DNA of 44,766 bases from Allobosea sp. (GTDB taxonomy: Bacteria; Pseudomonadota; Alphaproteobacteria; Rhizobiales; Beijerinckiaceae). The stretch's first letter is position 1. Every line of letters begins with the position of its first letter. The translations under genes were made by a program, and so were the position numbers. Positions 1 to 44,766 of the stretch are shown here, piece after piece. The notes under the pieces were generated by a model. The model was not told where the DNA came from, made no database searches, and worked only from the letters and a program-made list of their open reading frames with translations. The stretch spans positions 1 to 44,766 of the forward strand of contig NZ_JAUXYO010000045.1 of assembly GCF_030694325.1 (NCBI RefSeq), read 5' to 3'.

Positions 1-799
1 GCTGATCGATGACGGGCTGCGGCGTGCCGGCCGGGGCCATGAAGCCGAGCCAGATCGTCGCCTCGTATCCCTTCAGCCCGGCCTCCGCCGCGGTCGGCAC
101 GTCGGGCAGCAGCGCCGAGCGGCTGGCGCCGGTGGTGGCGAGCGCCCTGACCTGCCCGGCCGCGATGCTCGGCGCCATGGTGGTGACGGAGTCGATCATC
201 ATCTGGACATGGCCGCCGATGACGTTGGTTCGTGCCTCGCCGCTGCCGCGATGGGGCACATGCACGATGTCGGTGCCGCTCAGCGCCTTGAAGCTCTCGC
301 CGGCGAGATGATAGGGCGTGCCCACGCCGGACGAGGCGTAGTTGAGCTGCTTGGGCTTCGACTTGGCGAGCGCAATGAACTCCTGCAGCGTCTTCGCCTC
401 GACCGCGGGATTGACCACGATCACCAGATCAGCCTCGTTGACCGGTGCGACCGGCACCAGATCCTTGGTGAGATTGTAGCCCTTGCTCGGGATCAGCGTC
501 TCGTTGGCAGTGTGGGTGTTCGACATCATCAGCAGCGTGTAGCCGTCGGGAGCGGCGCGGGCAGCCTCCGTCGTGCCGATAACGGCGCCGGCACCCGGCT
601 TGTTCTCGATGGTGAAGGGTTGCTTCAGCGCATCCTGCAGTTGCTGGCCGACGGCTCTCGCGTAGATGTCGGCCGGGCCGCCCGCGCCGAAGGGCACGAT
701 CACCCGGACGCCGCGGCTCGGATAGGACTGCGCCAGGGCGGAGGTCGCGAGTGCGGCCGACGCCATGGCGGCGAGACAGAGAAGCTTGATCCTCGACAC
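1..799 (-). CDS. Bug/TctC-type tripartite tricarboxylate transporter solute receptor (3' end outside window)
   Basis: Read on the minus strand, a GTG at 797-799 follows a purine-rich AGGAGGAGG ribosome site and opens a frame that stays open to the window edge (266 codons seen). The protein starts with a signal peptide ending ALAQ, followed by SYPSRGVRVIVPFGAGG, the usual N-terminus of Bug family periplasmic receptors. Further family landmarks are NKPGAGAVIGT, DGYTLLMMSNTHT, LNYASSGVGTPYHLAGE and VPHRGSG. Such receptors bind carboxylates or other small organic acids for TTT transporters or act as orphan sensors. No TctA/TctB membrane genes are seen here. It lies 69 bp after the FAH-family gene in the same direction, so the two are probably cotranscribed. 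The C-terminal fifth is missing. Confidence 0.9.
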   Translation of the reverse strand, partial: MSRIKLLCLAAMASAALATSALAQSYPSRGVRVIVPFGAGGPADIYARAVGQQLQDALKQPFTIENKPGAGAVIGTTEAARAAPDGYTLLMMSNTHTANETLIPSKGYNLTKDLVPVAPVNEADLVIVVNPAVEAKTLQEFIALAKSKPKQLNYASSGVGTPYHLAGESFKALSGTDIVHVPHRGSGEARTNVIGGHVQMMIDSVTTMAPSIAAGQVRALATTGASRSALLPDVPTAAEAGLKGYEATIWLGFMAPAGTPQPVIDQ

Positions 800-868
800 C
801 GTTTCCTCCTCCTGATGGGCCGCTTTGGCGCGGCTCCCTTATGGTTTGATCGTCAGCCTCACGGATGT

Positions 869-1756
869 TCAGCCGACCGGGTTTTCGAGCACGCCGATCC
901 CGTCGATCTCGATGCGCACGAGATCGCCGGCGACGAGGAATTTCGGCGGGTTGAAGCCGATGCCGACGCCGACGGGCGTGCCGGTGGCGATGATGTCGCC
1001 CGGCTCCAGCGTGATATAGGCCGAGATCGTGCTGATCAGCGTCGGGATGTCGAAGATCAGGTCCGCCACCGTCGCGTCCTGGCGCAGCTCGCCATTGACC
1101 CAGGTGCGCAGGCGCAGAGTGCGCGGGTCGGGCACCTCATCCGCCGTCAGCACGGCCGGACCCATCGGGCAGAAGCCGTCGATGCCCTTGCCGAGCACCC
1201 ATTGGCGGTGCTTGTGCTGGAGTTGGCGCGAGGTGACGTCGTTGACGATGGTGTAGCCGAAGACATGGCCGAGCGCGTCGGCGGCGGCGATGCCGCGCCC
1301 GCCCTTGCCGATGACGACCGCGAGTTCCCCCTCGTAATCGACGGATTTCGTCGGATCGAGATGGCCGGGAATGGTCTCGCCCGGGCCGATGACCGCGGAA
1401 GGCGGCTTGGTGAAGACCACCGGCGCCTCGGGCACGACATCCTTGGTGCTGGCGTCGAAGCCGCTCTGGGCGAACTCCTTGGCATGCTCGTGATAGTTCT
1501 TGCCGACGCAGAAGACATTGCGGGCCGGGCGCGGGAAAGGTGCATGCAGCGTGACATCCGCAAGAGGCAGCGTCGGTGCCGCCTCGGCCATGCCGGCCAG
1601 CCGGGCCGCCGCATCCGCTCCGAGGGCGCAGCAGGCCGCCATCGTCGCGGGAGCGCCTTCGAGCCCGGACAGATCGGCGATGCGGTCGCCCTGGATAACC
1701 CCGAGGCGGCCCTGGGCGGCCGGCTCGTGGCCCTGCGTGAAGATGGCGAGTTTCAT
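869..1756 (-). CDS. Fumarylacetoacetate hydrolase (FAH) family protein
   Basis: A 295-residue protein with the FAH fold. Enzymes of this family are Mg/Mn-dependent hydrolases, hydratases or decarboxylases that act on beta-diketo or 2-oxo acids in aromatic and sugar-acid breakdown. Visible motifs are FCVGKNYHEHAKEF near residue 85, the acidic metal ligands in VDYEGELAVVIG (around 140-150) and YTIVNDVTSRQLQ, then GKGIDGFCPMGP and the C-terminal GDIIATGTPVGVG. The long N-terminal extension of about 75 residues before the core is typical of the 2-keto-4-pentenoate hydratase/HpcE-like branch. It follows a GntR gene whose operator-like palindrome sits upstream. The exact substrate cannot be read from sequence. 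Confidence 0.9.
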   Translation of the reverse strand: MKLAIFTQGHEPAAQGRLGVIQGDRIADLSGLEGAPATMAACCALGADAAARLAGMAEAAPTLPLADVTLHAPFPRPARNVFCVGKNYHEHAKEFAQSGFDASTKDVVPEAPVVFTKPPSAVIGPGETIPGHLDPTKSVDYEGELAVVIGKGGRGIAAADALGHVFGYTIVNDVTSRQLQHKHRQWVLGKGIDGFCPMGPAVLTADEVPDPRTLRLRTWVNGELRQDATVADLIFDIPTLISTISAYITLEPGDIIATGTPVGVGIGFNPPKFLVAGDLVRIEIDGIGVLENPVG

Positions 1757-1822
1757 GAAGACGGCCCGATGCTGGCGCCCGTGCGGCGCGATGCCCCAGA
1801 GCTAGAGCAGGCCGCGGCAAGC

Positions 1823-1833
1823 TGTCAACCAAT
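1823..1833 (-). promoter_or_regulatory. Second copy of ATTGGTTGAC overlapping a TTGACA -35-like box before the FAH gene
   Basis: On the minus strand ATTGGTTGAC recurs here, 41 bp (about four helical turns) from the same ten bases in the full palindrome at 1861-1874. It merges into TTGACA (1823-1828), a consensus -35 hexamer. The -10 region about 17 bp further on (around 1800-1806) is only weakly matched. The layout would let a bound FCD regulator block the FAH promoter. Inference from sequence only. Confidence 0.4.
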
Positions 1834-1860
1834 CAGACAGAATGACCTCATTTTCACCGT

Positions 1861-1874
1861 ATTGGTCAACCAAT
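1861..1874. promoter_or_regulatory. FadR-type operator-like palindrome between the GntR and FAH genes
   Basis: ATTGGTCAACCAAT is an inverted repeat ATTGGT/ACCAAT with a 2-bp centre. It resembles the TGGT-Nx-ACCA sites known for FadR-subfamily GntR proteins such as PdhR and FadR. It lies just after the GntR stop and upstream of the FAH start. A matching palindrome occurs upstream of the GntR gene itself. Confidence 0.55.
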
Positions 1875-1881
1875 ATGGTGC

Positions 1882-2556
1882 TCAGCGCCCCAGCAGATTG
1901 CCGCGCACGCGTTCGAGATGGCCGAGCAGCGCGGCCTCGGCGGCACCGGCATCCCGCGCCTTCAGCGCCACGACGATGGCGTGATGCTCGCGGCGATAAT
2001 GGTCGCGGCGCTCGACGCTGAGGCTGCGGCGCTTGAGTTCACCCCAGGCGGTGAGATCGCGGGCGCGCGTGATCATCGCATAGAGCTCGATGACGAGGCG
2101 GTTATGCGTCGACCGGGCGATCGCCTCATGAAGGGCGGCATCCCAATGCTCGAAGGCCTCGAAGTCCTCGGCCGCGTCGCCTTGCTGGATGCACTCGTCG
2201 AAGCGCGCGAAATCGTCCTGATCGGCGTTGATCGCGGCGAGCTCGGCTAGGCGGGGCTCGACCAGCAGGCGCGCCTCCATGATTTCGGCCGGGCTGGCCG
2301 AGGGCGGCGTCGGCTCTGCGGGCGGCGGCTCGCTCGCGGCCGCGCGGACATAGGTCCCGCTGCCGATGATCCTCGTGACGGCGCCGCCGCACTCCAGCAC
2401 GGCGAGCGCATCCCGGACGGCCGATCGCGGCACCGCGAGCTGTTCCGACAGGGCCCGCTCGGTCGGCAGCTTGCTCCGTGCCCCATAGACGCCCGCGCGG
2501 ATCCCATCGGTGATGAAATCGCGAACCCGCTGGGCGTGTCCCGTCGTCGTGCTCAT
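1882..2556 (-). CDS. FadR/FCD-family GntR transcriptional regulator
   Basis: Start chosen at the ATG of MSTTTGHAQ (224 aa). A longer in-frame start at 2628 exists but would place the operator-like palindrome 2599-2610 inside the coding region. The N-terminal winged helix reads FITDGIRAGVYG...LPTERALSEQLAVPRSAVRDAL and ends with the wing GSGTYVR. The rest is an FCD ligand-binding bundle with EARLLVEPRLAELAA and the metal-ligand histidines in DAALHEAIARSTHN, REHHAIVVAL and LGHLERVR. FCD regulators usually sense organic acids and repress adjacent catabolic genes. Its operon mates are the FAH enzyme and the Bug receptor, so control of organic-acid catabolism with autoregulation is likely. Confidence 0.9.
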   Translation of the reverse strand: MSTTTGHAQRVRDFITDGIRAGVYGARSKLPTERALSEQLAVPRSAVRDALAVLECGGAVTRIIGSGTYVRAAASEPPPAEPTPPSASPAEIMEARLLVEPRLAELAAINADQDDFARFDECIQQGDAAEDFEAFEHWDAALHEAIARSTHNRLVIELYAMITRARDLTAWGELKRRSLSVERRDHYRREHHAIVVALKARDAGAAEAALLGHLERVRGNLLGR

Positions 2557-2598
2557 CGTGCTCTCATCGCGTGCGCCAAACCTGATCATGGCCGTGAT

Positions 2599-2610
2599 TT
2601 GGTTTACCAA
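2599..2610. promoter_or_regulatory. FadR-type operator-like palindrome upstream of the GntR gene
   Basis: TTGGTTTACCAA is an inverted repeat TTGGT/ACCAA with a 2-bp centre, 43 bp upstream of the preferred GntR start. It has the same half-sites as the palindrome at 1861-1874, suggesting autoregulation. It also lies about 240 bp upstream of the divergent receptor gene at 2845, so the regulator could affect that gene too. Confidence 0.5.
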
Positions 2611-2844
2611 TTTTCGCGCCGCTGGCAAGACGCTGCCATTGGCGCAGCCGCCTCGCCGCGATTCCAGCCGGATCAGCCGCTGCGCGAAGCCTCGCTCGTC
2701 CCGCTAAAAAGCAGACCCAGCGCAATATACGCGGTCTTGGCAGCGTCCGGCGCTATGTTACCGTGTGTTCAGAGCGGATCCAAAAGCCGCCACCGGCTTC
2801 GCCGTCGGAACCTTCGGCGCGGCCAGCACGCAGGGAGGACTACG

Positions 2845-4092
2845 ATGCGCAAGACGCTTGCGGCCGCTGTCGCGGCCTGTTTCGTCGCGGCTGTACCGGC
2901 CGCGCATGCCCAGGAAAAACTCAAGATCGGTGTGATGGCGACGCTGTCGGGCGCTTTGACGTCCGGCGGTGAAGACGGCGTCCGCGGCGTCCAGATCGCG
3001 GCCAAGGAACTCGGCAACAAGATGGCCGGGCGCGAGTTCGAGTTCATCATCACGGCGACCGACGCCAGCCCGGATTCCGCGCTCCGCGCGGCCCGCAAGC
3101 TGGTCGAGCAGGACAAGGTGCAGCTCATCATCGGGCCGCTCTCCGGCTCCGAAGGCATCGCCATGCGCGACTACAGCAAGACGGTGCCGAACCTCGTCAT
3201 GGTCAACGGCTCGTCGGGAGCGCTCGAGACGACCTTCGTCAATCCCTCGCCGAATTTCTTCCGCTTCAACAGCGACGGCGCGATGTGGATGGCCGGCCTC
3301 GGCGAGTACGTGCTGAAGGACAAGGGCTTCAAGAAGATCTCGGTGATCGCGGAGGACTACTCCTTCCCCTACACACAGGTCTTCGGCTTCGCGATCGGCT
3401 ATTGCCGCGCCGGGGGCGAGATCGTCCAGCGCCAGTGGGTGCCGCTCGGCACCAAGGATTTCGGCTCGGTGATCGCCAACATCCCCGATGATGTCGACGC
3501 CGTCTTCCTCGGGCTGGGCGGCGGCGACGCGGTCAACTTCCTGAACCAGTACAGCCAGACCGGCGGCAAGGCGAAGTTCATCGGCGGCTCGATCATGGTC
3601 GATCAGACCGTGCTCTCGTCGAAGGGCGCCGCCAAGCGCCTGCTGGTCGGCACGCCCTCCTCCGGCGGCGTCGCCGACGCCTGGGACGATCCGCGCTGGA
3701 AGGCTTGGGTGAAGACGTATCAGGAGGCTTTCCCGGCCGACAAGCGCTTCGCCAGCCCCTCGCTCTTCGCGACCAACTACTACAACGCCGTGATGGCGCT
3801 CTCGATCGCGATGGACAAGGTGAAGGGTGATCTCTCGGACGGCGGCGCCAAGCTGCGCGCCGAGTTGGCCAAGGTCGAGCTGAATGCGCCCAACGGCAAG
3901 ATCCGGCTCGACGACAACCGTCAGGCGATCGCCACGACCTTCATCACCGAGGTCGCCGAGCTGCCGAATGGCGACCTGACCAACAAGTTCGTGCGCGCCG
4001 TGCCGGACGTGACGCAGACGCTGGGTCTCTCGCTGGAGGCGTTCAAGGCGATCGGCCTGCCGTCCCGCACCAATCCGGAATGCAAGAAATAG
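2845..4092 (+). CDS. Branched-chain amino acid-type ABC transporter substrate-binding protein
   Basis: A 415-residue periplasmic receptor of the Peripla_BP_6 (LivJ-like) family. The frame is open far upstream, but the ATG at 2845 follows GGGAGG and begins a clear signal peptide, MRKTLAAAVAACFVAAVPAAHA, split as ...PAAHA then QEKLKIGVMATLSGAL. Family landmarks are the SGALTSGGEDGVRGVQIAAKELG motif region, ARKLVEQDKVQLIIGPLSGSEG and FGSVIANIPDDVDAVFLGLGGGDAVNF. It heads a long co-directional block with LivH, LivM, LivG and LivF-type genes. LivJ-like receptors often bind aromatic acids, amides or urea rather than amino acids, so the ligand is open. A stable hairpin follows the stop codon. Confidence 0.93.
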   Translation: MRKTLAAAVAACFVAAVPAAHAQEKLKIGVMATLSGALTSGGEDGVRGVQIAAKELGNKMAGREFEFIITATDASPDSALRAARKLVEQDKVQLIIGPLSGSEGIAMRDYSKTVPNLVMVNGSSGALETTFVNPSPNFFRFNSDGAMWMAGLGEYVLKDKGFKKISVIAEDYSFPYTQVFGFAIGYCRAGGEIVQRQWVPLGTKDFGSVIANIPDDVDAVFLGLGGGDAVNFLNQYSQTGGKAKFIGGSIMVDQTVLSSKGAAKRLLVGTPSSGGVADAWDDPRWKAWVKTYQEAFPADKRFASPSLFATNYYNAVMALSIAMDKVKGDLSDGGAKLRAELAKVELNAPNGKIRLDDNRQAIATTFITEVAELPNGDLTNKFVRAVPDVTQTLGLSLEAFKAIGLPSRTNPECKK

Positions 4093-4110
4093 CGCGCCCG
4101 AGCGCTCGAT

Positions 4111-4141
4111 GGAGGGGACCCGCATCGTGCGTGCCCCCTCC
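4111..4141 (+). terminator. Hairpin after the receptor gene (attenuator or partial terminator)
   Basis: GGAGGGG (4111-4117) pairs perfectly with CCCCTCC (4135-4141), and CGC/GCG pairs again inside the loop. There is no run of T after the stem, so full intrinsic termination is doubtful. Such hairpins behind the first gene of ABC operons often stabilise the receptor mRNA or lower downstream expression. Confidence 0.4.
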
Positions 4142-4254
4142 GCTTCCGTCACGTACCGACTCCCGGCGCCTGCGAGCGGATCTCGCGGTGCCAAGGCGGT
4201 GGCTTGCCTGACGAGGCCCAGCTTCCTGCGTCGGACCTACTTTCGCGAGGCATC

Positions 4255-5127
4255 ATGAGTCGCGCAGTTGCGGTCTGCCACGGCCCCTTCGGCCGCGTCG
4301 CGATCTACGATCTCGACCGCCCGCTGGTGCTGCACGCCCACCGCGAGGCCCATCTGATCTTCTTCCTCGAAGGATCGCGCGGCCTCGTGACCGTGAATGG
4401 CCGCACCACCCTGGTCGACCCCTTCATGGGGGTGGCGATCAACCCCTGGGAGCCGCACAACTTCCAGCCGCTGCGGCCCGGCGCGCTCGGCCTCTTCCTC
4501 GTCGTCTATCTGAAGCCCGAATGGCTGGCGGCCCAGACCATGACGCCGCCCGGCGCGCTGGCCTTCCCCGCCTCCGAACTCGTGGTCACCCGCGAACTCG
4601 CCGCCTGGCGCGACGAGGCGGTCGAGATGCTGCTGTCGGCTCATCGCGATCTCAACCTCGCGCCCGTGCTGATGGCCTTGGCCCAGGCGTCGAGCGAGCC
4701 GATCGGCCAGGACCTCGCCTCCGCCCTGCTGCACGTCGCCCCGGGAAGCATGCTCGACCGGCGGGTGGCGCGGGCGCAGCGGCTGATCGAGGCCCATCCC
4801 GCCCATGAAGGCGCGCTCGCCCGCGTCGCCCGGGAGGCAGGACTGTCGCGAGCGCATTTCTTCAAGCTCTTCCGCGAACAGGTCGGCGTGACCCCGACCG
4901 TCTTCGCCAACACGGTCCGGCTCGACGCCGCCCTCGATCGCCTCGTGCTCTCGGGCGATCCGGTGACGCGGATCAGCCAGACGCTCGGCTTCTCCTGCCA
5001 GAGCGTCTTCACACGCTTCTTCACCGCCCATATGGGCATGGCGCCGCGTGATTATCGCCGCGTGCTGCGCCGTATCGGCCAGGGACCGCAGCTGTCCGGC
5101 CCGTCGCTGCGGACCTGCCATGTCTGA
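4255..5127 (+). CDS. AraC-family transcriptional regulator with N-terminal cupin-like domain
   Basis: The ATG at 4255 (MSRAVAVCHGPF) gives 290 residues. A TTG 51 bp upstream is in frame but lacks a good ribosome site. The N-terminal half has an AraC-binding cupin pattern: HREAHLIFFLEGSRG, VNGRTTLVDPFMGVAINPWEPHNF. The C-terminal 100 residues carry the two helix-turn-helix units, seen as LARVAREAGLSRAHFFKLFREQVGVTP and ITRISQTLGF-like VTRISQTLGFSCQSVFTRFF followed by the family signature GMAPRDYRR. Its stop overlaps the start of the LivH-type permease gene. It is therefore translated with the transporter and is the likely local activator, sensing the imported compound. Ligand unknown. Confidence 0.9.
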   Translation: MSRAVAVCHGPFGRVAIYDLDRPLVLHAHREAHLIFFLEGSRGLVTVNGRTTLVDPFMGVAINPWEPHNFQPLRPGALGLFLVVYLKPEWLAAQTMTPPGALAFPASELVVTRELAAWRDEAVEMLLSAHRDLNLAPVLMALAQASSEPIGQDLASALLHVAPGSMLDRRVARAQRLIEAHPAHEGALARVAREAGLSRAHFFKLFREQVGVTPTVFANTVRLDAALDRLVLSGDPVTRISQTLGFSCQSVFTRFFTAHMGMAPRDYRRVLRRIGQGPQLSGPSLRTCHV

Positions 5128-6130
5128 TTTCGTTGCGCGCCGCCCGATCTGGTCGCTGATCATCCTGCTGGCGCTCGCCATCCTGGCCTGGCTCGTCTTC
5201 TCGATCTGGACGCCCGGGATGGAGGCGATGTTCGGGCGCAAGCGCGTCTTCCTCAGCGCGCTGTTCAACGGCATCACGCTGGGGGCGCTGTATTTCCTGG
5301 TCGCGAGCGGGTTCACGCTGATCTTCGGGCTGATGCGCAACGTCAACCTCGCGCATGGCTCGCTTTATCTGTTCGGCGGTTATGTCGGCTACAGCGTCGG
5401 CGAATGGTCGGGCTCCTGGCTGGTGGCCCTGCTCGCGGCGTTCCTCCTCGTCGCGATCGTCGGCATCCTGATGCAGCTGCTGCTGTTCCGCTGGATGGAG
5501 GGCCAGGATCTCCGCCAGACGCTCGTCACCATCGGGCTCTCGATCATCTTCGCCGACCTGCTGTTGTGGAGCTATGGCGGCGATACCTTCCAGGTCACGG
5601 CGCCGGAGTGGCTGTCGGGCCCTGTCACCCTGCCCTTCGCCGTGGCTTTGCGCAGCAATGGCGAGGCGGTGATGATGACCTATCCGCTGGTGCGCATCGC
5701 CATCTTGATCGGGGCGATCATCGTCGGCGTGCTGATGTGGCTGGCGCTCAACCGCACGCGGGTCGGCATGCTGGTGCGCGCCGGGGTGGACGACCGCGAC
5801 ATGCTGTCGGCGACGGGCGTGCGCGTGCAGCTCGTCTTCGTCATGGTCTTCGCCTTCGGGGCCGGGCTCGCCGGCCTCGCCGGCGTCGTCGGCGGCACCT
5901 TCCAGTCGCTGCAGCCGGGCGAGGATACGCGCATCCTGCTGTCCTCGCTCGTCGTCGTCATCGTCGGCGGCATGGGTTCGATCCCGGGCGCTGCGGTCGG
6001 GGCGCTGATCGTCGGCCTCGCCGAGCAGTTCGGCTCGGTCTACATGCCGACCTATGCGGTGATGCTGACCTTCCTGATCATGGTCGCGGTCCTGGCAGTC
6101 AGGCCCGAAGGCCTGGCGGCGAGGCGCTGA
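5120..6130 (+). CDS. LivH-type branched-chain amino acid ABC transporter permease
   Basis: Start at the ATG of MSDFVARRPIW (336 aa), overlapping the AraC stop by 8 bp. About eight hydrophobic membrane segments are visible. They include the LivH landmark FNGITLGALYFLVASGFTLIFGLMRNVNLAHGSL near residues 50-80 and the late GGMGSIPGAAVGALIVGLAEQF, which carries the loop that contacts the ATPase. It ends with VRPEGLAARR, the usual PEGL ending of the family. It pairs with the LivM-type permease that begins 2 bp after its stop. The N-terminus has an extra hydrophobic segment compared with short LivH proteins. Confidence 0.93.
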   Translation: MSDFVARRPIWSLIILLALAILAWLVFSIWTPGMEAMFGRKRVFLSALFNGITLGALYFLVASGFTLIFGLMRNVNLAHGSLYLFGGYVGYSVGEWSGSWLVALLAAFLLVAIVGILMQLLLFRWMEGQDLRQTLVTIGLSIIFADLLLWSYGGDTFQVTAPEWLSGPVTLPFAVALRSNGEAVMMTYPLVRIAILIGAIIVGVLMWLALNRTRVGMLVRAGVDDRDMLSATGVRVQLVFVMVFAFGAGLAGLAGVVGGTFQSLQPGEDTRILLSSLVVVIVGGMGSIPGAAVGALIVGLAEQFGSVYMPTYAVMLTFLIMVAVLAVRPEGLAARR

Positions 6131-6132
6131 CC

Positions 6133-7218
6133 ATGGCTATCGCCGATCTCGAGCTGGAGCAGCGTGCCCGCCCCCAGGAGGGTTTCGGGGACTGGGTCGC
6201 GCGGCGGGGGACCGCCTTCTGGGTCGTCGCCGCCCTGCTGCTGGTCATGCCCGCCATCGCAAGCCCGTTCTGGCTCGTACAGATCATCGCCTATGCGATG
6301 ATCCTGGGCATGATCGCGCTGAGCCTGATGTTCCTGGCCGGCTATGGCGGCATCGTCAGCCTGATCCAGATGACGGTGGCGGGCTTTGCCGGCTATCTGG
6401 TGGCGATCCTCGGCGGCAGCGCGATCACCCAGATCAGCCTGAACTGGCCGTGGTGGACGGCGGTGCCCGTCGCGATGCTGGTCGCGACGCTGTTCGGCAC
6501 GCTGAGCGGGGCGCTCTCTGTTCGGACCGAGGGCATCTACACGATCATGATCACGCTCGCGATCGCCTCGGCCTTCTACTACCTGACGCTGCAGAACTAC
6601 ACGATCTTCAACGGTTTCAGCGGCTTCAACGGCATCCTGCCGCCGGTCTTCCTCGGGATAGACTGGGGGCAGAGCCTGCCCTTCTACTATTTGACGCTGG
6701 CCTGTGCGGCGCTGGCCTATGGCGCGGTGATCTACGTCTCGCGGGCCCCCTTCGGACTCGCCTTGCAGGGCACGCGCGACAACCCCCGCCGCATGGCGGC
6801 GCTCGGCTTCGACGTCGTCGCGCATCGCATCGCCGCCTATACCTTCGCCTCGCTGATCGCCGCCTCGGCCGGCGTGCTGCTGGTCTGGTACCAGCGTCAG
6901 ATCTCGCCCGGCACGGCCGGCGTCGGGCCCGTCGTCGACATGCTGATCATCGCTGTCGTCGGGGGCCTGAGCCGCCCGATCGGCCCCTTCATCGGCGCGC
7001 TCGTCTATGTGCTGCTGCGCACCTTCGCGCTCGACGTGCTCGAGGGTGTCGGCCTCGACGGGCGGCGCTACCAGCTGCTGATCGGGCTCGGTTTCCTCGT
7101 GATCGTGCTGTTCTCGCCCGACGGGCTGATCGGCATCTTCCAACGCTTGCGCGAGCGCTATCGCCGCGGCCGCGACGCCCGCGACAGCCAGATGGGCACA
7201 GGCGGAGGCACGCCATGA
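6133..7218 (+). CDS. LivM-type branched-chain amino acid ABC transporter permease
   Basis: 361 residues from the ATG of MAIADLELEQRARPQ. This start was chosen because it follows the LivH stop by 2 bp; the much longer upstream extension is a shadow of livH. It has a polar N-terminus followed by roughly ten membrane segments. LivM signatures include LSLMFLAGYGGIVSLIQM and, towards the C-terminus, GGLSRPIGPFIGALVYVLLR and LFSPDGLIGIF. The family moves the substrate through the inner membrane with LivH. Its stop overlaps the next gene by ATGA, indicating translational coupling to the ATPase. Confidence 0.93.
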   Translation: MAIADLELEQRARPQEGFGDWVARRGTAFWVVAALLLVMPAIASPFWLVQIIAYAMILGMIALSLMFLAGYGGIVSLIQMTVAGFAGYLVAILGGSAITQISLNWPWWTAVPVAMLVATLFGTLSGALSVRTEGIYTIMITLAIASAFYYLTLQNYTIFNGFSGFNGILPPVFLGIDWGQSLPFYYLTLACAALAYGAVIYVSRAPFGLALQGTRDNPRRMAALGFDVVAHRIAAYTFASLIAASAGVLLVWYQRQISPGTAGVGPVVDMLIIAVVGGLSRPIGPFIGALVYVLLRTFALDVLEGVGLDGRRYQLLIGLGFLVIVLFSPDGLIGIFQRLRERYRRGRDARDSQMGTGGGTP

Positions 7219-8018
7219 GCGCCGTCGTCTCCCGCGAGCGGCTGACGGCAGCGGGCTCCGCCAATGCGCTGGAACTGCGCGGCGTCTCGCGGCTGTTCGG
7301 CGCGCTGGCGGCTCTGACCGACATCACGCTCTCGGTGAAGCCCGGCGAGCGGCGGGCGGTGCTGGGCTCGAACGGAGCCGGCAAGACGACGCTGTTCAAC
7401 TGCGTGACGGGCGATTTCGCGCCGAGTTCGGGCGTGATCCGCTTCTTCGGCGAAGACGTCACCGCCTTTCCGCCGCAGGAGCGCATCCGACGGGGCCTGC
7501 GCCGGACCTACCAGATCTCATCGCTCTTCACCGGGCTTTCGGTGCTCGACAACGTCTATCTCGCCTGCCGGGGCGTCTCGCGGAACCGCTTCTCGCTGCT
7601 GCGCCCGCGCCGGGACGACGCACTGGTCCAGGCAGCTGAAACCCTGGTCGAGGCGGTGCATCTCTCCGCCGTCAAGGACAGGCTGGTCGGCGAACTCGCC
7701 TATGGCCAGCAGCGCCAGCTCGAGATCGCGCTCGCCTTGTCGGGCGCGCCGCGCTTCATTCTGTTCGACGAGCCGGCGGCGGGGCTGTCGCCGACCGAGC
7801 GGCGCGACCTCGTCCACATCCTGACCTCGCTGCCGAGCCATATCGGCTACATCATCATCGAGCACGACATGGATGTGGCGCTGCGCGTCGTCGAGAGCGT
7901 GACGATGATGCACAACGGCCGCATCTTCAAGGAGGGCGCGCCGCAGGAGATCGAGAGCGACCCGGAAGTCCAGGAGCTCTATCTCGGCGGCGGACATGTC
8001 GGAGGCGGGCATGGCTGA
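7215..8018 (+). CDS. LivG-type ABC transporter ATP-binding protein
   Basis: 267 residues from the ATG that overlaps the LivM stop (ATGA). Walker A is GSNGAGKTT (51-59). The signature loop has the LivG form AYGQQRQLEIAL, Walker B is FILFDEPAAGL, and the switch histidine is in IIIEHDMD. The Q-loop region RTYQISSLFTGLSVLDNV is also typical. It energises the importer together with the LivF-like domain encoded next, whose gene starts inside this one's last codons. Confidence 0.94.
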   Translation: MSAVVSRERLTAAGSANALELRGVSRLFGALAALTDITLSVKPGERRAVLGSNGAGKTTLFNCVTGDFAPSSGVIRFFGEDVTAFPPQERIRRGLRRTYQISSLFTGLSVLDNVYLACRGVSRNRFSLLRPRRDDALVQAAETLVEAVHLSAVKDRLVGELAYGQQRQLEIALALSGAPRFILFDEPAAGLSPTERRDLVHILTSLPSHIGYIIIEHDMDVALRVVESVTMMHNGRIFKEGAPQEIESDPEVQELYLGGGHVGGGHG

Positions 8019-10254
8019 GCGCCTCAAGGCCCCGCCCGGCGTCGGCGTGCCGATCCTCCAGATCGCCGGCCTCAACGTGTTCTATGGGCGCTCCCATGCG
8101 CTGCAGGGCGTCGACCTCACCCTCCAGAGCGGCGTGCTCTCGGTGGTCGGCCGCAACGGCATGGGCAAGACGACCATGTGCAAGGCGATCATGGGGCTGG
8201 TGCCGGTCAGCTCCGGCTCGATCCGCTTCTTCGGCGAGGAGATCGCGGGGCGCAGCCCGGCCGAGATCGCGCGGCTCGGCATCGGCTATGTGCCGCAGGG
8301 GCGTCGGCTCTGGCGCTCGCTCACGGTCGACGAGCATCTGCGGCTGATGCAGCGCTCCAAGCGCGGGGCCTGGACGCCGGAACGGATCTACGAGGCCTTC
8401 CCGCGGCTGGCGGAGCGCCGCAACAATGGCGGCGCGCAGCTTTCGGGCGGCGAACAGCAGATGCTGGCGATCAGCCGGGCGCTGCTGATGAATCCGCGCC
8501 TGCTGATCATGGACGAGCCGACGGAGGGGCTCGCGCCGGTCATCGTCGCCCATGTCGAGGAGATGCTGGTGCGTCTCGCCGATCAGGGCGACGTGGCCAT
8601 CCTCGTCATCGAACAGAATATCGGCGTCGCGACCGAAATGTCGGACCCGGTCGCCATCATGGTCAATGGCCGGATCAACCGCATCATCGCCTCCGCGACG
8701 CTGGCCGGCGACCGCGACCTGCAGCAGCGCCTGCTGGGCGTCGGCCGGCACAGCCACGACGAAACCGATGGCGCACCCGAACCCGCGGAGACGTCGGAGA
8801 GCGGGACGGTCCCTGCCCCGCCGAGCGGTCCGATGCGGGTCTACAACGCCAATCCGGTCATGCCGACGCGCTGGTCGCAGCCCGTCCCGGCGGCGCGGAT
8901 CGAGGCGCAGGCGCGAACGATCTCGCGCCCGACGCTGGCGACGCGCGACGGCGCCCGGGTCGCGGACGGCCGGCGCCATGCGCCCTCGGGCAGCGGCGAG
9001 CCGCATGTCGTCGTCGTCGGCACGCTCGACACCAAGGGTGAAGAGCTGCGCTTCATCCGCGATCTCGTCCAGGCCGACGGCGTGCGTGCGCGGCTCGTCG
9101 ACATCTCGACCTCGGGCCGCAGCGCCGGGGGCGACGTCACCCCGCAGGAGATCGCGCTCGCCCATCCGCGGGGCTCGACCGGCATCGCGTCCGGCGACCG
9201 CGGGGCGGCCGTGGCGGCGATGACGGAGGCGTTCAAGGCCTGGCTGCCGCGCCAGCAGGGCGTTCTCGGCGTGATCTCGGCCGGCGGCTCGGGGGCGACC
9301 GCGATGGTGACGCCCGCGATGCAGGCCCTGCCGATCGGCCTGCCGAAGCTGATGATCTCGACCATGGCTTCGGGCGATGTCGCTGCTTATGTCGGCGCCG
9401 CCGACATCACCATGATGCCTGCCGTCACCGATGTGCAGGGGATCAACCGGGTCTCGCGGCTGGTGCTCGGAAACGGGGCGCGGGCAATGGCCGCCATGGC
9501 CAAAGCGCGGCTGGCGGAGCTGACCAGGCCCGCGACGACGCGGCGCACCGAGCCCGAAAAGCCGCTCGTCGGGCTCACCATGTTCGGTGTGACGACGCCT
9601 TGCGTGCAGCAGGTCTCGCGGCTGCTGGAGGCCGACTGGGAGCCGCTCGTCTTCCATGCCACCGGCACGGGCGGGCGGGCGCTGGAGAAGCTGGTCGATT
9701 CCGGGCTGGTCGGCGCCATCATCGACGTTTCGACCACCGAGATCTGCGACATGATGATGGGCGGCTTCCTGCCGGCGACGGAGGACCGCTTCGGCGCGAT
9801 CATCCGCACGCGCATCCCCAATGTCGGTTCCGTCGGCGCGCTCGACATGGTCAATTTCTTCGCGCCGGAGACGGTGCCGGAGCGCTATCGCGGCCGCAAT
9901 CTCTACCCGCACAACCCGCAGATCACGCTGATGCGAACGACGGCGGACGAGAATGCGCGGATGGGGCGGTGGATCGGCGAGCGGCTGAACCTGATGGAGG
10001 GGCCGGTGCGCTTCCTCCTGCCCGAGCGCGGCGTGTCGGCGCTCGATGCGCCCGGCCAGCCGTTCCATGACCCCGCTGCCGACGCCGCCCTGTTCCAGGC
10101 GCTGGAGCAGACCGTGCGGCAGACGCCGACGCGGCGGCTGATCCGCTGTCCCCATCACATCAACGACCCGGCCTTCGCGGCCGCCCTCGTGCAGCAGTTC
10201 CGCACGCTGCATGCCGGGCGCCGGCGCGAGCGGGCCAATGGAGGCCGGGCATGA
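8011..10254 (+). CDS. LivF-type ABC ATPase fused to a Tm-1-like/UPF0261 domain
   Basis: Preferred start is the ATG at 8011 (747 aa), five bases after GGAGG; an in-frame ATG at 7996 is possible. Residues 1 to about 245 are a LivF ATPase: Walker [10 protein letters not shown] (47-55), signature [16 protein letters not shown], Walker [12 protein letters not shown] and VIEQN. After a polar Pro/Glu-rich linker, residues from about 330 to 735 form a full UPF0261 (Tm-1-like ATP-binding) domain: [58 protein letters not shown] and the ending [18 protein letters not shown]0261 proteins are usually separate and sit next to a PEP-hydrolase-family gene, as happens here. No stop or frameshift separates the halves, so this is a true fusion. 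The function of the second domain is unknown. Confidence 0.9.
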
Positions 10255-10272
10255 GCACCTCTGCAACCGTTC

Positions 10273-10355
10273 CGTCATTGCGAGCGCAGCGAAGCCAGCC
10301 AGGGGCGGCAGCGCTCGACGTCCCCCTGGATGGCTTCGCTGCGCTCGCAATGACG
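10273..10355. repeat. Palindromic intergenic repeat, GTCATTGCGAG type
   Basis: Perfect 25-bp inverted repeats (10273-10297 and 10331-10355), beginning CGTCATTGCGAGCG and ending CGCTCGCAATGACG, enclose a 33-bp loop. It occupies the gap between the fusion gene and the PEP-hydrolase-family gene. Sequences of this kind are dispersed REP-like elements in many Proteobacteria. In RNA it would form a strong hairpin inside the operon transcript. Confidence 0.8.
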
Positions 10356-10396
10356 GCGAGACAATCGCGCCGCTTCATCGATGGGGAACCGAGCGC

Positions 10397-11290
10397 ATGA
10401 CGTTCGACAAGAAGAGCCTGCTGAAGCGCTTCCGGACGATGGTGAAGGCGGGCGAGCCGATCGTCGGCGGCGGCGCGGGCACCGGGCTTTCCGCAAAATG
10501 CGAGGAGGCCGGCGGGATCGACCTCATCGTCATCTACAATTCCGGCCGCTACCGCATGGCCGGCCGCGGCTCGCTGTCGGGCATGATGCCCTATGGCGAC
10601 GCCAATGCGATCGTCATGGAGATGGCGGCGGAGGTGCTGCCCGTGGTGAAGGCCACCCCGGTGATCGCCGGTGTCTGCGGCACCGATCCGTTCCGCCGGA
10701 TGGACGTCTTCCTCGACGAGGTCGCGCGGATCGGCTTCGCCGGCGTGCAGAACTTCCCGACCGTCGGGCTGATCGACGGCGTCTTCCGCAAGAACCTCGA
10801 AGAGACCGGCATGGGCTACGGCCTCGAGGTCGAGATGATCCGTCTCGCCAACGCCAAAGGCCTGCTGACGACGCCTTACGTCTTCTGCGAGGCGGATGCG
10901 CGCGCCATGGCCGAGGCCGGAGCCGACATCATCGTCTGCCATCTCGGGTTGACCATGGGCGGCGCGATCGGCGCCGAGACGGCGCTCAAGCTCGCCGACT
11001 GCCCGGCGCTGGTCGATGCCTGGGCCGCCGCCGCGCTCGCGGTCAAGAAGGACGCGCTCATCCTCGTGCATGGCGGCCCGGTCGCCGAGCCGGCGGATGC
11101 CGACTTCATCATGAAGCACACGCAGCACTGCCACGGCTTCTACGGGGCGTCCTCGATGGAGCGCCTGCCGGTCGAGGTCGCGATCCGCGACCAGACGCGG
11201 GCCTTCAAGCGCATAGGGCGGGCGGGTGGAGCCAGCAAGGCGAAGGCGACAAAGCCGGCGCGCAAGACCGGCAAGGCAGCAAAGCCATGA
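10397..11290 (+). CDS. Phosphoenolpyruvate hydrolase family (TIM-barrel) protein
   Basis: 297 residues from the ATG of [12 protein letters not shown], placed just after the intergenic repeat; the longer frame upstream reads through that repeat. The sequence fits the predicted TIM-barrel PEP_hydrolase/IGPS-like family: [86 protein letters not shown] and [12 protein letters not shown]. Members sit beside Tm-1-like/UPF0261 proteins, which here are fused to LivF directly upstream. Biochemical function of the pair is not established. The last 25 residues are a Lys/Ala-rich tail ([18 protein letters not shown]) not expected for the core fold. Confidence 0.88.
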
Positions 11291-11309
11291 GAAGGCGGCC
11301 ACCACTCTC

Positions 11310-11427
11310 AGCCCTCATCCTGAGGAGCCGCGAAGCGGCGTGTCGAAGGACGATCCAGGAGGCTCCGGAGATAGCTGGACCATCCTTCGAGACGCGCTCC
11401 TGCGGAGCGCTCCTCAGGATGAGGGCT
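11310..11427. repeat. Palindromic intergenic repeat, CCTCATCCTGAGGAGC type
   Basis: Perfect 19-bp arms, AGCCCTCATCCTGAGGAGC (11310-11328) and its reverse complement (11409-11427). A second inner pairing of TCGAAGGA with TCCTTCGA type sequence lies within. It fills the gap before the SPFH gene. Same family as the element at 20520-20628. Confidence 0.8.
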
Positions 11428-11474
11428 CAGGGGCAGGCGCCGGCCGAGCGTGACACCGACGGGAGGATGAGGAC

Positions 11475-14378
11475 ATGACGGGACAGCTGATCGGATCGCT
11501 GATCCTCTGGCTGATCGTGGCGGTGATCGTCATCGCCATTGTCGTCTATCTGGTGAACTGGCTGTATCGGCGCTCGTCGAAGGAGGTCTCCTTCGTCCGT
11601 ACCGGCCTGTTCGGCGAGCGGGTGGTGATCAATGGCGGCGCCTTCGTGCTGCCGATCATCCATGACGTCACGCCCGTCAACATGAACGTGCTGCAGCTCG
11701 CGGTGACGCGCGCCAGCAACGATGCGCTGATCACGCGCGACCGGATGCGCGTCGACATCGACGCGGAATTCTATGTCCGCGTGAAGCCGGAGCGGGATTC
11801 CGTCTCCATCGCCGCCGCGACGCTGGGCCGCCGCACGCTCCAGCCCGACCAGCTCCACGCGCTTCTCTCCGGCAAGTTCATCTCGGCGCTGCGCACCGTC
11901 GCCTCCGAAATGACGATGGAGGAGATGCATGAGCAGCGCGGGATGTATGTCCAGCGCGTCAAGGAAGCGGCCGCCGAAGCGCTCGATCAGAACGGCCTGC
12001 TGCTGGAGTCGGTCGCGCTCACCGACCTCGACCAGACCGACCTGCAGTATTTCAACCCGTCGAACCGCTTCGACGCCGCCGGCCTGACGCGGATCATCGA
12101 GGAGATCGAGGACAAGCGGAAGCTGCGCAACGACATCGAGCAGGACTCGATGATCCGCATCCGCACCCGCAATCTCGAGGCGGAGCGCCAGGCGCTCGAC
12201 ATCGAGCGCGACAGCGAGGCGGCGCGGCTCGAACAGCAGCGCGAGATCGAGATCAAGCGCGCCGTGCAGCGCGCCGAGGTGGCGCGCGAGCGCGCCGCGC
12301 GCGACACCGAAGCCGAGCAGGCGCAGATCCTCGCCCGCGAGGAGATCGAGAAGTCGCGCATCTCCAACGAGCGCGCGATCAGCGAGGCGCGCATCGCCTC
12401 CGAACGCGACATCCGCCAGCAGGAGATCGCGCGCACGCAGGCCGTGGAAGAGGCCGAGATCGCCTCGCGCGAGCTGATCGAGAAGGCCCGCATCGCCAAT
12501 GAGCAGGCGATCAGCGCGGCGCGAATCGCCTCCGAGCGCGACATCCGCCAGAAGGAAATCGAGCGCGCGCAGACGCTCGAAGCCGCCGAGATCGCGGCGC
12601 GGGAGGCGACCGAGAAGGCGCGCATCCTGCAGGAAACCGCGATCAGCGCCGAGCGCATCATCCGTGAGCAGGAGATCCGCAACCGCGAGATCGAACGCAC
12701 CCGCATGCTCGACCAGGAGGACATCGCCGCGCGGGAGGCGGTCGACACCGCCCGCATCGGCCAGGAGGAGCGCGTCCGCGCCCTCGGCATCGCCCGCAAC
12801 CGCGCCCTCGACGAGGCCGAGATCGCCGCCCGAGAGGCGGTCGAGAAGGCCCGCATCGCCCAGGAGAACGTGCTGACGGCCGAGCGCATCGCGCTCGATC
12901 AGCGCAAGCGCCTGCTGGAGATCGAGCAGACCGAAACGATCGAGGCGGCCGAGATCGCGGCGCGCGAGAGCGTCGAGAAGGCGCGCATCAGCCAGGAGCG
13001 GACGGTCGCCAGCGAGCGCATCCGCCGCGACGAAGAGGTCCGCAATCTCGAGATCGCCCGCAACCAGGCGATCGATACCGCCGAGATCGCCGCCCGAGAG
13101 GCAACGGAAGCCGCGCGCATCGCCCAGGAGAAGGTCGTCGCCGCCGAACGGATCGCGGCGGAACTCGCCACGAAGGAGCTGGAGATCCGCCGCAACGCCG
13201 ATCTCGACTCAGCCGAGCTGAAGCGCCGCGACACCGTCGAGCGCCAGCGCATCGCCACCGAACTCAAACTGGACGAGGAGCGCATCGACGCGGTCAAGTC
13301 GCGCGAGATGCTGCAGATCGCCCAGAAGAAGGCGGTCGAGGTCGCGGAAGAAGATCGCGCCATCGTGCTCGCCGCCAAGCGGGTCGAGCGCACCGACGCC
13401 GACAGCGCGCTGCGCCAGGCCGAGATCGCCGCGAAGCAGCAGGTCGAGTCCGTCGACATCGTCCGCGAGCAGGCGCTCGAGGCCGCCCGGATCGAGCGCC
13501 GGCGTGCGCTGGAGCAGCTCGAGATCGCCCGGACGCAGGCGCTGCAGGAAGCGCAGATCGCCTCCAACGAGGAGGTCGAGCGGGCGCGCATCTCGTCGGA
13601 CCGCGGGCTCGACGAAGCCCGTGTCGGGCGCCAGCGCGAGCTGCGCAAGCTGGAGATCGCCCGCGAGCGCGATGTCGAGGCGGCCGCCATGGACAAGGCG
13701 ATCGCGCTCTACACCAAGTCCCTGGAGGAATCCGCCGCCCAGGCCAATGCCGAGAGCGCCCGCGCCAAGGCTGTCGAGGCCGAGGAACAGGTCAAGACCA
13801 TCCGAGAGAGCGAAGGCGCCAAGCGTCGCAAGACGGTCGAGGTGTTGCTCGCCGAGAAGGCGGCGGAGGAATCCAACATCGCCGCCGCGGCCGACAAGGT
13901 GCGCCGCACCGTCGAGGCCGAGGCCCAGAAGCTGCTCTACGAGGCCGAGAACGTGCTCAGCGACGGCGCCCGCTACGGGCTGTTCCGGCGCCGCCTGCTC
14001 GACAAGATCGAGGGCATTGTGCGCGAGAGCGTCAAGCCGATGGAGAAGATCGAGGGCATCCGCATCCTCCATGTCGACGGGCTCGCCGGGATCGGTGGCA
14101 GTGGCGGCGGGGTCGGCGGTGCCGCCCGCTCGCCGACCGACGAGGTCATCGAGTCGGCGCTGCGCTACCGCGTCCAGGCGCCGATGATCGACCAGGTGCT
14201 GAAGGAGATCGGCATCGAGGGCGGCAACCTCGCCAAGATGGGCGGGCTGATGCGCGAGGCTTCCGACATGCAGCGCGTCGCCAAGGATGCCCAGCCGGCG
14301 AAGCCGAAGGGCAGCGGCGATACGAAGGCCGGTGGTGAGGGCCCTGCCCCCGAAGCCGGCCCCGGCAAGACCTCCTGA
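11475..14378 (+). CDS. SPFH/flotillin-like membrane protein with a very long repetitive coiled coil
   Basis: 967 residues. A single membrane segment lies at about residues 5-27 (IGSLILWLIVAVIVIAIVVY). An SPFH/Band-7 domain follows, roughly 35-200 (GERVVINGGAFVLPIIHDVTPVNMNVL, ITRDRMRVDIDAEFYVRV, LSGKFISALRTVASEMTMEEM). Residues about 210-860 are an uninterrupted charged coiled coil rich in EIAAREA, ARIAQE and AERI motifs, including six tandem units of about 44 residues. The end has a glycine patch (GIGGSGGGVGGAA), a short globular region and a Pro/Gly/Lys tail. Flotillins scaffold membrane microdomains; typical bacterial ones are 500-700 residues. It lies inside the transporter/hydroxylase gene block, only 12 bp before the next gene, so a role in assembling that system at the membrane is possible but unproven. 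Confidence 0.88.
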   Translation: MTGQLIGSLILWLIVAVIVIAIVVYLVNWLYRRSSKEVSFVRTGLFGERVVINGGAFVLPIIHDVTPVNMNVLQLAVTRASNDALITRDRMRVDIDAEFYVRVKPERDSVSIAAATLGRRTLQPDQLHALLSGKFISALRTVASEMTMEEMHEQRGMYVQRVKEAAAEALDQNGLLLESVALTDLDQTDLQYFNPSNRFDAAGLTRIIEEIEDKRKLRNDIEQDSMIRIRTRNLEAERQALDIERDSEAARLEQQREIEIKRAVQRAEVARERAARDTEAEQAQILAREEIEKSRISNERAISEARIASERDIRQQEIARTQAVEEAEIASRELIEKARIANEQAISAARIASERDIRQKEIERAQTLEAAEIAAREATEKARILQETAISAERIIREQEIRNREIERTRMLDQEDIAAREAVDTARIGQEERVRALGIARNRALDEAEIAAREAVEKARIAQENVLTAERIALDQRKRLLEIEQTETIEAAEIAARESVEKARISQERTVASERIRRDEEVRNLEIARNQAIDTAEIAAREATEAARIAQEKVVAAERIAAELATKELEIRRNADLDSAELKRRDTVERQRIATELKLDEERIDAVKSREMLQIAQKKAVEVAEEDRAIVLAAKRVERTDADSALRQAEIAAKQQVESVDIVREQALEAARIERRRALEQLEIARTQALQEAQIASNEEVERARISSDRGLDEARVGRQRELRKLEIARERDVEAAAMDKAIALYTKSLEESAAQANAESARAKAVEAEEQVKTIRESEGAKRRKTVEVLLAEKAAEESNIAAAADKVRRTVEAEAQKLLYEAENVLSDGARYGLFRRRLLDKIEGIVRESVKPMEKIEGIRILHVDGLAGIGGSGGGVGGAARSPTDEVIESALRYRVQAPMIDQVLKEIGIEGGNLAKMGGLMREASDMQRVAKDAQPAKPKGSGDTKAGGEGPAPEAGPGKTS
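12336..13094 (+). repeat. Tandem 132-bp coding repeats (44-residue, four-hendecad units) in the SPFH gene
   Basis: Residues 288-540 of the SPFH protein break into units beginning RExxEKxRI: 288-331, 332-375, 376-419, 420-452, 453-496 and 497-540. All are 44 residues except the fourth, which is 33 and lacks one 11-residue block. Each unit is four 11-residue hendecads, for example REEIEKSRISN / ERAISEARIAS / ERDIRQQEIAR / TQAVEEAEIAS. A degenerate seventh unit follows. The DNA repeats are diverged. Confidence 0.8.
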
Positions 14379-14390
14379 GGCTTAAAGCTC

Positions 14391-14828
14391 ATGGCCCGCG
14401 TCTACGTCTCCAGCGTCATCTCCGCCCCCGCCGCCAAGGTCTGGGCCCGCGTGCGCGATTTCAACGGCCTGCCGAACTGGCATCCGCGCATCGCCGAAAG
14501 CCGGATCGAAAACGGCGAGCCCGCCGACAAGGTCGGCTGCATCCGCGCCTTCTCGCTGCGCAGCGGCGATCGCCTGCGCGAGCAGCTGCTGGGTCTCTCC
14601 GACTACGACATGTTCTGCACCTATTCGATCCTGGATTCGCCGATGCCGCTGACGAACTACGTCGCGACGCTGCGGCTGACGCCGATCACCGACCAGGAGC
14701 GCACCTTCATCGAATGGTCGGCCGATTTCGACTGCGCGCCGGAGCGCGAGGCGGAACTGGTCGAGGGCATCGGCACCAACGTCTTCCAGGGCGGATTCGA
14801 CGCCCTCAAGCGCGCATTCGGGGGATGA
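14391..14828 (+). CDS. SRPBCC (CoxG/START-like) family protein, first of tandem pair
   Basis: 145 residues with the SRPBCC hydrophobic-pocket fold. The opening VYVSSVISAPAAKVWARVRDFNGLPNWHPRIAES is the common polyketide-cyclase/CoxG start, and the long C-terminal helix is EAELVEGIGTNVFQGGFDALK. CoxG-type proteins occur in carbon monoxide dehydrogenase-like clusters, where they are linked to enzyme maturation or membrane attachment. This gene sits directly before the hydroxylase subunit genes, 3 bp from a second copy of the same family. A lipid- or substrate-binding role is the alternative. Confidence 0.82.
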   Translation: MARVYVSSVISAPAAKVWARVRDFNGLPNWHPRIAESRIENGEPADKVGCIRAFSLRSGDRLREQLLGLSDYDMFCTYSILDSPMPLTNYVATLRLTPITDQERTFIEWSADFDCAPEREAELVEGIGTNVFQGGFDALKRAFGG

Positions 14829-14831
14829 GGC

Positions 14832-15284
14832 ATGCCTCACGTCGTCCGCAGCACGATCATCGACGCGCCCGTCGACCTGCTCTGGTCGGTGCTGCGCGAC
14901 TTCAACGGCCATGACCGCTGGCACCCGATCGTCGCGAGGAGCGAGATCGAGCGCGGCCACCCGTCCGACAGGATCGGCTGCGTGCGCCGGTTCTGGCTGC
15001 AGGACGGTAGTGAATTGCGCGAGCAGCTCCTCACGCTCTCGGACCTCGAAATGACCTTCAGCTACTGCCTGCTGGACACGCCGATCCCGCTCTTCAACTA
15101 CGTCGCCCATGTCCGGCTTTTACCGGTGACCGACGGCAACCGCGCCTTCTGGCACTGGGAGAGCCGCTTCACCACGCCGCGAGGCCGCGAGGCGGAACTG
15201 GCGCGCATCGTCGGCGACGAGGTCTACACCAACGGCATCGAGGCGGTTCGCCGCCTGCCGGAACTCGCGCGGGAGGCGGTCTGA
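14832..15284 (+). CDS. SRPBCC (CoxG/START-like) family protein, second of tandem pair
   Basis: 150 residues, clearly paralogous to the preceding gene. Shared features are ...IDAPVDLLWSVLRDFNGHDRWHPIVARSEIE, IGCVRRFWLQDGSELREQLLTLSD, YCLLDTPIPLFNYVA and the C-terminal helix. The ATG follows GATGAGGC and is 3 bp after the previous stop. The next gene starts 1 bp after its stop, so it is tightly coupled to the FAD subunit. The two copies have diverged substantially, suggesting different partners or ligands rather than a recent duplication. Confidence 0.82.
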   Translation: MPHVVRSTIIDAPVDLLWSVLRDFNGHDRWHPIVARSEIERGHPSDRIGCVRRFWLQDGSELREQLLTLSDLEMTFSYCLLDTPIPLFNYVAHVRLLPVTDGNRAFWHWESRFTTPRGREAELARIVGDEVYTNGIEAVRRLPELAREAV

Positions 15285-15285
15285 C

Positions 15286-16107
15286 ATGCTGGCTGTGAGA
15301 AGCTGCGCGACGCTGTCAGAAGCCGCCAGCATCCTGTCCGGAGACCGGCAGGCGGTGCTGGTCGGCGGCGGCACGCTGGTGATGCGCGACGTCAATGAGG
15401 GCCGGCTGACCGAGGGCACGCTGCTGCGCGTCACCGATCCGGCCTTCCGGCGGATCGAGGCCCATGGGGCCCGCATCGAGCTCGGCGGCGGAGTCACGAT
15501 GGGTCAGATCCTGGCCAGCCGCGAGCTCGCCTTCCTGCACGCTCCAGCGCGTGCGATCGGCGGCCCCGCCGTGCGCAACATGGCGAGCGTCGGCGGCAAT
15601 CTCTTCGCACCCACGCCTTACGGCGATTTCACCGTGGCGCTGCTCGCGCTCGATGCGCAGGTCGTGGTGCAGTCCGGCTTCGGCAGCGGGCGGGCAACGC
15701 CGCTGGAGGAGTTCCTGGCGGCCCGAGAACGGATGGGGTCGGCGCTGGTCGGCGCGATCCAGTTTTCGCGACCGCCCAATCCGGCCGATTTCCACTTCCG
15801 CAAGATCAGCCGGATCAAGCCGAAGGGGATTTCGGTGCTGTCGATCGCAGCGCATCTTCCGCTGGCCGGCGGGCGGGTGAGCCAGGCGCGGGTGGCTTAT
15901 GGCGCGATGGCGCCGATGCCGGTCCGCGCGCGCGGCGTCGAGCGGGTGCTGGACGGCAAGGCGCTCGATGCCGCGGCCATCGCCGCGGCGAAACAGGCGG
16001 CGCTCGAAGGCTGCCGTCCCGCGACCGATGCGATCGCCAGCGAATGGTATCGCCGCGAGGTGCTGCCCGTTCATCTCGGCCGGCTGCTTGCCGGCGAGCC
16101 CCGCTGA
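15286..16107 (+). CDS. FAD-binding (medium) subunit of a CO dehydrogenase/xanthine dehydrogenase-type hydroxylase
   Basis: 273 residues of the CoxM/CutM/NdhF family. The two FAD-binding signatures are VLVGGGTLVMRD near residue 25 and RNMASVGGNLFAPTPYGD near 100. The C-terminal CO_deh_flav_C domain is seen in FRKISRIKPKGISVLSIAAHLPL and the later AYGAMAPMPVRARGVERVLDG. It passes electrons from the 2Fe-2S subunit to an acceptor. A GGGAGG ribosome site precedes the ATG. Order FAD, FeS, Mo subunit resembles cox and heterocycle-hydroxylase operons. Length is near the usual 270-290. Confidence 0.92.
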   Translation: MLAVRSCATLSEAASILSGDRQAVLVGGGTLVMRDVNEGRLTEGTLLRVTDPAFRRIEAHGARIELGGGVTMGQILASRELAFLHAPARAIGGPAVRNMASVGGNLFAPTPYGDFTVALLALDAQVVVQSGFGSGRATPLEEFLAARERMGSALVGAIQFSRPPNPADFHFRKISRIKPKGISVLSIAAHLPLAGGRVSQARVAYGAMAPMPVRARGVERVLDGKALDAAAIAAAKQAALEGCRPATDAIASEWYRREVLPVHLGRLLAGEPR

Positions 16108-16117
16108 GGAGCGCGCC

Positions 16118-16600
16118 ATGGCCAAGATTCCCGTCCAGTTTCGCCTCAACGGCACCGACCGCGCTGCCTTCGTCGATGCGCCGGAGACGCTGCTCAACAC
16201 GCTGCGCCGGAGCCTGGGCGACTTCGCCCCGAAATATGGCTGCGGCCAGGGCGCCTGCGGCGTCTGCACCGTGCTGATCGACGGCGAGCCGTATCTCTCC
16301 TGCCTGACCCTCTCAGTGGCCTGCGAGGGCCGGCAGGTCGAGACGGCCTCGGGCATGGCCGATGGACCCGATCTGCACCCTTTGCAGGCGCAGTTCATGG
16401 AGCATTTCGCCGCGCAGTGCGGGTTCTGCACGCCGGGCATGCTGACCGCGGGGCGCGCGCTGCTCGACCGGAACCCCAACCCCACCCGCGACGAGGTGAT
16501 CGAGGCGATCAGCGGCAACATCTGTCGCTGCACCGGCTACGAGCCCATCGTCGCCGCAATCCTCGCCGCCGCCGGCCCTCAAAGCGTGAGACGGGCATGA
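16118..16600 (+). CDS. 2Fe-2S (small) subunit of the molybdenum hydroxylase
   Basis: 160 residues from the ATG of MAKIPVQFRLNG, preceded by GAGGAG. All eight cluster ligands are present. The plant-ferredoxin-type set is C42, C47, C50 and C62 (CGQGACGVC...C) and the C-terminal set is C101, C104, C136 and C138 (CGFC, CRC). The protein matches CoxS/NdhS-type subunits in length and relays electrons from the Mo cofactor to FAD. Nothing is unusual in the sequence. It ends before an intergenic repeat that separates it from the Mo subunit gene. Confidence 0.94.
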   Translation: MAKIPVQFRLNGTDRAAFVDAPETLLNTLRRSLGDFAPKYGCGQGACGVCTVLIDGEPYLSCLTLSVACEGRQVETASGMADGPDLHPLQAQFMEHFAAQCGFCTPGMLTAGRALLDRNPNPTRDEVIEAISGNICRCTGYEPIVAAILAAAGPQSVRRA

Positions 16601-16622
16601 CGATGACACCTCAGGTCTCATG

Positions 16623-16770
16623 CGCGCCGTCATCCCGGCCAAGCCGCCCCCGGGTCCTGCCTTCGGCAGGCCCGAGGACAGGCTCCACGGCGCAGAGCCG
16701 GGATCCATGCCTGAGCCGTTCCGGAATGGATCCCGGGTCTTCGCTTCGCTGCGCCCGGGATGACGGCGCG
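16623..16770. repeat. Palindromic intergenic repeat, GTCATCCCGG type
   Basis: Outer arms CGCGCCGTCATCCCGG (16623-16638) and its perfect reverse complement (16755-16770). An inner perfect pair CCGGGATCCAT (16698-16708) / ATGGATCCCGG (16726-16736) lies inside. It sits between the 2Fe-2S and Mo subunit genes. Same family as 29553-29646. Confidence 0.8.
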
Positions 16771-16802
16771 GTTGGGGCGAACGGACCAAGGAGAACCCGG
16801 CT

Positions 16803-18563
16803 ATGCTAGAACTCCGCAAGGACCTCTTCGCCGATGAGCGCGACGACAACCTCAACGTCGTCGGCAAAGGCATCCAGCGTCAGGATATGCCCGGCCACGT
16901 CACCGGGCTGACGCGTTATTTCGACGACCATGCGTTCGACGGCATGCTGCATCTCAAGGTGGTGCGCAGCCCCCATGCCAGCGCCCGCATCCGCTCGATC
17001 GACGTCGCGGCCGCAGCGCGCGCGCCGGGCGTCAAGCGCGTGCTGCGCGCCGCCGACGTGCCGGTGAACAAGAATACGCTGCTCAGCCTGATCAATTTCG
17101 GCAAGGACGACGAGCCCTCGCTGGCGGTCGACAAGGTCCACTATGTGGGCGAGCCGGTCGTCGCGATCATTGCCGAAAGCGAGGCGCAGGCGCTGGCCGC
17201 CAAGGCGCTGGTGCGCATCGACTATGAACCGATGCCGGCCGTCTTCGATGTCGAGGAGGCGCTGAAGCCCGGCGCGCCGGTCGTCAACGAGACCTATCCG
17301 GCGAATTATTTCGAATACCACGAGCGCTTCGACCACCAGAAGCTGCGCTTCGGCGATGTCGAGCGCGCCTTCGGCTCGGCCGACATGGTGCTGGAGCACC
17401 GCTACCAGATGTCGCCGATCGAGCATGCGCCGACCGAGACCAACGGCTCGATCGCCGCACCCGAGCAGAACGGCCGCTTCGTCGTCCATTCCTGCGCGCA
17501 GGGGCTGTTCTTCGCGCTCGGCACGACGGCGAAGATCGTCGCGGTCGAGTCCAACCGCCTGCATTTCATCGGCGGCACGGTCGGCGGCGGCTTCGGCGGC
17601 AAGGTCGACTCGCTGACCGAGCCGCTGGCCGTGCTGGGCGCGATGGTGACGGGGCGGCCCGTCCGCTTCGTGCTCGATCGCGAGGAGGAGATGCTCTACG
17701 GCTCGCCGCGCGGAGCCGAGCGCATCTACATCAAGGACGGGCTGATGCGCGACGGGCGCATCGTCGCCCGCCAGATCCGCAGCTATTTCGACGCCGGCGC
17801 CTATACGCGGCTGTCGAGCTACGCCGCGATCAAGTGCACCGCGCATCTGCCGGGACCGTACTGGATCCCCAACGTCGCCTCCGACGTCCATGTCGCCTAC
17901 ACCAATCGCTGCCCCTCGACCGCCATGCGCGGCTTCGGCATTACGGCGGTGGATTTCGCGCTGGAGGTCCAGATGGACCGGCTCGCCGAAGCGGCCGCCA
18001 TGGACCCGATGGAGTTCCGGATCCTCAACGCCTATCGCGACGGGGATATGAAGCCGCATCGGCGCAAGGCCTCGAACACGGCGCTGATCGAATGCGTCCA
18101 GGTCGCAGCCGGGAAGGCGAACTGGCCGATCTCGGAGCAGGGCAAGCGGCAATCCTCGCTGACAGGCGGCGGCGACGGCGAGCGGGGGCAGATTCCGGCG
18201 ACCGTGCTCGATGCGCGCGGCCAGATCGGACGGCCCGACACACGGCAATCCGGCCCGACACAGACCCTGCCGGCCGGCACCTCGCGCATCGCGCCGAGCA
18301 AGCAGCCGGTGATGGAGGGCGCCCGCGATGGCCGCGCAACGCCGACGCAGGTGCCGCGCTACGAGGCGGCCCGGCCGACGGCGCAGCCGCTGGCACCTGC
18401 GGCGTATGCTCCGCCGCCCTCGCCCTACCAGCCGGTGGCGGGCCAACAGCCCCCGCCCTATCAGCCGCCCCCGGCGCCGCCCTCGCCCGCCCCGTCGACT
18501 CCGACCCAGACCCAGCATGGCGCGGTGCGCTTCTCATCCGTCTTCGGCACGAGGAGGCGCTGA
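16803..18563 (+). CDS. Molybdopterin-binding large subunit, N-terminal half, with Pro-rich tail
   Basis: 586 residues. Residues about 15-140 are the aldehyde oxidase/xanthine dehydrogenase a/b hammerhead domain (KGIQRQDMPGHVTGLTRYFDDH, VRSPHASARIRSIDV, VDKVHYVGEPVVAIIAES). Residues about 150-440 are the first Mo-cofactor domain, with GGGFGGK (261-267) and the Mo-site loop AMRGFG (374-379; Arg376). The homology stops near residue 440. The remaining 145 residues are a low-complexity tail, very Pro/Gln-rich (for example AYAPPPSPYQPV, PPYQPPPAPPSP), ending FGTRRR. The second Mo domain is encoded by the next gene. The second-domain catalytic glutamate is therefore absent here. Active enzyme needs both polypeptides. 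Substrate class is probably an N-heterocycle or aldehyde rather than CO, because the CO dehydrogenase CSFR loop is absent. Confidence 0.88.
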   Translation: MLELRKDLFADERDDNLNVVGKGIQRQDMPGHVTGLTRYFDDHAFDGMLHLKVVRSPHASARIRSIDVAAAARAPGVKRVLRAADVPVNKNTLLSLINFGKDDEPSLAVDKVHYVGEPVVAIIAESEAQALAAKALVRIDYEPMPAVFDVEEALKPGAPVVNETYPANYFEYHERFDHQKLRFGDVERAFGSADMVLEHRYQMSPIEHAPTETNGSIAAPEQNGRFVVHSCAQGLFFALGTTAKIVAVESNRLHFIGGTVGGGFGGKVDSLTEPLAVLGAMVTGRPVRFVLDREEEMLYGSPRGAERIYIKDGLMRDGRIVARQIRSYFDAGAYTRLSSYAAIKCTAHLPGPYWIPNVASDVHVAYTNRCPSTAMRGFGITAVDFALEVQMDRLAEAAAMDPMEFRILNAYRDGDMKPHRRKASNTALIECVQVAAGKANWPISEQGKRQSSLTGGGDGERGQIPATVLDARGQIGRPDTRQSGPTQTLPAGTSRIAPSKQPVMEGARDGRATPTQVPRYEAARPTAQPLAPAAYAPPPSPYQPVAGQQPPPYQPPPAPPSPAPSTPTQTQHGAVRFSSVFGTRRR

Positions 18564-18564
18564 C

Positions 18565-19608
18565 ATGGCCCGTCACGAAGGTCGCGGCATGGCGTCGGTG
18601 AACTACCCGATCGGGATGAATCTCGGGGGTGATCCGAGCCAGGCGCTGATCCATTCAAACCCCGACGGCAAGTTCACCGTCGCGCTCTCGGCGATCGATC
18701 TCGGCCAGGGCATGAAGCAGGTCTCGCGGCAGATCGCGGCGGAGACGCTCGGCGTGCCGGTCGAGGACGTCTATGTCGACACCGCCGACAGCGACACCGG
18801 CCCCCATGACATGGGCTCGTTTGCCTCGCGCGGCACGCATCGCATGGGCAACGCCATCATCGTCGCGGCGCGCGAGGCGCGCGGCGTGCTGCTGGAGGCT
18901 GCGGCCGAGGAGCTCGAGGTCGATGCCGGCGACCTCGTCACCGATGGGCGCGGCAACATCCATGTCCGCGGTGCGCCCTCGCGCTCGATCACGGTCAAGG
19001 CCACCGCCCAGGCGGCGCAGTTCAAGCAGGGCAAGACCATTGCCGGGCGCGGCATCTTCCTGATCCCGCTTTCGGCCGTCGATGCCGAGACCGGCGAGAT
19101 GAACCCCAACACCGCCTTCGCTCATGCCTGCCTCGTGGCCGATGTCGCGGTGGACGACGAGACCGGCGAGGTCGAGGTGCTCCGAATGACCAGCGCCTAT
19201 GAGCTCGGCCGGGTGATCAATCCGCGCATGGTCGAGCAGCAACTCGTTGGCGGGGCCTGGATGGGCATGAGCCACGCGCTCTACGAAACGCCCGAGCCCT
19301 ATTACCCAGACCCGGCCCACGGCCCGCGCGACTTCAACGAGTATCTGATGCCGGGGCCGGGCGAGATCGCGCCCTATCATGTCACGGTGCTGGAGCGCCC
19401 GGCGCCGGACGGACCCTATGGCGGCAAAGGGCCCGGCGAGATGTGCGCCAATCCGGTCCTGCCGGCGATTGCCAACGCCGTCTACAACGCGGTCGGCGTG
19501 CGCGTCGACGAGCTGCCGATCACGCCCGAGAAGATTCTGCGCGGTCTCAAGGCCAATGGCGGGGTCAAGCCCGGCCCGCGCCGCGGCGGCCCCGTGAACT
19601 GGCGGTGA
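18565..19608 (+). CDS. Molybdopterin-binding large subunit, C-terminal half
   Basis: 347 residues, starting at an ATG one base after the stop of the N-terminal half and in a different frame. It begins MARHEGRGMASVNYPIGMN, exactly where the second Mo-cofactor domain starts in full-length homologues. It carries LGQGMKQVSRQIAAETLG (Gln48) and the catalytic glutamate in GGKGPGEM (Glu292). Other family landmarks are EVEVLRMTSAYELGRVINPRMVEQQLVGG and PITPEKILRGL. With the previous gene it makes one complete active site. No signal peptide, so cytoplasmic. A natural split gene is favoured over a frameshift, because no frame in 18130-18563 encodes family-like sequence. Confidence 0.88.
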   Translation: MARHEGRGMASVNYPIGMNLGGDPSQALIHSNPDGKFTVALSAIDLGQGMKQVSRQIAAETLGVPVEDVYVDTADSDTGPHDMGSFASRGTHRMGNAIIVAAREARGVLLEAAAEELEVDAGDLVTDGRGNIHVRGAPSRSITVKATAQAAQFKQGKTIAGRGIFLIPLSAVDAETGEMNPNTAFAHACLVADVAVDDETGEVEVLRMTSAYELGRVINPRMVEQQLVGGAWMGMSHALYETPEPYYPDPAHGPRDFNEYLMPGPGEIAPYHVTVLERPAPDGPYGGKGPGEMCANPVLPAIANAVYNAVGVRVDELPITPEKILRGLKANGGVKPGPRRGGPVNWR

Positions 19609-19612
19609 TCGC

Positions 19613-20497
19613 ATGGCGCTGCGCACCACCGTCGCCGGAATCTCGAGCCCCGAGGACCTCGCGCAGGCCCTCACGGGCGCGATGTATCTCGCCGATGACG
19701 GCATCGCTACCGCCGGCTATCTTTCGCTCGCGCTCGGCAAGCCGCTGCTGCTCGAGGGCGCGCCCGGCGTCGGCAAGACCGAGGCCGCCAAGGCGATCGC
19801 CGGGATCCTCGGGCGCCAGCTGATCCGGCTGCAATGCTTCGAGGGCATCGACGCGTCAGCCGCGCTCTACGAGTGGAACTATCCGCGCCAGATGTTGGCC
19901 ATCAGGCAAGCCCGCGAAGGGGAAACGCTCGACATCTATCGCGACGATTTCCTGATCGAGCGGCCGATGCTGACGGCGCTGCGGCGGCCAGAGTCGACCG
20001 TGCTGCTGATCGACGAAATCGACCGCTCGGACCATGAATTCGAGGCCTTCCTGCTCGAATTCCTGTCCGATTTCTCGATCTCGATCCCCGAGCGCGGCAC
20101 CCTGCGCGCCGCCGAGCGGCCGGTCGTGGTGCTGACATCCAACCGCACCCGCGAGCTGCACGAGGCGCTGCGGCGCCGCTGCGTCTATCACTACATCCCC
20201 TATCCGGAGCCCGAGCGGGAGGCGCAGATCATCATGCTGCGTTCTTCCGCCGTCGCGGAGGGCACGGCGCGCGCCGTCGTGCACGCTATCGGGCTCCTGC
20301 GGCAGGAGCCGCTGGCCAAGCCACCGGGCGTAGCGGAAGCCGTCGACTGGGCGGAGGCCGCGACCGCTCTCGCCCAGGCCGGCGCGCCCTGGCCGGAGGC
20401 GTTCCGCCGGTCGCTAGGCGCTGCGATCAAGGACGAGGAGGATTTCGTCCACCTACGCCCCCGCCTGCCGCTGATCATTCCGGGGCTGGCGGCATGA
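19613..20497 (+). CDS. MoxR-family AAA+ ATPase (CoxD-like)
   Basis: 294 residues. Walker A is GAPGVGKT (49-56), Walker B is VLLIDEIDR near 130, and the sensor/arginine region is VVVLTSNRTRELHEALRRRC. CoxD and other MoxR ATPases act with VWA partners to mature cofactor-containing enzymes. In CO dehydrogenase clusters CoxD is needed to build the active Mo site. Here it follows the Mo subunit by 4 bp and precedes a VWA gene, the expected chaperone pair. Length matches the family. Confidence 0.92.
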   Translation: MALRTTVAGISSPEDLAQALTGAMYLADDGIATAGYLSLALGKPLLLEGAPGVGKTEAAKAIAGILGRQLIRLQCFEGIDASAALYEWNYPRQMLAIRQAREGETLDIYRDDFLIERPMLTALRRPESTVLLIDEIDRSDHEFEAFLLEFLSDFSISIPERGTLRAAERPVVVLTSNRTRELHEALRRRCVYHYIPYPEPEREAQIIMLRSSAVAEGTARAVVHAIGLLRQEPLAKPPGVAEAVDWAEAATALAQAGAPWPEAFRRSLGAAIKDEEDFVHLRPRLPLIIPGLAA

Positions 20498-20519
20498 GGC
20501 GGCTCGTCCAACCCTCAGT

Positions 20520-20628
20520 CCTCATCCTGAGGAGCGCCGCAGGCGCGTCTCGAAGGATGGTCCAGGAGGTTCCAGCGTCCGCTGGAGCATCCTTCGAGAC
20601 GCCGCTGGCGCGGCTCCTCAGGATGAGG
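20520..20628. repeat. Palindromic intergenic repeat, CCTCATCCTGAGGAGC type
   Basis: Perfect 16-bp arms CCTCATCCTGAGGAGC (20520-20535) and reverse complement (20613-20628), with an inner CGAAGGAT/ATCCTTCG pairing. It lies between the MoxR and VWA genes, which are normally tightly coupled. Second copy of the 11310-11427 family. Confidence 0.8.
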
Positions 20629-20654
20629 GCGGAGTGTGAGCCGGAGGGTTGGCC

Positions 20655-21767
20655 ATGATCGCCCCCCTCCCCGCCGCCGCGCGCCTGTTCGTCGCCTTCC
20701 CGACGCTGATGCGTGGGCATGGCTTCTCGGTCGCGCCCGAGCAGACGACGAGCTTCTTGATGGCGGTCGAGCTGCTGGGTCCGCGCAGCATCGAGCACAT
20801 CCGCAAGGCTGCGGTGGCGACGCTCGCGCCCCATCCCGAACAGCGCGAGCTGTTCGATGCGCTGTTCGACCTGCACTTCCTCGGTGCCATCGCAGAGCCC
20901 GGCGACGAGGATTTCGCGCCCGACGAGGAGATGGCGGTGCAGGAGGATTCCGGCTCGCGCGAGATCCTGGTCGGCGAAGAGGTCAACGAGACCGGACAGG
21001 CCGCGACCGGGGCGGAAGCGCTGTCCGTTCGCGCCCTGCAACCGCTGGACGAGAGCGAGACCCTGCGGCGCTTCGCCCGGGCGCTGCCGGCCGCCCTGCC
21101 CCGCCGCCGCGGCTATCGCCATCGCGGCGCGAGGCGCGGGCCCAGCGTCGATCTCGCCCGCAGCCTGCGCGCCGCGATCCGCCATGACGGCGAGGTGATG
21201 AGCCTGAAGAAGCTCAGGCGTGTGACGCGGCCGCGCCCCATCCTGCTGATGATCGACGTCTCCGGCTCGATGAAGCAGCGCAGCGATGCCAATCTCGCCC
21301 TCGCGCATGCGATCGTGCAGGCGACGCCGCGGGTCGAGGTCTTCACCTTCGGCACACGGCTGACGCGGGTGACGCGCGCGCTGCGCCGCAAGCGCCGCGA
21401 ACAGGCGCTGGCCGAGGCGTCGGGGCTCGTCGCCGACTGGGATGGCGGCACCCGGATCGGTGACGCACTGCAGGCCTTCCTCGCCGTGCCGCGCTTCGCC
21501 TCCTATGCGCGCGGCGCGGTCGTCGTGGTGCTGTCGGACGGGCTGGAGCGCGGCGATCCGGCGGCGCTGGTCTCGGCGGTCGCAAGGCTGGCCGCCCGGG
21601 CCCACCGTCTCGACTGGCTGACGCCGCTCGCCGCCGAACCCGGCTACCGACCCGAAACCGAGGCGCTGCGGCTGATCGCGCCGCAACTCGCCAGCCTCGG
21701 CAACGGCGCCAGCACGGCGCGGATCTGCCGGCACATCCTTTCGCTCGGAGGCTCGACCGCGGCATGA
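20655..21767 (+). CDS. VWA domain protein (CoxE-like)
   Basis: 370 residues from the ATG of MIAPLPAAARLF, which follows GGAGGG by six bases; a TTG six bases upstream is less likely. The C-terminal half is a von Willebrand factor A domain with the MIDAS motif DVSGS (Asp201, Ser203, Ser205), then FTFGTRLTRVTRAL, WDGGTRIGDAL and VVVLSDGLERGDP. The N-terminal half is acidic in the middle (GDEDFAPDEEMAVQEDSGSREI) and ends in a basic stretch (LPRRRGYRHRGARRG). CoxE-type VWA proteins partner MoxR ATPases in Mo-enzyme maturation. It overlaps the following amidohydrolase by ATGA. Confidence 0.9.
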   Translation: MIAPLPAAARLFVAFPTLMRGHGFSVAPEQTTSFLMAVELLGPRSIEHIRKAAVATLAPHPEQRELFDALFDLHFLGAIAEPGDEDFAPDEEMAVQEDSGSREILVGEEVNETGQAATGAEALSVRALQPLDESETLRRFARALPAALPRRRGYRHRGARRGPSVDLARSLRAAIRHDGEVMSLKKLRRVTRPRPILLMIDVSGSMKQRSDANLALAHAIVQATPRVEVFTFGTRLTRVTRALRRKRREQALAEASGLVADWDGGTRIGDALQAFLAVPRFASYARGAVVVVLSDGLERGDPAALVSAVARLAARAHRLDWLTPLAAEPGYRPETEALRLIAPQLASLGNGASTARICRHILSLGGSTAA

Positions 21768-22648
21768 AACCCATCGTCGATTCGCATTTCCATATCTGGC
21801 GCCAGGCCGACCTGCCCTGGCTCGTCGGCCCGATGCAGCCGCGCATCTTCGGCCCCTATGAGCCGATCCGGCGCGACTATCCGGTTTCCGAGTACCTCGC
21901 GGATTGCCGCCCCTGCGGCGTGACCGAGGCCGTCTATGTCCAGGCCAACTGGGCTCCGGCGCGCCATCTCAACGAGGTCGCCTTCGTCTCGCAGGCCTCC
22001 GACGAATCCGGCTTCCCGATCGCCATCGTCGCCTATGCCGACATGCTGGCTGAGGACGTCCGGCCGCAGCTCGACGCGTTGGCTCAGAACCCGCGGGTGC
22101 GCGGCGTGCGGATGCAGTTGCACTGGCATGATAACCCACTCTATCGCTTCGCCAGCGGCCCAGATCTCTGTCGCGACGCCAGGCTGCAGGCCAATGTCGC
22201 GCGGCTGGCGGATTACGGCTTCAGCTTCGACCTGCAGGTCTTCGCCCCGCAGATGGACGGGGCGGCCGAACTCGCATTCAACTGCCCGAAGGTGACCTTC
22301 GTGCTGCAGCATGCCGGGATGCTGGAGGACCTCTCGCCGGACGGCGTCGAGCAGTGGCGCGACGGCATGCGGGCGCTTGCCGGCCAGCCCAACATCGTCA
22401 GCAAGCTCTCTGGACTCGGCACCTTTCTGCGCCGCAACGACCCGCAGCACATCGCCTTCATCGTGACGGAAACGCTCGCGCTGTTCGGCGCGGAGCGCTG
22501 CCTGTTCGGCTCCAATTTTCCGATCGAGAAGCTCTGGACCTCCTATCCCGAGCTGATCGACGCCCATCGCGCCGCCGTGCCGGACGGCGCGGCGGCCTCT
22601 GTTTTCAGCCAAACCGCGCGGCGGGTCTACCGCCTCGCCCAGCCCTGA
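21764..22648 (+). CDS. Amidohydrolase family 2 protein (COG3618, lactonase-like)
   Basis: 294 residues with the TIM-barrel amidohydrolase fold of the PMI/GLI lactonase branch. The first metal motif is SHFHIW (His8, His10). Other landmarks are RGVRMQLHWHDNPLYRF, FVLQHAGM (strand histidine), VSKLSGLG and FGSNFPIEKLWTSY near residue 250, where Asn replaces the Asp of the common GSDWP motif. Such enzymes hydrolyse lactones or decarboxylate aromatic ring-cleavage products. Its start overlaps the VWA stop, so it is coupled to the hydroxylase unit and probably acts downstream of the hydroxylation. Confidence 0.88.
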   Translation: MKPIVDSHFHIWRQADLPWLVGPMQPRIFGPYEPIRRDYPVSEYLADCRPCGVTEAVYVQANWAPARHLNEVAFVSQASDESGFPIAIVAYADMLAEDVRPQLDALAQNPRVRGVRMQLHWHDNPLYRFASGPDLCRDARLQANVARLADYGFSFDLQVFAPQMDGAAELAFNCPKVTFVLQHAGMLEDLSPDGVEQWRDGMRALAGQPNIVSKLSGLGTFLRRNDPQHIAFIVTETLALFGAERCLFGSNFPIEKLWTSYPELIDAHRAAVPDGAAASVFSQTARRVYRLAQP

Positions 22649-22661
22649 CGGGAGAGACTCC

Positions 22662-23510
22662 ATGGCGCTCGAAATCAAGATCCTCGACTATGGCGACATC
22701 GAGCTGGAATCGAGCTTCCTCGTGCTCGGCCGCGATTGCGGCCGCACCCGCCGCGTCCCGACCTACGGCTTCCTGATCCTCGGCGGCCCCTGGCCGGTCG
22801 TCGTCGACACCGGCTACCGCCACAACCAGATCATGGAGACGCTGGGGATGCGCGGTCTCCAGTTCCACGAGAACATGATCGAGAACCAGCTCGCCAAATA
22901 CGGCGTCCGGATGGGCGATGTGCGCTACGTGATGCACACCCATCTCCATATCGACCATGCCGGGAAGGACGAGCTCTTCCCGATGAACACGACGGTGATC
23001 GTCAACCGGCGCGAGCTGGAATATTCGGTTTCCGGCCTGATGCATCCGCAGTATCCGGCGCCCGACATCAAGCACCTGATCGACCGGCTGCATACGCGCG
23101 ACGCGCTGCGCTTCGAGGATCTGGAGCTGTCGGGGATGATCGAGCTGTTCCCCGGCTGTTATCTGGAAGCCGCCGGCGCCCATACCGAGGGCTCGATGAA
23201 CGTGCATGTCGACACGGTCGAGGGTCGCGCCATCATCTGCGGCGACGTGATCTACGATTTCAACGACCAGATCGTGACGCCCTTCCACGAGATCAGCGCC
23301 AACGAACCGCGCACCACCGGCAATCACGGCGTCTCCAAGCGCGAGGAAAAGGCCGCGATCAAGAAGCTGCTCTCGGTTGGCAAGTTCCTGCTGCCGGTCC
23401 ACGACAAGCCGGCCAAGATCGCCCACGGCCAGGTCGTCGGCCGCATGGACATGGCGGTTCCCGGCCCGGTCGTGCAGTCGCTGCCGCCGCGCAACTGGTT
23501 TGCGGCTTAA
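22662..23510 (+). CDS. MBL-fold metallo-hydrolase (N-acyl homoserine lactonase-like)
   Basis: 282 residues of the metallo-beta-lactamase superfamily. The zinc motif HxHxDH is HLHIDH (His94, His96, Asp98, His99). Later ligands are in AAGAHTEGSMNVHV and GDVIYDFND, and a final histidine in LPVHDKPAK. Length and spacing match the AHL lactonase/AttM group, which opens lactone rings, but the substrate may equally be a catabolic lactone given the neighbours. The GGGAGAG site precedes the ATG, and the gene lies 13 bp after the amidohydrolase. Confidence 0.9.
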   Translation: MALEIKILDYGDIELESSFLVLGRDCGRTRRVPTYGFLILGGPWPVVVDTGYRHNQIMETLGMRGLQFHENMIENQLAKYGVRMGDVRYVMHTHLHIDHAGKDELFPMNTTVIVNRRELEYSVSGLMHPQYPAPDIKHLIDRLHTRDALRFEDLELSGMIELFPGCYLEAAGAHTEGSMNVHVDTVEGRAIICGDVIYDFNDQIVTPFHEISANEPRTTGNHGVSKREEKAAIKKLLSVGKFLLPVHDKPAKIAHGQVVGRMDMAVPGPVVQSLPPRNWFAA

Positions 23511-23522
23511 GGGCCTGCCGCC

Positions 23523-25145
23523 ATGACAACACACGTCGCCGTCCGCCCCGCCTTCGCCGACCTCGTCGATCTCTGGGCGCCGGTGCGCCAGCTCGGCACC
23601 GGCTTCGAATTCTGCGAAGGTCCGATCTGGCATCCGCGCGAGCAGCATCTGCTGTTCTCCGACATGCCGGGGGATGTGCGCCGACGCTGGGACGCATCCG
23701 GCGTGCGCGAGGTCCGGCGGCCGGCGAACAAATGCAACGGCATGACCTATGACGCGGACCTCGACCTGATCGTCTGCGAGCACGCGACCTCGTCGCTGAT
23801 CCGCGAGCGGCCGGATGGCCGACGCGAGGTGCTGGCCTCGCATTTCGAGGGGCAGGAGCTCAACAGCCCCAACGATGTCGTGGTGAAGTCGGACGGGGCG
23901 ATCTATTTCTCCGACCCCTGGTATGGCCGGATGCCGGTTTTCGGCGTCGAGCGGCCGCGGCAGCTGGGTTTCCAGGGCGTCTACCGGATACCTCCGGGTC
24001 GGGGCGAGCCGCAGCTCCTGGTCGACCGCTATCTCTTCGACCAGCCCAACGGACTGTGCTTCTGCCCGACCGAGGACCGGCTTTTCGTCAACGACACCGT
24101 GCAGCACAATATCCGCGTCTTTCCGATCCTGCCCGACGGGCGGCTCGGACCGGGCCGTGTCTTCGCCTCCGGCATCGTCTCGGCGAGCGAGCCCGGCGTG
24201 CCCGACGGCATGAAATGCGATGCGCAGGGCAATCTCTGGGTCTGCGGCCCCGGCGGCGTCTGGGTCTACACGATCAGGGGCGAGCTGATCGGCAAGCTGC
24301 GCGTGCCGGAACTCGTCGGCAACCTCACCTGGGGCGGGCCGGACTGGCGCACGCTGTTCCTGACCGCGACGCACTCGCTCTATGCCGTCGAGACCAAGGT
24401 CGGCCCGCAGATGGAGCCGTACATGAAGGCTGGCGGCCAGGCCGGTCGCACTGCCCAAAGCGGCTCTTCGCCGCCGCCTGTCTCGGGCGTCACGCCGGCC
24501 GCAACGATCGCCGCCAGCGGCGCGAAGAAGGCCGCATCAGGCTACCGGCTCGATCCGGCGCGCTGCGCGCTGATCATTCAGGACATGCAGAACGACGTCG
24601 TGATGGAGGGCGGCGCCTTCGCCTCGTCGGGCTCGCCGGAGCATTGCAAGCAGCAGAACGCGATCGCCAACGCGTCGAAGCTCGCGCAGGCGGCCCGGGC
24701 GCGCGGCATCCCGGTGATCCATGTCTGGTTTGTGGTCGAGCCGGGAGCGCCGGGCATGACCATGAATGCGCCGCTGTTCGAGGGGCTGGCCGACGCCAAA
24801 GCCCTGGTGCGCGGGACCTGGGGCTGCGCCGCCGTACCGGGCCTCGAGGCGCAGGCCGGCGACCATGTCGTCGAGAAATGCCGCATGAGCGCCTGGGAGG
24901 GAACGCGGCTGGAAACCGTGCTCAAGGCGCTCGGCCGCGACGTCGTCATCGTCACCGGAGCCTGGACCAACATGTCGATCGAGCACACGGCGCGCACCGG
25001 CGCCGACAAGGGCTACTTCATGCTCGTGCCGGAGGACGCCTGTTCGACCATGAACGCCGAATGGCACACGGCCTCGGTGAACTACGCGCTCCAGAACGTC
25101 GCGGTGGTCACCGATGTCGATGCGGTCATAGCGGCCACGACCTGA
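23523..25145 (+). CDS. SMP-30/gluconolactonase domain fused to an isochorismatase-like hydrolase domain
   Basis: 540 residues with two enzyme domains in one frame. Residues 1 to about 300 are an SMP-30 beta propeller: FEFCEGPIWHPREQHLLFSD, LNSPNDVVVKSDGAIYFSDPWYG, QPNGLCFCPTEDRLFVND and GVPDGMKCDAQGNLWVCGPGG, keeping the metal-binding Glu, Asn and Asp pattern. A Gly/Ser/Ala linker (about 305-340) leads to a cysteine-hydrolase-like domain. In that domain Asp354 (IIQDMQND) and Lys452 (VVEKCRMSAW) are kept, but the usual catalytic Cys is Ser485 (GAWTNMSIEHTAR). EntB and PhzD-type isochorismatases also lack this Cys. Likely successive lactone and amide/ether hydrolysis; substrate unknown. It ends the plus-strand block. 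Confidence 0.88.
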   Translation: MTTHVAVRPAFADLVDLWAPVRQLGTGFEFCEGPIWHPREQHLLFSDMPGDVRRRWDASGVREVRRPANKCNGMTYDADLDLIVCEHATSSLIRERPDGRREVLASHFEGQELNSPNDVVVKSDGAIYFSDPWYGRMPVFGVERPRQLGFQGVYRIPPGRGEPQLLVDRYLFDQPNGLCFCPTEDRLFVNDTVQHNIRVFPILPDGRLGPGRVFASGIVSASEPGVPDGMKCDAQGNLWVCGPGGVWVYTIRGELIGKLRVPELVGNLTWGGPDWRTLFLTATHSLYAVETKVGPQMEPYMKAGGQAGRTAQSGSSPPPVSGVTPAATIAASGAKKAASGYRLDPARCALIIQDMQNDVVMEGGAFASSGSPEHCKQQNAIANASKLAQAARARGIPVIHVWFVVEPGAPGMTMNAPLFEGLADAKALVRGTWGCAAVPGLEAQAGDHVVEKCRMSAWEGTRLETVLKALGRDVVIVTGAWTNMSIEHTARTGADKGYFMLVPEDACSTMNAEWHTASVNYALQNVAVVTDVDAVIAATT

Positions 25146-25200
25146 CCGAGGGGCGGTCCTATTCCCCGGGGCCCGATACGACGAAACCGGGCGACCTCGG
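25146..25200 (+). terminator. Possible nested hairpin after the region 2 gene block
   Basis: CCGAGG (25146-25151) can pair with CCTCGG (25195-25200), enclosing GCCCG/CGGGC (25171-25175 with 25188-25192). There is no T run. It lies directly after the last plus-strand stop and before the convergent oxidoreductase. Weak evidence. Confidence 0.25.
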
Positions 25201-25343
25201 GCTGATGCGGCAGGCTTCGCGCGGCTGTATGGCGCCGGCGATGGGGCTCGGACCCGCCACATCCCGCGTGATAGGCCGGAAGCGGCCTCGTATCGCTCCG
25301 ATGACTGCGCCGACCGCTGCCCTATGGTCCCCGCCGGCTTCGC

Positions 25344-26672
25344 TCAGATCTCCCTGTTGTCCAAGGCGCGATACAGCGGCAGCGCCAGCGGGGCGATGCG
25401 GCGGATGAGGCCACGCATCGGCTGGGCCTTCGGCTCCGACAGCGGCAGGCCGAGCGTCTGCAACGGCGCCCCTTGCGTCGCCCGCGCCAGTTCCCGCCCG
25501 AGCGAGACCGACAGCGCCACCGCCCGGCCATTGCAACCGACCCAGCCGAAGGCGTCCGGCCCCAGCCGGTGGATGCGCGGATAGCCCGGCACCTGGGGTT
25601 TCAGCACGTCGTCCGGCGTCATCCCGATATAGCCGGACCAGACATAGTCGAAGGAGACTTCGCCCAGCTGCGGCCACAGGCGCATCAACCGCTCGGCCAC
25701 CGGCTTGCGCAGATTGTCGCCGCCGGCACCGGGAAACACTGCCGCGCCGCCCGTCACCAGTCGGTTGCGCGCGTCCCAGCGGGCGAAATAGAGCTCGCGA
25801 TGGGTGTCGGACATGGCCTGGCGGTCGGGAATGACCGTCTTGGCGATGTTGTCGCTGATCGGCTTGGTCGCCATCTGCCAGGACAGGACGGGGACCACTT
25901 CGGCAGCGATCTCCGGAGCGAGACCGCTCTCGAATTCGTCCGTATAGGCGTTGGTCGCCAGCACCAGCGCCCGGGCCGTGACCGAGCCCCTGGCAGTCTT
26001 CACCAGCCAGCGGTCGCCCTGCCGCGTCATGCTGGCGACGGGGGAGCGGGCATAGATCACGGCGCCCAGCTTGAGCGCGACCACGGCGAGCCCCCGCGCC
26101 AGCGCGAGCGGGTTGATATGGCCGCCTGTGCGGTTCCAGAACCCTCCGAACCAGGCCTCCGAGCCCGTCATCCGCGCGGTCGCGGCCTTGTCGAGCAATT
26201 CGACCGGCGCGCCGATCGAAGACCATTCGCGCACCCGCTTCTCGGCCAGCTTGAAACGGCCCGGCGAATGCACCGGCTGGACCCAGCCCGCCTGCTCGGC
26301 TTCGGCGGGAATCTCGTATTTCCGGACGGTGTCGAACAGATATTGCGCGCTGTCGCGCAGCACAGCGTTGAAGCGCTCGCCGGCCTCGCCATGGCGCGCG
26401 ACCATGGCGGAGGGATCGTGCCCCGCGAGCGTGGGAATGACCTGGCCGTTGTTGCGGCCCGAGGCGCCCCAGCCCGGCTCGGCCGCCTCGACCACCACGA
26501 CCTCGACACCGGCCTCGCGCAGATGAATCGCCGTCGACAGGCCGGTGAAGCCGGCGCCGATCACCACCACATCGGCCTGAACATCGCCGTCCAGCGCGGA
26601 GAGCACCGGGCCGGCGGGCGCGGTCGCCGCCCAGAGCGAGGGCGGCCAGGTGACGGGGGCGGAGGCGGACAT
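25344..26672 (-). CDS. DAO-family FAD-dependent oxidoreductase
   Basis: 442 residues from the ATG of MSASAPVTWPPSLW; the 50-residue extension upstream is poorly conserved-looking and was rejected. The ADP-binding fold is VIGAGFTGLSTAIHLREAG (Gly39-x-Gly41-x-x-Gly44) with the acidic strand end VVVVEA. Then come WGASGRNNGQVIPTL, GGHINPLALARGLAVVALKLGA, LVLATNAYTDEF and the C-terminal YPRIHRLGPDAFGWVGCNGRAVALS. This pattern matches gamma-glutamylputrescine oxidase/PuuB-like amine oxidases. It is a monocistronic minus-strand gene, convergent with region 2 and divergent from the VOC gene. Likely substrate an amine or amino acid. Confidence 0.9.
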   Translation of the reverse strand: MSASAPVTWPPSLWAATAPAGPVLSALDGDVQADVVVIGAGFTGLSTAIHLREAGVEVVVVEAAEPGWGASGRNNGQVIPTLAGHDPSAMVARHGEAGERFNAVLRDSAQYLFDTVRKYEIPAEAEQAGWVQPVHSPGRFKLAEKRVREWSSIGAPVELLDKAATARMTGSEAWFGGFWNRTGGHINPLALARGLAVVALKLGAVIYARSPVASMTRQGDRWLVKTARGSVTARALVLATNAYTDEFESGLAPEIAAEVVPVLSWQMATKPISDNIAKTVIPDRQAMSDTHRELYFARWDARNRLVTGGAAVFPGAGGDNLRKPVAERLMRLWPQLGEVSFDYVWSGYIGMTPDDVLKPQVPGYPRIHRLGPDAFGWVGCNGRAVALSVSLGRELARATQGAPLQTLGLPLSEPKAQPMRGLIRRIAPLALPLYRALDNREI

Positions 26673-26989
26673 GGGCTGAACTTCCCGAGGCGGCGACAGG
26701 GGCGCCGAGCCGGCGCCTCGAGCCATCCTTGCCATCTCGCGGCGCGGGCGCAAGGGGCGCCTTCTCGCGTCGAGAACAAGTGGAGTTGGATTTTCTCCTG
26801 AAGCGCGGCCTGGCGAATACATTGTTCTAAAATTATCGATATATCATTCCGAGCTTGGAATATTCATCCACGTCTCGCTATGTTTGCAGCGCAGCAGGGG
26901 GCTGTCGGGACGAAGCGACCAGGCGATTGCGCCTCGACCGCGCTTCGGCTGAACTCTCGCCCCTGTCGGCTTTCGTCCAAGGGTTCCCC
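26673..26989. other. AT-rich divergent intergenic region with a palindrome
   Basis: 317 bp without a credible gene, between the starts of the divergent FAD oxidoreductase and VOC genes. The stretch 26815-26870 is conspicuously AT-rich for this genome (around AAAATTATCGATATATCATT). It contains the near-palindrome ATTCCGAGCTTGGAAT (26846-26861). It probably holds both promoters and a regulator site, but no convincing -35/-10 pair could be fixed. Confidence 0.5.
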
Positions 26990-27841
26990 ATGTCGCTTCA
27001 GCACATCCTCGGCCTCGACCATGTCGTGGTCACCGTCCGCGATCTCGACGCCGCTGCCGCGCAATGGCGCGCGCTCGGCTTCACCGTCTCGCCGCGCGGC
27101 ACGCATTCGCCGATCCTCGGCACCGGCAACTACACGATCATGTTCGGCGAGGATTATGTCGAACTGCTCGGTATCCTGACCGAAACCGAGCAGAACAAGC
27201 CGACGCGCGACTATCTCGCCAAGCGCGAGGGCGTGGAGCGCGCCGCCTTCACCACGGATGATGCCGCCGCCGGCGCCGAGGAGTTGAAGAGCCGCGGCAT
27301 CGAAGCGCTGGGACCGATCCATTTCGGCCGCCCGGTCGAACTGCCGGGAGGCGGCACGGGCGAGGCGCGCTTCAACGTCTTCCGCTGGCCGCTCGGCGAG
27401 CAGCCCGGAGGCCTGCGCATCTTCGCCTGCCAGCATCTCACCCGCGAGACGGTCTGGATCCCCGAGTTGCTGGAGCACGCCAACGGCGCACAGCGGATCA
27501 TCCGTCTCGAAGTGCTGGCTGCCGATCCCTCGGCGGCCGCCGCCCATCTCGGCCGTCTGATCGACGAGCCAGCCCGCGCCGAGGGCGATGCCTGGCTGGT
27601 GCCGAGCGGCGGCAAGCGGGCCGACATCCTGTTCTACGATGCGTCAGCCTTCGCCAAGCGCTACCCGCAGGCCGTCCGTGACGGCGCTGCTCCGGAGGGC
27701 GCGGTGGCGCTGGTCGTGGCAACGACGGACATCGCCGCGGCGCAGGCCAGCCTCGGCGGAACCGCCACGGCCCATGACGGCGCGCTCAGCGTCCCGGCCA
27801 GCGCCGCCAACGGCATCGTCGTCAGCTTCCGCGCGCACTAG
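26990..27841 (+). CDS. VOC-superfamily (glyoxalase-like) protein
   Basis: 283 residues from the ATG of MSLQHILGLDHVVVTVRDLD; the longer frame upstream lies in the divergent promoter region. The N-terminal VOC module is LDHVVVTVRDLDAAAAQWRALGF followed by PRGTHSPILGTGNYTIMFGEDYVELLG. A second, degenerate module reads IRLEVLAADPSAAAAHLGRL. This arrangement fits the Glyoxalase_3-like group (PF13468-type). Metal ligands of the first module (His in LDHVV, Glu in YVELLG) are present. Activity could be isomerase, dioxygenase or lyase. It precedes the first oligopeptide-type receptor by 93 bp and may share its transcript. Confidence 0.85.
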   Translation: MSLQHILGLDHVVVTVRDLDAAAAQWRALGFTVSPRGTHSPILGTGNYTIMFGEDYVELLGILTETEQNKPTRDYLAKREGVERAAFTTDDAAAGAEELKSRGIEALGPIHFGRPVELPGGGTGEARFNVFRWPLGEQPGGLRIFACQHLTRETVWIPELLEHANGAQRIIRLEVLAADPSAAAAHLGRLIDEPARAEGDAWLVPSGGKRADILFYDASAFAKRYPQAVRDGAAPEGAVALVVATTDIAAAQASLGGTATAHDGALSVPASAANGIVVSFRAH

Positions 27842-27934
27842 CCCACCGGCCGCTGCCGGGAGCGGCGCCGTTGACGCCCGCTTCCCCCGCGCCCATCGTT
27901 TCCCTTCCATGACCGCAGGACCGAGGATCTTCCC

Positions 27935-29542
27935 ATGGACATGACCCGCCGCGCCGCGCTTCTGACCAGCGCCGCCATCGCCTCCAGCGTCGCCTTCCCG
28001 ATGCGCTCGCTGTTCGCGCAGGAGACGCCGCGCAAGGGCGGGGTCTTTACCGTCCATTACGGCGCCGAGCAGCGCCAGCTGAACCCGAGCCTCCAGGCCT
28101 CGACCGGCGTCTACATCATCGGCGGCAAGATCCAGGAGCAGCTCGTCGATCTCGACGCCGCCGGCAACCCGGTCGGTGTGCTCGCCACCAGCTGGGAGGC
28201 CGCGCCCGACGGCAAGACCATCACCTTCAAGCTGCGCGACGGCGTGAAGTGGCATGACGGCCGCCCCTTCACCTCCGCGGACGTGCAGTTCACTGCGATG
28301 GAGATGTGGAAGAAGATCCTCAACTACGGGACGACGCTGCAGCTCTTCCTCACCGCCGTCGACACGCCCGACCCGCTGACGGCGGTCTTCCGCTATGAGC
28401 GGCCGATGCCGCTGAACCTGCTGCTGCGCGCCCTGCCCGATCTCGGCTACATCTCGCCGCGCCATATCTACGAGGGCAAGGGCGACATCCGCCAGAATCC
28501 GGCCAATCTCGCGCCGATCGGCACCGGCCCGTTCAAATTCGTCACCTATGAGCGCGGCCAGCACGTCATCGCCGACCGCAATGCCGACTACTGGCGCCCG
28601 AATGCGCCCCATCTCGACCGCATCGTCTGGCGGGTCGTCACCGACCGCGCCGCCGCGGCCGCCCAGATGGAGGCCGGCCAGATCCATTACAGCCCCTTCT
28701 CGGGCCTGACGATCTCGGACGCGGCCCGGCTCGGCAAGGACCCGCGCTTCATCGTCTCGACCAAGGGCAACGAGGGCAACGCCCGCACCAACACGATCGA
28801 GTTCAACTTCCGCCGCAAGGAGCTGGCCGACATCCGGGTGCGCCGCGCCATCGCGCATGCGCTCGACATCCCCTTCTTCATCGAGAATTTCCTCGGCGAC
28901 TTCGCCAAGCGCGGCACGGGCCCGGTGCCCTCGGTCTCGACGGATTTCTACCCGGCCGACAACGGCCCGCAGTACCCCTTCGACAAGAAGCGCGCCGCAG
29001 CCCTGCTCGACGAGGCCGGCTTCAAGGCCGGCGCCGGCGGCACCCGCTTCTCCTTACGCCTGCTGCCGGCGCCTTGGGGCGAGGACATCACCCTGTTTGC
29101 CACCTTCATCCAGCAGTCGCTGGCCGATGTCGGCATCCGGGTCGAGGTCGTCAGGACCGATGGCGGTGGCTACCTGAAGCAGGTCTATGACGACCATGCC
29201 TTCGACCTCGCCACCGGCTGGCACCAGTACCGCAACGACCCGGCCGTCTCGACCACGGTCTGGTACCGCTCGGGCCAGCCCAAGGGTGCGCCCTGGACCA
29301 ACCAGTGGGGTTGGGCCAACCCGCAGATGGACAAGATCATCGACGACGCGGCCACCGAGGTCGACGTCGCCAAGCGCAAGGCGCTCTATGGCGACTTCGT
29401 CCGCCTGGCCAACACCGAGATCCCGATCTGGACGCCGATCGAGCAGATCTTCCTGACCGCGATCAGCGCAAAGGCGCGCAACCACTCCAATACTCCGCGA
29501 TGGGGCTCGAGCTCCTGGCACGATCTGTGGTTGGCAGAGTGA
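27935..29542 (+). CDS. Dipeptide/oligopeptide-type ABC transporter substrate-binding protein (system 1)
   Basis: 535 residues of the SBP_bac_5 family. The N-terminus MDMTRRAALLTSAAIASS has a twin-arginine-like RR followed by a hydrophobic stretch, ending around SLFAQE, so export by Tat is possible. Family landmarks are ASTGVYIIGGKIQEQLVDLD, GKTITFKLRDGVKWHDGRPFTS, IGTGPFKFVTYERGQ and VRRAIAHALDIPFFIENF. It precedes two permeases and a double ATPase and is the receptor of the first importer. Nearby amidohydrolases suggest a non-peptide ligand. A palindromic repeat follows its stop. Confidence 0.93.
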   Translation: MDMTRRAALLTSAAIASSVAFPMRSLFAQETPRKGGVFTVHYGAEQRQLNPSLQASTGVYIIGGKIQEQLVDLDAAGNPVGVLATSWEAAPDGKTITFKLRDGVKWHDGRPFTSADVQFTAMEMWKKILNYGTTLQLFLTAVDTPDPLTAVFRYERPMPLNLLLRALPDLGYISPRHIYEGKGDIRQNPANLAPIGTGPFKFVTYERGQHVIADRNADYWRPNAPHLDRIVWRVVTDRAAAAAQMEAGQIHYSPFSGLTISDAARLGKDPRFIVSTKGNEGNARTNTIEFNFRRKELADIRVRRAIAHALDIPFFIENFLGDFAKRGTGPVPSVSTDFYPADNGPQYPFDKKRAAALLDEAGFKAGAGGTRFSLRLLPAPWGEDITLFATFIQQSLADVGIRVEVVRTDGGGYLKQVYDDHAFDLATGWHQYRNDPAVSTTVWYRSGQPKGAPWTNQWGWANPQMDKIIDDAATEVDVAKRKALYGDFVRLANTEIPIWTPIEQIFLTAISAKARNHSNTPRWGSSSWHDLWLAE

Positions 29543-29552
29543 GAACCACGCC

Positions 29553-29646
29553 GTCATCCCGGGCTTGACCCGGGATCCATCGAAGGCCTCCGGAGCTCTA
29601 CGATGGATCCCGGATCGGCGCGGCTCCGCCGCTTGTCCGGGATGAC
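29553..29646. repeat. Palindromic intergenic repeat, GTCATCCCGG type
   Basis: Outer arms GTCATCCCGG (29553-29562) and CCGGGATGAC (29637-29646), and an inner perfect pair CGGGATCCATCG (29571-29582) / CGATGGATCCCG (29601-29612). It separates receptor and permease genes of importer 1 and could stabilise or attenuate the transcript. Same family as 16623-16770. Confidence 0.8.
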
Positions 29647-29703
29647 TCAGTGTTTCTGCGACAAATCGGAAAGCTGTAGGCTCCGCGAAATGAACTTCAC
29701 GCC

Positions 29704-30681
29704 ATGCGTATCCTGACCCTTGCGGGGCGGCGTCTGGCCGCCTCGATCCCGACGCTGCTGCTGATCCTGATCGGGGTCTTCGTACTGCTGCAATTCGCGC
29801 CGGGCGACACGGTCGATGCGCTGATGGCGCAGATGGGCGGCGGCGATGCCGAGACCGCCAAGCAGCTGCGCCAGTATTACGGGCTCGACGTCTCGGCCTG
29901 GGCGCAACTCGGCAACTATCTCTGGCGGCTGGTGCGGCTCGATCTCGGCTTCTCCGCGATCTACGGCAAGCCCGTCGCGACCGTCATCGCCGAGCGCCTG
30001 CCGGCGACGATCCTGCTGATGACGGCGTCGCTCTCGCTCGCCTTCTTCTTCGGGCTGATCTTCGGCGTCATCGCCGCGCGCGGCGTCAACCGCTGGCCCG
30101 ACACGCTGATCTCGACGCTCGGCCTCGTGTTCTACGCCATGCCGACCTTCTGGTTCGGGCTCATGGCGATCGTCGTGTTCGCGATCTACCTGCAATGGCT
30201 GCCCGCCGGCGGCTTCGAGGATATCACGGTGGGTCTGACGGGCTTTGCGCGCACGCTCGACATCGCCCGCCATCTCGTGCTGCCGACGCTGACGCTCGGC
30301 CTGTTCTACATGGCGATCTACCTGCGCATCATGCGCGGCTCGATGCTGGAGGTGCTGACGCTCGATTTCGTCCGCACGGCGCGCGCCAAGGGCATGGACG
30401 AAACGCGCGTCGTCGTACGCCATGTCCTGCGCAACGCGCTCCTGCCGATGGTGACGCTGATCGGCCTGCAGGCCGGCACGATGCTCGGTGGCTCGGTCGT
30501 CGTCGAGAGCGTGTTCTCGCTGCCGGGGCTCGGCCGCCTCGCCTATGAATCGGTGATCCAGCGCGACCTCAACACGCTGCTCGGCATCGTCTTCGTCTCC
30601 GCGCTGCTGGTCATCACCGTCAATTTCATCGTCGACCTGCTCTACGCCCGGCTCGACCCGCGCATCACGACGGGGAGCTGA
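29704..30681 (+). CDS. DppB-type ABC transporter permease (system 1)
   Basis: 325 residues of the BPD_transp_1 DppB/OppB branch. The first membrane helix (RRLAASIPTLLLILIGVFVLLQF) is followed by a long periplasmic loop, then five further helices. The EAA loop that docks to the ATPase is FVRTARAKGMDETRVVVRHVLRNALLPMVTLIG. The end LLYARLDPRI is the standard DppB ending. The start has only a weak ribosome site (AACTTCACGCC), consistent with reading from the upstream receptor transcript through the repeat. Confidence 0.93.
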   Translation: MRILTLAGRRLAASIPTLLLILIGVFVLLQFAPGDTVDALMAQMGGGDAETAKQLRQYYGLDVSAWAQLGNYLWRLVRLDLGFSAIYGKPVATVIAERLPATILLMTASLSLAFFFGLIFGVIAARGVNRWPDTLISTLGLVFYAMPTFWFGLMAIVVFAIYLQWLPAGGFEDITVGLTGFARTLDIARHLVLPTLTLGLFYMAIYLRIMRGSMLEVLTLDFVRTARAKGMDETRVVVRHVLRNALLPMVTLIGLQAGTMLGGSVVVESVFSLPGLGRLAYESVIQRDLNTLLGIVFVSALLVITVNFIVDLLYARLDPRITTGS

Positions 30682-30685
30682 CGCG

Positions 30686-31512
30686 ATGTCCTTCCTGAAG
30701 CTCTATTTTCGCAGCCCGCCGGCGGTCATTGGCCTCCTACTCCTGATTTTCGTGCTCGCCATGGCCGTCAGCGCAGACTGGCTCTATCCGCGCGACCCGC
30801 TGGCGCTCGCCGGGCGGCCGCTGATCTGGCCGTTCGCCAATCCCCGCTTCCTGCTCGGCACCGACAATTCCGGCCGCGACATCGCCGCGCAGATCTTCCA
30901 CGGCGCGCGCATCTCGCTGCTGATCGGCCTGGTCGCGACGATCATCTCCGTCATGATCGGCATCACCATCGGCGCCGTCGCCGGCTATTACGGCGACTGG
31001 GTCGACACCGTGCTGATGCGCGTCACGGAGGCCTTCCAGACCCTGCCGAACTTCATCCTGCTGCTGGTCCTCGTCGCCGTCTTCGGCTCCACCATCACCA
31101 CGGTCACGGTCGCGATCGGCATCGTCTCCTGGCCGGCCTCGGCAAGGTTGACGCGGGCCGAATTCCTGTCGCTGCGCAACCGCGAATTCGTCCAGGCCGG
31201 CCGCACGCTCGGCTTGCGCGACGTGAAACTGATCTTCGGCGAAATCCTGCCCAACGCCCTGCCCCCCGTCATCGTCTATGCCAGCGTCGTCATGGCGATC
31301 GCGATCCTGCTCGAAAGCGCGCTCGCCTTCCTCAAGCTGTCTGACCCCAATGTCGCCTCCTGGGGCAATCTGATCGGCGCCGGGCGCGACGTCTTGCGGG
31401 TGCAATGGTACGTCTCCGCCATTCCCGGGGTCGCCATCCTCGTCACCGTGCTCGCCGTCTCGCTCGTCGGGCAGGGGCTGAACGATGCGCTGAACCCGAG
31501 GCTGAAGGGCCG

Positions 31513-31516
<4 letters not shown>
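30686..31516 (+). CDS. DppC-type ABC transporter permease (system 1)
   Basis: 276 residues. The DppC landmarks are an N-terminal helix (IGLLLLIFVLAMAVSADWLY), then NPRFLLGTDNSGRDIAAQIFHGARISLLIGLVA and GYYGDWVDTVLMRVTEAFQTLP. The EAA loop is EFVQAGRTLGLRDVKLIFGEILPNALPPVIV, and the C-terminus is LNDALNPRLKGR. Starts 4 bp after the DppB-type stop and overlaps the ATPase gene by ATGA, so the three are translationally coupled. Confidence 0.93.
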
Positions 31517-33135
<1,619 letters not shown>

Positions 33136-33457
33136 GGGCACCGACGCGAGAGGCTGACGGGCAGCAGGCCGATTTGCGGTTCGCGCGATGCGCAAGCCGC
33201 ACAATGTCCCGGCTTCCTCGTCGCCGCACGTTTCGATCGTCCTCGACCCTAGCCAAGACGTTCTTCGGGCGGCTGTGCGCCGGCGACGGACGCAACGGAC
33301 TTGCCCGAAAACCACCTTCCTGCATCGACGGTTTCTCGAACGCGTCTCAAGACCACTGCTTCAATCGGCATTTGCCACAGCTTGCAGGACGAGGCGCGTT
33401 TGAGCGATTGCGCCGCTTTCGACTTGGCGATTGAATGGAGGTTTGTGAATCCAACGC
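33136..33457 (+). other. Intergenic region between importer 1 and the amidohydrolase trio
   Basis: 322 bp. Short overlapping reading frames here have no recognisable family motifs and no good ribosome sites. A hairpin lies at 33175-33201. GGAGG at 33437-33441 is the only strong ribosome-like site, but no in-frame start at the right distance follows it. A decayed gene cannot be excluded. Confidence 0.4.
33175..33201 (+). terminator. Hairpin 40 bp after the importer 1 ATPase gene
   Basis: TGCGGTTCGCGC pairs with GCGCAAGCCGCA around a GAT loop, with one wobble and one mismatch in a 12-bp stem. No T run follows. It may end the importer 1 transcript with help from Rho, or be a processing hairpin. 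Confidence 0.35.
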
Positions 33458-34672
33458 TTGAGAAACGTGTCCGATTTGATCGATCCGAAGGGTGGCGCCC
33501 TTGTCATCGCCAACGCCCGCACGCCGAATGGGATGCCGCTCGATCTGTGTCTCGAAGGGGGGCTGATCTCTTCGTTCGCCCCCCGCGACGATCAGGGTTC
33601 CCCAGGCGTGGAGCGCCTCGACGCCGGCGGGCGTATCGCATTGCCTGGCCTGATCGAGGCTCACACCCATCTCGACAAGAATTTCATCGGCCTGCCCTGG
33701 GTCCGCAATGAAACGACTTCCGTGCGGGCCGAGCGGATCGTCAATGAGCGCAGGCTCAAGCGCGAACTGGGGGTCGACGCAGGTCTTCAGGCCGAACGTC
33801 AGCTCGCCTTGGCCCTCGCCCATGGCACGACGCATGTCCGCAGCCATGTCGATGTCGATCCCGAGGTCGGGCTCGAGAGCATCAAGGGGGTGATCGCGGC
33901 ACGCGAGGCTTTCCGGGGCCGTGTCGATGTCGAGATCGTCGCCTTCCCGCAAAGCGGCTGCCTGGTCTGGCCCGGCGTGGCAGCGCTGATGGAGGAGGCT
34001 CTGAGGCTCGGGGCAGACGTCGTCGGGGGCATCGACCCCGGCACGATCGACCGTGATCCCGTCGCCCATCTCGATCTCGTCTTCGGCCTCGCCGCTCGCC
34101 ATGGCAAGCCAGTCGACATTCATCTCCACGAGCCCGACGAACTCGGCGCCTTCTGCCTCGAACTGATGGCCGAGCGAACCAGGGCGCTCGGCATGCAGGG
34201 CCGCGTGATGGCGAGCCATGCCTATTGCCTGGGTGCGCTCCCAGAGAAGCGGCTCGCAACTCTGCTCGACACGATGGCACAGGCCGGTGTCGCGGTGATG
34301 ACCGCCGGCCCTCCCGGCATGCCCGCCCCTTCCGTGCAGCGGCTGCGTGCAGCAGGCGTCGGGGTCTGCGTCGGCACCGACGCGGTCCGCGGCTTCTTCG
34401 TGCCCTATGGCAGCGGCGACATGATCGAACGGCTGGCGCGCGTCACCGAGCGCAACGGCATGAGCCGCGACGAGGATCTCGAAGCCGCCTTCGGCCTGAT
34501 CACGACCGAGTCGGCTGCGGCGCTGGGCGTTCCCGATTACGGCCTGCATGTCGGCGCGAAGGCCGATCTCGTCCTTCTCGAGGCCGAAACCCTGGCGCAG
34601 GCTCTGATCGAGCCGCCGCGCGATCGCATCGTGATCAAGGGTGGTGCAATCGTTGCAGGGACGCCGGCATGA
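33458..34672 (+). CDS. Amidohydrolase, cytosine deaminase-like (COG0402)
   Basis: 404 residues if started at the TTG of 33458; the GTG at 33467 (VSDLIDPKGG) is an equally credible start. The TIM-barrel metal motif is EAHTHLDKNFIG (HxH). Further landmarks are VDIHLHEPDELGAF, MASHAYCLG and VGTDAVRGFFVPYGSGDM, the last very close to the cytosine deaminase SDxxRDxxxPYGxGDM motif. Family members deaminate cytosine, creatinine-like or other ring amidines. It overlaps the next amidohydrolase by ATGA. A role in processing the compound imported by either adjacent Dpp-type system is inferred from context. Confidence 0.88.
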   Translation: MRNVSDLIDPKGGALVIANARTPNGMPLDLCLEGGLISSFAPRDDQGSPGVERLDAGGRIALPGLIEAHTHLDKNFIGLPWVRNETTSVRAERIVNERRLKRELGVDAGLQAERQLALALAHGTTHVRSHVDVDPEVGLESIKGVIAAREAFRGRVDVEIVAFPQSGCLVWPGVAALMEEALRLGADVVGGIDPGTIDRDPVAHLDLVFGLAARHGKPVDIHLHEPDELGAFCLELMAERTRALGMQGRVMASHAYCLGALPEKRLATLLDTMAQAGVAVMTAGPPGMPAPSVQRLRAAGVGVCVGTDAVRGFFVPYGSGDMIERLARVTERNGMSRDEDLEAAFGLITTESAAALGVPDYGLHVGAKADLVLLEAETLAQALIEPPRDRIVIKGGAIVAGTPA

Positions 34673-36159
34673 GCTTGGCTGCACCCTCAAACGGTCGGAC
34701 GCTCGTCAGCGGCCGCTGGGTCGTCGGCCATCGCGGCGGCCGGCATGTGCTGATCGAGCGGGGCGAGGTCGTGTTCGAAGGCGGCGAGATCGTCTTCGTC
34801 GGGCACGGCTTCCCCGGAGAGGTAACCCGCCGCATCGAGCGGCCCGACGCCCTAATCGCGCCGGGCTTCATCGATCTCGATGCGGTCTGCGACCTCGACA
34901 CCGCCGTGCTGAGCCTCGACAACACACCCTCCTGGCGCAAGGGCCGGATCTGGCCGACGAGCTATGTCGCGCGTGGCCCCTACGAGATGTACGGCCCCGA
35001 GGAACTCGCCTTCCAGAAGCGCTACGGGCTGGCGCAGCTGCTGCGCAACGGCATCACCACGGCGTTGCCCATCGCCTCCCTGTTCTATCGCGAATGGGGC
35101 GAGACCTCTGCGGAGTTCGCCGCAGCGGCGCAGGCGGCGGAGGAGCTCGGGCTGCGCGTCTATCTCGGCCCGGCCTATCGCAGTGGCCACACCCAGGTCG
35201 ACGAGGCCGGCACGGTCAGCCTGTTCATGGACGAAGCGCGCGGGCTCGCCGGGCTCGACGAGGCGATCCGCTTCTGCCGCGACATGGAAGGTCGTGCCGG
35301 CGGGCGGGTCCGGACCATGCTGGCGCCGGACCGGATCGAGAGCTGCACGCCCGAGCTTCTGCGCCGCACCGCGGCCGCAGCGCGCGATCTCGACGTGCCG
35401 CTGCGGCTGCACTGCCACCAGTCGCGCTTCGAAGTCGAGACGGTGATGCGGCTGCACGGGCTCTCGCCGACCGCCTGGCTCGCCAGCCTCGCCGTGCTGG
35501 GGCCGCATGTGCTGCTGCCGCATTTCACCGATTTCCCGAGCGTCGGCGGGGTCTCGACGCGCGAAGCGGACCTCGCGACGCTCCTCGCCGCCGATGCGAC
35601 GGTCGTCCATTGCCCGGTGGTGATGGCGCGCAACGGCGCGGCGCTCGCCGGGCTGTCGGATCTCGTTGCGCGGGGCCTGCGCATCGGGCTCGGCACCGAC
35701 ACCTGGCCGCCCGACATGATCCTCAACATGCAGGTCGGCCTGATGCTGGGGCGGGTGGTGGCCGGCTCGGTCAGCCAGCCGAGCAGCGCGCAACTGTTCG
35801 ATGCTGCGACTTCGGCCGGGGCTGACGCGCTCGGCCGCCCCGATCTCGGGCGGCTGATGCCCGGCGCACGGGCCGATCTGATCGCGATCGATTTCGGGCA
35901 TGACCGCATCGGGCAGGTGATCGACCCGATCCAGACCTTGATGCAGTCCAGCGCGGGGCGCGACGTCACAGATGCCTTCGTGGAGGGGCGCCATGTGCTG
36001 GTGGCGGGCGAACTCCCAGGCTTCGATGCGGCTGCCGGCCATCTCCGGGCCCAGCAGCAGTTCGACGGCCTGATCGCGAAGTACCCGGAGAGGACCTGGG
36101 GGCATCCGCCGGTCTCGGAGATCTTCCAGCCGACCTACCCCGTCGTGCCCGCGCCGTGA
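34669..36159 (+). CDS. Amidohydrolase-family protein lacking the HxH metal motif
   Basis: 496 residues from the ATG overlapping the previous stop. The barrel fold is recognisable: RPDALIAPGFIDLD (strand 1), PLRLHCHQSRFEVETV (strand 5), HVLLPHFTDFP (strand 6) and IGLGTDTWPPDM (strand 8 Asp), then ARADLIAIDF at the composite end domain. Where other members have HxH, this one has Asp71-Ala-Val73 (FIDLDAV). Strands 5, 6 and 8 keep His, His and Asp. Either metal binding differs or the protein is non-classical. It is coupled by overlap to amidohydrolases on both sides, so a heteromeric or sequential role is possible. Confidence 0.82.
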   Translation: MSLAAPSNGRTLVSGRWVVGHRGGRHVLIERGEVVFEGGEIVFVGHGFPGEVTRRIERPDALIAPGFIDLDAVCDLDTAVLSLDNTPSWRKGRIWPTSYVARGPYEMYGPEELAFQKRYGLAQLLRNGITTALPIASLFYREWGETSAEFAAAAQAAEELGLRVYLGPAYRSGHTQVDEAGTVSLFMDEARGLAGLDEAIRFCRDMEGRAGGRVRTMLAPDRIESCTPELLRRTAAAARDLDVPLRLHCHQSRFEVETVMRLHGLSPTAWLASLAVLGPHVLLPHFTDFPSVGGVSTREADLATLLAADATVVHCPVVMARNGAALAGLSDLVARGLRIGLGTDTWPPDMILNMQVGLMLGRVVAGSVSQPSSAQLFDAATSAGADALGRPDLGRLMPGARADLIAIDFGHDRIGQVIDPIQTLMQSSAGRDVTDAFVEGRHVLVAGELPGFDAAAGHLRAQQQFDGLIAKYPERTWGHPPVSEIFQPTYPVVPAP

Positions 36160-37550
36160 CGGCGGCTGCGGCCACGATCCTCGGCAATGCCGTCGTGATC
36201 CCCGTCGACGGACGCCGCCGTATCCTCGACCGTGGCCATGTCGTCGTCGCCGATGGCGTGATCGGGGACGTGGCTGAGGGCCGCTGGCCGGAGATGGTGC
36301 CCGCCGACGCCGAGCGCATCGATTGCAACGGCGCTATCCTGATTCCCGGCCTGATCGACCTGCATCTGCATGCCGGGCACGGCCTGACGAAGAATCTCGG
36401 CGGCGGCGTCGACAACTGGATGGCCACCGTCGGCAACGTCTATGCGCTGCATTCGGACCTCGCCTTCTGGACCGCGGACGCCGAGCTGCAGGCGCTGGAG
36501 CGGCTGATGGGCGGAACGACGCTGGCCGTGCCCTTCTTCGGCGGCGGCGACAACGTCATGCGCAGCGAGGACCCCGCCTTCGCGGAGGCCCATCTCGCCG
36601 CCGTGGCGGCCAGCGGGCTGCGCGAGATCCTGGTGATGGGCATCGACCGCCCGCCCTTCCCCAAGCGCCGGCGCGACTGGGACCGTGGCGGGACCGGGCG
36701 CGCCATCGGGCTCGCGGACCAGCTTGCGACCATCGAGGCCGTCGCTGCGTCCTGGCGGGGCGCTGCCGGGGGCCGCATCGATGTCGCCGTCTCGGCGCCG
36801 GTCGTCAGCGCGGCCGATTTCGCAGCCGCCGATCCGCAGGCGCAGCGCGCCATCGCCGACAGTGTCATCGCCGCCTGGGACCTCGCGCGGCGCAGCGGCA
36901 GCCGCTTCGTGCAGGACGGCCATCGCAACGGCTCGGTCGCCTTCATGAAGGAGCGGTTTGGCGTGTTCGACGAACGCTCGGTGCTGGCCCATTGCATCGA
37001 TCTCACCGAATCCGACATCGCGACGATGGTCGCGCGCGGCTGCGCGGCCGCCTACACGCCGAGTTCGCTGATGGCGGTGTTCGGCTACTGCCCGGCGCCC
37101 GCCATGCTCGCTGCGGGGCTGCGCGTCGGGCTCGGCACCGACGGACCGGCGCCCGACCGCTCGCTCGACCTGTTCCGGACGATGTTCATGGCCAATCGGC
37201 ATCAGGCGATCCGCTGGAAAGACCCAGCCGCGATCGACGCCTGGACGATCCTCGAGATAGCGACCCGGGGCGGTGCCGCCGCGCTCGGTCTCGGCGACCG
37301 CCTCGGCTCGATCGAGCCCGGAAAGCGGGCCGATCTCGTTGTCGTGTCGCGCCGGGGCGCGCATCTCCACCCCGCCGATCTGCCGGTGGAACGGCTGGTT
37401 TTCTTCGCCAATGCGACCGATGTCAGCCATGTCATGGTCGACGGTCGGCTGCTGCTGCGCGACCGGGTGCCGCTTACTCTCGATGCCGACGCGGTTCTCG
37501 ACCGGGCGGGCGCCGCCTATGCGCTGATGAAAGAACGGGCAGGAATCTGA
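36156..37550 (+). CDS. Amidohydrolase (COG0402), paralogue of the 42867-44351 gene
   Basis: 464 residues from a GTG that overlaps the previous stop (GTGA). Metal motif LIDLHLHAGHG, a characteristic GGGDNVMRSEDPAF stretch, strand 5 QDGHRNGSVAF, strand 6 LAHCIDLT, and strand 8 LGTDGPAPDRSLDLF. The strand 5 motif keeps His but lacks the HxxE glutamate of typical deaminases. The same features recur in the gene after importer 2. Likely a hydrolase or deaminase on a cyclic substrate. It ends the amidohydrolase trio, 87 bp before the importer 2 receptor. Confidence 0.87.
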   Translation: MTAAAATILGNAVVIPVDGRRRILDRGHVVVADGVIGDVAEGRWPEMVPADAERIDCNGAILIPGLIDLHLHAGHGLTKNLGGGVDNWMATVGNVYALHSDLAFWTADAELQALERLMGGTTLAVPFFGGGDNVMRSEDPAFAEAHLAAVAASGLREILVMGIDRPPFPKRRRDWDRGGTGRAIGLADQLATIEAVAASWRGAAGGRIDVAVSAPVVSAADFAAADPQAQRAIADSVIAAWDLARRSGSRFVQDGHRNGSVAFMKERFGVFDERSVLAHCIDLTESDIATMVARGCAAAYTPSSLMAVFGYCPAPAMLAAGLRVGLGTDGPAPDRSLDLFRTMFMANRHQAIRWKDPAAIDAWTILEIATRGGAAALGLGDRLGSIEPGKRADLVVVSRRGAHLHPADLPVERLVFFANATDVSHVMVDGRLLLRDRVPLTLDADAVLDRAGAAYALMKERAGI

Positions 37551-37570
37551 GCGGCGCTCGGAATCGTCGC

Positions 37571-37613
37571 TTGACGCGATTGTATGCAGTTTGTCTATGA
37601 TACGGCATGCAGT
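37571..37613 (+). promoter_or_regulatory. Promoter-like region with repeated ATGCAGT before importer 2
   Basis: TTGACG (37571-37576) and TATGAT (37596-37601) resemble -35 and -10 boxes, though the 19-bp spacing is long. ATGCAGT occurs twice in direct orientation (37584-37590, 37607-37613), 23 bp apart, flanking the -10 box. This could be a regulator site. It lies 25-67 bp upstream of the receptor ATG. Confidence 0.4.
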
Positions 37614-37637
37614 GATCTGCGCATGAAGGAGTGTCGG

Positions 37638-39206
37638 ATGAACCGGGTCGTTACGCTTCTGGCCGCCGCTTCGGCGGTCGCTCTCGCCGCCACGGCAGCC
37701 GGCGCCAAGACGGTGCGCTGGTCCGCTCCGACCGACATCGCCACGCTCGACCCCTATGCCCAGACCGAGAGCTTCACCACGGCGATGCTCCACCACGTCT
37801 TCGATCCGCTGGTGCGGCGCGGCCGGACCATGCAGCTCGAGCCGGCGCTGGCGACGAGCTGGAAGACGGTGAAGCCCGACACCTGGCGCTTCGAGCTGCG
37901 CAAGGGCGTGAAGTTCCACAACGGCAACGCCTTCACCGCCGACGACGTCGTCGCCTCGGTCACCCGCCTGCTGGACCCCGGCGCACGGGCCCGCGGCAAC
38001 CTCTCGCAGGTGATCCGGGCGGAGAAGGTCGACGACTTCACCGTCGATCTCGTCACCAAAGGCCCGTACCCGCTGCTGCTGAACGACCTCGCCGGCATCT
38101 ACATCCTCGACAAGGAATGGATGGAGCAGACCGGTTCGCTCAAGCCCGGCAACATCGCCACCGGCGTCAGCACCGCCGCCTCCACCACCGCCATCGGTAC
38201 GGGCCCGTTCAAGCTCGAATCCTTCAAGCCCGATGCCGGCACGACCATGGTCGTGAACCCGGACTGGTGGGACAAGCCCGAGCACAACGTCAGCCGGATC
38301 GAGTTCAAGCCGATCAAGTCGGACGCCACGCGCGTCGCCGCGCTGCTCTCGGGCGAACTCGACCTGATCGCGCCCGCGCCGCTGCAGGATCTCGGCCGGA
38401 TCGGCGCCAACAGTTCCTTCAAGGTGATCGAGGAGCCGTCGCTGCGGCTGATTTTCCTGGGCCTCAGCCAGCGCGACGAACTCAAGTCGATGCCGGGGCA
38501 GAAGAACCCACTCAAGGAGCTGAAGGTCCGCCAGGCGCTCTGGCAGGGCATCGATCTCGACGCGATCCAGAAGCGCGTCATGCGCGGCAAGTCGCAGAAC
38601 ACCGGCACGCTCGTGGCGCCGCCGGTGCCGGGCTACGACAAGGCCAATGACACCCTGCCCGGCTACAGTGCCGACAAGGCCAAGGCGTTGCTCACCGAAG
38701 CGGGCTATCCCAACGGCTTCAAGCTCGGACTGAACTGCCCCAACGACCGCTACATCAACGACGAGGCCATCTGCGTCGCCATCGCCGCGATGTGGAGCCG
38801 CATCGGTGTGCAGACCGAGGTCAAGACGGAATCGCGCGCGACCTATTTCCCGAAGCAGGACCGCGGCGAGTTCGACTCCTTCATGCTGGGCTGGGCGACC
38901 CTGCCGCCGATGGACGGGTTCAGCGTGCTCTCGGCCCTGCTGACCGCGCCGAAGGACGGCTTCGGCGGTTCGAACCCGATGGGTTACACCAACCCCGAGA
39001 TCGAGCGCCTGACGCGGGAGGCGGCGGTCGAGCTCGACGAGCCCAAGCGCCGCGCGATGATGGTGGAAGCGCTGAAGGTCGCGAAGGACACGATCGCCTA
39101 TATCCCCCTGCATCTGCAGCCGGTCGCCTGGGCCTCGCGCCAGGGCCTCGATGTGCCGCAGTTCCCGGACGAATATGTCCGCCTCTGGTTCGCGCAGGTG
39201 AAGTGA
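37638..39206 (+). CDS. Dipeptide/oligopeptide-type ABC transporter substrate-binding protein (system 2)
   Basis: 522 residues from the ATG of MNRVVTLLAAASAV, well placed after GAAGGAG. Sec-type signal peptide ends AAGAK. SBP_bac_5 landmarks are VRWSAPTDIATLDPYAQTES, TWRFELRKGVKFHNGNAFTADDVV, IGTGPFKLESFKP, VRQALWQGIDLDAIQ and LPGYSADKAKALLTEAGYPNG. It is the receptor of the second importer. Its leader (Sec) differs from the RR leader of system 1, and the two sequences are clearly diverged, so the ligands probably differ. Confidence 0.93.
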   Translation: MNRVVTLLAAASAVALAATAAGAKTVRWSAPTDIATLDPYAQTESFTTAMLHHVFDPLVRRGRTMQLEPALATSWKTVKPDTWRFELRKGVKFHNGNAFTADDVVASVTRLLDPGARARGNLSQVIRAEKVDDFTVDLVTKGPYPLLLNDLAGIYILDKEWMEQTGSLKPGNIATGVSTAASTTAIGTGPFKLESFKPDAGTTMVVNPDWWDKPEHNVSRIEFKPIKSDATRVAALLSGELDLIAPAPLQDLGRIGANSSFKVIEEPSLRLIFLGLSQRDELKSMPGQKNPLKELKVRQALWQGIDLDAIQKRVMRGKSQNTGTLVAPPVPGYDKANDTLPGYSADKAKALLTEAGYPNGFKLGLNCPNDRYINDEAICVAIAAMWSRIGVQTEVKTESRATYFPKQDRGEFDSFMLGWATLPPMDGFSVLSALLTAPKDGFGGSNPMGYTNPEIERLTREAAVELDEPKRRAMMVEALKVAKDTIAYIPLHLQPVAWASRQGLDVPQFPDEYVRLWFAQVK

Positions 39207-39234
39207 CGCGCTGACCGAGGCCGGACAGGCTGCC

Positions 39235-40203
39235 ATGCTGGCTCTTCTGATCGCCCGTCTGGGACAGGCCGTGCTCGTGATGCTTGCGGTCTCGGCCGTC
39301 GCCTTCGGCATGTTCCGCTTCGTCGGCGACCCGGTCTCGGCGCTGTCGCGCGAGAACGCGACGGTGGAGGAAAAGCAGGAGTTGCGGGAGGCGCTCGGGC
39401 TCGAACGTCCGGTTCTGGTGCAATATGCCGGCTTTCTCGGCCGCATCGTCCAAGGCGATTTCGGGATCAGCTATCGCAACCAGCGCCCCGTTGCGGCGCT
39501 GATCGCGGAGCGGCTGCCGGCGACGCTTGAACTGGTGCTGGTCGCGACGGTCCTGTCGCTGGCGCTGGGCATCCCGCTCGGCGTGCTCTGTGCGCTGAAG
39601 CCGGACGGGATCGCGGCCCGGCTTGTCCAGGCGGTCTCGCTGATCGGGATCTCGACGCCGACCTTCGTCACCGGAATCGTCCTGATCCTCACCTTCGCGG
39701 TGACACTGGGCCTCCTGCCTTCCTTCGGCCGGGGCGAGACGGTGCAGATCGGCCCGTGGTCGACGGGCCTGCTGACGCTGAGCGGGCTGAAGGCGCTGAT
39801 CCTGCCCTCGATCACGCTGGCGCTCTACCAGCTCACCCTGATCATGCGGCTCGTCCGCTCGGAGCTGATCGACGTGCTCTCCAGCGACTACATCCGCTTC
39901 GCCCGGGCGCGCGGGCTGTCCACGCGGCACATCCATTTCACGCTGGCGCTGCGCAACGCACTGATGCCGGTGATCACTGTCACGGGCCTGCAGATCGGCT
40001 CGCTGATCGCCTTCGCCATTGTCACCGAGACCGTCTTCCAGTGGCCCGGCATGGGGCTGCTCTTCATCCAGGCGGTCAGCTTCTCGGACGTGCCGGTGAT
40101 GGCGGCCTATCTGCTGTTCGTCGGGCTGCTCTTCGTGCTTATCAACACCGCCGTCGACCTGCTCTATGCGCTGGTCGATCCGCGCCTGCGCGTGAGGAGC
40201 TGA
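39235..40203 (+). CDS. DppB-type ABC transporter permease (system 2)
   Basis: 322 residues. N-terminal helix LGQAVLVMLAVSAVAFGMF, conserved loop FVGDPVSALSRENATVEEKQELREALG, then GDFGISYRNQRPVAALIAERLPATLELVL. The EAA loop is DYIRFARARGLSTRHIHFTLALRNALMPVITV, and the end is LLYALVDPRLRVRS. It follows the receptor by 28 bp and precedes the DppC-type gene by 2 bp. Confidence 0.93.
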   Translation: MLALLIARLGQAVLVMLAVSAVAFGMFRFVGDPVSALSRENATVEEKQELREALGLERPVLVQYAGFLGRIVQGDFGISYRNQRPVAALIAERLPATLELVLVATVLSLALGIPLGVLCALKPDGIAARLVQAVSLIGISTPTFVTGIVLILTFAVTLGLLPSFGRGETVQIGPWSTGLLTLSGLKALILPSITLALYQLTLIMRLVRSELIDVLSSDYIRFARARGLSTRHIHFTLALRNALMPVITVTGLQIGSLIAFAIVTETVFQWPGMGLLFIQAVSFSDVPVMAAYLLFVGLLFVLINTAVDLLYALVDPRLRVRS

Positions 40204-40205
40204 GC

Positions 40206-41108
40206 GTGGCCGCTTCCCTGTCCCGGCGGCTGCGGCGTGTCCCCCTTTCGGTCTGGCTCGCGGGCCTGCTGGCGCTCGCGATCATCGTCGCGGCGGCGCT
40301 GGCCCCGTTGATCGCGCCCTTCGACCCCACCGACCTGACCAGCTTCAACCTGATCGACGCGGAGCTGCCGCCGCGCTTCTCGCCCGATGGCGACCCGCGC
40401 TTCCTGCTCGGCACCGACAACCAGGGCCGCGACCTGCTCTCGGCCATGCTCTATGGCGCGCGGGTTTCGATCCTGATCGGCGGCGGGGCGGTGATGGTGG
40501 CGGCCGTGGTCGGCGTCGGACTCGGCCTGATCGCCGGCTATTTCGGCGGCTGGGTCGATGCCGCGATCATGCGCTTCGGCGACGTCATCCTGAGCTTTCC
40601 GACCATCCTGCTCGCCCTGCTCGTCGCCGGCGTGGCGCGGATGCTGTTCCCGGCCGCGAGTTCGGCCGAATGGGCGCCGTTCATCCTGGTCGGCGCCATC
40701 GCGATCCATGAATGGGTGCAGTATGCGCGCACCGTGCGGGCCGCCACCATGGTCGAGAGCGCGCGCGACTATGTCCGCGCGGTCAAGGTCATCGGCCTGC
40801 CCTCCCGCCAGATCATGCTGCGGCACATCCTGCCCAATGTGATGGGGCCGGTGCTGGTGATCGCGACGATCAACCTCGCGGCTGCCGTACTGACGGAAGC
40901 CACCCTCTCCTTCCTCGGCGTCGGCATGCCGCCGACCTACCCTTCGCTCGGCACGCTGATCCGTATCGGCAACGAATTCGTCTTCTCCGGTGTCTGGTGG
41001 ATCGCGCTGTTTCCGGCGCTGCTGCTGGTGCTGCTGGTTCTCGGCGTCAACATCGTCGGCGACTGGCTGCGCGACCTGTTCAACCCCAAGCTGCGGGGGC
41101 GCGGATGA
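40206..41108 (+). CDS. DppC-type ABC transporter permease (system 2)
   Basis: 300 residues from the GTG at 40206, two bases after the DppB-type stop; no ATG lies nearby in frame, and upstream sequence in this frame is a shadow of the DppB gene. Landmarks are DPRFLLGTDNQGRDLLSAMLYGARVSI, GYFGGWVDAAIMRFGDVILSFP and the EAA loop DYVRAVKVIGLPSRQIMLRHILPNVMGPVLV. The end is [14 protein letters not shown]. An insertion of about 12 residues after FPAAS relative to system 1 is visible. Overlaps the ATPase start (ATGA). Confidence 0.93.
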   Translation: MAASLSRRLRRVPLSVWLAGLLALAIIVAAALAPLIAPFDPTDLTSFNLIDAELPPRFSPDGDPRFLLGTDNQGRDLLSAMLYGARVSILIGGGAVMVAAVVGVGLGLIAGYFGGWVDAAIMRFGDVILSFPTILLALLVAGVARMLFPAASSAEWAPFILVGAIAIHEWVQYARTVRAATMVESARDYVRAVKVIGLPSRQIMLRHILPNVMGPVLVIATINLAAAVLTEATLSFLGVGMPPTYPSLGTLIRIGNEFVFSGVWWIALFPALLLVLLVLGVNIVGDWLRDLFNPKLRGRG

Positions 41109-42820
41109 GCGCGCCTGCCCCCATCCTCGCCATCGACCGGCTGCGGATCGAATACCCGCTGGCCGATGGCGGCGTTCTGACGGCCGTCGAGGGCGCCACG
41201 CTCTCGATCGCGCCGGGCGAGATTCATGCGCTGGTCGGCGAATCCGGCGCGGGCAAGACGACGATCGGCAATGCGGTGCTCGGCCTGCTCGAAAAGCCCG
41301 GCCGGATCGCCTCGGGCACGATCGCGCTCGACGGCCAACCCTTCGACCCGCAGAAGCCCGGCGCGGTCCGGCTCGGCCGCGACATCGGCGCGGTCTTTCA
41401 GGACCCGATGACGAGCCTGAACCCGCTCTTCACGGTCGAAAGCCAGATCGTCGAGACGCTGCGGGCGCATCTGCCGCTCGACCGAGCAGCGGCGCGGGCG
41501 CGGGCGCTGGAACTGCTCAAGGCGGTGGGCATTCCCGAGCCGGAGCGCAGGCTGTCGGCCTATCCGCACCAGCTCTCCGGCGGGCAGCGGCAGCGCGTCG
41601 TCATCGCCTGCGCGCTCGCCTGCGAGCCGCGGCTGCTCGTGGCCGATGAGCCGACGACGGCACTCGACGTCTCGATCCAGGCGCAGATCCTCGATCTGCT
41701 GCGCGGGCTGGCGGATGAGCGCGGCATCGGCATCCTGCTCGTCACCCACAATATGGGCGTGGTCGCGCAGATCGCCGATACGGTGACGATCATGCATCGC
41801 GGCCACATCGTCGAGAGCGGGCCGGTGGCGCAGGTCCTGCGCAATCCCCAGGCGGACTATGCCAAGGCCCTGATCGGCGCCGTGCCGCGCATCGACATCA
41901 GGCTCGACCGCTTTCCGATGCTCGACGGCGCGAACCAGGCCGAGGCCGGCGCCGCCCGGGACCAGCTTCGGGCGAAGGCCCTGGCCGTGGGGGACCCGTC
42001 GCCGGGTCGCGACGTCCCCCTGCTCAGCGTCGACGATCTCTGCGTCGACTATGGGGCGGGCTTCCTCGCCGGCCGTGGCGCCTGCGCCTTCCGGGCCGTC
42101 GGCGGGGTGAGCTTCGAGATCCGCCGGGGCGAGGTCTTCGGCCTCGTCGGCGAGTCCGGCTGCGGCAAGACCACCATCGCCAATGTGGTGGCGGGCCTGC
42201 GGGCGCCAACCGGCGGGACCATCCGCTTCGACGGCCAAGTGATTGCCGGTGCGGAGGCGGCTCCACGCAAAGGCAAGGCCCGGCGCGCGATCCAGATGAT
42301 CTTCCAGGACCCCTATTCCTCGCTGAACGCGCGGATGCGGGTCGGCCGCATCCTGGCCGAGCCGATCCTGTTCTACGAACTGGCCCGCACGCGGGCCGAG
42401 GCCGAGGCCGATGTCGGTCTGCTGATCGAGGCCGTCGGCCTGCCGGCTGAAGCCGCGCAGCGCTTCCCGCACGCCTTCTCCGGTGGCCAGCGCCAGCGGC
42501 TCTCGATTGCGCGGGCGCTGGGCGCGCGGCCGCGGCTGATCGTCTGCGACGAGCCGACCTCCTCGCTCGACGTCTCCGTCCAGGCGCAGATCCTCAACCT
42601 GCTCAAGGATCTGCGCGACGCGACCGGACTGACGCTGCTGCTGATCAGCCACGACCTCGCGGTCATCCGCCAGATGTGCGACCGGGTCGCGGTGATGCGC
42701 GCAGGCCGGATCGTCGAGATGGCGGCGGCCGAGACGCTCTTCACGGCACCGCAGGCCGACTACACCCGCCAGCTGCTCTCGCTCGTGCCGACGCTCGAGC
42801 GCATTCGCGGCGAAGTCTGA
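41105..42820 (+). CDS. Double ABC ATPase (DppD-DppF fusion) of importer 2
   Basis: 571 residues from the ATG overlapping the DppC stop. First domain: Walker A GESGAGKT (45-52), signature [15 protein letters not shown], Walker [13 protein letters not shown]. Second domain: Walker A GESGCGKT from residue 349, signature [15 protein letters not shown], Walker [13 protein letters not shown]. Oligopeptide-family ends are [11 protein letters not shown] and [11 protein letters not shown]. The linker between domains is longer than in importer 1 and Ala/Arg-rich. A 46-bp gap with GAGGAG leads to the following amidohydrolase. Confidence 0.94.
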
Positions 42821-42866
42821 CTACCGGCTTCCCGCATCAAAAAACATTGGGCCTGAGGAGACGACC

Positions 42867-44351
42867 ATGACCGACATCCTGATCCAGCACGGCGTGGTCG
42901 TGACCATGGACGGCAAAAGGCGCGTGATCGAGGACGGCGCCGTCGCGATCAAGGGCGATCGCATCGTCGCCGTCGGCACCAGCGCCGAACTCGCGGTCAG
43001 CCATAGCGATGCCGCCACCATCATCGACGCCGCCGGCAAGATCGTGATGCCGGGCCTGATCGACGCCCACACCCATGCCGGCCACGGGCTGATCAAGACC
43101 ATGGGCGGCGGGCGCAGCGATGAATGGTACGAGGTCTGCCACACCGTCTACACCGTGGCCTCGACGCCGGAATGGTGGCGCGCGGAGGCGCAACTCGCCG
43201 CCCTGGAGCGGCTGCGCTTCGGCGTCACGACCGCGGTCGCGCTGCTCGGCGGCGGCGACACGATCATGCGCTGCGACGAGCCGGTTTATGGCGAGGCGCA
43301 TCTCGACGGCGTCGCCGAGGTCGGAACCCGCTCGGTGCTGGCGGTCGGCGCGACGCGCCCGCCCTTCCCGCGCACCTATGCCCGCTTCGAGAACGGCGAG
43401 GCCAAGGAACACGCCACGCGTTTCGAGGACATGTTCGCGACCTGCCAATCGCTGGTCGAGACGCAGCATGGCCGGCTCGGGAAGCGGCTCAACATCGCGC
43501 TGATCACCCCGACGCTGCGGGCCGAGCACGAGGCCGGGCTGAGCGCCTCGGATCTGGCTGATGCCCGCGCCCAGGGCCGCCGCATGTCAGACTTCGCCAG
43601 GGAGGCCGGCCTCGTCTTCACCCAGGACGGGCACACCAAGGGCAGCGTCGCCTATGCCAAGGAGCTCGGCATTCTCGGGCCCCATGCGCTGCTCTCGCAT
43701 TCGACCGCGCTGACCGACGAGGAGATCGCGATCGTTGCCGACACCGGCACGCATATCGTCCATAATCCTTCCGCCGTCGCCTCGATCCTGGCGCGGTGCC
43801 CGGTGACGGAGCTGCTGGAGGCCGGCGCCAATGTCTGTCTTGGCTCGGATGCGACAGCGCCCGACCGCTCGGGCGACATGTTCCGGCACATGCAGCAATG
43901 CATGCACTACCACCGCACCTTCCACCACGATCCGAGCTGGCTGCCGCCGGGCCGCGTGCTGGAGATGTGCACGGTCGATGCTGCGCGTGCGCTCGGCATG
44001 GCCGACGAGATCGGCTCGCTCGAGGTCGGCAAGAAGGCCGATGTCGTGCTGCTCGACTGGCGCCGGCCGCATCTCTACCCGGCCAACATGCCGCTGTTCC
44101 GGCTGGTCTACTTCGCCAACGGCAACGACGTCGACACCGTCATCGTCGATGGGCGGATTGCGCTGCAGGGCCGCAAGGCGATCTTCGTCAACGAGGACGC
44201 GGTCCTCGACAATGCCCAGGCGCAAACGGAATGGATGCTCGACTATTGCGGCTTCCGGCCCCTGCTGGAGACGCCGGCGAGCTTCTGGGGCCAGGTGCGC
44301 GCCATGGACCAGGTCGAGGCGCGCAGCCTGTCGGGGCTCAAGAAGAACTGA
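42867..44351 (+). CDS. Amidohydrolase (COG0402), paralogue of the 36156-37550 gene
   Basis: 494 residues after a good GAGGAGACG ribosome site. Metal motif LIDAHTHAGHG, then GGGDTIMRCDEPVYGEAH, RPPFPRTYARF, strand 5 QDGHTKGSVAYAKELG, strand 6 LSHSTALT and strand 8 LGSDATAPDRSGDMF. The C-terminal composite domain has EVGKKADVVLLDWRRPHLYP. Motifs match the 36156 gene closely, including the missing HxxE glutamate. It is probably cotranscribed with importer 2. A Cys/Trp-containing C-terminal extension (WMLDYCGFRPLLETPASFW) is absent from the paralogue. Convergent with the next gene, 10 bp apart. Confidence 0.88.
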   Translation: MTDILIQHGVVVTMDGKRRVIEDGAVAIKGDRIVAVGTSAELAVSHSDAATIIDAAGKIVMPGLIDAHTHAGHGLIKTMGGGRSDEWYEVCHTVYTVASTPEWWRAEAQLAALERLRFGVTTAVALLGGGDTIMRCDEPVYGEAHLDGVAEVGTRSVLAVGATRPPFPRTYARFENGEAKEHATRFEDMFATCQSLVETQHGRLGKRLNIALITPTLRAEHEAGLSASDLADARAQGRRMSDFAREAGLVFTQDGHTKGSVAYAKELGILGPHALLSHSTALTDEEIAIVADTGTHIVHNPSAVASILARCPVTELLEAGANVCLGSDATAPDRSGDMFRHMQQCMHYHRTFHHDPSWLPPGRVLEMCTVDAARALGMADEIGSLEVGKKADVVLLDWRRPHLYPANMPLFRLVYFANGNDVDTVIVDGRIALQGRKAIFVNEDAVLDNAQAQTEWMLDYCGFRPLLETPASFWGQVRAMDQVEARSLSGLKKN

Positions 44352-44361
44352 GCGTAGCGCC

Positions 44362-44766
44362 TCAGGGCGCCGGGCGCAGCGGCACGCCGTCACGGGCGAC
44401 GATGCGGCCGCGCTTGAGGACGCGGCGGTTCGGCGAGCGGTCGACGACCGCTTCAGCCAGCGTCTCGCCGGGCAGGATCAGCAGGTCGGCGGCGCAGCCC
44501 TCGGCCAGCCCGTAATCGGCGACCTCCATCAGCTTCGCGCCCTCGACGGTGCAGGTGTCGAGCGCGAGCCGGACCTCGTCGTCACGGCGCAGATTGTTAC
44601 GCAGGCCGACGAGCACGGCCCGCTCCAGCATGTCGCCATTGCCATAGGGGTTCCAAGTGTCGCGGATGCCGTCGGAGCCGGCGGCGATGCGGATGCCGGC
44701 GGCGAGCATGCGCTTGACGGCGGGAACCGGGCGGCTGGCCGGCGCCGTGGTGACGATGGCGATGTC
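44362..44766 (-). CDS. Amidohydrolase, cytosine deaminase-like (5' part outside window)
   Basis: Only the C-terminal 134 codons are in the window; the frame is open to the right edge (DIAIVTTAPASRPVPAVKRMLAAG...). The motif AGSDGIRDTWNPYGNGDM is the strand 8 signature of cytosine deaminase-type amidohydrolases, followed by LALDTCTVEGAKLMEVADYGLAEGCAADLLILPG. It resembles the 33458 gene more than its direct neighbour. Stop codon is 10 bp from the convergent stop of the preceding gene. Confidence 0.85.
   Translation of the reverse strand, partial: DIAIVTTAPASRPVPAVKRMLAAGIRIAAGSDGIRDTWNPYGNGDMLERAVLVGLRNNLRRDDEVRLALDTCTVEGAKLMEVADYGLAEGCAADLLILPGETLAEAVVDRSPNRRVLKRGRIVARDGVPLRPAP

Follow-up and report, generated by a model that had tools for sequence, protein, structure and literature searches.

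Nicotinate dehydrogenase from Eubacterium barkeri, reportedly a Mo-Se enzyme, as a 2009 title by Wagener has it, is built from two Mo-cofactor subunits, NdhL and NdhM, together with FAD and FeS subunits. Its Mo part is divided between the two Mo-cofactor domains (PDB 3hrd), and the NdhL chain is 425 amino acids long. CO dehydrogenase from Oligotropha carboxidovorans (CoxMSL with CoxDEFG) likewise combines FAD, FeS, and Mo parts and has genes for a MoxR-type AAA protein and a VWA protein adjoining, but its CoxL subunit is one chain. An excerpt of PMC13240472 gives the active-site loop of form I CO dehydrogenases as (A/S)YRCS(F/L)R, and an excerpt of PMC4240915 describes maturation of CO dehydrogenase by CoxD and CoxE. 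The alpha subunit of 4-hydroxybenzoyl-CoA reductase (PDB 1rm6) is also a single chain, of 769 amino acids.

The 44,766-nucleotide stretch of DNA analyzed here (the window), from a Bosea-like genome, carries an operon whose enzyme shares features with each of these systems (Table 1). Domains of the molybdenum hydroxylase (xanthine oxidase) superfamily score above the Pfam cut-offs over four genes, and comprise hammerhead, MoCoBD_1, MoCoBD_2, FAD, and [2Fe-2S] domains. Because the FAD, FeS, L1, and L2 parts are encoded separately, the natural reading is a four-subunit molybdenum hydroxylase, as a preliminary description of this DNA had proposed. The gene boundaries and motifs given in that description are also borne out. 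The L1 stop codon (TGA, 18561-18563) and the L2 start codon (ATG, 18565) are separated by one base and lie in different frames. GGGFGGK (residues 261-267) and AMRGFG (374-379) are in L1, whereas GQG (47-49) and the GxGE-type loop GKGPGE, ending at the catalytic Glu292, are in L2. The active site is divided over two polypeptides, and the break lies between the Mo-cofactor domains, with Ald_Xan_dh_C and MoCoBD_1 matching L1 up to residue 409 and MoCoBD_2 matching L2.

Table 1. Features of the molybdenum hydroxylase operon and of the L1 tail (window coordinates)
Feature	Position	Strand	Remarks
ABC ATPase fused to UPF0261	7996..10254	+	upstream cassette common to window and MDR operons
PEP_hydrolase-like protein	10211..11290	+	Pfam match begins at residue 70, so that the true start is uncertain; also in 4/6 MDR operons
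SPFH/flotillin protein	11475..14378	+	Pfam Band_7, Flot; N-terminal hydrophobic segment (by eye), long coiled repeats
SRPBCC-a	14391..14828	+	PF10604
SRPBCC-b	14832..15284	+	PF10604; relatives fused to MDR oxidoreductase in six other operons
FAD subunit	15286..16107	+	Pfam FAD_binding_5, CO_deh_flav_C
[2Fe-2S] subunit	16118..16600	+	Pfam Fer2, Fer2_2
L1	16803-18563	+	586 aa; MoCoBD_1
L1 catalytic core, residues 1-456	16803..18170	+	hammerhead domain and MoCoBD_1 (Pfam); end set by stop of tail-less relatives, equivalent of 456-460
L1 tail, proximal part, residues 457-525	18171..18377	+	partly conserved (30-residue blocks)
L1 tail, variable Pro/Ala-rich linker, residues 526-570	18378..18512	+	lowest conservation, 0.55-0.65
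L1 C-terminal peptide QHGAVRFSSVFGTRRR	18513..18560	+	putative docking motif, from conservation, RRR end, and synonymous variation
AGGAGG	18552..18557	+	codons of two terminal Arg and Shine-Dalgarno-like site for L2; sequence, codon counts
L2, second Mo-cofactor subunit	18565..19608	+	347 aa; MoCoBD_2, GQG, Glu292
MoxR-type AAA ATPase (CoxD-like)	19613..20497	+	AAA/AAA_5; MadB_ATPase below cut-off; likely maturation factor
VWA_CoxE protein	20649..21767	+	VWA_CoxE match; likely maturation factor

In sequence architecture, L1 and L2 show the split of nicotinate dehydrogenase, whose Mo subunits are also their best PDB matches (1.7e-57 and 6.3e-47, respectively). The loop reads AFRGFG in that enzyme and AMRGFG in the window, and NdhL has no tail comparable to that of L1. 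Among PDB relatives, 4-hydroxybenzoyl-CoA reductase ranks second for L2 (2.3e-43) and third for L1 (1.7e-45), but the NCBIfam score of the window enzyme falls far below the equivalog cut-off. Neither L1 nor L2 reaches the cut-off of any NCBIfam equivalog for XDH, 4-HBCR, PaoC, CODH, or glyceraldehyde DH (best scores 269.5 versus 783.65 bits for L1 and 206.5 versus 994.55 for L2), although this comparison is biased against chains of half length. The AYRCSF loop of CO dehydrogenase is missing, and AMRGFG in its place sets aside a form I CO dehydrogenase. Among the 19 window proteins scanned, which end at position 25145, none matches an XdhC/CoxF-type protein. The neighbors that had been called CoxG match an SRPBCC model instead, namely PF10604 for both proteins and, under its cut-off, PF03364 for SRPBCC-a; neither matches the CoxG model, PF06240, at E <= 0.001. 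A further difference from the CO dehydrogenase operon is the SPFH gene.

The split between L1 and L2 is confirmed as genuine. The two genes are separate in all 100 scorable loci, and the continuous, tail-less gene that would have spoken against the split occurs in none of them. Of 8000 candidates scored in a protein search with L1, 5628 matched at E <= 0.001, and the 120 listed span 571-623 amino acids with query coverage of 89-100%. Since the loci share this organization and the listed relatives are near full-length over L1, chance or a frameshift is excluded as its source. A fusion of L2 to MoxR, suspected from run-on coordinates, is seen in 0 of 102 loci. The split itself is already known from nicotinate dehydrogenase; the tail is the new part.

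The ends of tail-less relatives show that the C-terminal extension of L1 is real but shorter than the 145 residues first assigned to it, at about 126-130. It was also said to have no counterpart in ordinary family members, which holds for seven single-chain relatives that were aligned (0-10 of 86 tail columns filled), but the tail is common to a whole alphaproteobacterial clade. The comparison covered 91 complete tailed loci, with tails of 81 to 188 amino acids. When the tail alone was used as query against proteins of 0.55-1.75 times the L1 length, a range that misses tails on much shorter or longer proteins, 176 matches were obtained, and all 120 of those listed are MoCoBD_1 proteins. There was no match in the plasmid collection, and the one weak match elsewhere in the genome of the window (E 0.03) contains three stops and was rejected. 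No paper dealing with the tail, or linking a Mo hydroxylase to SPFH, came up in a narrow-term search of open-licence PMC text, which does not imply absence from print.

The tail has the anatomy expected of a linear docking motif, that is, a short conserved peptide carried on a variable linker that is probably disordered, judging from its composition (35% P, 19% A). Close to the start of the tail, R-x(1-3)-[IVM]-P occurs in 77 of 91 cases. The last 16 residues, QHGAVRFSSVFGTRRR, form its most conserved part, with a mean majority residue of 0.95 across 121 proteins. RRR forms the terminus in every one of the 91 complete tailed loci; 90 have RF, 86 have RF[SA]S within the last 14 residues, and 66 have the exact ending RFSSVFGTRRR. 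Codons for R, S, and V in RFSSVFG vary freely among synonyms, demonstrating that selection there acts on the protein sequence. Also, the tip is retained in all five tailed loci where L2 starts 135-1125 nucleotides away. The PPPY-like motifs that had been advanced as a docking feature did not hold up, and binding of the WW type was dropped with them; PPPY is present once in the window (residues 550-553), and PPxY is found in just 28 of 91 tails, in the variable linker. The proposal of a tether or docking arm survives in its general form, by virtue of the variable linker and the near-invariant tip, but not with this motif or with CoxG as partner.

A sister clade has the same L1/L2 split without the tail (10 loci), and comparison with it provides hints regarding the partner. 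Among the matches listed, which are weighted to Bosea and Bradyrhizobium, a co-operonic SPFH gene is present at 85/85 scorable tailed loci versus 0/9 tail-less loci, and the SRPBCC pair at 86/86 versus 0/9, with a single SRPBCC gene at two of the nine. An MBL gene follows the tail equally well (83/84 versus 0/9). The tail accompanies co-operonic SPFH and paired SRPBCC genes more than MoxR and VWA, and of the partners first proposed, SPFH fits the comparative data best; the MoxR/VWA pair, still present at 7 of 10 tail-less loci, is the weaker candidate. Because one tree branch separates tailed from tail-less forms, this co-occurrence represents a single evolutionary event and could be coincidence. 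Genome-wide, SPFH does not follow the tail, and the cassette is located elsewhere in three of four tail-less genomes sampled from the order.

The same cassette also occurs with a different oxidoreductase. At 6 of 15 SPFH loci examined away from the Mo enzyme (L158-L163, in genomes from the same taxonomic order), SPFH and the two SRPBCC genes are arranged as in the window with the same ABC/UPF0261 genes (6/6), and SRPBCC-b is joined there to an MDR protein, which is the oxidoreductase. The two share one open frame in all six operons, as judged from ORF spans against match positions, plus Pfam on three of the six. No match to the Mo enzyme, MoxR, or VWA was found within the L158-L163 stretches examined. 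Group-specific residues in the SRPBCC proteins did not point to a clear site for docking.

The tail of this soil-bacterial Mo enzyme seems to be a tether to the products of neighboring genes. The Pro/Ala-rich arm would be flexible and end in a docking peptide, x-R-F-S-S-x-x-G-x-R-R-R-COOH, a role suggested because the conserved tip sits on a variable linker. The arm would most likely keep the Mo enzyme, presumably cytoplasmic, on the SPFH/SRPBCC module of its own operon. In such an arrangement, SPFH might provide a platform at the membrane, the two SRPBCC proteins might carry a hydrophobic substrate or quinone, and the Mo enzyme might act as the oxidoreductase, while MoxR and VWA, by analogy with CoxD and CoxE, would act as separate maturation factors. 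This combination of a nicotinate dehydrogenase-type split, an arm docking to SPFH/SRPBCC, and separate maturation factors is favored only tentatively, with slightly less than even confidence. Docking by the arm might then be the counterpart of the covalent SRPBCC-MDR fusion in the sister operons. The broader notion of an interchangeable SPFH/paired-SRPBCC membrane module, which recruits a Mo hydroxylase through a docking arm in one operon type and a fused MDR enzyme in the other, is possible but doubtful.

To our knowledge, membrane placement or carrier coupling of cytoplasmic Mo hydroxylases is known in few cases. A short near-invariant terminal peptide of a catalytic subunit, which a sister clade lacks despite sharing the split, provides a defined handle on this problem. 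If the tip binds SPFH or SRPBCC, bacterial flotillin-type proteins would gain a concrete enzymatic client, and the presence of the same cassette with two unrelated oxidoreductases would be explained.

Disordered termini are commonly gripped by AAA+ machines, and the tail might instead be a handle by which the MoxR/VWA chaperone pair grips the L1 C terminus during Mo cofactor insertion or activation. The CoxD/CoxE precedent and the presence of MoxR and VWA at every scorable tailed locus (90/90 and 89/89) are consistent with such a handle. However, 7 of 10 tail-less split enzymes still have both genes, and the excerpt of PMC4240915 states that the data of that study call into question whether CoxD acts as a chaperone of the apoenzyme, which makes this function unlikely. 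An intersubunit strap, holding L1 to L2 or to the adjoining tetramer after the gene split, would account for the location of the tail exactly at the split point, and the partly conserved proximal stretch could rest on the core. The same split without a tail in the sister clade and in nicotinate dehydrogenase renders the strap rather improbable. Direct binding of the basic, aromatic tip to acidic membrane lipids, with no protein partner, would suit its RF...RRR composition and the constancy of those residues, but the Ser and Gly positions are also strongly conserved, beyond what lipids would seem to need, and there is little probability that lipid binding suffices.

Conservation at the end of L1 merely as a ribosome binding site or coupling signal for L2 is highly improbable overall, being largely refuted for RFSSVFG but partly valid for the RRR codons. 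These codons also supply the ribosome site of L2, given that the first two of the three are AGG AGG in 65 of 91 tailed loci and that L2 starts -8 to +4 nucleotides from the L1 stop in 95 of 101 loci. Such a signal would not explain the synonymous variation in RFSSVFG, the CGC CGC CGC codons at L131, where another gene lies between L1 and L2, or tail-less loci such as L126-L128, which lack the motif but still show a purine-rich site ahead of L2. Finally, nothing was found in favor of gene decay or of a frameshift from sequencing or assembly, and neither is almost certainly the source of the split, whose organization is shared by the 100 scorable loci from many assemblies, with RRR ending all 130 tailed proteins listed.

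The preliminary description had placed the molybdenum subunit in two genes, and translation together with open reading frame (ORF) listing bears this out: the genes for its two halves, L1 and L2, are separated by one base and lie in different frames. Pfam searches identify their neighbors as genes for an SPFH/flotillin protein, two PF10604 SRPBCC proteins (SRPBCC-a and SRPBCC-b), an FAD subunit, a [2Fe-2S] subunit, a MoxR-type AAA ATPase and a VWA_CoxE protein. An Amidohydro_2 protein, a metallo-beta-lactamase-fold (MBL) protein and an SMP-30/isochorismatase fusion are encoded 3' of this operon core, and a periplasmic binding protein, an AraC-type regulator, an ABC permease, an ABC ATPase-UPF0261 fusion and a PEP_hydrolase-like protein on the 5' side.

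Features of the window, with Pfam domain positions in residues
Feature	Coordinates (nt)	Length (aa)	Content
ABC ATPase-UPF0261 fusion	7996-10254		single ORF; ABC transporter ATPase and both UPF0261 domains (fusion also in locus L160)
SPFH protein	11475-14378	967	many degenerate coiled repeats
SRPBCC-a	14391-14828		PF10604
SRPBCC-b	14832-15284		PF10604
Palindromic repeat	16690-16770		between FeS and L1 genes; arms 16690-16714 and 16720-16744
L1	16803-18563	586	Ald_Xan_dh_C 34-144; MoCoBD_1 178-409
L2	18565-19608	347	MoCoBD_2 5-266
SMP-30/isochorismatase fusion	23523-25145		single ORF; SMP-30/gluconolactonase and isochorismatase domains

Judged by structural-database matches, the split belongs to an already known kind, that of nicotinate dehydrogenase. 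The best PDB match of L1 is the large molybdopterin subunit of that enzyme (3hrd_A, 425 aa, 1.7e-57) and that of L2 its medium molybdopterin subunit (3hrd_B, 330 aa, 6.3e-47); NdhL/NdhM naming is also used in passages of PMC8305194. The split is kept in other genomes, with L1 and L2 forming one open frame in none of 100 scorable loci. These come from the best 80 of 386 L2 relatives in named genomes plus 26 further stretches (20 + 6), giving 106 loci, or 107 with the window, 6 of which lack a complete L1; the set is weighted to Bosea and Bradyrhizobium, with near relatives counted separately. All 120 L1 homologues listed of 5628 are full-length and have the C-terminal end RRR. In a sample drawn from the order, 26 of 121 genomes, the window's included, have a split-type match (E 2.5e-151 or better; next match 1e-84); of the remaining 25, 20 were retrieved. 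In a class-wide sample, an L1-core match at 1e-90 was seen in none of the 122 genomes other than the window's. In one genome (G035:C88) the L2 matches are two that overlap in different frames, perhaps through a frameshift in the draft assembly. In two loci, L131 and L132, L1 and L2 are separated by the gene of a multi-span membrane protein, EamA-like by inspection only.

By its conservation, the C-terminal tail of L1 is tripartite. When 120 homologues are aligned with the window's protein, the majority residue has a mean frequency of 0.85-0.95 in residues 1-450; the mean then falls through 0.83 (451-480), 0.78 (481-510) and 0.65 (511-540) to 0.55 (541-570), and rises again to 0.95 in the terminal tip (571-586). 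Among 91 complete tailed loci, the tail, counted from about window residue 441, spans 81 to 188 aa, with Pro making up 35% and Ala 19% of its linker. All 91 end in RRR; the last 14 residues contain RF in 90 and RF[SA]S in 86. The exact ending RFSSVFGTRRR is found in 66 loci. The five loci lacking RF[SA]S carry RFST (L057), SRFISG (L133, L136, L137) or SRLAG (L138). The RRR end is present in 130 of 130 listed proteins (P0001-P0130) and in none of 120 listed relatives of a tail-less protein (P0131-P0250; P0131 is identical to the protein of G051, source name Bauldia litoralis). When the tail region by itself was the query, 176 proteins matched with an E of 1 or lower, and all 120 listed carry MoCoBD_1. 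Most tails of the Bradyrhizobium loci among L083-L125 are short, with little kept beyond a terminal HGAxRFSSVFGTRRR; in six (L096, L113, L115, L120, L124, L125) the tail is longer and finishes in RFSSVFTRRR.

The tip could be conserved as peptide or as a ribosome site for L2. Codon usage where the tip is exact (66 loci) indicates that selection acts on its protein sequence. Four codons each are used for the Arg of RF (34/23/7/2), the first Ser (22/18/14/12) and Val (38/19/7/2), and codon entropy at R, the first F, both S, V, G and T is at least the mean of invariant core residues. Entropy falls below that mean at the second Phe (one codon, 66/66) and at the first two terminal Arg. The latter, AGG in 62 of 66 and then AGG in 55 or AGA in 11, form a Shine-Dalgarno-like site for L2, and thus these codons serve a double purpose. 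All five tailed loci whose L2 start lies 135 to 1125 nt further downstream retain the tip, and L131 encodes RRR with CGC codons.

Ten split loci, a sister clade, are tail-less, with L1 stopping 16-20 residues past the equivalent of window residue 440. A maximum-likelihood tree was built from the L1 cores of 34 tailed, 10 tail-less and 6 outgroup rows. In it, the tail-less loci fall on one side of a branch with support of 100/100, and the tailed loci on one side with only 59/48. The outgroup branches are very long, so that the tail may have been either gained or lost. Several neighboring genes go with the tail. SPFH lies upstream in 85/85 scorable tailed loci versus 0/9 tail-less, both SRPBCC genes are present in 86/86 versus 0/9, and the MBL gene in 83/84 versus 0/9. 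Two tail-less loci have a single SRPBCC, which is tallied as both SRPBCC-a and SRPBCC-b since the two queries match the same ORF. The genes for MoxR (90/90 versus 7/10), VWA (89/89 versus 7/10) and Amidohydro_2 (83/84 versus 9/10) are mostly kept. Only a single change is seen on the tree, so this co-occurrence represents one event rather than many independent ones.

The SPFH N-terminus has matches in 34 of 121 order-sample genomes. From 49 listed matches, 15 were fetched, picked away from split-enzyme loci; six (L158-L163) have the order SPFH-SRPBCC-a-SRPBCC-b, and the remaining nine lack one or both SRPBCC genes. Three of the six are from genomes with a tail-less split enzyme (G156, G123, G141); G051, the only other tail-less genome in the order sample, gave no SPFH match. 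The association of SPFH with the tail therefore holds at the level of the operon and not of the genome. These six operons have ABC/UPF0261 genes (6/6) and PEP_hydrolase (4/6) in common with that of the window; the stretches examined gave no match to a Mo enzyme, MoxR or VWA. In all six, ORF spans and hit positions place SRPBCC-b and an MDR-type dehydrogenase in one open frame, a fusion confirmed by Pfam in three of three tested, and in the two translations read the parts are joined by a linker containing Pro and Ala. The SPFH proteins of the six operons are 733-857 aa (ORF), shorter than the window's 967 aa, with Asp-rich runs at the end.

A near-invariant tip carried on a variable linker has the look of a tethered docking peptide. 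Our favored, albeit tentative, reading is that the tail may dock to the SPFH/SRPBCC module, a comparative partner assignment. It is favored because tail-less relatives mostly keep MoxR and VWA without an operonic SPFH and SRPBCC pair, and because SRPBCC-b is covalently joined to an oxidoreductase in the sister operons. PMC13240472, which cites Kropp et al. 2025, describes CoxG as a membrane protein that binds quinone and lies on a proposed electron route from CO dehydrogenase to the quinone pool, and PMC4240915 reports slower growth on CO, with a regular enzyme, for O. carboxidovorans coxG mutants. The window's SRPBCC proteins belong to a different family, and thus the CoxG analogy backs the type of arrangement, not the identity. 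The palindromic repeat within the operon is dispersed, with 79 matches in the window's genome (own copy included, both strands counted; 40 of 248 candidates scored).
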